Of a DNA stretch of 64,000 bases, positions 1 through 64,000 are shown one piece after another. Numbering within the stretch: the first letter of the stretch is position 1; every line of letters starts with the position of its first letter. A program made the translations under genes and the position numbers. This DNA is from Physcia stellaris. Lineage: Eukaryota; Ascomycota; Lecanoromycetes; Caliciales; Physciaceae. The stretch is taken from positions 62,001 through 126,000 of the forward strand of contig JABSSW010000006.1 of the NCBI GenBank assembly GCA_018902385.1, given 5' to 3'. The notes under the pieces were generated by a model. The model had not been told where the DNA came from, made no database searches, and saw only the letters and a list, made by a program, of their open reading frames with translations.

Positions 1-1560
1 CGACGACGAATTGAAAAAACATCGCATGAAAAAATTAATTGATAATTTGCAACATATTTATTAATCATTTGTACATATTCAATGCAACGACATAATTATT
101 AAAAAAATGAATTTTATTAATTTTATTATTTGTAAAACAATTTATTGTAAAAAAATTCGCATTTTGCGTTTTTTTTTTGTTACAAATCGTCGTTTTTTTT
201 TTTTTTGAATTTCAAATTTAATTTCGCAAAATTTCGTTTGAACGATCGTTTTTTTTCGAAACGAAAAATAACAATTGAATTTCGACACGTTTTCGTTTGA
301 ACGTCGTCAACATTTCGTTGACGTTATTCAATTTTTTTTTAATTCATTCATTATCACATAATGAATATTTTTTCAACGAATCAAATATCGAAACATTTTT
401 TTTTTCACGTCGAAAATCTTTTTTATTTTTCATTTTTCGTGATCGTTTATCAAAATTATTTTCGCAAACGATTTTGTGAATTCGTTGATATAATATTTTT
501 CGAATAAAAACACGTGAAATATTGAATGAATGCGTCATTTGAATGACAATTTTAAACGATAAATTTACGTGTCGATAACGTTTTCAATTTCAAAAAATTC
601 GATATATTTGTTCGACAATTTTTTTGATCGCATTTGATTTAAATTTTTGATCGACAACATGATTTTGTTTCAACATTGTATGTTTTCGCGAATGTTTTTT
701 TGTTGATTTATTTTGTTTGCGTTTCATTATTGTGTTTCAAATTTTTCAATAATTTTTTCGTTTATCGAACAAGTTTTGAAATTTTTGTTTCGTTGTCGAA
801 ATGTTTTGTTGAACAAAATCGAATTTAAAATTGAAATTTGAAATGTATTCGAACAAAATTTCAAACGAAATTAATTCAATAAACGTATGTTTCGCACAAT
901 TGTATACGAAAACGATCATTAACAATAATGAAATTCAATTATTTTGTTTGTGATTGCAAAAACATCGCAAATAATATTTAAAAATTTAATTTTGTTTTTT
1001 TGTTTGATTATTCGTTTGTAAATGAAAAACGATGTTAAATTTGCGTTTAATTTTTGCGTAATAACACAATGTTGATCAAAAATTGTTTGTGAACAAAAAT
1101 TTACAATTCGAAATTATGTTTTTCGATGATTTATATTTTAAAAAAACATCGTCGAAAAACAAATTACACATTTCGTTCGTTTTCATGATAAATTTTATCG
1201 AAACGTAAATTGTCATTTTTGTGTAACGATTTATTATTATTATAATCGAATCGTAAATTTTTTTGCGTCATTTGTTTGATGAAAATTTTGTAATTATATC
1301 GATAATAATTTTTTTTCATAATTTTGTCGATATCGACAATTTCGACAATTTTTCGTAAAAACGATAATAATGAATTTTTGTTTTTTGACATATCGCGCAT
1401 TTTTTGATGTATTTTTCGATGTTTTTTCGCATGTACATTCAATAAAATTTTCGTTGAATAAAATCAACGATTTTTTCAATTTCGAAATGTTTCGCAAAAA
1501 AATCGTCGTGACAACGTCGCAAAATTTCGATTTTTAAATTTGTTTCATTTAATACATATA
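1..1560 (-). mobile_element. Integrase part of an old, saturated Ty3/Gypsy fossil
   Basis: This AT-rich block is read on the minus strand. Just inside its right edge (about 1490-1580) lies a recognisable start of a Gypsy integrase: the peptide ILRRCHDD followed by a KHFEIEK-like stretch, which matches the H2C2 zinc-binding region found after RNase H in Ty3/Gypsy Pol. A conserved CAIC-like pair follows farther along. It is the downstream part of the same element whose RNase H and reverse transcriptase lie at 3781-6308; a GC-normal segment sits between them. The block is broken many times over and very old. Base composition is extreme: almost all C lies in CG or CA, and CC, CT, AG and GG are nearly absent. 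The element continues beyond the left edge of the window. Family assignment rests on motif order, which I consider safe; its exact end is not visible. Confidence 0.72.
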
Positions 1561-1611
1561 CAACACAAGTAGGCCCGGAAGTTTTTTTAAAAAAAACTTT
1601 GTCGGAAACTC

Positions 1612-1623
1612 TTAGGGTTAGGG
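1612..1623 (+). repeat. Two telomere-type TTAGGG units
   Basis: The sequence TTAGGGTTAGGG, the telomere repeat of most filamentous fungi, lies about 50 bases inside the left border of the GC-normal insertion. Two units can arise by chance or through repair of a break. No longer array is present. Confidence 0.5.
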
Positions 1624-1739
1624 TCAGATCTGATAAGATTGCAGCATCCGAAGCGGGCACAAAGTTGGCCACGGCGTAGTTTTCGAAGCCCCAGAACTAT
1701 TGCGATAATGAACCGATTTCTGTTATTTCTGCGGCGTTG

Positions 1740-1935
1740 GAATGCGCTCATTTCGCTTTACAATTCTGGCTAGATGAGTGAGAATCATAAGTGGTTGTTG
1801 ATTGGGGTGCAAGATGCGAAGCAACTGTACGGCGCAATAAGTTCGGTGGTTGAGCGCCAAGTAGACCCTGAGCTAGCCAGATCGGGAAAGAGTGCCGCAA
1901 ATCAACTTGATGAGAGTCTGAATGCCAGGCATGGA
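1740..1935 (+). repeat. Left copy of a diverged peptide-level repeat (GVQxAK family)
   Basis: The plus-strand frame around 1770-1840 encodes a stretch with NHKWLLIGVQDAKQL. A related stretch, NHIKFLVGVQSAKKL, lies at 3680-3730 in the same orientation. Similarity extends upstream (LISLYN against LIKLYN), so the two regions share an ancestor. The left copy has a stop just before the shared core and no good start. Its function and family are unknown to me. The pair flanks the 395-codon gene, so they may be ends of one transposable unit or remnants of a duplicated gene. Confidence 0.4.
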
Positions 1936-2250
1936 GTCTCGCATGGAGTCTGAACTGCAGAAATTGCAGTCATTTGGTCACATCTTCGAGGCATATCATG
2001 GTTCTCGATTGGGTATAGCGCAATAGGGTATCAGGATGTATTTGCCCTGATATCGGCCATTCTGGATACTATGTACATATGCTGGTCCCAGAATTCTGAC
2101 TGGCCTGGCCATCTGCGGCGGAGATATCGAGAATATGCCATACAAATCGGGCCTGTTTCTCCAGCGAGGTCTTCTGGCTTATTAAGACCCCAAAAGCTCG
2201 AATCTGCAGTCTTTGCATCGGTGTATGCCTGCGGAAGTGATCCGCGCATG

Positions 2251-2346
2251 GAGGCATTTGCTGGGGCATTTGCTGGGGCATTTGGTGAGGCATTTGATGA
2301 GGCATTTGGTGGAGCATTTGGTGGAGCATTTGATAAGGCAATTCGT
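2251..2346 (+). repeat. 12-bp minisatellite, eight units
   Basis: Eight consecutive 12-base units of the form GRGGCATTTGST run without a gap and end immediately before the stop codon of the minus-strand gene at 2352. Being a multiple of three, the array is open in several frames, which creates spurious reading frames (repeating GAFG on plus, HQMP or KCST types on minus). I regard these frames as artefacts of the repeat. Confidence 0.9.
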
Positions 2347-2351
2347 GGAGG

Positions 2352-3539
2352 TTATATCGACCATGGCATACTCGAGTAAAGCTCTCTTTTTTGCTTCCAT
2401 TTATGCTCGTCTGCTTCGGTTCTCAATTCAACCAACTCGCTCCATTGCACTCCTTCGTCGTCGTCAGAACGATTGTCAGAATCGATCGATTCGTCGGTCA
2501 TATATGTATCGTCCGACTCATCAGAATCATCCGGCTCGTCTGGCCAAGCTGAATGCTTTTCCCTTTCTATTCTTGCTGCCTCCGCATTTACTCTTTCGTT
2601 CGCCTCTTTCGCTCGCTTGATATCTTTTGCAAGCTGAATTTCTTCGCGAGTTGGAATATTGTGTGGAGGATCAAGTTTCCATCTCTTTCGTTGCATTGCA
2701 TTGCAAGCGTATTTCGTCAACGGTTTAAGAAGAAAACGACTGCTATGTCTGACTATTTCCTCCCTCATATGCAAGCGAATTCCGTCCTCATCGTTGGCTC
2801 GAACAGCGGTAGAAAGAGGAGAGTAATACTTCTTGAATTTGCAATGAGCATAACCACTCCATACAGAACGCTCCGTCCAAGGTTGAAAACGAAAATGCTC
2901 TTGAAACAAAGCCCCTCCAGACAGTCCTAACCGATATTCGAGATCCGAAGAAAGTTCTCCATTGATTCGTATGATTTCAGATCGTTCCAATCGCCAAAAG
3001 TATTGAAAGATCTGACCCTCCCAAGCTTCCTGATCCTTTTGCAGCAGTTTTTGCTGTGATTCCACTTGAGAACGCGTATGTGTCTTAACCTTTGAAACAT
3101 CGAATGCAACGTCAAACATGGGACGTGCTTTAGTCATTGGATCCTGAATAATAGCTGGCTGTGGGACCGGGTAGATTCCAGGCTCTTGTCTATCCAACAT
3201 CATTCCATTTCGGCCATTGATTGTGTAGTGAGGCTCTCGAAACTCGACGGGTGTTTGAGGTGTAACAGTCATTGAATGACATTCGTAGGGAGCGCTGATT
3301 TCGATCGATGCAGAAGTCGAAGTAAAGGTAGAAGTAGGAGTAGGAGTAGGAGTAAGTTTCTGGAGAGCACCCCGTTTCTCTCGCTCTTTGGCATGGCGAT
3401 TTGCTGCACCACGCGAACGCGCCGTAGTAGAAAGGCCTAAATCCAACGTCAGCTGCATGATTTGTTGGGATTCGTTGAAATTCTCGTGGTTGAGTTGATA
3501 TGGAGTTGAAGTTGATGTTGTTGTTGGTGTTTGGATCAT
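2352..3539 (-). CDS. Uncharacterised 395-residue protein with acidic tail
   Basis: A single uninterrupted minus-strand frame in ordinary codon usage. I do not recognise the family. In order: a Thr/Ser-rich N-terminus; a short basic patch near residues 45-60 (RSRGAANRHAKEREKR) reminiscent of the basic region of a bZIP but with no following leucine zipper; a Thr/Pro/Ser low-complexity tract made from a GTAGGA-like simple repeat; a central globular part (about 130-300) rich in aromatic and charged residues; an alpha-helical charged segment (KDIKRAKEANERVNAEAAR) likely to be coiled coil; and a strongly acidic Asp/Ser tail. No signal peptide or membrane span is seen. It is the only long frame of the GC-normal insertion in the Gypsy fossil, so it may be cargo of a mobile unit or a captured host gene. 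Start at 3539 is the first Met; a later one is possible. Confidence 0.55.
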   Translation of the reverse strand: MIQTPTTTSTSTPYQLNHENFNESQQIMQLTLDLGLSTTARSRGAANRHAKEREKRGALQKLTPTPTPTSTFTSTSASIEISAPYECHSMTVTPQTPVEFREPHYTINGRNGMMLDRQEPGIYPVPQPAIIQDPMTKARPMFDVAFDVSKVKTHTRSQVESQQKLLQKDQEAWEGQIFQYFWRLERSEIIRINGELSSDLEYRLGLSGGALFQEHFRFQPWTERSVWSGYAHCKFKKYYSPLSTAVRANDEDGIRLHMREEIVRHSSRFLLKPLTKYACNAMQRKRWKLDPPHNIPTREEIQLAKDIKRAKEANERVNAEAARIEREKHSAWPDEPDDSDESDDTYMTDESIDSDNRSDDDEGVQWSELVELRTEADEHKWKQKRELYSSMPWSI

Positions 3540-3639
3540 CGAACCCCGAATCCATCAATTTGTATGCGATCAAAACTCCGCAATTCAATAACTCGATGCG
3601 CCCACGTCAGAATTTAACAAACGCTACAGTATTGATTCC

Positions 3640-3775
3640 CCTCATTAAACTCTACAACTTTGACTACATAAACAAAAATCATATCAAGTTCTTGGTTGGT
3701 GTGCAAAGTGCGAAAAAGCTGCACCAAAACTTTGATGTTCTTCGCCAAGATTGGTCTAACCCAATAAGGAAGTAA
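3640..3775 (+). repeat. Right copy of the GVQxAK peptide-level repeat
   Basis: Partner of the stretch at 1740-1935, same orientation. The frame ends at a stop near 3775, beside the right border of the insertion. The shared core reads LIxLYN, then NH, then L-V/I-GVQ-D/S-AK-Q/K-L. Similarity is clearer in peptide than in DNA, which suggests former coding sequence rather than a recent duplication. Confidence 0.4.
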
Positions 3776-3780
3776 ACTTT

Positions 3781-6308
3781 TTGTAGAGGGAACGATAGAT
3801 ATTTTTTTATAGGTTGTGTTCTATATTAATATCGTAAAATATTGTTCGAATTTAACGTTCAATTTTTAAATTTTTTGTCGTTTCGTATAAACGCGCGACG
3901 TTTTACGCATTTATTGTCGAATATTTGCAATTTTTCAATTTTGTTGAAAAATTTTTTGAAATGAATTTTCGTACGAATTTTTTTGTCATACGTTTCAACA
4001 ATTTTTTTCGACGCATTGTTTGCGATATCGCGACAATTTCGTTTTGAAAATTTTTTTTTGAAAATTTTTCGTCAAAATTTTTTCGCATTGTTTCGATTTT
4101 GTTGAAAACGCGATATTCGTAATTACGATGTTTCGAAATTTGTTTTGCAATATGAACAAACAAACGCCATCGTTTTCGTTTTCGTTTTCGTAATTTGAAC
4201 GTCGAAATGATTCGTTTGTCGAATTGAAATTTTCATTTTTGTATTTGATTTCGAAATCATATTCATTTAACAATAAAATTTATTTAATTTGTCGTTTGTT
4301 CAAAAAACGTGATAAACATGAAATATTTCAAATTGTTATGATTCGACATTACGATAATCGTAAATTGATTATTTTTTAAATAATAACGTTATTGTTTGAA
4401 ATTTTTCACGATAACGAACAATTTTTGATCGTGCGTTGAATATTTAATTTCGACAAATATCATTTTTTTTGAATAAAAAACGACGAAATGTTATTGCGTT
4501 TAATTTTCGATATCGAAATTTTTTATCAATTGCAAAATTATTTTTGCGATAACGAATTTTGAAATATCGATTTCAATCATTGTTCGATTATTGAAATCGA
4601 AATATATCAATATAAACGTTTTCGTGAATATACGAATGAATTTTTTGAAAATTTTTATTATTTTATCGTTTCAAATGTATTCGTCAATTTGTTTTTCGTT
4701 TTTGTTATTTTTTAATAATTCAAAAAATAAACGCGACATTTTTGCATATTTTACAATGAATTTTCGATAAAAATTTGCGAATTTCAAAAAATTTTGCAAT
4801 TTTTCAAATTGTCAAAAATCGATCATGATTTGATCGAAATTTTTTTTTTATATTTATGAATATTTTTTTGTTATTGATGATATAATTTAAAAATTCGATG
4901 AATTTTTGCATAAATCGACATTTAATCAAATTGACGAAAAAATTGAATTTTCGAAAACGTTTAAATATCGTTTTTACATAATGTCAATTTTTTTTTCGTT
5001 CGAAAATAAATCAAAATGTCGTTTAAAAACAATACGCATAATTTGTTTATCAATTTTGCAAACATTTTGTTTATAAAAAATTGAAAAATCGTCGACGCGT
5101 TGACAAAATCGAAAAATATTACGACGTATTCGAAAAATCGTATCGTGTTCGAAATGCGATTTTTTATTTGTCATTCGTTTTGATTTTTATACGATAATAC
5201 GCGTTTTTCAAATTTAATTTGATGAAATACGTTGCGTTCATCAAACGATTCAATGTTTCGTCAATCAACAACAATGAAATTTTGTTTTTGATCGTGATCG
5301 CGTTCAAATTTTTGTAATTCACGCAAAATTTTAAATTTTCGTTTTTTTTGAAAATGAACAATATCGACGCATCGACATCGACAATCGAATATTTAATACG
5401 ATTCAACGCAAAATTTTCGCGAATATATTTTTGAAAAATTTTTAATTTTTTTTGAAACATGTTGTACAAAAATTCGAAAAATGAAAATTTGTTCGATATT
5501 AAATCAATGATATAATCGTATTCGTCGTGCAAAAAAAACATAATCGTCGATTTGAAAAAAAACATATTTTCGAATGTTTGCAATTCATTCGAAATTTCGA
5601 TCAACGTTTTGTCGTTTTTTCGTATAATACATATCAACGCATATATTGAAATGATATTATCGTTTAACATTGTCGTGAAATTTTCGAAAATGTTTAATTT
5701 CAATCGATTTTTTTTAATAATGTAACGTCACGTTATCGTGAATCAATATACATGTGAATTGTTTTTCATCATTTATGAAAAATTCATTATCAAAAAATAC
5801 ATCAAATTTTGAAATGAATAAAATTTTTGCATCGAAATGAAAAAATTATTTTTGTTATCACGAACGTTCATTTTCATTTAATACGTATTAATGAAAAATT
5901 TGTTTTCAATATCGAAATTATTTATTTTCATGAACGTTTCGTCGATATTTTGCAAATTTCATTTTTTCGTTAACGATTTCGAAATGCAATTTATGTCAAC
6001 GATCGAATTCATGAAATTCATTTGCGATTGTTATTTTTTAAAAATATTGACGTTGACGCGAATGAATATGTTATTTGATTAAATTTTGTGTGAATTCGTC
6101 ACGATAACGACGATTATCGCAACAAATTTTTTCAATTTTTCGAATCGTTTTTGATTTCGATAAATTTTGAAAATGTTTTATTTTTATTTTTGCGAATCGC
6201 GTTGACGTCGACGATTGTTTTTTTTTTTTTTGAATAAAAACAATTTTTTTTTTTTATGTTTCGATTCATCGCAATTGTAACAATTTCGATTTTTTTCGTC
6301 GACGAATC
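3781..6308 (-). mobile_element. Reverse transcriptase and RNase H part of the old Ty3/Gypsy fossil
   Basis: AT-rich, saturated block on the minus strand. At 5164-5703 a 179-codon stretch matches the start of Ty3/Gypsy reverse transcriptase: an HDEYDYIIDL opening, then FCVNYKNLNAITIKN, LLLIDETLNRL and a KLNLKNAYYRIKIK segment. At about 4160-4270 LNEYDFEIKYKNENFN matches the end of Gypsy RNase H. Near 6250-6300 a CYNC zinc-knuckle motif marks the end of gag; the young LTR element inserted just beside it. The order gag, RT, RNase H, integrase is that of Ty3/Gypsy. The copy is broken many times and very old. Composition shows almost no CC, CT, AG or GG. Confidence 0.85.
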
Positions 6309-6503
6309 TGTGAGGTGCCATGCATTGGTATGGTACTAATACATAACTACACGAGGATATCGAAGTGGGGAGCAAATACATGGAGGCCTGCAGAGGCATA
6401 TGTAGGAGGTTTGGTCATAGGCGGGTCCCGGCCCTGCCACCCGGTGTGATAAGATAAGGGTGTTAGCCCTGCCAGGTGTTGGATCCGGTGCACGCTCGTC
6501 ACA
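6309..6503 (-). repeat. LTR of the young element, left copy
   Basis: 195 bases, TGTGAGG to CGTCACA on the plus strand. It is the downstream LTR given the element's leftward direction. It is preceded by GAATC and is nearly identical to 12446-12640. Confidence 0.93.
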
Positions 6504-6510
6504 TTACCCC

Positions 6511-8290
6511 CCGTTCCCTCTCAGCTTCGCCCCGAAGCGATCAACTGAATCCCTCTCTCCTTATCGGTGGGCGCCCCATGCGGCCTCGATGGCTTGTTGA
6601 ATGGCGTTCAAGCGGGCGGTCGTTGGAGCAGGAAAAGCCAACAAAGATGCGAAAGCAGTGGAGAAAGCCAACGGTCATTAGTAAGCAGTTGAGGACCTTG
6701 TTGAGGACCTTGTTGACCAATCTGTATGCATTTCGAGCTTCAGACACCTTGTTGCTCTGCACCTTGTTACGTCTTCATAGTTCAGTAAGACCGGGCAACA
6801 GCCTCTGGAGGTGCTTCTGGCACGGTTCAGCCCTCCATGCGCCGTAAGTCCTGGCTGTAAGTAACGCAGAGGCGGTAGCGTATTAGAGGCCAGCATGAAG
6901 GTGAGTGTGTAACGAATCTGAGGTTGACGTGGTGCCTTCTGACTGATTACAGACATCAAAACCATCTCAGCTTCGCTCCGAAGGGATTAACCCATTGCTC
7001 CTCCTCCTCTCATCGGTCGGCAGGGTACGTGGTCTTGGTGGCTTGTTCGTAGATGTTTAAAGTCCATAGCGGACGCGACAGCCGTGGGGACGTGCAGGGG
7101 TCTGGGGTGGAGCCGGCGGAGACGGCGGAGACGGCGGAGACGGAGGAGAAGGCTGAGAAGGCTCCTGCATGCCTATGTGGCTAGCATTTGCGAGGACCGT
7201 TGGACGTCAGAGATACCTGGCGTTTAGTATGGTGAAACGGCCGTTTTCTCTGAGCATGGAGGCCTCCCAGGAAGCTTGCGTTTGAATCGAGATGTGAAAG
7301 GATTATTAAGGCATGGGATAAGCGGAGGATATCGCGTCATTTCGTATGGTGAAAAGGCGTTTTCTCCTGCAGATTCCTGAGCATGCATGCGATGTTCATT
7401 AGTGGTTAGTACAAATACAGAGTAGGAAAGGTGGAAACGTTCTCGGATTTCAGTCCGAAGTCTGACTGCGAGGCATGGGCCATGGTACCTGCGAGTAAGT
7501 GGTATGATAGGCCATTTGGAAGTACCTGAAACCCGAAAACCTTGAAGCAGGCTGGTCGAGGCGAGGAGATTGCTCAACGCTCTGAGCCTCTGATCAAGGT
7601 AGCGATTCGCTTCTATCAGGCTTTCGGTGTGGGTAGAGGTACCTGTACTTTGGTGGCGGATGCAGGCCTATGCGAGGTACCTGAGGCCGAGGTCATTGCA
7701 GCTGATAAAGGGACTGGTCTGCAGTCAACTCGTAGAGGATGTAGGCGGTGACATAGGTGATGAAGTAAGCAGTTGCAACACCAGGCCGGTTATACGATGA
7801 GACGAGCAGTTTCGTCATGTTGGTAGAACCTTCGCAACAGCGCTTAATGCATTGATACTTACGCATATGCGAGAGTTGATGTGTACATTGCATCCAACAG
7901 AGCATGAGTGTAATGGACCTTCTGGAAGGTGGCCAGTCCATACAATCTTTTACGAGTAGCTCCGGCGGCCATTAGTAAGCCTTGAGGATCCTTGAAAACC
8001 TTAGACCGATTATACCATGAGACAAGCAGTTTCAGTGTATTAGCAGAACCCGCGTAACAACGATTAACGCATCGATACTTGGGCGCATGCGATAGTCGAT
8101 GTGTACGATTCATCCAGTAGAACGTGTATGCAATAAACCTTTTTGAAGGTGTTTCGTGACTGGATATTGGAGCATTTTATCCCTCGTCTCTTCTCAGCTT
8201 CGTCCCGAAGCGACAAATTCAATATCGGCACGGCCAATGGCCGAAATGGCTTGTTGATAGGCGCTAATACAGCCCATCCTTGCAGCGGAC
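6511..8290. repeat. Diverged repeats in the downstream part of the young element
   Basis: A motif of the form CTCAGCTTCG-YCCGAAG followed some 60 bases later by GGCTTGTTG recurs near 6515, 6965 and 8180, all in the same orientation. A second family is a diverged tandem pair: about 7785-7930 and 8005-8155 share GATGAGAC-AGCAGTTTC, a GATACTT stretch and TCGATGTGTAC-like sequence, offset by about 220 bases. No convincing gene lies here; short frames are repeat artefacts. Repeat-built non-coding flanks are common in non-autonomous LTR elements. Confidence 0.6.
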
Positions 8291-9693
8291 ATGGCCGAAA
8301 CGAATGCGAGAGCAAGGAGGAAGGCCGGAAGAAGGCGGAGAAGTATGGAAATGAAGGAGACGGCTTCTGCAGCCTTATTCGGATTCGAAGGCTTCAAATG
8401 GCAGGAGACATCTGGCAATTTGTATGGTAAATCGGCCAATTTCTCAGGCAAGCTTCTGCTGAAGGCAGTGCGGATTGATTCCGCAGGCATGTGCTGCCTC
8501 GAAGTCTTCGGTTTTGAACCTTTCGAGGTCTGATTAATTGGCGGCTTCTGATTGGCTGTAGGCTTGAAGTAGGCGGTGATTTGCATTTGGCCTGAGGATG
8601 CTTGGGAAGATTCGTGGTTTTGGCTCTGAAATAGGTCCTTTCTCCTGGATTTCCCATCGAACATGCGGCCCAGGTTATGCATAGTGAGATAAGGCTTCTT
8701 CGGAGTTGAGGAGCACGGCTGCGAAGATTGACGAGGACCGAAGCCTTGCGGAGAGGGTCGTCGATTATGGTGCTGCCGCAGGCCAAATGGACTTGGCTTC
8801 CCATGAAACATGCGGCCTAGGTCATCCATAGTGAGATAAGGCTCATTGTGAGGCATCTGGTGTTTTCGAACCGGAGCCTGAGAAGGTGAGGTTGGAGGAG
8901 TAAGTGGACAACTGGCGACTGCGCTCTCCAACGGCTTTGGGCTGATTTTGTATGGCGCAATCGGGAGACCCGAACGCGTTGGTGCGGCAACTGGTTCGGA
9001 GTTTATTGAAAACCAGGATATCTGACTTCTTGGTGTTGCAGGGGGGGTAGGTGGTTTCTGCGGAGTAAGCGGAGCAGGCGGGCGGATGCCTGCTGGCTTC
9101 TCAATGGTTTTGTATGTGAGTTCTGGTGTGGGGACTCGGGGATTCAAGCTTTTGACAGGCTTTCGAGCATGATGTTCGCGTATATGCTCGTGAAGCTTGT
9201 TATTGGAGTTGAATATCTGGTTGCAACGCCGGCATGTCGTTGACCTCTCCGTTGATTTCGACATAGTTTCGAATGTGGGGAACGAGAGATTTGAGCGTTC
9301 CAGTAGAGTGACTGTCCTGGGTGCTATTGCAGACTCGGACATGGGCTTTGGAGCAAGAAATTTATGCAGAGTGGATGACGTCTCCTCGATTTCGCATACT
9401 GAATTGACTGCATAGACCGAGAGATGAGAGTCCTCGGCTTGCTTCTGAGCTTCCTGCTTTGGTTGATATGCATGACGAGCGAGTTGATGCTCTATCCTAT
9501 TGCGTAGTGCTTCATGACACGAAGGAGATTCAAGATAATGCTCTTGAAGTGAAGAAACATCGATTCGGCAGGTGGGACAACTCCTTTTGAAGACTAAAGG
9601 GGGTGGATGGTTTCTGCGAAGTAAGCGAAGCAGACTGGCAAGTGACAGCTGTAGAGCACTGAGTTGACATATTCTCCACCGGCTCTGATACAA
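8194..9693 (-). CDS. Element-borne zinc-finger protein frame (downstream frame)
   Basis: A 499-codon frame inside the young LTR element. It overlaps the upstream frame (9530-11194) by about 160 bases in another reading phase. Modules: a C2HC-type finger near residues 40-60 (CPTCRIDV then HYLESPSC); a C2H2 finger near 145-170 (CRRCNQIF then HEHIREHH); then a long Pro/Ser/Thr/Lys-rich region with two repeats containing PYLTM-DLGRMF-GK. The fingers are close relatives of those in the upstream frame and in the decayed 3.4-kb elements farther along the window. In LTR elements such proteins are expected to bind element RNA or DNA; that role is inferred. I see no enzyme domain. Confidence 0.65.
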   Translation of the reverse strand: MYQSRWRICQLSALQLSLASLLRLLRRNHPPPLVFKRSCPTCRIDVSSLQEHYLESPSCHEALRNRIEHQLARHAYQPKQEAQKQAEDSHLSVYAVNSVCEIEETSSTLHKFLAPKPMSESAIAPRTVTLLERSNLSFPTFETMSKSTERSTTCRRCNQIFNSNNKLHEHIREHHARKPVKSLNPRVPTPELTYKTIEKPAGIRPPAPLTPQKPPTPPATPRSQISWFSINSEPVAAPTRSGLPIAPYKISPKPLESAVASCPLTPPTSPSQAPVRKHQMPHNEPYLTMDDLGRMFHGKPSPFGLRQHHNRRPSPQGFGPRQSSQPCSSTPKKPYLTMHNLGRMFDGKSRRKDLFQSQNHESSQASSGQMQITAYFKPTANQKPPINQTSKGSKPKTSRQHMPAESIRTAFSRSLPEKLADLPYKLPDVSCHLKPSNPNKAAEAVSFISILLRLLPAFLLALAFVSAMSAARMGCISAYQQAISAIGRADIEFVASGRS

Positions 9694-11194
9694 TATCTAG
9701 TGCACTAAATGGGAGATGCGAGACCCTCGATGAAGTGACTGCCCTGGAGGTCAATGCTGACTCAAATATCTGCTTTGGTGTCGCAGTAGGAGCTTGCAGC
9801 TCTGGCGAATCAAAGGAGCGTTGAATAGATGCACTCTCTGTCGATTCGGGTATGTATTCAAGTGTAAGAGACGAGAGACTTGAACACTCTGATGAGGTGA
9901 CTGGTTCGGAGGTTGATGCAGATTCGGGTATCTGACTAGATGTTGCAGGCTTTCGAACAAGGATTTCTTGATCTTCTGACTCGAGCGGTGTGGTGGAGGT
10001 CCACGAAGCAGAAGAGCATTGAATTGGCTCGTTCTCCATCGACTGTAGTGCATTACTGGCTGTCGCGATCGGGAGAACCGAACTCGCTGGTGAGATAATT
10101 GCTTCGAAAGCTACCTCAGATTCCGATACATGCTTTCGTGGTGTTGCGGGGAAGGCAAGCGATTCTTGCAGAGCAGGCGAATCGAGCAGGCAGATGACTG
10201 CTGACTTCTCGACGGCTTCGCATGCTGATTTGGCTGTATTGATCATGAGATCCGAGTTGCTGGCCGGCTTCTTCGCATGCTGATTGCGTACATGGTTGCG
10301 AAGCTTGTCTTTGGAGTTGAAACTTGAATCACAACGCATGCAGGTCACTTTCGAAGTTTTGACCTTTGCGAATGGAGCATTCGCGAAATCGACTCGTAAG
10401 GCTTCAACCCACTCACTTAGCGATGCTGATTCCATGATTGTTTGTTTATTGAACCAGATATCGAAAGCAGGGCCATACAGGCATGATGGCAATAGGGAGA
10501 GCAGATCTGACTCCCTATACTGATGCTGACATTGCTGAAGATGTTGTAGGAAGTCTGTAGCTTCGTCAAATCGTCGATCTTCGCATGTGAGTGTTGGATC
10601 GAAGATGCCGATATCCTGAAGCTCTGGTGTTGGTTTCAATCCTTGTTGTTTCTGAGGACCAGACGGAGTAGATATTGCTGATTTCTCAATGATCTCGCTC
10701 GCATGTCCTTCAAGAAATTGTAAGGCGGATTCGTATGCTTGCTGGTTTTGAGCATCACATGAAGGATATTGCAGACGATGTGATTCCCAAGTCTCGTAAG
10801 CTAGGTGACACCATTGACAGCGATCTGAAGTTGAGCCTTCAAACTCCTGTTGTTCCTGCGGAGCCGTTGAATTCTTTGCAGGCTCACTAGGAGGGAATGC
10901 TTTCGCAAGGGCTATACCGAAATCGTGTAATGAGGTGAACTTCGGTTGACTCTTGAACCAATCCAGGGCGGGACCCATCAAGCAGCCGTGTAACAGATCC
11001 AGCAAATCCGACTCTCGATGCAGGAGCTGAAGCTGCTGAAGCCGTTGTAAAATGCCTGTGGATTTGCTAAATATGTCCCATTCTGGATCATCGTCGATGG
11101 CAGTTGGGTTGAAGAGGCCGAAATATGCAGGGGGGGCAGGCTTCGCATCTTCAACTCGCTTCCGGGCTTCTCGCTTTTGTTGTTTCGGAGTCAT
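9530..11194 (-). CDS. Element-borne gag-like protein with duplicated capsid-like module
   Basis: A 554-codon frame, first long frame of the young LTR element. Residues about 25-100 carry a capsid-like module (FGLFNPT, then a helix ending RESDLLDLLHGCL, then GPALDWFKSQ and a LHDFGIALAKAF tail) resembling retrotransposon gag. A C2HC finger (CQWC then HRLQYPSC) follows. A second copy of the capsid-like module (FDPT, YRESDLLSLLPSCL, GPAFDIWFNKQ) lies at about 195-270, followed by a C2H2 finger (CMRCDSSF then HVRNQHAKK). The rest is Ser/Thr/Pro-rich with short imperfect repeats. The arrangement suggests an internal duplication of [capsid + finger]. Start is the first Met; it lies about 1.25 kb from the upstream LTR. 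Confidence 0.7.
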   Translation of the reverse strand: MTPKQQKREARKRVEDAKPAPPAYFGLFNPTAIDDDPEWDIFSKSTGILQRLQQLQLLHRESDLLDLLHGCLMGPALDWFKSQPKFTSLHDFGIALAKAFPPSEPAKNSTAPQEQQEFEGSTSDRCQWCHLAYETWESHRLQYPSCDAQNQQAYESALQFLEGHASEIIEKSAISTPSGPQKQQGLKPTPELQDIGIFDPTLTCEDRRFDEATDFLQHLQQCQHQYRESDLLSLLPSCLYGPAFDIWFNKQTIMESASLSEWVEALRVDFANAPFAKVKTSKVTCMRCDSSFNSKDKLRNHVRNQHAKKPASNSDLMINTAKSACEAVEKSAVICLLDSPALQESLAFPATPRKHVSESEVAFEAIISPASSVLPIATASNALQSMENEPIQCSSASWTSTTPLESEDQEILVRKPATSSQIPESASTSEPVTSSECSSLSSLTLEYIPESTESASIQRSFDSPELQAPTATPKQIFESALTSRAVTSSRVSHLPFSALDIVSEPVENMSTQCSTAVTCQSASLTSQKPSTPFSLQKELSHLPNRCFFTSRALS

Positions 11195-11239
11195 CGCGCA
11201 TGCGGGAGAAGAAAGACGATTTGCTAGGCAAACAGATGT

Positions 11240-11960
11240 GATTCTAGAATATTCTCAAGCAAGAAGGATGGTGTGGATATCGAGTGCTAAGGGAGAGCTC
11301 TGCTAGAAAGTTCTTGACGTTTCTGACTTGGTATTGAGTCTAACCCCGAGACAGGAGACAAATGCTGATTTGCTAGGTAGATAGGTAGGAAAAAAAAAAA
11401 AAAAAAAAACTCCCGGGTGAGGAGGATAGTTGTAATACTTGGGGCTGACGGAGGTTCGAGCGATCTTTGAAATCGATACTGAGGCTACCGCTGAGGCCAG
11501 AGAGTATGGCCGATCGGTAAGAAAGACAGGTATGTCTTGGCAATGTTCTCGAAGAAGGTGGATGGTCCCAGTACTGGGTTCTTGTCGAAGTATTGGACGG
11601 AGGTATGAGGGTTTTGAAGGACTATTATTGAGTCCACCACCGAGCTAGGAGAGGGAGGGCCTTTGACTAGATAAACGGAGGTAATTTCGGGAGGTTCTCA
11701 ACAAAGGTAGATGATTCCTGTATCAAGTTTCTGACGAATCGTAGATTGAATGTTCGAAAATTTCTTGATTCGAGATGTTGTTGATTTTTTTTGACGTGAT
11801 ACTCAGCTCACTTCCGGAGCTTCCTGATTGAAGTATTAAAGCAATCGAGTAGATAGGAGAGGATGATCGAGTTGCTAGTAAGGTAGATATGCTTCTGAAG
11901 GATTCTCGAAGGAGGTAGATGGTTCGAGTTCAACGATTCTGGCCGAATAACGGGGTTTCT
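11240..11960. repeat. Degenerate tandem repeats upstream of the gag-like frame
   Basis: A phrase containing TTCTCRA-G-AGGTRGATGGTTC recurs near 11245, 11545, 11690 and 11905 with spacing of roughly 150-300 bases. Between copies the sequence drifts. A run of about 20 A lies at 11391-11410. I see no gene. The region is the long leader between the upstream LTR and the first frame. Confidence 0.5.
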
Positions 11961-12445
11961 GGTTCGACCTCTGGTCGGATATTTCTGATATGGTGTTTTC
12001 GTGACGTAGGGGTTCGTTGACTTGGTGGCCTAGGCCTGGTTTATTGCTTAATGGTTATGCTGTCACAAGTGACTCCGAACGCCATCTACATGGCCTGTCG
12101 GTTAAATAGGTGCGTAATTAACGCTCGAGGGTATCAAACAACCGTCGCTTCGGTCACAGCTTACAACTACGTCGTCGTCTCGCTGAGTACCGGAATGGCC
12201 CTTCCGTGGAAGTCCACACTCGAAGCCTTTGCTTCCTGAGGAGTGACCTGCGTGGAGTAGAGCTTCGTTGCTCTCACTCAAACCGCCTAGGCTTTTGACC
12301 TCACGTGAGCAGAACTACGTCGTTCTCGCTAGCACGTCTAGGATTTGGTGACGTCTTAGGTCTTCGCGTTTGTTTGGGGTCTTGTTTATTGAATAAGCTG
12401 TCGTACCCCGAGCAGCTTGAAGGGATTAGGATGACTTCGATATAA

Positions 12446-12640
12446 TGTGAGGTGCCATGCATTGGTATGGTACTAATACATAACTACACGAGGATATCGA
12501 AGTGGGGAGCAAATACATGGAGGCCTGCAGAGGCATATGTAGGAGGTTTGGTCATAGGCGGGGCCCGGCCCTGCCACCCGGTGTGATAAGATAAGGGTGT
12601 TAGCCCTGCCAGGTGTTGGATCCGGTGCACGCTCGTCACA
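12446..12640 (-). repeat. LTR of the young element, right copy (upstream LTR)
   Basis: 195 bases, direct repeat of 6309-6503 with one visible difference. It is followed at once by GAATC, the target duplication, and then by mutated Gypsy fossil sequence. Confidence 0.93.
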
Positions 12641-14010
12641 GAATCGACGTCGTTTTTTTGTTTTTATTAAATTGATTTTTCGTTTTATCAAATTGCGCAA
12701 AAAAATCATTTTTGACGAAATTTTTGTTTTTTTGACGTTCACGATTTTCGAACGAAAAAATTTGCGAAAATCGAAAACGTTTTGAAAATTTTTGATAAAA
12801 TGACGATCGTTTCGCATTGACGATTTTGATCAAATTTTTTTGACGAATCGTCAACGAAATTGCATCGAATATAATAATTTTTCGTAAAATATCGTTCAAA
12901 TCATAAAAAAATTTGTTTCGTTTGATGTTTTCGATAACGTTCAATTTTGTTTTCAACGATTCGAAATGCGTCGCGAATTTATTTATCGTTTTTTTGTTTG
13001 ACATCATTGTATTTTTGATTCACATCAAAACGAAAAATTTTAAAAAATTCGACATCGTTGTAAAAAAATTTCGAAAAATACGATTACGTCATCATTAATT
13101 TTATTCGATGTTGATTGATTTTTGATACGATTTTTATAATTTGATTGAAATCGTATCAAAAAACTGTTACGTTCAAACGATTTTAATACAACGTTTGAAA
13201 AAATAATTAAAATTTGCGTCGAAAATTTACACGACGTTTCAAATTCACGATTGAAATTTTTAATATTTTTGACGTTGTAAATGAATAAATTTTAAATTTG
13301 AATTCGATAATTCGTCGAAAACGCGAACGTTTCGAAATAAATTTATTACGAAATTTTTCGTTATCGTCATTGTCATCGTCGTTTTCGTTATTGAAAAACG
13401 TTTGTAAACGTTTTCGTTTTTTTTTAACAACGCGAATTGAATTAATTTCGTTTTTTCGAAATGACGTTTACAAAACGTTTAATTTTTTTCAAAAACAATT
13501 TATATTCACGTTTGTTTTTCGTTTTTTTTTCAATTATCGTTTGAATTGTTCGCAATTGTACGTAATCAATTTAATTATCGAATTCGAAATCGTCGACGTT
13601 CGTTAAAACGATAATAATACGTCGAAACGACACGCGAAAAACAACAACAATGCGTTCGTCGTTTGATGAATTTTCATGAATTGAAATCAATTCGTTTCGT
13701 TGATCGATTTCAAATTGAAACGATTTCACGATCGTGTTGTCGAATGATAATTGTTGAAACGAAATAACAATATTGTTTCGAATCACGAACGCAACGACAA
13801 CAAATGTTTTCGAAATTTTAAATGATGTCATTTGATCGAACAATCGTTCACGAAAATTTAAACGATTCAAAATTGTAAAAAAATATACGATTGAATGATT
13901 AAATGATTACAAACAAACGCAATGTTTACGAAACGATAATAAATCATCGTGATAACATTGTGAATAATGATAAAATTGAATCGTGAAAACGAAAAAAAAT
14001 GAAAATTCTC
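12641..14010 (-). mobile_element. Gag part of the old Ty3/Gypsy fossil
   Basis: AT-rich saturated block, read on the minus strand. At about 12640-13007 a frame with a FATHFESL stretch, long charged helices and a Lys/Arg/Asn-rich end resembles the C-terminal half of Gypsy gag, directly before the CYNC knuckle found at 6250-6300 on the other side of the young insertion. Farther upstream (13571-13870) another frame of unclear identity may be gag or leader. I could not find a clear LTR at the right edge; decay may hide it. Old and broken many times. Confidence 0.6.
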
Positions 14011-14025
14011 GAGATGTTATACTCT

Positions 14026-14082
14026 ACCGGCCAAGACGCTAGACTCGGTCAGGCTAGCGTGCTTGGCGGTCTTGGCATGGCA
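14026..14082. other. Nested inverted repeats at the repeat/gene border
   Basis: GCCAAGAC pairs with GTCTTGGC some 40 bases later, and within this pair CGCTAG pairs with CTAGCG. The structure sits where AT-rich mutated DNA ends and ordinary DNA begins. It could be the remnant end of an element or an unrelated palindrome. No protein is encoded. Confidence 0.4.
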
Positions 14083-14598
14083 TGACACGCTTAAACGAAA
14101 TTACACCGCATCGTACCAAGCCATGATAGGAAGGAGGGAAGATGGAGAATGGTGATTGGTTTTCTGGGACGCCCACTCACTTTGACGCCCAGCGGATATT
14201 ACCAAGAAGGTTGATCCTGCGCCTAAACAGTCGGTACACATCTACCTGGGACTTGCTTAGGACGACCGATCAACTTAGCAATCAATGGAATGAAATCGAT
14301 GTTATCATCTGCCGATCCGCTTCACAGCGCCTTTGATCTTCTGTCTCCTCCCTGGGCCCTCAATAACCCTGGTTCTAATAATGCGCTCCGATGGCTTATT
14401 GATGCCCAAGATCAATTGGGTTTCGTTGAACGCCGTAATGATCAGGTGCTATAGAAAATAGATTGCGGGAGACGCTAATGCAAAAAGCATTGAGTGTGCG
14501 CGGGGAAGGTTATCTCTCCAAAAAATATCTCTCAGCCTTGACCAACTTCACAGTCTATTCAACTGATTTCTGATCACAGCAATATTCTCAGTGCTCAC

Positions 14599-16223
14599 AT
14601 GGCGTATCCTGTTCTAACCGTAGCCACGATCATTGCACTCGCCAGCTACACTGTGTACGGCGCCTTGTACAGGCTCTTCTTTAGCCCAATAGCCTCATTT
14701 CCAGGGCCCAGACTTGCAGCCTTGACGTTATGGTATGAATTTTACTACGACGTTGTCAAGGGAGGACAATATAGTTGGAAAATAGCGGAGCTGCACAAGA
14801 AGTATGGTCCTATTATTCGGATCAACCCCTATGAGCTCCATATCGACGACCCAGAGTACTATGACGAGCTCTACGTCACTGCGAGCGAGCGCAAATCTGA
14901 TAGGTGGTCTTGGACTGTATGATTCCATTGTCTCTTGATGTGATAGTTATCTGCGACGTTTGTCGATGTTTTGCGCTGCTGTGACATTCCGACATGTATT
15001 GACATCTGATATAGGCACCTATGTTTGGAGCCCCGCAAAGCCTCTTTGCCGCAATCGACCACGATGTTCACCGCCGTCAGCGAAAACCGTACAACAATTA
15101 CTTCTCTAAGCAATCCATCATGGCGTATAGCAATGTGATCCAGAAACTCGCCAATAAGCTATGTGATAATTTCCGCCGTTGCCAGACTGAGGGCGCAACA
15201 ATCAATATAGATCAAGCATATACTGCATTAGCGGGAGACATAGTGTCAGGATACTGCTTCCCGAGTTCGTACGGGCTACTGGATGATGATAGCTTTGCTA
15301 AAACATTCTATGAGGTGTGGCAAGCTTTCATAGGCGCCGCTCATATAATCAAGCAGTTTCCTTGGCTATTCCCATTGATGTTGAACCTTCCGCGCCGAGT
15401 GGCTGAATACCTGATGCCAGAGGTAGCTACTTCCTTTCAATGGAGAGATCAGTGGACGAAGGAGATCCTAGATATTAAAGGGCGGAAGGGCGAGTGGAAG
15501 GAAAGTGCAGAACAGTCCACCGTCTTCGACACGATTCTCGATTCCGAGGATCTATCGGACCAGGAAAAATCGACGTCTCGATTGGTAGATGACGGACAAG
15601 GCTTCCTGGCTGGTGGCTCTCTGACCACAGCAATGACAGTCATCGTGGCGACCTACTATACCTTAGCGGACCCCAACATCAAACAATCACTCTTGCAAGA
15701 CCTTTCCACAGTCCACAGTAAGCACCAAGTTGGCTCTGTACCCCTAGGGGAGCTCGAACAGCTCCCCTATCTCACCGCCGTGATTCTTGAAGCACTTCGC
15801 GTCAGCTACGGCGTCTCGCACCGCATGCAGCGCATATCAAACGACCATACCCTCCACTACAAAGAGTGGTCTATCCCCCCCGGAACCCCCGTCAGCATGA
15901 CATCAATGTTCATGCACAACAACCCCACCATCTTCCCCTCCCCTCACACGTTCAAGCCGGAGCGCTGGCTTCCGCTCGATACAGAGGGACGGAGGTTGCA
16001 GCGATATATGGTCGCATTCGGCAAGGGTTCGCGCCAATGCATAGGCATGAACCTCGCGTGGGCCGAGATGTATATTCTACTTGCTACGGTGTTTGGGGAG
16101 TTTGGGAATCAATTGGAGCTGGCGGATACGGTGTGGGAGAGGGATGTGAAGCTTGTGCGTGATTTCTTCACGCCGGTCCCGAGCAAGGAGTCCAAAGGTG
16201 TGAATATCAGGATTCGAGAATGA
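14599..16223 (+). CDS. Cytochrome P450 monooxygenase, one intron
   Basis: Exons 14599-14916 and 15015-16223 give 508 residues. The 98-bp intron (GTATGA...ATAG) is phase 0 and joins RWSWT to APMFGAPQS. The N-terminus is a hydrophobic membrane anchor, then a FFSP...FPGPR hinge. Class motifs are present: AGGSLTTAM in helix I (oxygen activation), EALR (ExxR), FKPERW, and the haem loop [10 protein letters not shown] with the ligand Cys near residue 448. The [13 protein letters not shown] helix C and overall pattern resemble fungal trichodiene-oxygenase-type P450s (CYP58/CYP65-like); substrate cannot be told. It would act on the ER membrane with a P450 reductase. No terpene synthase, PKS or NRPS lies nearby. 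The start is about 570 bases from the decayed repeat block, yet the gene shows no sign of CpY decay. Confidence 0.93.
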
Positions 16224-17052
16224 TTTGGCGACTGCTAACATAGGTTGGATCGATGCGGTTTTTCTTTTGACAGAGGGGTTGCAATCACCATGTCCTGAGA
16301 TGGTGCCGCAAGTACACTGGTTGTTGAGGGAGACTCTGTTCCTTTTGCAAAGCAACATGTCATACGCAACGAGTTTTGAAATGGGTATGAAATTAATGAA
16401 CGGCTGATACCACAGAGAACAGCCTAAATCATAACTGCGATTATCTTCATATCCATGACTGCGTCCAATTTTCTTCATCGCTTCTTCTGCGCTCCAAGAT
16501 TCGCGCACAGCTCCAGAGCTCGCCGCGGCCAAATACGCCCTTCTTAGCAATCATGGCGTATGCACCATCGACGCATGAAGCTGTATCTGGCGGTTGTACT
16601 GCTTTTGGCGCGCGGAACCATGCAGAACATCCTGTCGTACCACCACACCTCCAATTAAGTGACCGAGCTGAGGGAGGGTGGCGAATTTAAAAGCCCATCA
16701 TCGCCCTCCCTCGACCAGTCCCCACTGATCGATCGCTGCCAGCAGTACCGCGTTCATCAACGACTATCGCACGCTCGTCGCTGGACTCGAGTTCCTGCGC
16801 ACTCTCTCGAAGTCCATATGTGTCCGTTCATTGAGCTAACCGATCTCCAGAATTTATCCGCTCGACCGGATAATGGTTTTGGAGATCTTCCCAAAAGCTC
16901 GATCGAATCCATGTGTGTGATACTGCTCAAGACCGATAGTGGGCATGCGGGATAGATTACTTGTTGTTATGGGGTAGGAACAAGAAACTGGTAGTAATTG
17001 GCCCATAAGCGAGCTGCACGTGACTAGCCTTAAATGTTTGACATTCGACCTT
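16224..17052. other. Intergenic, no gene supported
   Basis: Downstream of the P450. A 98-codon plus-strand frame (16659-16955) lacks recognisable features. I see no RNA gene or repeat here. Confidence 0.5.
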
Positions 17053-17054
17053 TA

Positions 17055-17365
17055 GGGATGTGCAGAACGCACTGGAATCTCTTGGCGAAAAAAAATCTTA
17101 CTTTCCCGCACCCCTCACCAAAAGTTCGATGCAAAATCATTCACAATATGACGAGAAATGCTCACGATTGAAGAAAATCAAATATAATCAAACAATTCAT
17201 TATGACATGTATGATTTGTATGCACAATATCAAATTATGATCGATATTGATCAAATTGAATAGCAAACAGCTGTGAAAATTCCAGAAGATGTCCCGAAAT
17301 CTGGTGCGGGGTGCGGAAAAATAAATTTTTAGTGCCAAGACATTCCAGTGCGTTCTGCACATCCC
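17055..17365. mobile_element. Short inverted-repeat element (MITE), 311 bp
   Basis: The ends are inverted copies: GGGATGTGCAGAACGCACTG at the left matches the reverse complement of the right end, with one mismatch in the first 33 bases and weaker pairing out to about 70. It is flanked by TA on both sides (17053-17054, 17366-17367), fitting a Tc1/mariner-type target duplication; the terminus TAGGGATGTGCA also recalls hAT elements, but I find no 8-base duplication. The interior is AT-rich and has no coding capacity, so it is non-autonomous. Confidence 0.85.
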
Positions 17366-17367
17366 TA

Positions 17368-18717
17368 TTCTACAAAACCGCCTGTAGTATCCTTCTAGAT
17401 AGTCATAATTCACACACCCTACAACAAGAGCATTACGTTCGATGATTGATCTTGTCGAGCCTCGTTTTGTGGTTTTCTACTCCTGTGCTAACTATCCTCT
17501 TTTCTATTATCGTAGGACTATAATGTAGGAGCCACTTTTTGCTTCGGGACAAGTTGAGACGCGGGCGGATGATCATGTAAGTGGAGGCGTTCGGCTGGGG
17601 CTTGCTTATTCATTATTATTGGCTACTACTGGGAGCTCGTAGGTGAGTGAGCCCAGCACGGCGTTCCCCGCCGACCACCAATACATCACGACCATGCTCT
17701 AAAGTCTTCGCGCACGCCCAGGCATCGCTCTGACGACTGAATCAGTCGAAATATATCGCCATTGTCATCGGACTTGATAGGACTTCTAGACAGGACCTCC
17801 AGTGAGGCACTCCAGCACCACAACCAGGAGAAAACATTATGCCTGTCGCCAGATTATCGCAAAGCTTACTGCCATCCACAATTGTAAAATGACGGAGAAG
17901 AGAATCCCCACTGGTAATCACCCGAGGTCATCGAAAACCTGTCCACGTTCTTGCAGTTCCACCGTGTACTTATATCGTCTAAAACCCCTGAAATATTGGA
18001 AAATATGATAGTAGTGTAGGATCGCTTCTCATGACGTCCCATGGAGTATATAGCACCCAGTCTGCCTTCTACCTAGTTCTTACACCGACGCAGAACGTAC
18101 GCAAACGTTAGATTTCCCCAAATGAGCCAAATGGTCTCCTGTGAGTATCCTTGCGGCCTAGTCACCCCTGATGAGTCTGGGGTGTGCTTCTGTTCCGTCC
18201 AAGGGACTGTCGAACGAGGTCTCGTATCGCCATTAGATAGAGCTCGGCGCTCCATTGCACTACGCGGTCGACAGAGGCCGCATTGGTCGTTGTCGGTTTC
18301 TGCTGGAGGCCGGCCATCACTGACATGAAGGGTAACAGCGTCATGGCATGATACAAGATGTACCCAAAGAGTCATGCCTGCCGGCTCTGTTACCGGGCAC
18401 AGCAGGATAAAGCAGGGGTGGCAGGGGGTTTGAAAAGTGAGGCAGCTCGTATAATGGGAGCAAGCGAGAAGGAATTGACAAGAGAAGTGGCAAGAGGCAG
18501 AAATATTCTCTAAAAGGTAAGGAAACGAATTATGATGGAAGAGTGATGGCAACGATACCAGATCCAAGAAATTAGTTGCTTTTGTCGCTCAGTACCATTT
18601 TTCAAGTACCATTCTTATCTGAAATATCTCTTCCTCCACGCCCCTACATAACGCCCGATCCTCCCAACCCCCAGCCAAGTCCAAACTCAAACCCATCCCC
18701 CTCCCCAAAACAGCATC
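17368..18717. other. Intergenic, no gene supported
   Basis: Frames on both strands near 18073-18567 overlap each other and have no domain or good codon pattern. The stretch 18640-18730 is C-rich and leads into the last exon of the hydrophobin-like gene on the minus strand. Confidence 0.45.
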
Positions 18718-19335
18718 TCAAGCCCCCTCCTCCGGCACCGTACAATTACTCGCGGTGCTGGTGCCGTCCTACAAGCCCGTTAACCGTCACTTATCTATAT
18801 CTTCCATCCTCCGTTTCCAGACTTATATAGCAACTAGGATGGGTGGGAAGAGGAGGAGGGGGAAAGGGGGCTCACAACGCTCTCACAGCACGCCAACCCG
18901 CCCTTCACGCTCTGGCACGCTGATGCTTCGAAGGCGCTGGTTACGAATGTGCCTAGCAAGATATGTTTATCAGTTGGGGGCGGGATTTTCGGGAATGGGG
19001 TAGTTGAGGGCGTTTGGGCTCTCTCTTTTCTCTCTCAAAAACTCCCAAAAAGAAGAGAAAAAAAAAGAAAAGGGCGTACTCAGGGCGCTAAATGACGGAG
19101 AAGCAGGGTTAGAGAAAAGAGGCGGGATTGGGAGTGCGAAAGGACGTAATGCAGAAGGAAGAGAGGCAAACGCACATCCTTCAGCAGTATGCAGCCTCTG
19201 CAGCCGCGTCACGTGGCAGCACACCAGCGTCCCCGTCGGACACGCAAAGACCCTCTTATCCAGATTCGGGCTGGGGTCAAGAGACCAGGCTGTGCCTGCC
19301 ATGAAGGCTATGGATGTGAGGGTGGAGAGGTGCAT
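18718..19335 (-). CDS. Hydrophobin-like small secreted cysteine-rich protein, two introns
   Basis: My model uses exons 19335-19176, 18952-18876 and 18768-18718, giving 95 residues in a continuous frame. A signal peptide (MHLSTLTSIAFMAGTAWS) is followed by a KR site. Eight Cys follow in the hydrophobin order: CPTGTLVCC (C1, C2-C3), EGC (C4), SACQSVKGGLACC (C5, C6-C7) and SNC (C8). Spacing C5-C6 is eight residues as in class II; C7-C8 is eleven; C3-C4 is thirteen. The codon for C4 is split by the first intron (223 bp, GTGCGT...CTAG); the second intron is 107 bp (GTGAGC...TGTAG). Hydrophobins coat aerial hyphae and spores by self-assembly at interfaces. Class is uncertain, and a plain Cys-rich secreted protein is the alternative. 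The splice sites are my prediction. Confidence 0.58.
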
Positions 19336-20476
19336 CTCCGATACGATAAGGGTGAGAGAGCAATAACTGATGTCTTTGGGGAGGCAGATCGGCTAATTGA
19401 AACTGAGCGGCTCCCCGCAATAAATAAGGATGAAGGTCATTCTTTGGCTACACAAGCATGAGGGAGATATTCGGGTGAGGAGAGGGGCCGATATGCGGGT
19501 ATCCGAAGTGTCAATGCCTTTGGGTTCGACAAGGAAAGATGGCGCCACGATGATGTGGTCTGGAGCTTTATGGTCTTCGCCACTTGCCACTCTTGTGACA
19601 CGGTTTTGATCCTCTAATAGACTGACTGGTACGGAAAGTCGAGGAAAGATTTGAAGAGCGATGTGGTACTTGGTTGACTGCATAGCGGAGTTGGAAGAAG
19701 GTAAGACAGGAGAGTAATTTTTGGGTTGGGAGAGATTCATCTGATCTAAAGGAAGTTGCGAGGGTGACCGAGTTGCGACGGTGAGACAGCACAAGACTAG
19801 TCTGCTTCTTTGTGGGGTATTATGTCAATACCACCCAAATGAAAGGAATCGGAAGACCAAAGGAGAAGGGTAGCAAGTACGGACAGTTCCCACAAAAGAA
19901 GGTAAAGTGGTCTAGCGCTGATCGATTATCTTTTCAGCTTATCCTTGATGACTGTCAGACTCCGAATGCTTTGCTCCAGGGATCCCATTAGTATTTCCTT
20001 GCTCGTCCGACGGAGAAGATCGCTTGGGTTGCACTCTTTGCCCGGCGATGATTTGCCGGCTTATGACTCTCCTGAATCGCTCGCTGATTAGTAAGCAATA
20101 TGAGCCAGGCGGCATGACACAGGTTATGTTGTGCAGAGTAGACTCGCAGTCAGTTTAGCTAGCTATCGCATGAGAGGAATCATGGATGTATCGAGACAGA
20201 TGCAGCCCCAAGAACTATCCTCTGAGTCAGTAGGCTCGGTAGGGTGCACCCACCCAATTTGAAGATATACATTATAAGTGCAGAGGTCACCTCCAGAATG
20301 AAAGTAGTATGGCATTTTACCGATGTATTTTTGGTGCTTGGCGTTGTGAAAAGATGACTATTCTTTGGGCGATGAGCAATGCAGTGTACTCAGTCCTCGC
20401 ACAGTCGATCAGCCTATGGCTTACATGCCTGGCGTATCGCTGAGTTGGTATGACAAGCCGGGCCATGCAATCTCAA
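19336..20476. other. Intergenic, no gene supported
   Basis: Upstream of the hydrophobin-like gene and downstream of the F-box gene. A 133-codon minus-strand frame at 19393-19794 has no recognisable features. No repeats seen. Confidence 0.45.
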
Positions 20477-22321
20477 CTACCAGACCATAAAGCCATATTC
20501 ATCGCTGCTGGCGTGAAAAAGATGCTCCGCTGCTGAGTCTGGCTTGTCCTCTGGTAGACAAGGGTGGCGACCACCGTGCTTGATGTAAGTTTCCATCTTT
20601 GGGTAAATAGCGCGATCATAGTCGTTGTAACACATGTCGAACCCGCCATGCCAAAGGAAAATGTTGTCCTTGCCAGGAAACCCAAGAGCCGGTGGGCTTG
20701 GCAACTCTCGGAGAGCTTGAAAGACGCTTTCCCATCGCCCTCTGTGCAAGACTATTTCATCGATCTCGAGTAACTTTAAATTCCGCATTCGTCGTTTGAC
20801 AAGATCGACGAGATCTTTAGCTTCAAAGGTGAAATGCTGCAACTGGAGAGATTCTAGATTATTCCAGTCCACTTCTGGCGGAAAAACATCATCACCGTTA
20901 TAGAAAACAGGCGGCTCCGAATAGTTCTGAGGCAGGTCGATAGATAGATCGACTAGCGATGTTGCTGAAGCGAGGAGTGTTGCAAGGCTACCGACATCTG
21001 GAAAGCGTTCGGGCGTTGATGGCTCGTCATAATCTTTGTTGTCTCTGAAAGCCGCTATTGTCAATGTAAGACGAGTCAAATGCGCAAGTGCGGTGCAGTC
21101 TAGGGAGCGGCTTCTTTCGAAGCTGGAAGCTGGAATGCCAAGCCCCTTGACGTCAAAGGTATGAATATACCTTTGCGCCTCTCTTAATGCAGTGGTTATC
21201 AACTGATACTGTAAGGATCCATTGGTGTACGTTGAGCCTTCCTCATCGTCCCAAGCCCACATGTGTGGGCCGCAATGGAAGTTATCCCATTTCCGTGCTG
21301 GTGGGATTTATTATTAGCATCATGCTTTTCAATTGGATTCTTATCTGATGGACATGCTTCATGAAGATTGACACCCGAGTCAAATGTGCATAGAAGATTG
21401 AACGATGAGACTGGTAGGTGTACTGTTGCAAGGATAAGACTAACCTAATGGGGTCCCTGTCCGCGAGTGTTCCAACGTCACTACGTGAGGCCAGGATTCA
21501 GTTAGATAGACTGATTGAAGCTTGCCCAGGCTCTTCAGACCGTTTAGCAACACTTGGGAAAAAGCGCCACTTTCTATGAGCTTTTGCTGAGATATCGCGT
21601 GTGATCTATATCGCGAGTACCCCGACCTGATGAAGGTGCGACTTCGGAACTGTTTGAAGCTAGGTTTTTCCACGTCTATATTATCCCTACAGAAGCGAAG
21701 CCAATCACGAATGTCCGGGTTCCGGATTGCGCAAGTCCCAGTGTCGGAGTCATCGATCAGACTCCTCGCAAGTGACTGTGTGCGCAATTCTTCAAGGTAG
21801 CCTCTTTTCGTGAGTCCTTGGATGAAACATGCACTGTATAATGATCCAGAGTCAGTGACGAGCTTGAAATGAAGAGAAGTGTCAGGGCATAGCTCGTGCA
21901 CAAACCATTCCAAGGTCAAGTTTGAAGTTCAAGGTAGGAGATTGCTAGACGTGATCCATTAAGTCTTACCCGTCGTAGACCAATCTCCGCACGCAAGAGC
22001 TCAAGGTTAGATGTTTAGTAATGTTCTCGAAGACCTCGATATCTCTTTTGTTGGCAGAGATGTAGATCTGATGGAATAAGAAGGTGGAGGCGATGGGGGA
22101 CCATATCCTCGAGACTATGATGAGCTGATCAGCATACTCAGAAAACTTTATTTGCTGAGCTGTGCTTCATAAGAGGTATCACTCTGGGGACAATTTCGTA
22201 GATTGGAACGGCGTTGAAAAGTGAACATGTTGCGAAAGGACCTACCCTGCCTGACGGATTTCAGATCAATATTGCTCAGTGATTCACAAATAGGCAGCAA
22301 TATCTCATTAGGGAGACTCAT
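20477..22321 (-). CDS. F-box protein, four exons
   Basis: Exons 22321-22246, 22114-21970, 21833-21445 and 21297-20477 give 476 residues. The N-terminus is a textbook F-box start (MSLPNEILLPICESL, then LKSVRQVSRIW), and the following IASTFLFHQIYISANKRDIEVF pattern is typical of large fungal F-box families. Introns have canonical ends: GTAGGT...CATAG, GTAAGA...ACAG with a CTGAC branch point, and GTTAGT...CCAG. The C-terminal half has leucine-rich, LRR-like periodicity (LTRLTLTI, LVDLSIDLP, LESLQLQHF, LKLLEIDEI). F-box proteins recruit targets to SCF ubiquitin ligases; the target is unknown. The gene ends the genic interval before the second repeat island. Confidence 0.8.
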
Positions 22322-22812
22322 AGCAGCGAATTAACCTGCGTAAAGTCGGAAGTTACTGGTCTGAGAGAATTTCGTGATTGATTTCCTTGAGGTAGCAAAC
22401 GTCGAAGCGCAAGAGTGGGAAATATCACAAGTGGGGAATGTTTCTATACTGCAGACGTTTTATAATTATAGTACTGTTAAATACGTCTAGCTCAGCTCGG
22501 ATAATCTGACGAACTCAAATTGAATTTCACAAAACAAAATTCAAAAAGAAACAAACGATAATCCGATTCGGAAAAAGCATAAATTTTAGAGTTTTATTCA
22601 TGTCGATTCATGTTACGAAATTTCAGAGACGAATAATTTTGATTTGATGCGTATTGTGAATGATTGACTGTGATAAATTCTAATGAACTAAATGTATTGT
22701 AATTATAAAACGTTTGCAATATAGAAACTTTTCAAACGAATCGTGCATATTCAAATTACGTGATTCATTACGTCACGCGTCAACGATTCAATCATTTGAC
22801 AAATTCGTATTC
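22322..22812. other. Border between F-box gene and second repeat island
   Basis: Base composition falls from normal to AT-rich between about 22450 and 22560. The AT-rich part still contains some CC/GG and CT/AG, so it is less altered than the Gypsy fossil. No gene. Confidence 0.5.
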
Positions 22813-23012
22813 TGTTGAAAATACAATCTTCGCAGATGTGTTGCAATCAGAATTCAATTAATATAATCTGACGAAAAAAAAAATTAATGCGTTTTTGTTG
22901 AAATTAGTGTCTTGACATTCGTACACTTTTTGTCTTTTCGTTTGCATGTAACTTATTTAGAACAACGAGATTCAGAACAATAAAATGATAGTCATTCATG
23001 ATTTTTTCAATA
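22813..23012 (+). repeat. Left LTR of copy A
   Basis: 200 bases. It shares its ends and most of its sequence with 26008-26206 and with the reverse complements of 27595-27794 and 30790-30989. Confidence 0.85.
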
Positions 23013-24995
23013 GATTATGAGAATCGAATTAACATTTTCGCTACATTTAATATCAGTTACAACATGAGCGCACGTAATATTTAGTCGTCAGACAGTACAG
23101 CAGAGTTTGCAGTACAAACAGTAATCAACTTCATTGAAAGTATTCAGTCAGATCAGATCAGAACGACTCAATTGCATATCGCAATATTCAGTATCTTGAT
23201 ACAAACGATCAATACATTCAGTATTTTCAATTACGTCGATAACATTTATCTATTTATTCTTTACGAATTTCTCACGAATTCGTTTATTTACGAACTTTTT
23301 GCGAATTTTTTACGAATTCGCGTATATCTACTCGAATCTTTACGCGAAATCTATTTATCATTCAATCAAAATGACGATTTCTACTTTTACGACACTTGAT
23401 TTTTTATTTTTTTCGTTTGTTCTTTGCGATCACGTATTTGAAAATCATCTCATGACGCAAAATCTTAAAACGCTGTATAACTTGTCATTTAATTGAAAAT
23501 GCTAAGATTTTGAGATGCAATTGATTCACTCAAACGAAAAAAACACAAAAAAATTATCATTTACGAAAACATGAATTGAAAATCAAAAACAAACTCAAAA
23601 AGAAAATGAAACAATTGACAAAACAAAAAAAAAAATTCGTCTGATCAAAAAACGAACAAAAAAATATACGTGCAAACGTTGCAAACATTCGATCAAATTC
23701 GATAACAACATTAAATTTCACAAACATATTCGTACTCGTCATGTCAAAAAGTCGAAATCGAAATCTGCTTAGCAATTTGTTGAGCATGTGATTTCATTTT
23801 TTATTTCTGTTTCGTCATTTGAATCGATAATTTTCTCATTTTTTCGTCGAAACTTTTATTTTTCTCGATTTTTACATCAGAAAATGTACGCGAGCGTTCA
23901 GAAAACGTATCATTTTTTTTGTCATCGAAATCGATAGTCGAGTCACTAGTTATTTTCTCAAATATCTTGTCGATTGCAACATCAAAAAAATCGATATTTT
24001 GAGCAAAAATTGTCTCACGATCAGTCGTTGCATCGAAGTTCTCTCGTCTCTCGATTGCGACACTCAAATCGATGTGCAAATTCTCGAAAAACGCAAACGT
24101 TGTTTGTTCGTCTATTTCGTTTCGAACTTTTACATCATCGAAATTTTATTTGATCGTGAACGATTTGTTTCGCATGTTCGTTGAAAAGTCGAATTCATTT
24201 GATTTGCAATCAAATCAAAACAAATCGTTGTTTTTTCGCAATTTCGACAAATGCAATTTCGTCAACAAATGTGATTTCATACAAAATCGCATTACGTTAT
24301 ATTTTCATGCGATGATCACATTTGTTTTCAAATCAATCAAATTCGAAACATTTGAATCAACACATGTTCGCGAAAACGTTTCGCGTCAATTTTCGATTTT
24401 TCATTCGATTTCATTTATTTCGTTTTCTTTTCGATTTTCAATGATTTTTCGTTCGTTTTCTGTTTGCAAACATTGTCAAGAGCGTTTCGTCATTTATTGA
24501 TTTGTCGATTGAGTCATGTCAAATGTTTCAAGAATTGAAAACAATGAAATACTCAAAGAAATGCGCTATTGACGTTTCGTTTCTCTTCACTTTATTTTGA
24601 GAAAGTATTGATTTTTTCGAAATCATTACTCTGAGAAAGTTACAGCATGTTGTTTGTTTGTTTTGCTCGTTTTTTTTTTTTATTAATCGTTGATCGATCG
24701 TGATCTGAAAAAACATAAAAGTTGTTGTTTTAATGAATTCGATATCTCGTTTTTTCGCTCTATTTCGATTTGAAAAAACTTAAAAGTTTGTATGCTTTGT
24801 TTTATTGTTTAACGAATATGATAAAGATTTATCTCTGTTGTGATTTCGTCTTGATTTAACACGATTAATTATCGTCTCTTTCTCTACTATTTTTGAGACT
24901 TAGTCGTCCGATAAATACGAAAAGGAAAGAATGAATACAGTCGTCGTACTTGACGTACTGTACGAACAGTTGTTAAAAGAAAAAACAAACTAAAT

Positions 24996-25180
24996 TGTAT
25001 CGCTTCGAAAAAGCGTACTATTCAGTCATTACACACTCGGAACTCGATGAAATCAAATAATATCGTTTCGGAAAAACGTACTATACAGTCAAGCAATACA
25101 GCTTCGAAAAAGCGTACTGTACAGATACAATTATGAAGTCACATAATATCGCTTCGAAAAAGCGTATTATGCAATCATAT
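24996..25180 (+). repeat. Tandem hairpin repeats inside copy A
   Basis: Four units, 40-60 bases apart, each contain a short hairpin of the form CGCTTCGAAAAAGCG followed by TACTRT. The inverted copy B has the matching block at about 28600-28740 in a more altered state, in which the stems pair less well. The block lies in the non-coding downstream half of the element. Confidence 0.6.
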
Positions 25181-25789
25181 TACATATTCGATCTTGCAAA
25201 ACAGAAACTCGATCAAAAACTCAAAAATCGATCAAGAAGAACAAATAATGTTGAAAATATTTGATCTTTTCGCATATTAATCGATCTGATTCTCTGACAA
25301 ATTTTAGTCACGTCAAAAAAGCTCGAATTTGCACTCATTGCATCGATGTATGTTCGCAAAAATCTGTTCGCACTCGATGCATTATTTTTTTCATCGATTT
25401 CTTGATCATTTTTCATATCGTTGACATATTTATCGAAATTTCTACAGTCAAATCACTAAATATTGATTCATTGATGTCGCAAAAAATATTTGAGAATTTT
25501 GAAATTCACAATGATGTTATCAAATCATGATGTGATTTGCATTCTCGTTCAATATCGCAAAATTCAAACAATTGATACTTGTTTCATGATGTATTTTCTA
25601 GTCAATTCTAAATATCAGATTTCACATCGATGTTTTATTTCGTGAAGAAATTCAAAACGTTTTCAATTGTTCGATCGCACGTTTTACAATTCGATTTTAC
25701 GTCACATTTGAAGTCAATAAAACATCGAATTTCGATTCGTTCGTTTTTGCAATTTTTGCATCGATGTATGATTTAACTCTACAAAATTT

Positions 25790-25950
25790 ACGTCATTGAA
25801 AGAGCTTGCTCGAAAGTTTCAAACAATACATCGTTGAGAAAATTCTAAAATACGCGTCGTTGAGAAAACTCTAGAATACGCATCGCTGAAAAAGTCACAT
25901 CGTTGAAAAAACAGAATTTACATCGTTGAAAAAATTTGCACGAAAACTTC
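25790..25950 (+). repeat. Tandem CATCGTTGAAAAA repeats inside copy A
   Basis: A core CATCGTTGAAAAA or close variant recurs about six times at irregular spacing of 20-35 bases. The counterpart in copy B is at about 27865-27975. Confidence 0.5.
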
Positions 25951-26007
25951 AAATGATCAATTCGTTAAAATACAAAACAGATAACACAAACGATTGCTGT
26001 GAAAAAA

Positions 26008-26206
26008 TGTTGAAAATACAGTTTTCGCAAATGTGTTGCAATCAGAATTCAATTGATATAATTTGACGAAACAGAAACTAATGCGTTTTTGTTGAAATTA
26101 GTGTCTTGACACTCGCACATTTCTTGTGCTTTTATCTGCATGTAACTTATTTAGAACAACGAAATTCAAAGCAATAAAATGATAATCACTCATGATTTTT
26201 TCAATA
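26008..26206 (+). repeat. Right LTR of copy A
   Basis: 199 bases, TGTTGAAAA to TTCAATA, preceded by a short purine-rich GTGAAAAAA run that could be the polypurine tract. Confidence 0.85.
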
Positions 26207-26540
26207 TATGCAATTGAATTTCTTAACTGAAACAAGATCTTATACGGAATCATAATGCGCTGACTTGGTGACTATCGGGAAATAGCTGCTTAAGAAAAAA
26301 ACTCTGAAAATTTTCATCGTTAATTCAATACAAAAATGATTTTTTAACGTGAAAAACACGATTTGCGAATAAATTTTATTTCGAAACAATTTATTTCGTA
26401 TTCAATTTAAAAATTTTGAAATACGACGAAAATTTTGAAACAATTTTCAAATCAACTGTTTGATTATCATACAATTTATCATACAAATTGAACAATTGAA
26501 TCAGAAATTGTTCAAAATTTGATAACATTGTCACGTTGAT

Positions 26541-26780
26541 TTCGTAACACGTTGTTTCGTTGAATTGCAAATTTCGTAATATATACGTTGTTTCGTTGAA
26601 TTGCAAATTTCGTAATTGATTTCGTAACACGTTGTCTCGTTGAATTGCAAATTTCGTAATATATACGCTGTTTCGTTGAATTGCAAATTTCGTAATTGAT
26701 TTCGTAACACGTTGTCTCGTTGAATTGCAAATCTCGTAATATATACGTTGTTTCGTTGAATTGCAAATTTCGTAACAATA
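26541..26780 (+). repeat. 80-bp minisatellite, three units
   Basis: TTCGTAACACGTTG recurs at 26541, 26621 and 26701, exactly 80 bases apart. Each unit is made of two similar halves sharing TTTCGTTGAATTGCAAATTT. The frames seen here on the minus strand (repeating KFAIQR or EICNST) are products of the repeat and are not genes. Confidence 0.9.
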
Positions 26781-26883
26781 ATGCAATCAACGATATGCGA
26801 CATGCGACATGCGACGAATTAAAAACGACGTTAAAAAAAACGCTAAAAAGAATTCTTGTATGTATGTTGTGTATATGCATATT

Positions 26884-26945
26884 GTATAACATAACATGAC
26901 ATGACATGTCATATCATGTCATGTCATGTCATATTATGATATGAA
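26884..26945. repeat. ATGAC/GTCAT palindromic microsatellite
   Basis: Short tandem ATGAC units run into the inverted GTCAT units, giving a strong potential hairpin. At the equivalent place unit 2 has a TAACAATG simple repeat and unit 3 a TAGCTAG-like tract, so this point of the satellite unit is a hotspot for simple repeats. Confidence 0.7.
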
Positions 26946-27594
26946 AAATGTTGATTTCATCAAGAATCAATTGAATCATGTTGCAACGAAACGTTCGATT
27001 TTTGCGATTTGAACGTAATTATGTATATATTCGAACGCAAAATCATCAACGTCTCAACGTATAATCGTGAATTGTCAATAATGTGATGTTTCGTACAACA
27101 AAACGATGATGATGATAACAAAACGATAATGTCAAATGAAAATGACAAAAGTCGTGATATTCGATAATTTCAATTTTAAAATAAAACGTTGTTGCAATTT
27201 GCAAACGTTTATCTTGTTAATTCAATACAAAAATTATTTTCTAGCGTGAAATGCACGATTTTCGAATAAATTTGATTTCGAAACAGTTTATTTCGTATTT
27301 CGTCTAAGAATTTCTGAAATAAAACGAAAATTCAAAAAGAATTTTCAAGTTAAATCGTTTGATTATCATACAATTTATCATACAAAGTGAACAATCGAAT
27401 CAGAAATATTGCTCAATATTGCGTATGTTTTTCATTGACAATTACAGTTATTTTATGTTTTGACATGAATTCATGTCAAAACATGAAATTATTACAAACA
27501 TATCATTCATTTTTACTGTTGATGTCGTTGTTGTCATGTTGAACAATTGTGAAAATATTTTGCAATACAAATTAATATAAAAAATGACATGAAA

Positions 27595-27794
27595 TATTGA
27601 ACGAATGTGAATGATTGTCATTGCATTGCATGCAATATTATCGAAATTACGTAACATACATACAAAATGAAAACACAAGAAATGTGCGAATGTCAAAACA
27701 TTAATTTCAACAAAAACGCATTAATTTTGTTTTCGTCAAATTTTATCAACTGAATTCTGATTGCAACACATTCGCGAAAATTGTATTTTCAACA
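27595..27794 (-). repeat. LTR of copy B, left
   Basis: 200 bases, read TATTGAA to TTTTCAACA on plus, i.e. TGTTGAAAA to TTCAATA on minus. Confidence 0.88.
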
Positions 27795-30789
27795 TTTTTT
27801 CACAACAATCGTTTGTGTTTTCTGCTTTGTATTTTATCGAATTCAATTTGATTTGAAACTTTCGTGCAAACTTTTTTAACGATGTGACTTTTTCAACGAT
27901 GTGATTTTTTTAACGATGCGAATTCTGACTTTTTCAACGATGCGTTATTTGAAATTTTCGAACAAACTTTTTCACGTGATGAATTTTAAAGTTAAATCAT
28001 GCATCGATGCGAAAATTGCAAAAACGAACGAATCGAAATTCGATACACGTAATGATTTGAAATATGACGTAAAATCGATTTGTAAAACGTGCGATCGAGT
28101 TGAAAAATTGCGACGTTTTGATTATGACTTTTTTTGAAATGCGACATCGATGTGAAATCTGATATCTAAAATTGATTGAAAAATACATCATGAAACAAAT
28201 ATTAAATGTTTGAATTTTGCGATGATAAACGAAAATGCAAATCACATCATGATTTGATAACATCATTGTGATTCAAAATTTCAAATATTTTTGCGACATC
28301 AATGATCGAATATCTATGCGATTTGACTGTAAAATGTTCATAAAATATGTTAATGATATAAAACAAACAAAAAATAATCGAAAAATTGAAAAAAAAAATA
28401 GTGAATCGAATGCGAACAAATTTTTGCGAACATACATCGATGCAACGAATGCAAAATCGAATTTTTTTGATTTTACTAAGTTTTGTCAGAGAATCAGATC
28501 GATTAATATGCGAAAAAATCAAATATTTTCAATTTTTTTGATCGAGTTTTTGTTTTTTTTGATCGAGTTTTTGCTTTACAAAATCGAATATGTAATGATT
28601 GCATAATACGCTTTCTCGAAACGATATTATGTGATTTCAACGAATGTGTAATGATTTCATACAATACGTTTTTTCGAAACGATATTATGTGATTTCATAG
28701 TCGTATCTGTACAATACGTTTTTTCGAAACTGTATTGTTCACAATTGTTTTCGTTCATTTTAGCGATTGTATTCGCTTTTTTCTTTTCGTATTTATCGAA
28801 CGACTGAAATCTCAAAAAATAATAAAAAATAAAGACGATATCGTATATCAGTCGTGTTAAATCAAAACGAAATCACAAAAATAAATTTTTATCATATTCG
28901 TTAAACAATAAAACAAAACATACAACAATTTTTAAAGTTTTCTCAAATCGCAAAACGAAAAAAACGAAACATCGAATTCATTAAAACAACAACAATTTTT
29001 AGTTTTTTCAAATCGATCAACGATTAATAAAAAGAACGAACGAACAAAACAACAAACAAACAACATGTTAACTTTTTCGAAATAATGATTTCGAAAAAAT
29101 CAATACTTTTTCAAAATAAAATGAAAAGAAACGAAACGTCAATAACGCATTTTCATGAATATTTCATTGTTTTCAATTCTTGAAACATTTGACGTGATTC
29201 AATCGATAAATCAATAAATGACGAAACGTTTTTGACAATGTTTGCAAACAGAAAATGAACGCGAAAATGTCGAGAAAAAAATGCGCATCGAAAAAAAAAA
29301 TCGAAAAATTCGCGAAAATGATATGCGAATCGACTGTTTGATCGATGCATGCATTGTTAAAAATGTTTCGAATTTAATCGATTTGAAAACAAATAAAATT
29401 ATCGCATTAAAGTATGACGTAATGCGACTTTGTATAAAATCATATTTGTTTGCGAAATTGCATTTGTCAAAATCGCGAAAAAAACGAACGCATTTGATGT
29501 CGTTGCAAATCAAATGAATTCGACTTTTCAACAAACATGCGAAACAAATCGTTCACGATCAAATAAAATCTCGATGATGTAAAAATTCGAAACGAAATAA
29601 ACGAACAAACAATGTTTGCATTTTTCAACGATTTGCACATCAATTTGAATGTCGCAATCGAAAAACGAGAAAATTTCGACGCAACAAATCGTGAAATTAT
29701 TTTTGCTCAAAATATCGACTTTTTTGATGTTGCAATCGACAAGAATTTTGATAAAAGTTTTGAAAAAAATGTAATTAATAATTCGATTATTAATTTCGAT
29801 GATACGCTTTTTGAACGTTCGCGTACAATTTTTGATGTAAAAATCGCGAAAAATGAAAATTTCGATAATATAAAAGATGAAAAAATTATCGATTGAAACG
29901 ATAAAACAAACGAAATAAAAAATGAAATCACATGTTCAACAAATTGTTGAACAAATTTCGATTTCGACTTTTTGACATAATGAATACGAATATGTTCGTG
30001 AAATTTGATGTTGTTATCGAATTTGATCGAATTTTTGCAACGTTTGCACGTATATTTTTCAATTCGTTTTTTGATCAAACGAATTTTTTTTTTTGTTTTG
30101 TCAATTGTTTCATTTTTTTTTGAATTTGTTTTTGATTTTCAATTCATGTTTTCGTAAATGATAATTTTTTTGTGTTTTTTTCGCTTGAGTGAATCAATTA
30201 CATTTCGAAACATTAATAAAATTTGAATTCGTGTGTTCGTGATATAAAATTCGAAAATTTTGCGTTTTCGAATCATTCGCGTCGAGACAAATGCATAGAA
30301 AAAATGATCAAAAAAAAAGCAAATGCGAATTCGAAAATGAAAAATGCACTCTTTGAATGCTTGCATACGATTTCTGATGCACGATTCGAAAAAGACGAAT
30401 GCGTTATAAATGATGAAATCGTCATTCTGATTGAATGATAAAATTCGCGTAGATATTTCGACATCGTAAAATAAATAAATGACGAAATCGTAAGAAATTC
30501 GCGAAAAATATGTAAATAAATCGAAAGTTGACTGTTTCGAAAATTTGTAAATGAATGTTATTGACTGTAACTGAAAACGTATTGAATGTATTGATTTGTA
30601 TCAAGATATGAATATTGTTCGATTGCAATTGAGTCGTTTTGATTTGATTTGACTGAATATTTTCAATAAAATTGATTATTGTTGAAATATTGCAAATTTG
30701 TTGTATTGTTCGACGATTAGATATTACGTGCGTTCATGTTGTAATTGATATTAAATGTAACGAAAATTGTTAATTCGATTCTCATAATT

Positions 30790-30989
30790 TATTGAACGAA
30801 TGTGAATGATTGTCATTGCATTGCATGCAATATTATCGAAATTACGTAACATACATGCAGAATGAAAACACAAAAAATGTGCGAATGTCAAGACATTAAT
30901 TTCAACAAAAACACATTAATTTTGTTTTCGTCAAATTATATCAACTGAATTCTGATTGCAACACATTCGCGAAAACTGTATTTTCAACA
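30790..30989 (-). repeat. LTR of copy B, right
   Basis: 200 bases, direct repeat of 27595-27794, followed by the TGAAA target duplication. Confidence 0.88.
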
Positions 30990-32090
30990 TGAAAGTTTGT
31001 TAAAAAAAAATACAACGATTCGAAATTATGCACGCATTGATGTATTAACGATATGCGATAATCGTGTTTAACAACGTTAATGTGAAATGCACGTTAAAAA
31101 AATTCTTGTATATATACTTTATTACAATATTGTAACAATGTAACAATGTTACAATGCATTATTGCAATTGCAATTGCAATAGAAAAATTCAATCAAAAAT
31201 CAATTGTCAACTGTTTGAATAAACGTTCGATTTTTGCGATTTGAACGTAATTATGTGTATATTCGAACGCAAAATCATCAACGTTTCAACGTATAATCGT
31301 GAATTGTCAATAATGTGATATTTCGTACAACAAAACGATGATGATGATAACAAAACGATAATAATGTTAAATGACGAAAATCACAATAATTGATAATTTC
31401 AACTTTACAATAAAACGTTGTTGTATTTTGCAAACGTTTGTTTTGTTTTGCAAACATTTTTAATTCAATACAACAATGATTTTCTAGCGTGAAAAACACG
31501 ATCTTCGAATAAAAGTTTGTTATTTTCTAATGCGTTCAGAATTTGTCGTTGTTAAACAGTTGTAAAAGTATTTTGCAATACGAATTAATATGAAAAGTGA
31601 CATGAAAATTGCTGAAAACGAATGCAAATCGCAGAAATTCATGCGATCGTAACGTATTCGTATTAGCGACATGCAACAAAATCGCGCTAAAATAGAAAGC
31701 ATTAAAAAGAATTTTTATAGAAAATGTATGATATATGATAAAATTAATATAATTACATAGTGTAATTATATAGCTAGTGTAGTTATCTAGCTAGCTAGAG
31801 AGATGAGATGAAGAATGTTAATTTCATCAAGAATCAATTGAGAGTTGCTTGAACGAAACGCTCGATTTTTGCGATTTGAACGTAATTGTGTGTATATTCG
31901 AACGCAAAATCATCAATGTCTCAACGTATAATCAGGTTGTCAATATGTTTCAAGCGGTCTTGCACAACAAAACGATGGTGATGGTGACAGAGCGATATTG
32001 CCAGGTGGAGGTGGTGGCATAAAAGCTGTGATATTTGATAATCCCAATCCTAAGATCAAGCTCTGTTGCAATTTGCAGGCGTTTTCCTTG

Positions 32091-32747
32091 TTCTATGTCT
32101 CTTACTTCTGACAGGAGCCTGACTGATGGGAAAAGAGGCATGGCTGAAGAACGTAAAAGCTGAGGAAATGCATCTCCTCAAGCTGAACGGTCCAGAGATA
32201 TTCCTAGGGCTGTTGAGTATGTCGCGCTGAAGTCTGATACTATCGTACAAGCCTTCGATCGCGGTGCTAAGTCAAATAATGCTTATGTGCCCTAAGATAG
32301 TGTAGCAGTAACAAAGCGATTGGTGCTTTTACATGAATTGAAACGAGATAGTGCAGTTGCGGATTCATTGCCCAAAGGCGAAAGGGATGGTAAAGGCTAA
32401 TGAAGAGATAGTGTCAATTACACGATCGCGGTTGATGGGGCCGGGCCGTAGGAAGGCACTGAAGGGAGGTGAATGAATTTGCGAGAGGCTCGCGGATAGC
32501 TGGGGCTGAAGTTTCTGACGATCTGACATAGATTGAAGGACCTAACCTCAGTCACCAGAATAGCGGCTTATTATCCGGATACAATCTAGTGTACGTAGGT
32601 GGGTAGAAAGGCCGACGAATGGGAGAAACGAAGTTCAGTCGTTGTCATGAAGGCGCTATTAAGTTTTAGATAAGGTAGATAGCAGGGAACCACACGCCAG
32701 TGAAGATTCTGCTTTGTTGGGCCTTGTCCGTGATCTTGCGTACAAGT
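32091..32747. other. Intergenic border, no gene supported
   Basis: Ordinary composition returns here. No frame longer than about 60 codons with plausible content; no repeats noted. Confidence 0.5.
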
Positions 32748-34090
32748 CTAGATAGGAGAAACCACTTTAGCTTCCTTGAGGTGCACTTTCCACCGGGGAA
32801 GTTCCAGGCCTTCTATATCAGATGTCCAATCTGCAGCGTTTAATTGTGCCTCGGATGCTGGGCGGCATCTACTTGTCGCCGCGTTCCCCTGAGTTGAGGC
32901 TTCACACAGTACATGGCTTAGTTGCTCAGGCGATGTAATCAAACCAAGGTGGATGTTGTCTCCGGCAGCGTGTTGTCTGCGTACTTGGCGCTCAACAAGA
33001 CTAGGGGATAGTCGGATAAACAACGGTTTTAGGAGGATAAGGCAAGCTGCTATAATCGTCACTGTTGCTTCCAAGACTTGCCAGATGATGATGGGCGCCA
33101 TGTTCCCTGGCAAGTGTTACTTTGGCCACAACGTGACTTGTGTCCGCCATGGTGGACTCACAGGTGCCGTCCTCATCGGACACACACAAGACGTAAATGT
33201 AGCGGACTATAGATGTGAGGAGAGAACTGCGCCTCCAATGTCAGTTACCCGTGCCGCCTCCAGGATTTAGAGCGTGAACTGACAAACCACCTAGGCAGGA
33301 TAAAGCAAGTTTCTGATTTCGAGGCATATGCAGCTTCCGTATTATTGGCAATGGCAGGACGAGGATGGCAAGATCTGTGAGAATCCATGGTATTGGATTA
33401 ATACGATTATAGAGCGAGCAGTGAGACCCTGGAGTGTTCGGATCCCATCGATCTCGAAAGGGACCACACTCCACGCCCGATGTAATAAGGCTCGCGAGGA
33501 GCCATAGCAAAACTACGACTGCCGTAATACCTATGGCAAGCCGGTATGGACGATGCTTGAATATTTGGTGGAACAGCTTCAAGACCGCAAGTTTACTCAT
33601 AGCTAACGTAGACGGATGCAGCGTCCCTAGAATGAATAAGAGCTAGGTAGATCATCAGTGAATGAAGACGATGTAGTGATGGACTTAGGAATTTTTGGCA
33701 ACCCTTGTGATGCCCCCAACTTCGTCACATCAAGACTTGCAATATGTCTACCAATGCCATACCGTCGGGTTCCTGGCACCTATTTCAGCTGTAATCTCCA
33801 GGCTCGTGGTAGTCCGTGATTACCTATACAAATGAGAAGACACTCTGCTAATGTGATCATCTACATGATAAGATCGTTAAGGAGGTAACTTTTTCGTCGA
33901 AGTTGAAGCCTACCAGAGAAACACCAATCACGTAGTCATCAAGGCCTGGCTTTTGATGTCTGAGATAGATGACAGTGACGAACCGAAGGGCAACTGCGAC
34001 GATAGCTAGTAGCATGAACGTGGTCGTGATGCCATATATTTCCATGTCGTGGTTAGCATTGGCAGCTACAGATCCAATTTGTGGGGCCAT
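32748..34090 (-). CDS. Pth11-like seven-helix membrane protein (rhodopsin-domain family), several introns
   Basis: Minus-strand pieces in order match the fungal Pth11-type integral membrane family. They are: exon start at 34090 with a first helix (TTTFMLLAIVAVALRFVTVIYL) and the family signature GLDDYVIG; a YGIGRHIASLDVTK piece near 33740; KLAVLKLFHQIF and two helices with CGPFRDRWDP and a CSLYNRINPIPWILTDLAILVLP core (33600-33290); SIVRYIYVL near 33190; and a final helix GNMAPIIIWQVLEATVTII with a cytoplasmic tail ending at 32748. Missing joints are short introns I could not all resolve; coordinates are therefore an envelope. Members sense surfaces or small ligands at the plasma membrane. 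No CFEM domain is seen. The gene is the first beyond the second repeat island and shows no CpY decay. Confidence 0.72.
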
Positions 34091-34902
34091 CGCAGTGGTT
34101 TTGGTCTACCCGAGTGGTCTGGACATTCGCATTACTAATCTCCACTGGGCATGTCAATGTCGCGGAATGGTTCGAAAGGTTTTATGCAAAATCCTTGTTA
34201 AAGACTATCAGGGGAGTTTGGAAGGTTCCTCGAGGCTTCTGATTTCTAAAAATTAGAATAAGGGGGAACATCAGCAACGTGGACAAAGCCTTGATGGTAC
34301 GATAGCAATGGTCATTGTCTATGCAGTACCACCATCATGCTTACGTCTTACACCACGGATGGCGTGGTTATTTGAACCCGTGCAAGGGAATTAATCCCAA
34401 TCAGTTGGCTAGGGGGTTTAAGGCAAAAAAGGCGCCTTCCGCCACCGCAGGATGTCCAGCGAACTTTCGATTCAAGATCTTGGTGTTACTGTTAATGTGC
34501 CTAATTCTGTACCAGAACGGCTCTAGCGGCTCGGACGAAGGATTGTCGGTGAACATGGCAGGCTCCCCATAGTACAGACTCCGTAGGCTGAGTAAACGTG
34601 TTGCATGTTACTGATTTTCGAAAACTTTCATCGTGACTCCTATGGAAACCCTGCAATGTCAGCACAAAGACTGAAGCGAGGGTAGGATATTGAGATAGAG
34701 ATAAGCGAACGGGCTATGAGGGATGGATTCTAACCCAGACAAAATCTAGCATTGAAAGGGGATACGTATGGGCTATGAACTAATAAAGCGCTGACAGGAC
34801 GTCAGTATGTGGGGAGAGTAGTTGCAAGACATGCAATTGCTAGTCCGCTAGACCAAGTAAAAAAGCCACCACCTGAACTCCTCGCTCGTTAACAAAGCTT
34901 GT
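34091..34902. other. Intergenic, no gene supported
   Basis: Shared space between the receptor promoter and the end of the Sec14-like gene. An 85-codon plus frame at 34315-34572 has no supporting feature. Confidence 0.5.
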
Positions 34903-36643
34903 CTAAAGAAATTTATCTGGTATCTCTGAGGGATCGCTTGGCGGCGTTACATATTCGGTTTGAGTACGGCCAAGAGGAGGTGCACCATTGCGTATGGGCA
35001 TCTCAATGCTTGTTGGCTTGCCGTTGGGTACACTTGATGTCAGCGTTTTGGCTGGGTCGCTATGTGATTCCGTATAGGTAGGATCGAGGCGTTGAGTGAG
35101 GGGTGCCTTGGGCTCTGGTGGGATGACTTGGGTTTGTGGCTTTCCTATCGGGTCGGGTGCTGCTTGTGATGTATCTACATTGTACGAGGGAGGTGCGGTG
35201 TGATCTTTTTGCGGAGCCACGTAGTGATTCTTCTCAACTACCCCGTCCATTTGCTGGTGCTGGCTTTGAGGCCTCGAATCGGTTTTGCCTTCCTTTTCGT
35301 TTCTTTGTACGGTATTGACGATACTTTGCTGGACAGGCTGGCTTTCCGTTTGCGCCGTTGGTTTGTACTGTGGAATTGGCCCTTGATGGGTTGACGAGCG
35401 AGTCAATTGCCGGACTGCTGCTTGATGCAGTGTAGCCATGCGCTCTTTCCGCTCATGCCCGTCAACACTTCCTACTCCCAATGCCATCATCTCGCCATTC
35501 TCATCGTCCATCCATCTTACTGGCGCGGTCAAGAACATCTCTTCCGACCCACGAAGATCCAATGCCGCCTTCACTTTAGCATCCATCAGTGGGAGCTTGC
35601 CACACTCGAAATCTAATTGCCCGCCGTATTTCTTGGGTATGCTTTCGATGTCTATAAAGGCAGAGAGTGTAGGTAGCACATCTTTGTCCGAGAGGATAAA
35701 GATCTTGGAGGTGGTTATCGGGTCAAACCATTTCTTGATCCAGCCCCAAACAGTAGGGAAGAAGGACGGTGCGCCAATAATCTAGACACCCTGTTAGCAA
35801 TTGTCTTTGATTGGGTTTACAATCAGACATATCGACGTACGAAAATTCGATCTAGAGTTTCCGGATAGTGAGCCGTGGCCAATTGACTTGCGTCCTGCAT
35901 ATGTCCCCGCAAATTCCAGAACTGCTTCAAGCCGACCCGGGAGATGTCCACGATATTGTTCGATTGATCCACAGGTGTTTCTGGATTAGGCCGGCCTGGT
36001 ATCGAGGAGCATAACGGCATGACAAATCGGGTGAGATTCTCGTATAGGGCGAAAAGTCGAAGCATGCGTGATGGCGACGGTCCTTTGGCCTTGGACTTTG
36101 ATGTCGAAGACGAATAGGCGATCATCTTTTTAGAATCCAGCTTGCCGACTTCGTAAAGGTACACGGGTATACCACGTTTATCCCTTCGACCAGTCCATTG
36201 TGGATACTGGGGGTGTCAGCAAGGTTTAGGAACATGAAGTTGGATCTACTTACCACACTCCTGGCCTCCTGATAATCGGTGATGTCAATTTTCTCATATA
36301 GCGCTTCTAGGTTATTGTCCTTGCGCCACTTCTCGGTCTCTGCAAATTGCTGGAAAGCGTCTTGAGGCACAAACTTGCGCGCTCGTAAGTACCGGCTACG
36401 AATAATTTAAGCCGTCATTCTGGAGTAGGCTCGGACAACATACACCAATGTTCCATCGTCATGACTGGCTTTACCACTGAGGCTAGCAGGCGTGTAGAAG
36501 CCTTTCTGTGCGGCCAGAGCCTTGAAGCTGTCAAGCGCTGACCCTTCTTCTGCGGTGAGATGACCAATGTGACCTTTCAAACGGACACTTTCGAGAGCAG
36601 CAGACGGAGGTGGGGCGCCTTGCGGAGTGTTGGATTGGGACAT
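34903..36643 (-). CDS. Sec14-like (CRAL-TRIO) lipid transfer protein, four exons
   Basis: Exons 36643-36444, 36395-36254, 36206-35841 and 35781-34903 give 528 residues. Introns are 48, 47 and 59 bp with good ends (GTATGT, GTAAGT, GTACGT; all ...AG), and phases agree. The CRAL-TRIO N-lobe (DGTLVRYLRARKF, about residues 60-75) is followed by the lipid-binding lobe (RRDKRGIPVYLYEVGKLD; then IIGAPSFFPTVWGWIKKWFD; then SIPKKYGGQL), all hallmarks of Sec14 proteins that exchange phosphatidylinositol and phosphatidylcholine between membranes. The C-terminal ~230 residues are Pro/Gln/Ser-rich and probably disordered, longer than in yeast Sec14 (about 300 residues), as in many filamentous-fungal paralogues. 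It is divergent from the STE23-like gene, with 540 bp between starts. Likely cytosolic or membrane-peripheral. Confidence 0.92.
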
Positions 36644-37183
36644 GGTGACTTTTTGTGAGGAGGAAGTATGCCCGGTAGAATTGAGGAAAGACAATACTGA
36701 TGTAGGGTAGGTATAAGTATGACTGTACTTCACATGGGGGGTGACTGTCCGAGATATAAAAGTATTTGGATGCAGCTGAATCACCAAATGACGGTGATGA
36801 CGGGCGGCACGGCGTCTTGGCACGAGAAGGCTGAGTAATCCCGATGCTCGGATCTCGGAGCTTCGGACCAAGATGCTCCGATACGATGAATCTAACTTCA
36901 ATTCTAAGCGAGATTCACTCGAGTGTCAGGGTCCACGCCGGGTGTTTGGGCTTCACGCTGAGCGTCAAATGAAAACATGTACGGGACTGGAGTCGTTTGC
37001 TTTCAATCCATCAGAGATGCTTGTTATCTGCTTTCTCCAGGCGCAGTAGGTACTGTCGAACTGCCCGTTATTTCTGTTCGCTCTTTGTTTTCTATTCCTT
37101 AGCATCCCTGGCGCGAGAAAGAGGACCTTGAGCTGTACATCCCTTCAGCACATGTACAACATTCACATTGTGTAGCACACGGC
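36644..37183. promoter_or_regulatory. Divergent intergenic region, Sec14-like and STE23-like genes
   Basis: 540 bases separate two head-to-head starts, so the region must hold both promoters. Several pyrimidine-rich tracts precede the STE23-like start (37079-37140). I cannot name a specific factor site. Confidence 0.5.
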
Positions 37184-40100
37184 ATGATCACGCCCTCATT
37201 AATACTGAAATTCCCAGCGTCTATCACACGCTATTCATTTAATCCAGCAACCCCCCTGATTAGATATTCAAAACCACCCTCTCCATCCATCCACGCTCGT
37301 CTCAATCTTAGAAGCTCGACGCGTTTCTACGCCAACATGGCGTCAGTTCGCCGTATTACAGAATCTTTGGAGACCTCTTCGCTGGATGATCGGTCCTATA
37401 GAGTGATAGAGCTACCCAACAAGCTTGAAGCGCTTCTTGTCCACGACCCGGACACGGATAAGGCTAGTGCATCGGTGAATGTGAATGTCGGCAGTTTTAG
37501 CGATGCCGATGACATGCCGGGCATGGCTCATGCTGTCGAGCATCTTCTCTTTATGGGTACCGAAAAGTACCCGGTGGAGAATGACTACAATCAATTCTTA
37601 ACTTCTCATTCCGGCTACTCCAACGCATATACCGCCGCAACGGAGACTAACTACTTCTTCGAAGTGGCTGCCTCGACAGGAAATTCAGATGAAGGGAAAT
37701 TACCCAACGGTATCTCAGAAACAGCGGCCAACGGCGTCATCACCAATGGCGCTACCAGTTCACCGCTTCATGGAGCCCTTGATCGCTTTGCCCAGTTCTT
37801 CATCGCCCCACTCTTTCTGGCTTCCACCTTGGATCGAGAGCTCCGGGCTGTCGACTCGGAGAACAAGAAGAATTTACAAAGCGATGCTTGGCGCCTTTTG
37901 CAGCTCAATAAAACACTGTCGAGTAATAAGCATCCCTACCACCATTTCTCTACGGGAAATCTGGAGACATTGCGTGATGAACCAAGGAAACGAGGTGTAG
38001 ACATAAGGGAAGCCTTCATAGATTTCCATGATCGAAATTATTCTGCAAATCTCATGAAGCTAGTAGTATTGGGACGCGAGTCATTGGATGAACTGGAGTC
38101 ATGGGTGGCCGACTTATTTGCTGGTGTACGCAACAAAGACTTACCGATGCAACGATGGGATGGGCCTCAGCCTTATTCCGCGGCTGAACAACTCACCCAG
38201 GTTTTCGCAAAACCAGTGATGGATACTAGATCACTGGATATTTACTGGCCTTATCAGGATGAGGAAGACATGTACGACACCCAGCCAAGTCGCTATATTA
38301 GCCATTTGATCGGACACGAGGGACCTGGTAGTATTCTTGCCTACATCAAAGCCAAAGGTTGGGCTAACAGTTTGTCTGCCGGGTCAACACCTGTTTGTCC
38401 GGGAACGGCCTTTTTCCATGTATCGATAAGACTTACAGAAGAAGGCTTGGAAAAGTATCAAGAAATTGTCAAGGTTCTTTTCCAGTATCTTGCGCTGATA
38501 AGAGAGCAGCCACCGCAGAAGTGGATTTTTGAAGAAATGAAAGGCATAGCCGAGGTCGACTTCCGATTTCAACAGAAGAGCCGCGCTAGTAACTTCACCT
38601 CCATGACAAGTGGTACAATGCAAAAACCCTTACCACGAGAACGCCTCCTTAGTGGCATATCTTTGATCCGAAGATTTGATAGTGAGGCGATTAGCAAAGG
38701 GTTGTCTTGGCTACGTTCAGACAATTACAGGTTGACAATCGTCAGTCAGCATTTCCCAGGAGATTGGGACCAGAAGGAGAAGTGGTATGGCACCGAATAT
38801 AAAATTCAGCGCATACCCACCGACTTTGAGGATGCGGTCAGGAAGGCTGGCGAAACCGCTTCTCAAAATAGGATTCCCGAACTATTTCTTCCGCACGTCA
38901 ACGAATTCATCCCAACAAAGCTGGATGTTAACAAAATAGATGTTTTAGAGCCATCAAAAGCGCCAAAGTTGATACGTAACGACGAAGGTGCCCGTACGTG
39001 GTGGAAGAAAGACGATCAATTCTGGGTGCCGAAAGGCAATGTGCTCGTCTCCCTGCAAAACCCTCTTGCATCCGCCACTCCTGCAAACTATGTGAAGGCC
39101 AAGATGTACTGTGAGCTAGTGAAAGATGTCTTGGTCGAGTACTCATACGATGCCGAAATTGCAGGCATAGATTATGACCTCGTCAGCTATGGACTTGGTC
39201 TCGAAGTTGATGTCAGCGGATACAGTGACAAAATGGCCGTTTTGTTAGAAAAGGTACTTATCAGCATGCGAGACCTCGAGGTGAAGGCAGATCGCTTCAA
39301 GATAATCAAAGAAAGGGTCTTACGAAGCTACCGTAACTGGAATTATCAACAACCATATAGACAGGTTGGTGACTTTCTAAATTGGCTAACGAAAGAGAAG
39401 GGATGGATGAATGAGCAATATCTGGCAGAGCTAGTCCATCTCAACCCCGAAGACATCTCCAACTTCTTTCCACAATTCCTCGACCAGATGCACATTGAGA
39501 TTTTGTGTCACGGGAACATTCATAAGGAAGACGCCGCACGGATGACGGACCTCATACAAACCACGCTCAGACCTCGTGCACTCCCACAGTCACAGTGGCA
39601 AATCCGTCGAAATCTCATCTTGCCAGAAGGCAGTGATCATACGTATCAGCGAACTCTTGGGGACCCTGCAAACGTGAATCACTGCATCGAATACTACCTT
39701 CAGGTTGGCAGCCTGAGGGACCGTGAACTAATGGCCAAGGTGCTTCTTCTCGGTCAGATGACTGATGAAGTTGGCTTCGACCAGCTACGCACCAAGGAAC
39801 AGCTAGGCTATATTGTGTTTACTGGCCCGAAGGTGGCAACGACGACAGCCGGGTACCGAGTCATCATTCAGTCTGAGAAGCCTACCGAGTATCTCGAAGA
39901 ACGTATCAATGCATTCCTCGCAATGTTCGCCGACAAACTCCGTGTCATGTCGTCAGAAGAATTTGAGAGTCACAAGAAGAGTCTGATCAATAAACGGCTG
40001 GAGAAGATAAAGAATCTAGGACAGGAATGCAGTCGCTTCTGGGGCCACATCAGCACTGAGTATTTCGACTTCTACAAGGTCGAGCACGACGTGGCCCACA

Positions 40101-40657
40101 TTAAACCGTTGACGAAGGAGAGCATGATGCAGTTCTTCGAGCACTACATCAACCCGACATCGCCAACAAGAGCGAAGCTTAGTATCCACATGGTCGCGCA
40201 AAGTTCGCCAAAGGTGGTTGGCGGGAGCATGAGTGACGAGGACAAGAAGGAGAAGGTGCTGGCTCTCATTCGAAAGTTTCTTACTGCTGCAGGCGTCGAA
40301 GCCGATGCAGAAAAGCTCGAAGAACAATTCAAAACCGTTGACGTTGCGGGTGGTGATCAGAAAGCCATCTTCGCGGCAGTCTCGGTTTACCTCAAAGGCG
40401 CCGGAATCCCGAGTGAGCAGTCCTCACAGATCCTTGAGCAAGGCCAACAGCTCTTCGCGACTGCTTTGCCAAGCCTTGGTATAGAGATCCAACCGATTGT
40501 CGAGGACGGTGCCGAGGCTTTGCCCGCAGCACCCCAGGTCAAGCCGACGACGTACATTACGAATGTTCAACAATTCAAGGCAAGCTTGACGGCGACCGCT
40601 GGCGCTACTCCGGTGACGGACCTGAAAGAGTTCGAGGATATCGAGCCCAAGCTCTGA
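37184..40657 (+). CDS. STE23: STE23/insulin-degrading-enzyme-type M16 metalloprotease
   Basis: One uninterrupted frame of 1157 residues. The inverted zinc motif HxxEH appears as HAVEH at residues 116-120, followed by the family context LLFMGTEKYP and GYSNAYTAATETNYFFEV; the third zinc ligand region ELRAVDSENKKN is at about 219-230. The C-terminal half carries RTKEQLGYIVF, the M16 substrate-binding signature. Relatives (yeast Ste23, human IDE) are about 1020 residues and cleave short peptides, including a-factor precursor. Length excess comes from a 51-residue N-terminal extension, a Gly/Asn/Ser insert at about 165-195 and a Lys/Glu-rich insert near 1020-1090. The extension is Ser/Arg-rich without acidic residues, like a mitochondrial presequence; the second Met (37337, MASVRR) fits the cytosolic form. 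Both starts may be used. No intron in 3.5 kb. Confidence 0.95.
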   Translation: MITPSLILKFPASITRYSFNPATPLIRYSKPPSPSIHARLNLRSSTRFYANMASVRRITESLETSSLDDRSYRVIELPNKLEALLVHDPDTDKASASVNVNVGSFSDADDMPGMAHAVEHLLFMGTEKYPVENDYNQFLTSHSGYSNAYTAATETNYFFEVAASTGNSDEGKLPNGISETAANGVITNGATSSPLHGALDRFAQFFIAPLFLASTLDRELRAVDSENKKNLQSDAWRLLQLNKTLSSNKHPYHHFSTGNLETLRDEPRKRGVDIREAFIDFHDRNYSANLMKLVVLGRESLDELESWVADLFAGVRNKDLPMQRWDGPQPYSAAEQLTQVFAKPVMDTRSLDIYWPYQDEEDMYDTQPSRYISHLIGHEGPGSILAYIKAKGWANSLSAGSTPVCPGTAFFHVSIRLTEEGLEKYQEIVKVLFQYLALIREQPPQKWIFEEMKGIAEVDFRFQQKSRASNFTSMTSGTMQKPLPRERLLSGISLIRRFDSEAISKGLSWLRSDNYRLTIVSQHFPGDWDQKEKWYGTEYKIQRIPTDFEDAVRKAGETASQNRIPELFLPHVNEFIPTKLDVNKIDVLEPSKAPKLIRNDEGARTWWKKDDQFWVPKGNVLVSLQNPLASATPANYVKAKMYCELVKDVLVEYSYDAEIAGIDYDLVSYGLGLEVDVSGYSDKMAVLLEKVLISMRDLEVKADRFKIIKERVLRSYRNWNYQQPYRQVGDFLNWLTKEKGWMNEQYLAELVHLNPEDISNFFPQFLDQMHIEILCHGNIHKEDAARMTDLIQTTLRPRALPQSQWQIRRNLILPEGSDHTYQRTLGDPANVNHCIEYYLQVGSLRDRELMAKVLLLGQMTDEVGFDQLRTKEQLGYIVFTGPKVATTTAGYRVIIQSEKPTEYLEERINAFLAMFADKLRVMSSEEFESHKKSLINKRLEKIKNLGQECSRFWGHISTEYFDFYKVEHDVAHIKPLTKESMMQFFEHYINPTSPTRAKLSIHMVAQSSPKVVGGSMSDEDKKEKVLALIRKFLTAAGVEADAEKLEEQFKTVDVAGGDQKAIFAAVSVYLKGAGIPSEQSSQILEQGQQLFATALPSLGIEIQPIVEDGAEALPAAPQVKPTTYITNVQQFKASLTATAGATPVTDLKEFEDIEPKL

Positions 40658-41480
40658 CACAGTAGCTACCAGATGATCGATGCTCTCTTCTCGGATTTCA
40701 ACTATCTAAAAAGCGCTGCTTTCCTTTCCGTCGGCGCAATCCTCCGTGCCACAATGGACATGCTAGATGATACCAGATAGAGTAGATAATAGATAGAACT
40801 GTCCCGTTCCCCGCTGGTCAATCAAAAATTGATCAATGTTCGCCGGTGTCTTTTGTACCATGGTCTCCAGTGTGTGCCTCGTGATTCTAGAGCGGCTGGT
40901 TCAAACGGCGTCTGTAGGTATCCGTAATTGATGGTGTGGAGGATGAATGGAAGTTGGAATAGGGCAAGTCAAGGATGCAGGTAGCCTGGACTATCCCCCG
41001 CCTTCTCGCTTGAATAAAGTACGAGAGGACCGAGGTTCTGACCTCGTGGCTTTGCGGTCCGTGCACGCCGAACTCCCCGCACCTCGGCAAAACCGAATTC
41101 CAGGATCCAAGTGGAGGAGATATGACGATAAGGATAAGCAATGGTGTGTTGCATCTGAAGCTCAATCAACCATAACAACCCTTCTTGCATGTCGCGCCAC
41201 GTCTCCTTCAGGAAACCAGAGCCATGCCTGGCTGTCCAAGTCCAGAAACCCATCACCACTTCGAGACTGCCAACGGCCAAGGGCGGGGATCGAGTGGCTG
41301 TGGCCTCTTCACGACTAGAAGGAAGCTCCCGTCCATGTGGTCCAGTCTAGATCCTTCGTGATCTTCCTGCCCGAGCATGGAGGTCGTCTTCTTAGCTGCT
41401 CTCGCCTTCTCCCACGCTCCTTTCCCCAGCAAGCATCACCGACTTACCAATGGGCCTAACCGCTGCCAACAAGGAGCAAG
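40658..41480. other. Intergenic, no gene supported
   Basis: 3' region of the STE23-like gene and promoter of the oxidoreductase gene. Overlapping frames near 40890-41320 on both strands look non-coding. Confidence 0.5.
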
Positions 41481-42638
41481 ATGTCGATCGGCATAGCTAT
41501 CCTTGGAGCTGGTGACTTCGCGCGGGATGGTATAGATCCCTGACTTCGCATGCCGCCATTGGCGTGGGGTAACCTTAAAGCTGACGTCTACTCCCAATAG
41601 AGCATCTTCCAGCCATTCAGGCATGTCCACTCCTTACACTAAAGGCTGTCTATTCCCGCTCCAAATTAGCAGCTCGAAAAATCAGCCAAGCTGACTGGTA
41701 TTACGACCATCCTTCGACTCCCTTATACTCCCTTTCAGATCTCCTCGCTCGTGAGGATATCCATGCTGTCATAATCGCTGTTCCTCTCTTCGTGCAGACT
41801 GCATATATCAAGAAGGTCCTTACAGCCGGGAAACATGTCCTGAGCGAGAAGCCAATCGCTGAAGATGTCATGACAGCAGAAGGCCTCGTAGAGTGGTACC
41901 GGTCTGCAAGACGAAAAGAGATATGGAGTGTCGCAGAAAACTTCAGGTTCCTACCCGGCATAATTCTCGCATCAGATCAGCTGGAAAAACTCGGCGGAAC
42001 GGTCACGTCATTCGATCTGAACCTTTATGGGTTCATCGGTCACGATGAGCAGAGTGATGACAGTCCGGTGTAAGACTTCGCCTGCTTCAAGCATACAGAA
42101 GGCATCTTGCTAATCTAGTTGCAGAAAGCAAGCCCTTTGTGACCAAAGTGGTATACTCGTCGACTCAGGCGTACATTTTGCCGCCGGCTTGCGCTCACTC
42201 CTACAGGCCGCCCGTCAGGAGGTCTCTTCCTTGACCGCTTCCACTTTCTTCGATTGCCCCAACCGTTCGTCCACGAATACAATCCAGTCTACCGTACAAC
42301 TCCGCAATGGGTACTGCGGCACATTCAATATATCTTTTGGCTCCGAGTACAAGACGGCTTTCTCAATCAAAGTAATTACCGACCAAGGAAGCGTAACAGT
42401 CCGGGGAGACCATGTGGTGTGCATCATGAAAGACAAGGAGGGAAACAGAGTGGAGGAGACCACCGAAGTAGGCTTTGACAACGGCGTAAAGGCAGAGGTC
42501 AACGCGTTTGCCAAAAGCATAAAGACTGGCGTGGCAAACGAACTCGGAGCGCCGGAAGAGGCATTAGCAGATCTAAGATTGATACAGCGGATGCTGGAAA
42601 GTGGCGAGCAAGGAGGAGCAGTGAAGGTGATATTATGA
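41481..42638 (+). CDS. Gfo/Idh/MocA-family NAD(P)-dependent oxidoreductase, three exons
   Basis: Exons 41481-41529, 41601-42069 and 42125-42638 give 343 residues; introns of 71 bp (GTATAG...ATAG) and 55 bp (GTAAGA...GCAG) keep the frame. The start MSIGIAILGAGDFARDEH holds the dinucleotide-binding glycine motif of a Rossmann fold. LLAREDIHAVIIAVPLFVQ and HVLSEKPIAEDV (EKP motif near residue 98, with the usual catalytic Lys) are diagnostic of the family, and DSGVHFAAGLRSLL matches the D-x-G-x-H signature of the C-terminal domain. Members oxidise or reduce sugars, inositols and dihydrodiols; the substrate cannot be told. Length is normal for the family (about 340-400). Probably cytosolic. Confidence 0.9.
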
Positions 42639-42888
42639 TCATGTACGTTATGTTGGAATACCCTGGATCAATTTGGAGTTGTTGCACTCAATGTCTAATG
42701 AAGCGAGCCTCTTACAATGTCACGAATGGATTTGAGTTCAATCCTTGAATGTACAGTGCCAGGTCCATGCTGCCGGCAGAAATCGCTGCTGTGGCATCTC
42801 ATTCCGTCATCTACTCGCCCCTTCTCGTCCTTCAGGCGTCAAAAGAATCGTCAACTACCACCTTCCATTTTCTGCACGCCAACATGAG

Positions 42889-44263
42889 TCAAGGGAAAAA
42901 CCTCCTGCGACGTCGCCATTCTCCATTAGTCATGCAGCCAGGAAGCACAGCATCAGTCAGAACGGCTTTGTAGGCGACTCCCGGACCTAAAGCCCCTGTG
43001 CTTGTTCCTGCGAGTATTTCCTGCTTCAAATTGCGCCAAGCATGTGCATCGATGTAAGGCCGATCAATGTTCACGGACAGCAAAGTCTTCCGATGTTGCT
43101 CCAGGAAATGTCGAAGCATCACGGCACGCGTCGTGATGTATTGAAGATGTACACTTTCCAGCATTGGGAACGTCAAAGAATTGTGAAAGAGGATCGCGAA
43201 GAAGTCAAACACAGCTGAAGCCCCGGAATCTAAAGGGCCTTGTGTCAGCGTCAGAGACTTTAGGTTCCTTGCAGATAGAAGCCAGGTTGACAGCTGAGAG
43301 GGAAGGTTCCGAAACCTGCGGTAGTTCTCTGCACCGGCAGCAAAATCCAGGCTCAAGGTGCTCAGACTTGTCATATCAAGACGTCTCCAGGGGCTGGCGG
43401 CGATCTCTGCCATGTTCGTCACGGCAAGGCTGGAAATCCCTTTCCGAGCTCGGTTGAGTGCCAAAATGAACATGTCCAGGCACTTGTTGGGCTTATACTG
43501 GAACGAATAGTCCTCCATCCTTTTGAATATGAGTGTTTCAACTTCAAGTCGTGAATGTGGCTCGTCCAAGTGGATAACATGGGGCTTTGACAGCTTCTGC
43601 TGAATACATCCAACTGTCTCGATATGGTCAAGGTGGATGAACTTTTCCAAAGGAAGCACTGGCAACACTGGATCAAAATGCTCGCCTGAGGAGCCAGATG
43701 TCTCGAGAAGATCATGAAGCGTTTGAAAATATTTTTGTCCGCTCTGCCAGTAGTTCAGTCTTTCGAACGCAGCTCGTCGATAGGAATTGGCGTCGAAGTC
43801 GGCTCCCGAATATCCTGAGATGCGCTGGATGAGGTCGTCGTCCTTTGAAGGGGTCATTTAGGTCAGTGGGACCCTCCTTCTCTAGTGGTGTGAACTACGA
43901 ACCATTCCCTGCTTATAAGTATTTGGTGACAATTCAGATGGGCAAGGGAGACGAGTTCCTCTGTGTATCACAATCGTCGTCACCGCTTTCGCCAATAAGG
44001 GTATCTCTGCGATCTTGTTGAGGTTGTCCCACTTCTCAGGATGAGGGTAGAGTATCAGTGATCCGAACACCTGGAACAGTCGAAGTCAGTTGTATTCCCG
44101 TCAAAGCTCAAGGACTGCCGTGGGAGTATCAGAGAATTCTGCTTACGTTGAGCGTAGCGCGATTGTTGAAAGATCTCGAGACAAGCCTCAGAGTTTTGGA
44201 GTCGGCTTTGTCTGTGACATGATCACAGATACAATCTATGAGCTCTTGAGGGAGCTTGTCCAT
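42889..44263 (-). CDS. F-box protein, three exons
   Basis: Exons 44263-44147, 44070-43903 and 43842-42889 give 412 residues. MDKLPQELIDCICDHV...LRLVSRSFNNRA is an F-box. The first intron is 76 bp (GTAAGC...CCAG). The second (60 bp, GTTCGT...AAAG with a CACTGAC branch point) is less certain because its donor is weak. The long C-terminal part has leucine-rich periodicity (TSLSTLSLDF, LKSLTLTQG, LESVHLQYI), as in other fungal F-box proteins, and ends in an Arg-rich stretch. Presumed SCF ubiquitin ligase adaptor of unknown target. It converges on the oxidoreductase gene with 250 bases between stops. Confidence 0.78.
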
Positions 44264-45106
44264 CTCGCGGATTTCTTGACTTACTTCTAGCCCTTTGGCC
44301 GATATGGGAGTCTTGGGGCCGAACAAAGCTATGAAAGTCAGTCTCTTTTTGTGACCGGGGCTCTATGATCATCAAATAACGAATCACCAAGACTGGACCC
44401 ATCAAAAGTATTTACATGTCATATGGGAAACGCCAAGATCTGCTCTAGCGTCACTTGACCCCTGGAGTAAACACAGGTCTACCGTTTTAGATGTCCGATC
44501 AAGTCCCAGGTTTCACATTGGTTCCCATTGCCAAGAGGCTTTGAGTAGCCCTAGGCTGCCTAATCAACGCTGAAGCAATATCATATGACGTATGGTACTC
44601 TTTGGCGTCATGGAGTGAAGTGTTGATTAGTATCGTAATTTCGAGTATCACAGTCACTGTCAACATAGCCATTTAGTATATTGACTTCGAAGCACAAATC
44701 TGTTGAATGCAGTGAGCAGATTGCTACTCCTCAACCGGACTATCAAGCTTTGCTGATGCCTATTATTGAATTCATTGTCGTGTACACACTTGAATCGGCT
44801 CGAATTACATACATGGTCCCTGTCACGAAGGAGAGAAACAAAGGAAAAAGGTCTGACCAAAACTCTCACAAACTTTTTATTGTTATGAAACAAAGCAGAT
44901 GTTTCGTGATTCATCACAATAATGATCACTACCACAAGCCCGATTTAAGTCTTTGAGCATTCCTTTGCATTGTTAAAACTCCACGCCACCCAAATCAAAA
45001 CTTGCTAACTCTACACAACTTAATCAAGCTTGCCCCACGTAAACCCACTCTTACTATCCACATAAAAGTCAAGACAGGCTCGCTACTTACACCACATCAG
45101 GCAAAC
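44264..45106. other. Intergenic, no gene supported
   Basis: Divergent space between the F-box gene and the lactonase-fold gene. Frames at 44660-44956 overlap on both strands and have no features. A long plus frame reaches 35 codons upstream of the lactonase start but contains no signal peptide. Confidence 0.5.
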
Positions 45107-46324
45107 ATGTTCGTCCGCAACGTCCTCACGACCGCAGCGCTGGTAGCTGCAGCATCGGCCAACCTTCTCTACGTCTCCAGCTACGCTGGAACCATAAGCA
45201 CACTAAACCTCACTAAGGCCGCTGACAACCAATATCATCTCGCCCAGATCTCCTCCACCCCCGGCTGCGCTCCCAACGCCAGTTTTATAACCTTGGACTC
45301 CAAGTACCATAACCTCTACTGCCTGAACGAAGGCATCGTCGACGCCAACGGCTCGCTCGTCAGCTTCAAGGTCGATCCTCACGAGGGGACTTTGAAGCAG
45401 GTAAAGAGTTTGAAGACGCCCGCTGCGCCTGTAAACTCTGCACTCTACAACGGCAAGAACGGTGCTCAGCTGTTAGCGGTCGCGCATTACGCTTGGGGTT
45501 TAACTACCTATAAAGTAGATTCCAGCACGGGGACCTTCGAGCTATCACAGACATTCAACATCACGCTCGCGAAGCCGGGGCCAAATGCTGCCAGGCAGGC
45601 TGCCTCGCATCCGCATCAAGTCCTCGTCGATCCCACGGGCCAGTACCTCTTGGTCCCTGACCTAGGCGCCGATCTCGTGAGGGTATTCCACATCGACCCC
45701 AACACCTTCCAGATCACCCAAAAGCCTTCCATCCCCGTAGAAGCCGGCTCCGGTCCTCGCCACGGCGCCTTCCAGGTCACGCACAACACCACCAGCGGCG
45801 TAAACCAAGTCTACTACTACCTCGTCACCGAGCTAGCCAGCACGCTCACGAGCTACCACGTCCAATACCTACCCCTCAACGCAGGACTCCAGCTCCAGCG
45901 CATCAAAAGCATGAAGACCTACGCCGACAACAAAGACCCTGTCTTCGCCGGCACCGCGGCTTCCGAGATCGTCATCTCCGGCGGCCAGATCATCGTCAGC
46001 AATCGCAACGCCACCCTCTTGCACATCAAGAATCCGGACCCGAAGAACGCTACCCAGGTCGCTTCGGATACGTTGGCTACATTCCAGTCATCGGAGCCCG
46101 CGGACGGGAACTTCAAGTTCGGCGAGCTGACGCCTGCGGGGGGAAGCTTTCCCAGACAGTTCAGCCTCAGTCCGAAGGGCGATTTGGTCGCTGTGGGGCT
46201 TCAGAATGATAAGCGCGTGGCGATCTATAGCCGTTGCACGAAGACGGGGAGGTTGGGGACGGATATTTTGGCTAGTGTGGATATTGTGGGGCAGGTTACG
46301 AGTGTGGTTTGGGCGGCGAAGTAG
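45107..46324 (+). CDS. Secreted lactonase-family beta-propeller protein
   Basis: 405 residues without introns. I place the start at 45107 because MFVRNVLTTAALVAAASA is a clear signal peptide; the frame is open 35 codons farther upstream but that part is Lys/Thr-rich and would bury it. Repeats such as LLYVSSYAGTISTLNLT, HPHQVLVDPTGQYLLVPDLGADLVRVFHID, GPRHGAFQV and FPRQFSLSPKGDLVAVGLQNDKRVAIY are the blades of the seven-bladed propeller of the 6-phosphogluconolactonase / carboxy-cis,cis-muconate cyclase family. Secreted fungal members are common, with unproven substrates. Multiple N-x-S/T sites fit glycosylation. GC-rich third positions suggest good expression. Confidence 0.9.
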   Translation: MFVRNVLTTAALVAAASANLLYVSSYAGTISTLNLTKAADNQYHLAQISSTPGCAPNASFITLDSKYHNLYCLNEGIVDANGSLVSFKVDPHEGTLKQVKSLKTPAAPVNSALYNGKNGAQLLAVAHYAWGLTTYKVDSSTGTFELSQTFNITLAKPGPNAARQAASHPHQVLVDPTGQYLLVPDLGADLVRVFHIDPNTFQITQKPSIPVEAGSGPRHGAFQVTHNTTSGVNQVYYYLVTELASTLTSYHVQYLPLNAGLQLQRIKSMKTYADNKDPVFAGTAASEIVISGGQIIVSNRNATLLHIKNPDPKNATQVASDTLATFQSSEPADGNFKFGELTPAGGSFPRQFSLSPKGDLVAVGLQNDKRVAIYSRCTKTGRLGTDILASVDIVGQVTSVVWAAK

Positions 46325-47217
46325 AGATGAGGCGATGCTTTGTTCTCTTTTTCTGTTCTGCTAATTGCCTTAGAACGCGATACGCACACCACCCTCGCTC
46401 CTCTACCTTGGCTCAAGCAGTCTTCCTACCTGTTTGTCTCCCGCTCACAGAGAGTGCCTAGATGGGGTTGAGGTGGTCCCCGGATTACCAAAAAGAATGA
46501 AGGCTTTGTTTTCTTTGTTTGGAGTCCTTGTGAGCCCGCGCAGTGGCTGGCTGCTGCGGTGGGAAGTTAGATTAGCATGCTTGCTATAAATCGAATCAAC
46601 TGTTAAAGTTCTTCAAATTCGTAAAGTAATCTTATGTATGGGATATTTTGCTATGCTGGACGCCCTCCTTGCGGAAAAACATCTCTGAGGAGAGAAGGTT
46701 AAGGCTGATTACATAAGCATTGAATGATCGGCACCCTTCACCTCTTTGTTGACTTTTCCCACAGGCGTGTCGCATTCGCTCAAAGAAATTTTCCTTCCTC
46801 TTTCACAATCCATTGTTCAGGCAGCGCGTCTAGCATCATGATTCTTCCCTGTGCTTCTTACATGATGCGAAAATGGAGAGGATATCACCTTCTCGGACTC
46901 AATGGATACAGCCCACAATGCCTGGACGAGGGCTCTCTCAGCTGGAAAGCCTCAACCTGATCGCTGCAACGCGAGCATAATGTGCAGCAGGGGCTTGCGG
47001 CTTGGATGCTGATTGGATGCTTGGAGGTCGAGATGCCTGATCAGGCTGATTGCAGGAAATTGTTCGAGAGCGGTTTAGCGCTGCTCAGCCTGATGCTTGG
47101 GTCTGACTTCCTTGAAGGCTGCTTTCGAAATCTCTATAGTGGCTTCTTGATAATTTCTAGCCTTGAAATTCTCTGTTGCGTTAGGACTCGACTCTCTAGT
47201 ACTCAGAAGTCCACACT
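46325..47217. other. Intergenic, no gene supported
   Basis: Two unrelated plus frames (46724-46960, 46982-47389) have poor codon character; the latter overlaps the first exon of the next gene in another frame. Confidence 0.45.
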
Positions 47218-49260
47218 ATGTCCTATCCTGTTGGGCTGGAGCCAATCACAGCCAGCGACCTGCAGAAGTACACAAACCTTGATTTCGAGTCCGAGCCCAA
47301 GACATATCTGGAGATTTGGTGCTTTGAGGTATCATGCACTCATCCCTCTCTGGATATATTACCGAGACCGGAACTTCGCTGGCTACTAAATCTATGGTAA
47401 CAGGATACAGAAGAACCACTTATCCGCGAAGGACCATTCCACGATGATGATCTGCCATCATGGTTCGAGCAAAAGGTTTGTGATCATTTTGACTAAACCA
47501 GTCGGATAGGATCTCACACCAGTCCTCATATCAATCATCTAGTCTACGTTGAGACTCCACGTCTTCCTATGTAGTAGCTCATGACTGACCTGCAAATTCT
47601 TCAAGGAAGCGTTTGCACGTCCAACCTCAAGTAGTCAGCGCAAAGTGATTGGAGGGCTTCGCCTAATGTACAATTATCTGTACGATAAGACCCGTACACT
47701 AATGGTAGTACTGATCCACGACTACCAGATGCTTTCAACATACACACGGTTCACGATTAAACTTCGATGATTTTCCTTTCAACCTAGATGACACTGTACT
47801 GTTGATGAAGCATCTTGATATGCGTCAAAGTTGTCTCTGGAATCTTACTCGTACAACCTCATTTCAAGGCATCTTCCCTTCCATCAACCCACGCCAGGAA
47901 GCCCAGGATGTCCGACAAGGTATGTGATTCTTAACTACAGGATGCTTCTTTTCAGGAGTGACGAGTCACACAGGCCTCTTTATCCAATGGCCGTCCATGG
48001 GGCACAACTCTTATAGGAGTTTTTTGTCTTGGGACCCTAGATCAGGTATTACAAGCGGCTTCTTTCATTGTAAAAGCGGTGACTCCATCGGAAATGACCT
48101 ATTGCTCCGTCTACGTGGGCTGGAAACCCAAGCAATACATCCAATATCAATTGCCATCGCGATACTTGATTGGCACACCATCAGATACAGAAAAAATGTC
48201 CAAATATCAATAAACGAAGTGTATGATGTCGAATCCAGCCTCGGTCTAAACCCTTCGGCATCAGTCTATGACGACCGTTCACCGCAGCGTCCACCAGATT
48301 ACTCAGTCGCGCATGCACGCCTAGCATCAGCTTTTCGAACTTGCAATAGCCGTCACCAGACCTTTGTTTCTGCTTCAATGGCATTTGTTACATCGCTTTT
48401 CGACACTCTACCTCTACAACCCGGGGAGCGAGATAGGAGCTCCACAGCTGTCATTTTAAGGGAATCTAGGATAAGGTTGGATAATATACAAACTATACTA
48501 AAATACTGTAAGGCGGACGCAGATGATCTCTCTAAACGGATTGACCTGGCAATGAGTGTGGTTAGTCGCCTTCTCCTCATTTCACGGAAATTAGCTCACC
48601 CATAGTCAACACAGCTTTACAATATGACACAGCGCAATGACAGTGAAGTACAGCGGTCTATTGCCTTGGACTCTAAGAAGCTCGCAGAAGCCAGCATACG
48701 AGACAGCTCTTCAATGAAGGCTATTTCCGTTTTGACAATGGTGTTTCTACCGAGTACCGCCATAGCAGTAAGCACTGAATTAGCTGTCCACGAATCACAA
48801 AGACTGTCTAATATATCTCCAGACCATCTTCAGCATGGGTCCCTTTTGGACAGAGAAGCCCGGCTCTGTCTTCTCAGTATCCCCGGACTTCTGGCTCTAT
48901 TGGGCTGTGACAATACCCTCGACGACCATTGTCATAGTGATTTGGCAGACATGGCTGTGGATATATCGGAGACAACAGATGCAACGACTTAAAGACATTG
49001 AGGATTCCGCTGAGGCTGGCGGAGATCCACTCAATGAACAGAGAAAAGTTCCGGCCATAGGGTATTCCGCTTCGACAGCTAGATCTGATCACCACCATGA
49101 AGGTCCCCCAAATTTGAATGGCTCGTCGGCTTCGCAACACTCAGTATCCGAGGTGGTAGCACGTAGTACGCCAGCAGCGAGTCTTCGCTCGCACCAAAGG
49201 TCTCAAACCCAAAATAGTCAAATTTCGCAAGCTAGTCGGCATAGTAAGAAGAGCCAGTAA
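47218..49260 (+). CDS. CorA-like membrane protein, multi-exon
   Basis: Resolved exons: 47218-47328 (MSYPVGLEPITASDLQKY...), 47404-47475, an exon covering about 47760-47946, 47956-48560, 48606-48767 and 48823-49260. One or two small exons between 47476 and 47760 are unresolved. The last parts carry the diagnostic layout: SIALDSKKLAEASIRDSSSMKAISVLTMVFLPSTAIATIFSM (first transmembrane helix) and SPDFWLYWAVTIPSTTIVIVIW (second), joined by a 55-bp intron, after a long helical stalk. This is the fungal CorA/ZntB-like family. The GMN filter motif of true CorA channels is absent at the expected place, so ion transport is doubtful. The cytoplasmic tail is Ser/His/Gln-rich. Probably at the plasma membrane. 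Confidence 0.7.
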
Positions 49261-49296
49261 CGCTAAGGAGTAGGCAAGTTAGTACGATATGTTATA

Positions 49297-49439
49297 CAGT
49301 CACCTACCACAGCGGGTGGTTAGCGTAGAATGCGTGGTCTAATTTCAGGAAGTAAGCTTCACAGAGAAAATCCCTGCTCAACAGGGATTTAATCCTTAAG
49401 CCGCTGGAGACGCTAACCACCCGCTCTGGTAGGTGACTG
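49297..49439. mobile_element. Short inverted-repeat element (MITE), 143 bp, pogo/Fot1-like ends
   Basis: CAGTCACCTACC at the left and GGTAGGTGACTG at the right are perfect inverted repeats; pairing continues to about 29 bases with one mismatch. TA dinucleotides flank both sides (49295-49296, 49440-49441), the target duplication of Tc1/mariner-pogo elements, and CAGT is a usual start for fungal Fot1/pogo elements. The centre holds another perfect hairpin (AAATCCCTG...CAGGGATTT, near 49370-49390). No coding capacity. It lies about 35 bases after the stop of the CorA-like gene and could supply its transcript end. Confidence 0.9.
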
Positions 49440-49441
49440 TA

Positions 49442-52400
49442 CAGACGGTAATGATATATATTCCAGGTTGCATTTCACTACCGTTAATAGAGTGCTTTCA
49501 TACCCTTATGATGCTCTGGATCATACTCGGAACCAAAGAGATATTGCCGCTCATTATCCAATACCAACCAATATTCAAAATTCCCCGCATATCTAAAGTC
49601 ATACTTCAGGTGTCGCCGAACTAACAATATGAGCAACTCAACGGCACGCATTGAAACTAAACACTAGCATCACACTGTATGTTGAAAGTAAGCCTTCCTC
49701 AAATGTATAGATTAGCCACTGAATCCCTATTCCCGAGAAAGCTATAGATCGATGCAGCCATCCGCACCAACCACCCAGTGTGATGAAAATGATAGAATAA
49801 TCCATGAAGAAGAGAAGCCACAAACTTCGAGCGGACAGGATGCTATTCGGCACGGCATTGTCCATCTCGACCCATGTATCTAAAATGCATGTTTCATAGA
49901 TGTGTTAACGATATACTCTGGATGTACTCCCTCACGTCGGAAACCCGTTACTGTATGGGAAGAGGTTATGACAAGCTTAAATCGATCTTGCATCGACGGC
50001 ACGGCCCTCGTGATATAGATATAATGATGCCAAGCCACAAGCGCTGCCACATTGGTATTTCGCCCGTGCTTGGGATACCTCTCAACTTTCCTCTCTCAGA
50101 AAATCACGCCACTATATATGAACTCCGCTAGCGACACGATAACTACCATAAACGGTCTTCCTCGTGAAGCACAATATCAGCGAATGACCGACTTACATAT
50201 CTCTGGGAATTACGCCGGGATTTATGCACCTAGTGTTACTGATGAAGATGTATGGAACTTGTTTGATCAGTCTCGTCATCTCGGGGAGTGAGCTACAGGA
50301 GATTATGTGACTCCTCGCTCAGAGTCTGGGAGATTTATGAATCTATAATCATCTCCTCAGGTTTGCTAGCCATATATTTAAAGCCAACCCTTCGACATCT
50401 CGCTTCAAACCGCCATTAGTCGATAGCTAAGACGATATTGTTATGCGCAATGGTATTAGTAAATGCGCATCAGAGACCTTGCTTGTCTCTCACTAATGGT
50501 TCGTGCGGTTGTTATGAGTGAGTAGGCCTTGCGTTGGAGCATAGAGCGTCTCTCGTAACATCACAAACTCAGTATTTTCGTTTTCATGTATTGCGAGGGC
50601 TTGAGGTTGGAAATCAGCTTGCGACGTGAAAGGGTAAAGTGGATTGACACGAGTCGGCGGCTTGTATAGGTTTTTTGGAGAAATGTGACTTCAGCTTAGA
50701 CGCGCGGGCAAATTGTGATGTTTGTGACTTGGCATCACGATATATATAAGTCGGCTTCGCCAAGCCACTATCATCACGCTCGTGTATGGGATAGCTTAGA
50801 CGCATGGGTACTTCTGATGTACATTAGTATCAAAATCAATCTCGCTTGAAGTTTGAAGACGTTGGTTTCACTGCGGAGCTGCTTTTCGTTGTCGGAATCT
50901 TGGTCAACAATATTTCAATCATTAGCCACTATTATCTTCACAAAGCTTGGAATAGAAAAATCCCTGTTGAAGTCGAGTCTCAAAATCTGCGCTTTGGACC
51001 GGTTCAGTCCCGACGAACGACTTTTGACGCATGAAATACTTGTGATCTCACTTCTGAAGATCACGTATCTCGATCTTCATTAGAGATTCGACCGGTCAGT
51101 GCAGATCTATATAGATGATCATGCTGATGATAAATGCTCTGATGGTAAACTCTTTGATTGTTGTAAACTCAAGAAGCTTTAGATTGAGAATCAGAAGTAT
51201 TAGAGTGTTGAAGTATTGACTCTTTGATGTCTGGAAAAGAGTATCCAGACACGGATATAGATATATATAGATAGATAAATAGATAAGAAGATTCGGGTAT
51301 CCGAGTCAAGATGAGCCTTGAATACTTCTGATATAATTCTATAGTGAAAGTAGACACTTTATATACACTCTTTTCGGAAACTAAATACATCATCTCTTCT
51401 AATATTGATTTGATCTCATTCGAATCCGTCAGCATTACAACTGAATATAAAACATCATTAGTTCATGTCAAAAAGATGCTATGATGATATAACATTGTAA
51501 GCTTATTCGAGATCTCACTTTGTTGTGCAACTTTTTTGTTATTTCTGAGAGCAGAAAAATCCAGAAATTATGCTACATAACTGACTGCATTCTTTGATAA
51601 GTACCAGATCAGATCAAGAGATGATGATGACATTAAGAAAATAATCATCGACAAAAGAATTGAAAACAACAATGAGCACCTCCATATGACCTCACCAGAA
51701 TACATTTTCTTTCACAACTTCTATCTGGCATGTCTACAAGAGAGCACCATCAGTAAAACACCAACACCAACAATTGCCTCAACTACATCCCCCAAAATCC
51801 AACAAACTAATCTCTCAACATCCATCTAACCCACCTCCGCCTCCCCCGCCTCCTCTTTCCCCCAAACCCCTCAACAGCCCCCATCCCCCAACTCCATCTC
51901 CCCCTCACAAGCCTCACAACCCTCACCACACGCACCACAAGCACCACAACCTCCTCCGACATCCAATCCAGCACCACCTCACCCAACCGCTCCAACCGCC
52001 CATTACCCAACCCCCACGGGTCCTCAGCACAGTTCGGGGCGCTCGTCTCCCGTTGCCGAGGGCTGATTTTGTGGATTTTTGGGCTCGAGGTGGGAGAGGG
52101 CTTCGGTAAGGGGGCGAGGTTGGCGGAGTTGAGAATAGATAGGATGGGATGCAGATTTTGGGGAGGGAGTGGGCGGGTTTATGTGGACTGGGGAGGGGAG
52201 TTTGGGGTTGGGGGCCAGTTTGGGGGGGGAGATGAGTGGATGGAAGGGGCTTGGTGGATGGTGGCTGGTTTGTTTTTTTGGTGCTTTTGTAGAGTGTTAT
52301 TTTCCTTTATCGGGTTGTCAAACGTTGAGTTCAGTGACTACGGCTTCCTCAAGGTCGGTAGATGGATCGTCAACGGATTCGGTGGTCGTGGATATGGGCG

Positions 52401-54062
52401 ATTGGGCTATTCTGATTGAATGAAAGGTAGGACGAATGGGTATGAAAGTTCGTGGGACTCTTAGTCTCAACTTCATTAACGGAAAAGTCCGCTAAATTTC
52501 TGGATACCATGTAGGCACTGATCGATATGTAGAAGGGTAAGGCCTTGTTTATATGAATAGTTGGGTCCAGGATGAGAGAGTGAAGAACAATGGACGTGAT
52601 TCAGAAGTGGAAACGTCAAGGTTGAAGTCATATCAATCTGTCAAATATACGGCAGCAAAAGATTCATACCACACTTCTGTTATACTGGCAGTTGGGTCCA
52701 GAACTCTTGACGCTGATGATGTGCTAATTTCCTGTCTTGAAGCCTAGAAATCAGTCTCCGCGATGAATCAATATCATTCAATCTGAGTCATCGATGCTCA
52801 TTCTGAATCCCGGCGATTCAGCTTCTCCGCTCATCCATGAGACGCTGAGATCACATATATGGTCAGCGTTATGGGACGCTAGTCGATGGAACATGAGCAG
52901 AGAATGAGAGAGTATTTAAAAATGAACGGCGAGTCATTGCACAGTTTGGAGCTTCTTCATTATCTGCCGCAAAGAGGTATATTATGCCTGGGCTTGGCAC
53001 GGCCGGCTTATGTATATAGTCGACGCCAAAACATGAGGGCTAAATTTTGTCCGTCCACGGAGTAAGCATTATATTGACTGCATTGATATTGTGCTTTGAC
53101 GGTTGATAGCAGATCATGATATACGAGCATGATGCTTTTAAATATGATTCTGTTTCACTGAGATTGAGTCATCTGATAAGAATGTCATTGATTTTGCTTT
53201 AGTGATCTCATTATTAAAAGATTTTCTTGAAAATTGTATCAGCAGAAAAAAGCCTCAAAGATTCAAAGATCTGAAGAAAGACTAATGAGCAATAGATCTT
53301 CTCAGATCTGCAAAATGCAAACCATTTTTACTAGCTATGCAATATGTCATCGTATTTTTATGTTCGCTCGTTTGGCATCATCTTCTTTATTCAGTTATGC
53401 AAACTCAAATCCTACCCGCATATATAAGCAAATAAACCCCGATAGGGGAAATACTGCACGACAGCGAATACAGTCAGCGAAACAAAGGGATAGCCAACTT
53501 AAATGACCCTTTCTTGACTTGTGGATCTCTTTCCAACCTTCAGACATCGCAGATCGAGTGATCAAGTTACCAATCTTTCTCGTGAGGAATCACTATAACT
53601 TGAACTACGCTTTGTGGGATAAGCTAATCAGATTGCTTACCACATAGTGATTCTCGCCTCAAAGTGAATATCTGGGCGCGCGATGAACATAGAGTAGAAT
53701 TGTTTAAATTTTCTCTAGTAGACACGTTTGCACCAGCAGGTTGGAGGTCGCCTCGAAGCTGTTATCAAGGTTCCGGCCCGCCGTAAAATGTCTAAGACGA
53801 CATCGACGTCAGTTTGAAGCTCAAATCGCATCGGATGCAACGAATGCGTGGACTGGCTTTTCTGTTAATAGACTTCTTAAAAAGGCTGATAGAAGCAAGA
53901 AAGAAAAACGAGTCAAAGGATTTGCTCGTGTTTCAACATGGAATTTTCAGCAAACCGAGAGTAACATTCTTCAGTTGAAAAATAAAATTCAGAAGACTTA
54001 ACAACAGAATGACTGTGAACAAAACGATACCCACTGAAAGATCAACAATTGACATCCATTAC
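49442..54062. other. Gene-poor 4.6-kb stretch
   Basis: No gene is well supported. A 75-codon minus frame (49638-49865) looks membrane-like but has no known relatives to me; a short plus frame at 50115-50291 is similarly isolated. From 50.8 to 53.7 kb the DNA is moderately AT-rich yet contains plenty of CT, CC, AG and GG, so it is unlike the repeat islands. A strand-skewed tract is at 51770-52290. Confidence 0.45.
51770..52290. other. Strand-skewed tract: C-rich then G-rich
   Basis: The plus strand is C-rich and almost G-free from about 51770 to 52030 (runs of CCTCC and CCACC), then switches to G-rich from about 52070 to 52280 (runs of GGGAGG and GGGGTTGGGGG). Frames here are low complexity (Pro/His on one strand, Gly/Val/Arg on the other). 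The order could allow a large foldback or G-quadruplexes. No gene is claimed. Confidence 0.55.
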
Positions 54063-54929
54063 CTAGCACTCGTAACAACCATGTTGATCCCAAAGTTCCA
54101 CACCATGATGCCTCGCAATCTCCAAACAGTGTCTTATTTCCAAACGAACGACAAATATTAATTGTGACAGTTCCTTACAGGAAACCCCAAGATCTTCGAG
54201 ATCTAGGCATCCCGCTCTAAGATTTGACGACCACTGGTAGGTTCTCATGACCATATCGCCATTGACCAGACCTATGGGGTAGCACGCCATTGAATCGCAT
54301 ACGAGCCGCATCGCCCAACTAGGACACTCCTCCATTCCCGTCTCCCTCTCGATGAAAGCTTGAGCTCGTCTTGCTAACTGTGTCATAAGAGCGTACTTAG
54401 ACGCCGTTCTAAGATATCCTATAAGATAAAGGATCATAGCCTCTCGATGCACGCGCCAACCCAGGAGCCTAAGTTCCGGATGTGCCGATTTGAGAGGTGA
54501 TCGGCCCCATCGGACGTCTTTACGGCATATTGGACAGGTCGAAGCCGAGGAGAGCCAGGCTTTGAGGCACTCTTTGCCGAAGATGTGACCGCAAGTGAGG
54601 CGCAGTGGGGTGTCTAGGCCAGTATCTGGCTGTTGCTGCTCTTCGATATCGGAGTAGGCTCGTTGGGAGGGAGGTTTTGGACGGGAAGATATGGTGTACA
54701 ACCCTCGCGGACAGGTGGCAGTGGCGAACCCCTCTCGGCATATGGGGCAGTCACGATCTGACTCGTCGAGCTTGTAGATGTCTACTGATGCGACGACTAT
54801 GTCTGTTTTTCGTTCGGGACTTGGTGCCAAAGAATCATGGATAAATCGAGAATGGGGAGCCATTATTGGTTTGTAAGGAGGTGACTTACGAAAGAGGTGA
54901 CTTACGAGATGAGTAATGAGATCAGCCAC
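54063..54929 (-). CDS. RING-finger protein (putative E3 ubiquitin ligase)
   Basis: A single 288-residue frame. The RING lies at about residues 61-136: CPIC (61, 64), then a 48-residue loop containing a Gln/Glu stretch, CGHIFGKEC (113, 115, 121) and CPIC (132, 135). Seven of the eight zinc ligands are in place; the position that is usually Cys or His after CxH is Gly (HIFG). The long loop is typical of fungal RING proteins of this type. RING proteins bring an E2 to a substrate. The C-terminal half is alpha-helical without known motif. Alternative starts include the Met of MAPHSRF at residue 23. It stands alone in a gene-poor region. Confidence 0.82.
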   Translation of the reverse strand: MADLITHLVSHLFRKSPPYKPIMAPHSRFIHDSLAPSPERKTDIVVASVDIYKLDESDRDCPICREGFATATCPRGLYTISSRPKPPSQRAYSDIEEQQQPDTGLDTPLRLTCGHIFGKECLKAWLSSASTCPICRKDVRWGRSPLKSAHPELRLLGWRVHREAMILYLIGYLRTASKYALMTQLARRAQAFIERETGMEECPSWAMRLVCDSMACYPIGLVNGDMVMRTYQWSSNLRAGCLDLEDLGVSCKELSQLIFVVRLEIRHCLEIARHHGVELWDQHGCYEC

Positions 54930-56782
54930 AAATACGATGTAGCATTCATTACAAGAAGATCTTTATGACTTTTATACACCATTCGGAGTATCACGGATGT
55001 GTTGGATTTTCGAGTCATTTGTTGAGTACGGAGACTGGTAAAAGCGTATACATTAACTGAGCTGCCTGTTGAGGGATACTGGATACTTCACGGCACACAG
55101 CTGATAGAAAGATTTTTCTTGCGGCGCTCATGCGGCCATCCATGGTTGTTGGTGGGAATCTCACCGTTACGTGTACAACGGTTGTGAAGGTTGAATGTGG
55201 CTGTATTTCTCATTCTGAGTTTTTACTGCCAGAGATTGGGGACTCAAGGGAAGACACAAGCGTAGGTCATAGATGGAAAAACCGTATGCTGAATATTGCG
55301 CCTGTCAGACTGGGCTGCTTCTGTGGCGAAGGCGAACATGGTTTGGAAAGTATGCTGCCTTTAGACTTCGTATGTTGCAGGCACTTATCCTTCGGTTTCC
55401 GTTTCTTTATCTTCGAGCTGGTTAACGTCAATATGGTTAGACTTTGTTGAAATATCACGCCATTTAGGGATGTAAATGCTGTGGAGGTGGTGGGCTTTTT
55501 ATCCTAGTGCCAAGACGCTAGAGGGCTCAAGCGAGTGTTCTAACCGGCTTGAGCTATTTCTTTTGTTGGGAGGAGTGCGAAATTGGCCGGGCAACGAAAG
55601 CCAGGTAACTCGGTTTGATCCTATGACATGGCGATTGGCTGTTCATAAGATAGGCCTGCGGTCTGTACATACATGCACCCTCATTACGAGCATCCGATAG
55701 AACCATTCTTGAAAGAATTACGACATTTGATCACGTACGTTCAGACCATGTGCTACTGATCCACTTTTCTTCATTGCTCATGTCCTCGGGACGAGTCTGT
55801 TCCCGAGCTAATTGTTATCCATTTTGTTGACATATCTCAGCGTGATCGAATCAGTACCAGTTGGATACTAATGTATAAATTTAATTGTCTAATCGAGGTA
55901 TGAACTACATATTGGGAAGCTGTTTGCTAAATGATTTTATTGCAGGCAAGTTGGAATAGCAAATAGCTTCAATAGATGCCGTGAGAATTCTGCAGATCCT
56001 TTAGACGTCCAATACTGACAGTCACCTATTTCTATAGAGGATTACAGAAGATCTCATTTGTTCTGATTTACCGAATCATTCGTCTCGATGATTTATGCCT
56101 ATCAAAGCCTATCTAGCCAGCATGGTGAGTTTATGGCAAAAGGAGACTACGCTTCTCCTAACCTATGTGGAGTTTCTACAGGTTCACTGCGATGTCCCTT
56201 ACTGACTTGCGTACCCCTTACTCAATTGTGCGTCCCTTACTCAGTGATGCATACTCTGCTCCCTTATTCACCCCTTACTAAGATGTTCATCCCTTACTCA
56301 AATCTATGATTTCTAACAATTCGGCCCAAATAAAAGACCAATTCCTAGTCTAGTAGTACAGTAGGCCTGTGTAATCATAGCAACTTTCTTAAGGAGTAGA
56401 TACTGGCTCTTTATGAGCTAAAAGGCTAAATCACTAAGACCTATGTAATCGTCATTGGTCTCTGTGCTGATAGGCACTTACATTTTGGCGTTGGGCATAG
56501 AAGCCGCTGTACTGCATTACGCACGTGGAACATCTCTAGTGGTACCACAGTACTAGCTGTGCGGTGCAACCTGCGATGCGACGTCCCACTATGGGGTTAC
56601 TCTTCCAGTCTCCTTGGATAAAGAGAAAAGCCTATAGGTCGAATATGTCTCACAAGGGAGCAGGTTAAAGGACAGACGGGACCTGCCGCTGCGATGGAAC
56701 AAGAGGTATAAAGGGCCGGGAGGACTGACAGGAAGAACTCTTATCATTGACAATACTTGCTCCCAGTTTGTATCTTACCACG
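54930..56782. other. Gene-poor stretch with a CCCTTACT repeat
   Basis: Frames at 55130-55450 and 55476-55700 show no domain. From about 56195 to 56308 the phrase CCCTTACT recurs five or six times at roughly 15-25-base spacing (with CCCTTATT variants), an imperfect short tandem repeat. I found no tRNA; a GGTTTGATCC motif near 55612 lacks the matching arms. Confidence 0.45.
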
Positions 56783-57461
56783 ATGAAGTTTACGACTTGG
56801 CTAGGTCGCCTTGCTTTCCCTCTTACCGCGAGAACTACTCTTCTTCCCCGTCAAGCTAACGACACCATTATCCATTTCGAAATCATCGCCATTCGTTCTG
56901 GCTCTCCAATTCACTTCTCCTCTGTCAATGCCAACGGTCAGGAATTCTGGATTGGTAAAGACACAGCAACAGTCTGTCCCATCACCAACAGCACCTTCTG
57001 TCCTCCTGGCACCGATACTGCCTTCATCACAGCCTCTGGTTCCGATTTCTTAGGCATGGTTCGTCCAGTCTTCACCTATTTATACCACTATTTACCTAGC
57101 TTACACAGTATGGCAGGACACACTAGTTCCAGGCGGGCAGTCTGTGTATGTTGCGCCCAACGGTGCGCTGAGCTTTACCATTGCGCACTCGGCCTACACC
57201 CCTCCAGGATCAAGCTATGAGCGTTTCAACGTCACTCTACCGGAGGACGGTTCACCCATTGGCAGCTTGACCTACAATGAAACTGGATTCCTTGCGTGCC
57301 CTACTGAGGGTACCGAAGGTCCTTATCAAGTATTTGTGGGCGTTGACGGCTTGAGCGATTACGATGTACCTGGAGGATGCTTGGAGGAGTGTATAGGCTT
57401 CCTGGCTGGAGTGGTTCTCAGCCAATCACAGAACCAGTCTGCTGCTTGGCAGTATGAGTAA
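56783..57461 (+). CDS. phiA: PhiA / IgE-binding-like cell wall protein, one intron
   Basis: Exons 56783-57058 and 57117-57461 give 206 residues; the 58-bp intron (GTTCGT...GCAG) joins FLGM to DTLVPGGQ. The match to the fungal PhiA/IgE-binding wall protein family runs over the full length: IIAIRSGSPIHFSSVNA, FWIGKDTATVCP, FCPPGTDTAF, VPGGQSVYVAPNGALSFT, AHSAYTPPGSS and GFLACPT. PhiA in Aspergillus is needed for phialide and conidium development and is abundant in the outer wall. An N-terminal region ending LLPRQ fits signal plus propeptide, though its hydrophobic core (WLGRLAFPLTA) is weak for a signal peptide. Several N-glycosylation sites and four late Cys/Gly-rich positions occur. An acceptor 6 bases upstream with another donor would give a near-identical protein. 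Confidence 0.85.
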
Positions 57462-58773
57462 GCACTTCAGTTTGGTGACGAAAGTTGGGCTTCAACAGCG
57501 GTGGTAGGAAGGGACTTGACGATCTGGCAATCTGTATGGAGAATACATACTGCCTTCGAACTATTTCCGGGAATAGCCCTTACTGTGTCGCTCCTTTTGC
57601 ACCCAAAAGGTGGGAAAGCACGAATTATCCACTACTACTTCGCAAGAACACAATGCCACATATCTCGGCTTAGATCCTAGGCTGCTATTGGAGCTGTCAA
57701 TTAGGCACCAACTGCAGTCTTCGTCGTAGTCAATGATTCGCTGCGAGTTCGCATGTGTCAGAGAGTGTACAAAATCCAGTTTACCAAAAAGCTTTCTGTC
57801 TCCGTCACGCGGTATGCCATCCAAGGCATAGCCCTCGTGGCCCAGTAGGGCCGGCTTATACATATGATAATGCCAAGCAATGAGGGCTTGATTCGGCCCG
57901 TGGATGTTGCAGCTCCTATACGAAGGAGAGCCATGAAAAATTTGAATCTTCTCAAGGAAAGCACGATAGCACAGCAGGCAATACTACAGGACATCCGGAA
58001 TGGAGCTTCATACTCTACTGGGTATCTTCTTATCTTCTATTGACTCAATATCTTTTTCTTCCTCTGACAGATGCGCTAGGCCAAGTTCCCCTGGAAGAAG
58101 CGTGTCGAAGAAAGTACACGGAGTCTTGATGGGCGAAAGAGCTCGCCTACCGAGAAAGGGAGCTTGAGCGTTTCACTCCGCAGTGTCTTGCTTATGTAGG
58201 ATAAAGAAACGTCCTATTCAGTTCCCATTTGGACTGCTTGTCGCTCCTAACATGCTTCTCATACAGCTCTTAACTTTTCTGATAGCTCTCTTCTGGTAGC
58301 CATAATCACATTCTGGAAATGTGTCAGCGATCCGGGCAACGTACTGGAATTTTGCGATGAGAAAATACTCATTCACAACGTGTGTCGGCTGGCATTGACT
58401 GTTCCAAATCTGTTGTTGCTCTTTTACCGTGGCGTAATCTCGTATCTTCTTCAAGGCCAATTAGGGACGGAGAAATCCGTACTTTGTCATCTTAGCATCT
58501 CTAGAAAGGGTATTAATCCTTGTAGCATTCCAGGTCTCATCTGGCGGTTACGAAGTGTTGTGCTCCGGCCTAAGAGGTCCGATCTCAAGCTAAGGCTGAC
58601 CGTGAAGGTGTTAAAGGAGACCACCTCGGGAAGTCGGACCTTGTGTTATATCTAATTATCAATTAGTGATCTCGGCGCGCTCCAAACCACCCACATCCCT
58701 CCTCTCCTCGCCTTCAACCGAGCCACATATCCCGTCCCCAGACCATCACCCATTCGTCCCACGCAAAACAACG
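57462..58773. other. Intergenic, no gene supported
   Basis: Overlapping frames near 57560-57994 on the minus strand and at 58218-58655 on both strands show no features. The start of the following gene could lie 36 codons upstream of my choice (58666). Confidence 0.45.
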
Positions 58774-59445
58774 ATGGCTCCTAACAAACCGAGAAAGCCC
58801 CGCTCGGAGCCCTCCTCACCAATGTGGCCCTCCCCAGCCATCCGTCACGCCCTCATCCGCCCCTTGAACCCCACCATCGACCGCACCCCCGCCCGCCTCA
58901 AGCATCCCTCTGCCGCAAAACTCACCATAACCATAAACCAGCCCCACCCCGATCCTCCAAAGTCCTCAACCTACCCGAATCCCGTCGACTGGACGGATCA
59001 ATACTCCGTCTCGGCGCTCAACGAATGGCGCACCACTAAACTCCGCTACTGGCTCGGACCGAAATCGCAGGGATGCTCTCGAGCGGCTGTGGTGCGCTAT
59101 ACGGAGGAGGAAAAGGAGTGGATTAGGATACAAGGGGATCGGAAGGGGGAGACGAGGTGGTCTGAGATTCAGGGGTTGTTTGAGGAGGTTTTTGTGGTGG
59201 GGATGGGGAGGCCGGAGAGGACGACGAGTCAGTTGGAGGGGCAGTATCGGAGTATGAGGAAGAGAGTTGAGAGGAGGGGAGGGGTAAGAGAATCTGATGA
59301 AGGTGAGGATGAGAAGGATCGGGAAGAGAATGGTGATGTGAGTGAGATGGATGAGGAGGAGGTGGGTCTGGCAGTTGCTTTTGTTGAAAAGGTGTGGAGG
59401 GAGCAGAAGGACGAGAGGGGCTGTACCCTCCTGAATCGGAGTTAG
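58774..59445 (+). CDS. Uncharacterised basic protein with a Myb/SANT-like segment
   Basis: 223 residues from the Met of MAPNKPRKPRSEP, chosen because the upstream 36 codons are Pro/Ser-rich and the next Met has a good context. The first ~75 residues are Pro/Arg/Ser-rich and disordered. Around residues 108-160 a segment with RYTEEEKEWIRI and a later W in TRWSEI, then RTTSQLEGQYRSM, has the tryptophan spacing of a Myb/SANT-like DNA-binding helix bundle. An acidic Glu/Asp tract follows and the end is helical (VGLAVAFVEKVWREQ). A chromatin or DNA-binding role is inferred from this only. Confidence 0.6.
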   Translation: MAPNKPRKPRSEPSSPMWPSPAIRHALIRPLNPTIDRTPARLKHPSAAKLTITINQPHPDPPKSSTYPNPVDWTDQYSVSALNEWRTTKLRYWLGPKSQGCSRAAVVRYTEEEKEWIRIQGDRKGETRWSEIQGLFEEVFVVGMGRPERTTSQLEGQYRSMRKRVERRGGVRESDEGEDEKDREENGDVSEMDEEEVGLAVAFVEKVWREQKDERGCTLLNRS

Positions 59446-60274
59446 TCTTTGTCTTTGGAACGATTGGGAGTGAACAAAGCAAAGAGGATATTTGCGCAGT
59501 GGCAGGAAGTCTAATTCGAGGTTCAAAGGGTCTATCGAATGGGTAGAATCAAATAGAAGGTATGCGGGTCTTAACCATTTGGATTAGTTGTGGATGCTGG
59601 ATGCAGACAGAAATGAACAAGACTGAGCAAGGTTCTCAGGTGACAGCCATGACAAAAAGCATCCTTGAATGAGCAAGTCTCTGTATTTGACCATCACTAC
59701 TCCGCGTCCCATATGAGACCATAAGCAGTATTCATGTCCAAAGAGTCACGATCGTGCGAATGACTTTGAGGGCGCAAACAGCGCACAAAAAGTCTCCGGT
59801 CTGAGTGAAAATGTCGGGGCTGGTCTCCCTATTGATTTTCACATCTAGGACTCTGCAGGTCCGTCTACTACAGTCATTCTAGTTGGAGTACGAGTTCGGT
59901 ATCGATTCAGTGAAGACATCGGGAAGAGACATGACCTGGAGCTGACATTATTTTAGCAAAAGAATCTAACGAGCAGAAAGAGGACAGTAAGCATGAAGAA
60001 ATATTTGAAGTTCAAAGCTTAATACACCATTCACTGATTTTAGACTTGCCTATTTTAATCGATTAGTAAATATCATTCTCGATATAATCGAAATGCCCAA
60101 GTATTAATCTTACTAGAAGCAAAGATTTCCATCGCATAGTTGCCCCTCAGACTGTGACCTGTTGTAACATTGACTCGATGACCCACTGGCGTCAACAGCC
60201 AATTCAAACGCCATGCAGCGCCCACTCATCCATACCCTGACATCCCTGAAGTGACCTCTCCCTAGAGCACCCAT
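59446..60274. other. Intergenic, no gene supported
   Basis: Convergent space between the Myb/SANT-like gene and the small membrane protein gene. No repeat or long frame seen. Confidence 0.5.
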
Positions 60275-60712
60275 TCACAATGCTTTTCTTGTCCAAGCCG
60301 TCGGTGGCAATCTTATCACATCGCCATCCTCATACTTCCTATATTGCGGAGGCTCCTCATCTCCTATCTCGAGCTGATTCTGACTCTGATTCACCATAGC
60401 GATCTTAGGAGCGCGTATCTGCGCCTCCAAATCTTGAGTATCCTGTGACTGCTGCTGCTCCCCTTCCGTGTCCTTCCGCTGGCGCCGCCTATCGCCAATC
60501 TTTTCAAGCTGAATGGCGACAAGAAGGAAAAGTTTTTTCAGAAGTATGGCTAAGGTATCGGAAAGCCACGCCAGGAAGAGGGATATTCCGAGAATAATAC
60601 CGACAATGACACCATAGATTGCTGTAATGGTGCATTTGATTGCCTGGACAACGACACCGAGAATTGCGATGATGAGGATGCAGGGCGAACAGGTTATGAG
60701 GAGGGCGGACAT
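60275..60712 (-). CDS. Small membrane protein, function unknown
   Basis: 145 residues, no intron. The first ~70 residues are strongly hydrophobic and form two or three transmembrane helices (ITCSPCILIIAILGVVVQAI; IYGVIVGIILGISLFLAWL; LLKKLFLLVAIQL). A basic RRRQRK follows, which predicts the C-terminus on the cytosolic side. The tail is Gln/Glu-rich and ends with PPQYRKYEDGDVIRLPP. I do not recognise the family. An in-frame start with clean upstream context supports 60712. Confidence 0.65.
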   Translation of the reverse strand: MSALLITCSPCILIIAILGVVVQAIKCTITAIYGVIVGIILGISLFLAWLSDTLAILLKKLFLLVAIQLEKIGDRRRQRKDTEGEQQQSQDTQDLEAQIRAPKIAMVNQSQNQLEIGDEEPPQYRKYEDGDVIRLPPTAWTRKAL

Positions 60713-61462
60713 TTTTATGGGGTTTGCTTTTCTAGAGCTTATGATGATGATAGAGAGGAGAAAGGTTGCTGGTATTTATGGGATTAGCTAATGTAGTTGA
60801 GGGAGAGAAACGTGCTTCCCAACCTTATTTCAAGTTTCCAGGAGATGGAGACTTTTTGATCCTTTGCAGATTGATGGATGTAGCTAAATAGCAAGTGGAA
60901 GTAGTAGGAAAGTCATTCATGGAATGAGTCACTTGTCATAGAAACTACTCGGTATTGATTCCTTCATGGCTTGTGCCAAGTCTGCCGTGTGACATCCAGC
61001 AGTGATGAAGTAGGCAGTCACTGAGTCAACACTGAGTCAACACTGCTGCATGGCATCCCCAAAACCTCATTCAAAACATCATCGGCAAGGAAACTGCGAG
61101 GTGATGCATCGCACTGTAAAGTTGAAAGTGGTCAACGGCTTGAGTAGAGTAGAGATTCAAGATTCTTGACCCGACGCCGAAGGTCGTGTAGCCCACGCTA
61201 GGCCAAGTGATAAAAGATCCATCGCCTTTCGATACTTTGAACCGGAGGATTATCTTCGGGGGATTTAACTTCACCCTTGCAATCACTACCTGCTTACTAC
61301 TGCCCGGCCAACATATTCTTATAATCTGGGTAGCCTTGTCATTCCCATCATCCTCACAGAGTAACCTATCGACGGCTTCGTTGGTTATCGAACATACGTA
61401 GAGATGGAAGCAAGAAGTCTCAGCTCAATATATGTGCAAGCCGCTCCCATCAGCAGCGAAGC
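60713..61462. other. Intergenic, no gene supported
   Basis: It contains a small direct repeat, CACTGAGTCAA twice at about 61018-61042. No gene. Confidence 0.5.
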
Positions 61463-62440
61463 TCACCGAGCACCAAATCGCACATCATCCACCTTCAGCA
61501 ACCTACCACGGCCAAACCCACCAATACCCGTGTTCAGACCGTCGACCTTCAACCAAACGTCAATCTCCTGAAATCGCCTATCCTCAATCATCGCCGCCAA
61601 TGTCTTGACCACGGCAACTCTTGAATAAGCAGGCTTCATAACTCCAGCGAAAGCCTGCGTGCCACCGCCCATCTTCCAATGCACCTGTCGAAGCCCCTGA
61701 GTAAAGACCCCGGGTATCCGACGTTCAAGTCCTAGCTCTGCAGCGTCGCTCATCGCTTTCAGGGCTGTCAGGTAGATGAGCTGTCTGTCGATGGCCGTGT
61801 TACCTCGGTACCGGACCGAAATCTCCACATCCTCTACGTCCACACTTGAACTTATAGATCTGCGTAATTGCTGCCTCGCGAGCTGGAGAGTATTCGTGGA
61901 GTTTGAGGTCTGGGAGTTTGGTGTCAGGGTGAGAGATGCCAATTTGGCGACGTAGATGATGCCAATGGTGGTTCCCTGCCATTTAAGAATGGCGATCTGG
62001 TAGAATTTGGAAATCAGCGTTCTCAATCTCTCACATGGAGTCCCGATGTGGTTGCCGCCTTCTGTGGAGTACTGCTAGCTAACATAGAAGCACAGCATTA
62101 CCATCACCAAAAAGGGGACCAAAACCCCAAAAAGACTCCCGGGGAAAAAACCTACAGTCTGACAAAACTGCTTGGAAAGATACATTGCTAACAGCATATG
62201 ATTCAGGCCCCACAGAAGATACTGCGTCGACAGTTTCGAGGGCTCTTTACCCCCGAAATCTTTATTCTCAACGTGAATGCCTAGATCCGCACCTTCCGGT
62301 GCACCACCGGCACCGGTAGTCCAGTCCCGCGATAACCAAGGATGGGAGAGGGGGAAGCCGGTCACGTCGTACATGACTTTGATGGCGGTGCGGAAGACTG
62401 CTTCCTGGAACAGGGGCACCTCTTTATCGGCTTCGATCAT
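61463..62440 (-). CDS. Uncharacterised protein, one intron
   Basis: Exons 62440-62156 and 61996-61463 give 272 residues. The 159-bp intron (GTAGGT...CTACCAG) is a multiple of three and nearly open, so it can be mistaken for coding; it contains one in-frame TAG and a spurious membrane-like stretch. Splicing joins SKQFCQT to IAILKWQGTTIGIIYVAK, which reads smoothly. Features: AVFRTAIKVMYDV helix near the N-terminus, STQYLLWGLNHMLLAMYL, then a beta-rich middle and a C-terminal VWLKVDGLNTGIGGFGRG. The layout resembles a group of fungal hypothetical proteins I cannot name. An upstream exon is possible: the frame is open for about 45 codons before the chosen Met, and a short minus-strand frame with a hydrophobic start (MRRFGLVYG) lies at about 62660. 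Confidence 0.6.
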
Positions 62441-64000
62441 GACTTTGAAGTCTGGCGGGGAACGAGGGTGTTGTTGGAGAAGAGTAAGTGCGGTTGACTG
62501 TTTGGGATGGAGAGGGAGGTTAGTGATTTGTATGTTGTTTGGCTTGTGATGGTTGGGATTGTGGCATACTTCAACCTGAGGGTTGAATCAACTCCCTCAG
62601 CATCCACCATCCCTTTCCCAAAAAATCCCAATGCGATACCATAAACCAGACCGAAACGTCGCATATTGAGCTTAGCTTTATTCCCTCGGCCCGAAATCCT
62701 TCGCCTATCGCCCAAATAACAAATCCCAAGTTCGTCTCGACTACGTTCCCAGTACACTAAAAATCCGTCGACACCGACGCATCTATGACACGGGACAGAA
62801 CGATGCCAGAATACACTTAAGTATTCGATGTCACCTCGAGCGAGTAATAACAAAGTAATGGAAAATTCATCCCACTTCGAGAGCTTAAATCCCATAGCGC
62901 GCTTCGGCGCTACAAAGTGTGGTATCGCAGATATGCGCTCCAGACCTTGCTTTTCTCATTCTTTCTCCATGGTATTCCCCGCTTTGACGTACGCCCTCAC
63001 TTCCGCAAGATGGCAAAACATCAGGAGGGAAGCCTGCTTCAGGATGCCAATAACGATATCACTGTTTCCCGACTTCGGGATTTGCGAAAATATCGGGAAA
63101 GGAATGACCTGCATTCTTTCCCGCAAACTTCGAAGCTGTGAAACCGTGGTATCTCCATGCCATTCGTCCAATCACTTGAAGGCATATATCTTCCCCGCAT
63201 ACTAGTCAGTTCAACCACTAAGAAAGAACCTGTGAGTAAGACTAGTTTTCTTTTTCGAGCCTATCGTTAAGAAAACATCCAATGAGGTTTCGGGCTGGGA
63301 GCTCGGACTAGACAGACGTCAAGGATTGTAAAGTCCGATGCGAACACGAGGGAAGAGGGAGCTCGGGAGATTCCACAACGTGACTTCCGATGCGACCTTC
63401 CGGCGATTATGACGATTAGTATTCCATCTCGAACCCACTGAGTTTTGCATGTTCACCTATATGAAAACCGAGTGCCGATTGCGGCGACGCAACCGCTTTC
63501 CCGACTGCGGAACATATGGGGAGGACGCAAAGCATGAGCGAGCTGCTTCGTAAGAGAGCATCCTGGACGTACAGTTCAATGGAGGCATACACAGTCGATG
63601 GTGCATCCCAAAACAGCCGGAAAGACATTGCACAAAGATTTGAAAAGCTGACAGGGCTCTTTTTACCGCCCCGTCCCAGAGACGTATGACCTAAGTCGAT
63701 CTGTTCAGCTGGTTAAGAGACTACAAATTAGAAGTTTCTAGGGGAGCGCTGACATGTATCCGAAAGCATGATTTGAGCATCGCTAGACACGCTTGAGGTG
63801 GAAACGATCAGCAGGCGTGCCACCGTCTGGGGAAGTTGTTCAGCTAGTCTTCTGACTCGCGGACTCTCGTCTATCCGTGCGCTAGTTTCCCGGCAACTGA
63901 ACCCTCAACACTACCCTTACCTAGACATCCTCAAGACTGATAAGCCTCGACGTGCATTTTATCAAGCAAAAATACTTCCGGTCCTCAATCTAGAACTACA
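62441..64000. other. No gene supported at the right end
   Basis: Frames at 62437-62895, 62828-63205 and 63416-63628 overlap on both strands without features. No repeat, RNA gene or base-composition change seen up to the window edge. Confidence 0.45.

Follow-up and report, generated by a model that had tools for sequence, protein, structure and literature searches.

A probable RIP-like process directed at cytosines before pyrimidines in repeats of Physcia stellaris

The genome of Physcia stellaris has probably undergone RIP-like hypermutation directed at repeats, in which the 3' preference is inverted. We analyzed a stretch of 64,000 nucleotides of this genome (contig JABSSW010000006.1, positions 62,001 to 126,000; hereafter the window) together with related loci elsewhere in the assembly. 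The changes are C-to-T, with a target order of CpC > CpT >> CpA > CpG that is fixed almost wholly by the 3' base; they lie in multi-copy DNA in the stretches tested and end at sharp edges in the window. RIP is a premeiotic process of the sexual cycle that depends on RID; it usually, though not universally, prefers CpA. An initial annotation of the window had proposed that repeat-associated C-to-T change is targeted by the following pyrimidine, and direct comparisons of unmutated with mutated copies agree with that proposal.

Results

Depletion of CC and CT in three blocks of the window

Three blocks are saturated for change at C before a pyrimidine (CpY): the left part of a multi-copy element (1..1568), the middle part of the same element (3822..6308) and a block to the right of an LTR-type insertion (12641..14008). 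With both strands pooled and expectations taken from base composition, CC occurs 0 times in 1-1560 (43 expected), once in 3839-6308 (74) and 0 times in 12641-14007 (49), and CT occurs 2 (140), 0 (228) and 1 (134) times, which gives CC and CT sums of 2, 1 and 1 against 183, 302 and 183 expected. CA (179, 259 and 134, with 140, 228 and 134 expected) and CG (184, 344 and 232, with 43, 74 and 49 expected) remain at frequencies like those of ordinary DNA. These counts confirm the annotated deficit of CC and CT, with CA and CG kept, in 1-1560, about 3830-6308 and 12641-14000. The 2,141 bp of 4168-6308 hold no CC, CT, AG or GG; the longest gap without these four dinucleotides in 32200-64000 is 34 bp, and CC and CT are normal in the ordinary DNA of the window.

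The annotation had described positions 1-14010 as a whole; the three depleted blocks are there, but the region is not uniform, since two unmutated insertions separate them. One, at 1569..3821 (edges approximate), is a repeat of about 2.2 kb with normal GC and CpY content; in other copies of the element, for example those on C3, C7 and C88, the parts on either side are separated by 21-22 bp. The other, at 6309..12640, is an LTR-type element of normal CpY content that is inserted into the mutated element. A single position of 195 differs between its terminal repeats (6309-6503 and 12446-12640), and it is flanked on the forward strand by the target-site duplication GAATC (6304..6308 and 12641..12645). 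The block to its right ends abruptly against ordinary DNA, with CpY sites back at about 14008.

The interrupted element is present in many copies: 1-1560 has at least 14 further matches in the genome (89-94% identity, covering nearly all of the stretch), and 3822-6308 has at least 15 further full-length ones (90-93%). All four relatives of the latter that were examined (L035-L038) are likewise saturated, with CC 0 and CT 1-11. Among the listed genome matches no unmutated copy of this element was seen, as might be expected if the AT-rich blocks were elements of odd native composition or an assembly artefact, and the mutation history of this element would follow from its shared signature. That explanation is extremely unlikely overall and is refuted for the two families tested (see below), in which unmutated and mutated copies coexist. 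C-to-T far exceeds T-to-C in the LTR-element copy L042 (643 versus 82), and one would not expect an artefact to end at repeat edges.

A further region, 22500..31900, holds partly mutated repeats that include an inverted pair; by 500-bp counts CC is almost absent and CT partly lost. For the family of 23000-26200, dinucleotides were counted in 30 loci, including two inside the window (GC 24-35%, CC 0-10 per kb, CT 10-90 per kb). The annotation was right that both CpC and CpT are lost, but it treated them alike and missed that CpC goes before CpT.

Comparison of unmutated and mutated copies of the 2.2 kb repeat

The window copy of the 2.2 kb repeat has at least 27 further near-full-length matches at 69-96% identity. 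Twelve of the 27 listed relatives were examined (8/8 at 69-87%, 2/16 at 91-92% and 2/3 at 95-96% identity), and six proved unmutated and six CpY-mutated. As a reference we used the seven unmutated copies (the window copy and L050-L055), which agree at 1,818 of 2,158 columns.

In the cleanest mutated copy, L056, C-to-T affects 134/135 CpC, 84/166 CpT, 2/245 CpA and 1/160 CpG sites. The corresponding counts are 132/134, 103/165, 2/242 and 0/160 in L057, 135/135, 151/164, 14/242 and 2/159 in L058, and 133/133, 154/158, 48/244 and 3/160 in the heaviest mutated copy, L059. CpA, usually preferred in RIP, thus ranks third among the four sites in L058 and L059, and its loss in L056 and L057 is close to zero. 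Calculated from -ln of surviving sites, the discrimination of CpT over CpA is about 86-fold in L056 and 118-fold in L057, with only 2 CpA events each, and about 42-fold in L058 and 17-fold in L059; that of CpC over CpA is larger still. The annotation had CpA spared, which mostly holds, but the late loss seen in L059 had escaped it. The step from CpA to CpG rests on L058, L059 and a pairwise comparison among five saturated copies of the 3822-6308 element, where 17% of the CpA sites and 4% of the CpG sites still show C/T differences; in the two oldest 2.2 kb copies, L060 and L061, the losses at CpA and CpG are no different. Both strands agree, in line with the strand symmetry noted earlier.

The process is burst-like, with hundreds of CpY changes and hardly any other change. 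CpY changes relate to all others as 218:6 in L056, 235:2 in L057, 286:21 in L058 and 287:57 in L059. The six non-CpY changes of L056 are the only ones in 1,728 scored sites, and this copy has 221 C-to-T changes, no transversions at C/G and 3 changes at A/T sites, the near-exclusive C:G to T:A transitions asked of RIP. Changes at C/G that are almost all transitions, in a genome with methyltransferase genes, would also suit an origin in which the methylated cytosines of CpC and CpT in silenced repeats deaminate slowly and spontaneously, without an active mutator. We regard this as improbable: slow decay should accumulate ordinary mutations too, which the ratios of L056 and L057 contradict, and the CpC saturation and the unmutated insertions within a mutated element favour episodes.

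The 5' base matters little to the C-to-T rate. APOBEC/AID deaminases and ultraviolet damage, by contrast, select their target C largely by the base 5' to it. A deaminase of that kind, or ultraviolet damage at dipyrimidines, might account for C-to-T at dipyrimidine sites, and PF00383, the general deaminase family, has 8 matches in the genome. Such an origin is nevertheless very unlikely, given the weak 5' dependence and the persistence of TpC before purines, with a TC observed/expected ratio of 1.26-1.42 across the three blocks.

The untouched copies are the window copy and L050-L055, of which L052 and L053 are 99.8% identical; at least 21 further near-full-length copies lie at 86-96% identity to the window copy, six of which were among those examined. 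Since these multi-copy repeats are untouched, the process does not act on every repeat in the isolate. Near-identical unmutated copies count against strict RIP, yet they also fit a recent burst without sex. RIP is directed at repeats that exceed a threshold of length and identity, given as 400 bp or more (PMC3017866).

Mutated copies of the LTR-type element

Copies of the LTR-type element were compared with the unmutated one at 6309-12640. In four of the six copies pooled, leaving out the little-mutated L039 and L041, C-to-T over the four 5' bases is 0.58-0.74 at CpC and 0.34-0.41 at CpT. At CpA and CpG it is 0.06-0.09, and losses at both sites in the LTR-element copies are roughly what ordinary divergence gives. 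L039 and L041 show a small excess at CpY (-ln survival at CpC, CpT, CpA and CpG of 0.16, 0.11, 0.06 and 0.09 in L039 and 0.24, 0.13, 0.10 and 0.11 in L041). Against the RIP reading, a test for single-pass action detected no runs of one strand in 5/6 copies (|z| < 1.4), and only L044 was weakly positive (z -2.8).

The CpC:CpT ratio differs between copies. At a CpT loss of about 0.5, the CpC loss of L044 is about 0.73, even along its length, compared with 134/135 in L056 at similar CpT loss. A single enzyme of fixed ratio does not predict such variation, which would agree with two separable activities, one enzyme (for example a RID-like paralogue) acting on CpC, another on CpT and a DIM-2-like enzyme perhaps on CpA; the two RID-like genes described below carry different triads. 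We nevertheless consider this division of labour unlikely, as a diverged reference may distort the L044 ratio, CpC and CpT are both reduced in every mutated copy examined, and L056-L059 fit one enzyme with graded preference.

Association with repeats in the genome

The genome of 44 Mb was sampled by five 8-kb stretches and individual loci. Binned by GC, 500-bp windows at 0.50 have CC 57, CT 68, CA 68 and CG 54, and those at 0.20 have CC 0, CT 4, CA 56 and CG 46. The sample is non-random, as it includes overlapping loci and loci chosen as repeats and omits L005 and L016, which lie inside the window. Two mutated stretches picked regardless of content have 43 and 39 further genome matches. Neither an M16 peptidase gene (37103-40657) nor 5 kb of L046 has any match in the genome besides itself, and CC and CT are normal in both. 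In the stretches tested, multi-copy DNA is therefore hit and single-copy DNA spared, as in RIP, with the untouched 2.2 kb copies as the exception. The annotation had named two outcomes as refuting its proposal, CpA depleted as strongly as CpC and CpT, and a CC and CT deficit shared by DNA of ordinary GC; neither occurred in the DNA examined.

Standard RIP indices score CpA loss and TpA gain, and therefore none of 315 CpC-depleted windows meets the combined cut-offs (overlapping 1-kb windows, with L001-L005, L016 and L050-L061 excluded). Taken singly, the looser substrate cut-off (<= 1.03) is passed by 5/315 and each of the other four tested by 0/315. AT-rich multi-copy repeats and RID-like genes are also what ordinary CpA- or CpG-directed RIP would leave one to expect, and CpG decay has been another candidate. 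The index result speaks against them, the L056 counts at CpA and CpG set against CpC refute them for the copies examined, and we assign them next to no probability.

Candidate methyltransferases

The genome carries one DIM-2-like (L002) and two RID/Masc1-like (L001 and L003) methyltransferase genes, so that both kinds of homologue the annotation had proposed to look for are there. All three have motifs IV and VI, and also those we label I, VIII, IX and X. L002 carries an ENV triad in its open reading frame, and its best match among solved chains (E 2e-181) is 9bap, which we take to be Neurospora DIM-2 (PMC11315935); it thus appears DIM-2-like. L001 and L003 match PF00145, with PPCQ as motif IV in both, and EET (L001) or EQT (L003) as motif VI. 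Their target-recognition stretch is short, about 76 residues in L001 and 83 in L003, counted by eye on spliced models. Masc1/RID-like proteins are described as C5 methylases with PCQ, with EQT or EET in place of the ENV triad, and with a short target-recognition domain of about 80 residues (PMC6709928), and by these features L001 and L003 would belong to them.

Discussion

In the process that we propose, C-to-T change strikes CpC before CpT, reaches CpA only much later and scarcely touches CpG, without difference between the strands. The RID/Masc1-like methyltransferases, one of them or both, may be the agent, the DIM-2-like enzyme possibly participates, and by analogy with Neurospora the action could fall in the sexual phase. 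To our knowledge, no convincing test-tube activity has been shown for RID. A more specific reading, which we hold tentatively and at somewhat less than even weight, is a new mode of target reading, in which the 3' pyrimidine is read, with C preferred to T there, by one RID-family enzyme or by two paralogues that divide CpC and CpT between them.

The process resembles RIP of Neurospora and other ascomycetes in its strand-symmetrical C-to-T and G-to-A transitions in multi-copy DNA, its saturation, the sparing of the ordinary stretches tested and the presence of relatives of RID and DIM-2. In contrast to N. crassa, for which the order is given as CpA > CpT > CpG > CpC (PMC5496416), the 3' preference is inverted; Trichoderma reesei is given there as 'CpA~CpG CpT>CpC'. 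Botrytis cinerea, Sclerotinia sclerotiorum and Magnaporthe oryzae have CpT-biased RIP-like signatures, CpT alongside CpA (PMC4352252). They share with P. stellaris CpT as a prominent target and a RID/Masc1-like gene, whereas here CpC leads, a word absent from the main text of that paper as available, and CpA in fresh copies is nearly untouched. The CpG-directed C-to-T changes of Basidiomycota (Microbotryum and others; PMC4352252) likewise fall in transposable elements, but CpG, the target there, is the least affected site in L057-L059. If L001 and L003 are the enzymes, they would depart from other Masc1/RID-like methyltransferases in target preference while sharing PPCQ, EET or EQT and the short target-recognition stretch. 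We found no description of CpC-led RIP in the available parts of the open-access RIP literature, including PMC2621366, PMC5555474, PMC4522978, PMC4352252, PMC12542154, PMC7882544, PMC11969663, PMC5496416, PMC4014442, PMC6709928, PMC11105155, PMC3017866, PMC12774611, PMC7493409 and PMC12543289.

According to a 2025 survey of 1,239 fungi, a CpA preference is common to RIP-like defences (PMC12543289), and the P. stellaris genome is a strong counter-example. The same process may hide in other genomes called RIP-free. What sets the target of RID, a long-open question, becomes testable, and a comparison of the two RID-like paralogues with Neurospora RID could show it. The annotation had also suggested that sparing CpA explains the surviving open frames. 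A calculation on one open reading frame supports this, with 72 stops on full CpA conversion versus 18 on conversion of CpC and CpT, all 18 due to the CpC part; by codon logic, a CpY process makes nonsense codons almost solely from Trp codons. Should the new mode of target reading be true, repeats would be wrecked while nonsense codons arise almost only from Trp codons.

Loss of CpC and CpT from a saturated repeat

The initial annotation held that the mutated repeats at 1-14010 had lost CpC and CpT and kept CpA and CpG by a RIP-like process, and the counts bear out this pattern. With both strands pooled, the three saturated blocks contain 0-1 CC and 0-2 CT (1-1560, 0 and 2; 3839-6308, 1 and 0; 12641-14007, 0 and 1) versus 134-259 CA and 184-344 CG (179 and 184, 259 and 344, and 134 and 232, respectively); the numbers expected per block from base composition alone are 43-74 for CC and 134-228 for CT. 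The segment 4168-6308 (2,141 bp) has no CC, CT, AG or GG at all, and the longest stretch free of them in the ordinary DNA of 32200-64000 is at most 34 bp. CA and CG counts per 500 bp are each roughly equal in mutated and ordinary DNA of the window, as expected if hardly anything but C before C or T was removed.

The matches of 1-1568 and 3822-6308 adjoin elsewhere in the genome, with 21-22 bp between them (sequences C3, C7 and C88 among others), and thus the two segments are parts of one repeat. This saturated element is split by two unmutated insertions, a 2.2 kb repeat (about 1569-3821) and a 6.3 kb LTR-type element (6309-12640), with mutated DNA continuing to the right of the latter (12641-14008). 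The LTR-type element has 195-bp terminal repeats with a single mismatch between them and is flanked by a GAATC duplication. This layering suggests that the element was saturated first and that both insertions came later and have been untreated since. No unmutated copy of the saturated element was seen with the saturated query, which may miss one.

No Pfam match was obtained for the longest three ORFs in the insertions. The 2.2 kb repeat carries a 400-residue ORF (2352-3554, minus strand), and TTAGGG occurs twice in tandem near its left edge (1612-1623). Since no polymerase was seen in the two long minus-strand ORFs of the LTR-type element (8194-9696 and 9530-11254), this element may be non-autonomous. 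A different repeat family with an inverted pair, at 22500-31900, is partly mutated, with CC almost gone and CT partly lost. Inside it lie three copies of an 80-bp unit (26536-26775) and a short catgt-type simple repeat (about 26885-26935).

C-to-T changes are ordered by the 3' base

Mutated copies of the 2.2 kb repeat were scored at the 1,818 of 2,158 columns where seven unmutated copies agree. C-to-T changes in L056 affect 134/135 CC, 84/166 CT, 2/245 CA and 1/160 CG, with 3/1022 changes at A/T and no C/G transversions. The corresponding counts are 132/134, 103/165, 2/242 and 0/160 in L057, which has no A/T changes, 135/135, 151/164, 14/242 and 2/159 in L058, and 133/133, 154/158, 48/244 and 3/160 in L059. 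Across these four younger copies, the order CpC, CpT, CpA, CpG thus reads as a time course. In the older copies L060 (116/131, 112/161, 21/239, 18/158; 129 other changes) and L061 (118/131, 118/152, 19/238, 18/158; 127 other changes), which carry more ordinary change, CpA and CpG losses do not differ. The two strands give agreeing spectra, and CpT loss, pooled over four copies, is nearly insensitive to neighbours (0.59-0.70 by the -1 base, 0.60-0.72 by the +2 base).

The window's LTR-type element served as reference for six copies elsewhere, of which L039 and L041 are little mutated. In the four clearly mutated copies, pooled, C-to-T loss over the four 5' bases is 0.58-0.74 at CpC, 0.34-0.41 at CpT and 0.06-0.09 at CpA and at CpG; one of them, L042, shows 643 C-to-T versus 82 T-to-C changes. 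Together, these results demonstrate burst-like C-to-T change in repeats, set by the 3' base in the order CpC, CpT, CpA, CpG.

The CpC:CpT ratio (as -ln survival) varies among L040, L042, L043, L044, L056 and L057, from about 2 in L043 and L044 to about 7 in L056. CpC and CpT losses are about 0.73 and 0.48 along nearly the whole length of L044, where position does not account for the ratio, and 0.99 and 0.51 in L056. Such unequal rates hint at two activities; however, L044 was scored against a diverged reference, which weakens the hint.

Distribution in the genome

In fetched DNA binned by GC, the means per 500-bp window fall from 57 to 0 for CC and 68 to 4 for CT between the 0.50 and 0.20 bins, versus 68 to 56 for CA and 54 to 46 for CG. 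Among five arbitrary 8 kb stretches, L049 is mutated end to end and L047 in roughly its first 5-6 kb; the remaining three consist mostly or entirely of ordinary DNA, with 2 kb of AT-rich sequence in L048 that is CpY-poor only in part. The mutated parts are repeats: L047:501-4500 and L049:1001-5000 have at least 43 and 39 further genome matches. Each of the ordinary queries, L046:1001-6000 and the M16 peptidase gene (37103-40657), finds no match apart from itself.

The 2.2 kb repeat has at least 27 other near-full-length matches, 19 of those listed being 91-96% identical to the window copy. Six fetched copies (86-96%) are unmutated, as is the window copy, and two of them, L052 and L053, are 99.8% identical. 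The process is thus not now acting on every repeat, and the family seems to have expanded recently and to be untouched so far.

Relation to known RIP and candidate enzymes

RIP preference is given as CpA > CpT > CpG > CpC in N. crassa and 'CpA~CpG CpT>CpC' in T. reesei (PMC5496416). The signatures that PMC4352252 lists in its account of ten fungal genomes are CpA, CpT and CpG, with CpC absent, and a survey of 1,239 fungi describes a shared CpA preference (PMC12543289). With standard cut-offs as quoted in PMC2621366 and PMC7882544, 0/315 CpC-depleted 1 kb windows are positive on both indices together, 0/315 on the composite index, and 5/315 pass the looser substrate cut-off by itself. No published account of CpC-led RIP was found in the open-access literature searched.

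A PF00145 profile search for the RID and DIM-2 homologues suggested by the initial annotation identified three genes. L002 is DIM-2-like, with an ENV triad and, as closest solved chain, 9bap (E 2e-181), which we take to be DIM-2. L001 and L003 are RID-like by PPCQ, by their motif VI triads (EET and EQT, respectively) and by TRDs of about 76 and 83 residues; EET/EQT triads and a TRD of about 80 residues are given as peculiar to the Masc1/RID group in a published comparison (PMC6709928). The two genes have an intron at a common position, and the modelled splicing leaves all main motifs of both intact; for L003 the intron edge is less certain than for L001, and the ORF extends beyond the fetched locus. 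Unlike L001, L003 includes a long N-terminal region and a linker. We infer that L001 or L003 would be the mutator.

We propose that repeats would be recognised as in RIP, in the sexual phase, and that a RID-like enzyme would carry out the C-to-T change. The genetic code implies that stops from CpY change arise mainly at TGG, and that CAA, CAG and CGA give none. For one 1,185-codon ORF, full CpA conversion is computed to create 72 stops versus 18 for CpC plus CpT, all due to CpC. Saturated repeats can thus retain long frames, as had been supposed from the sequence.
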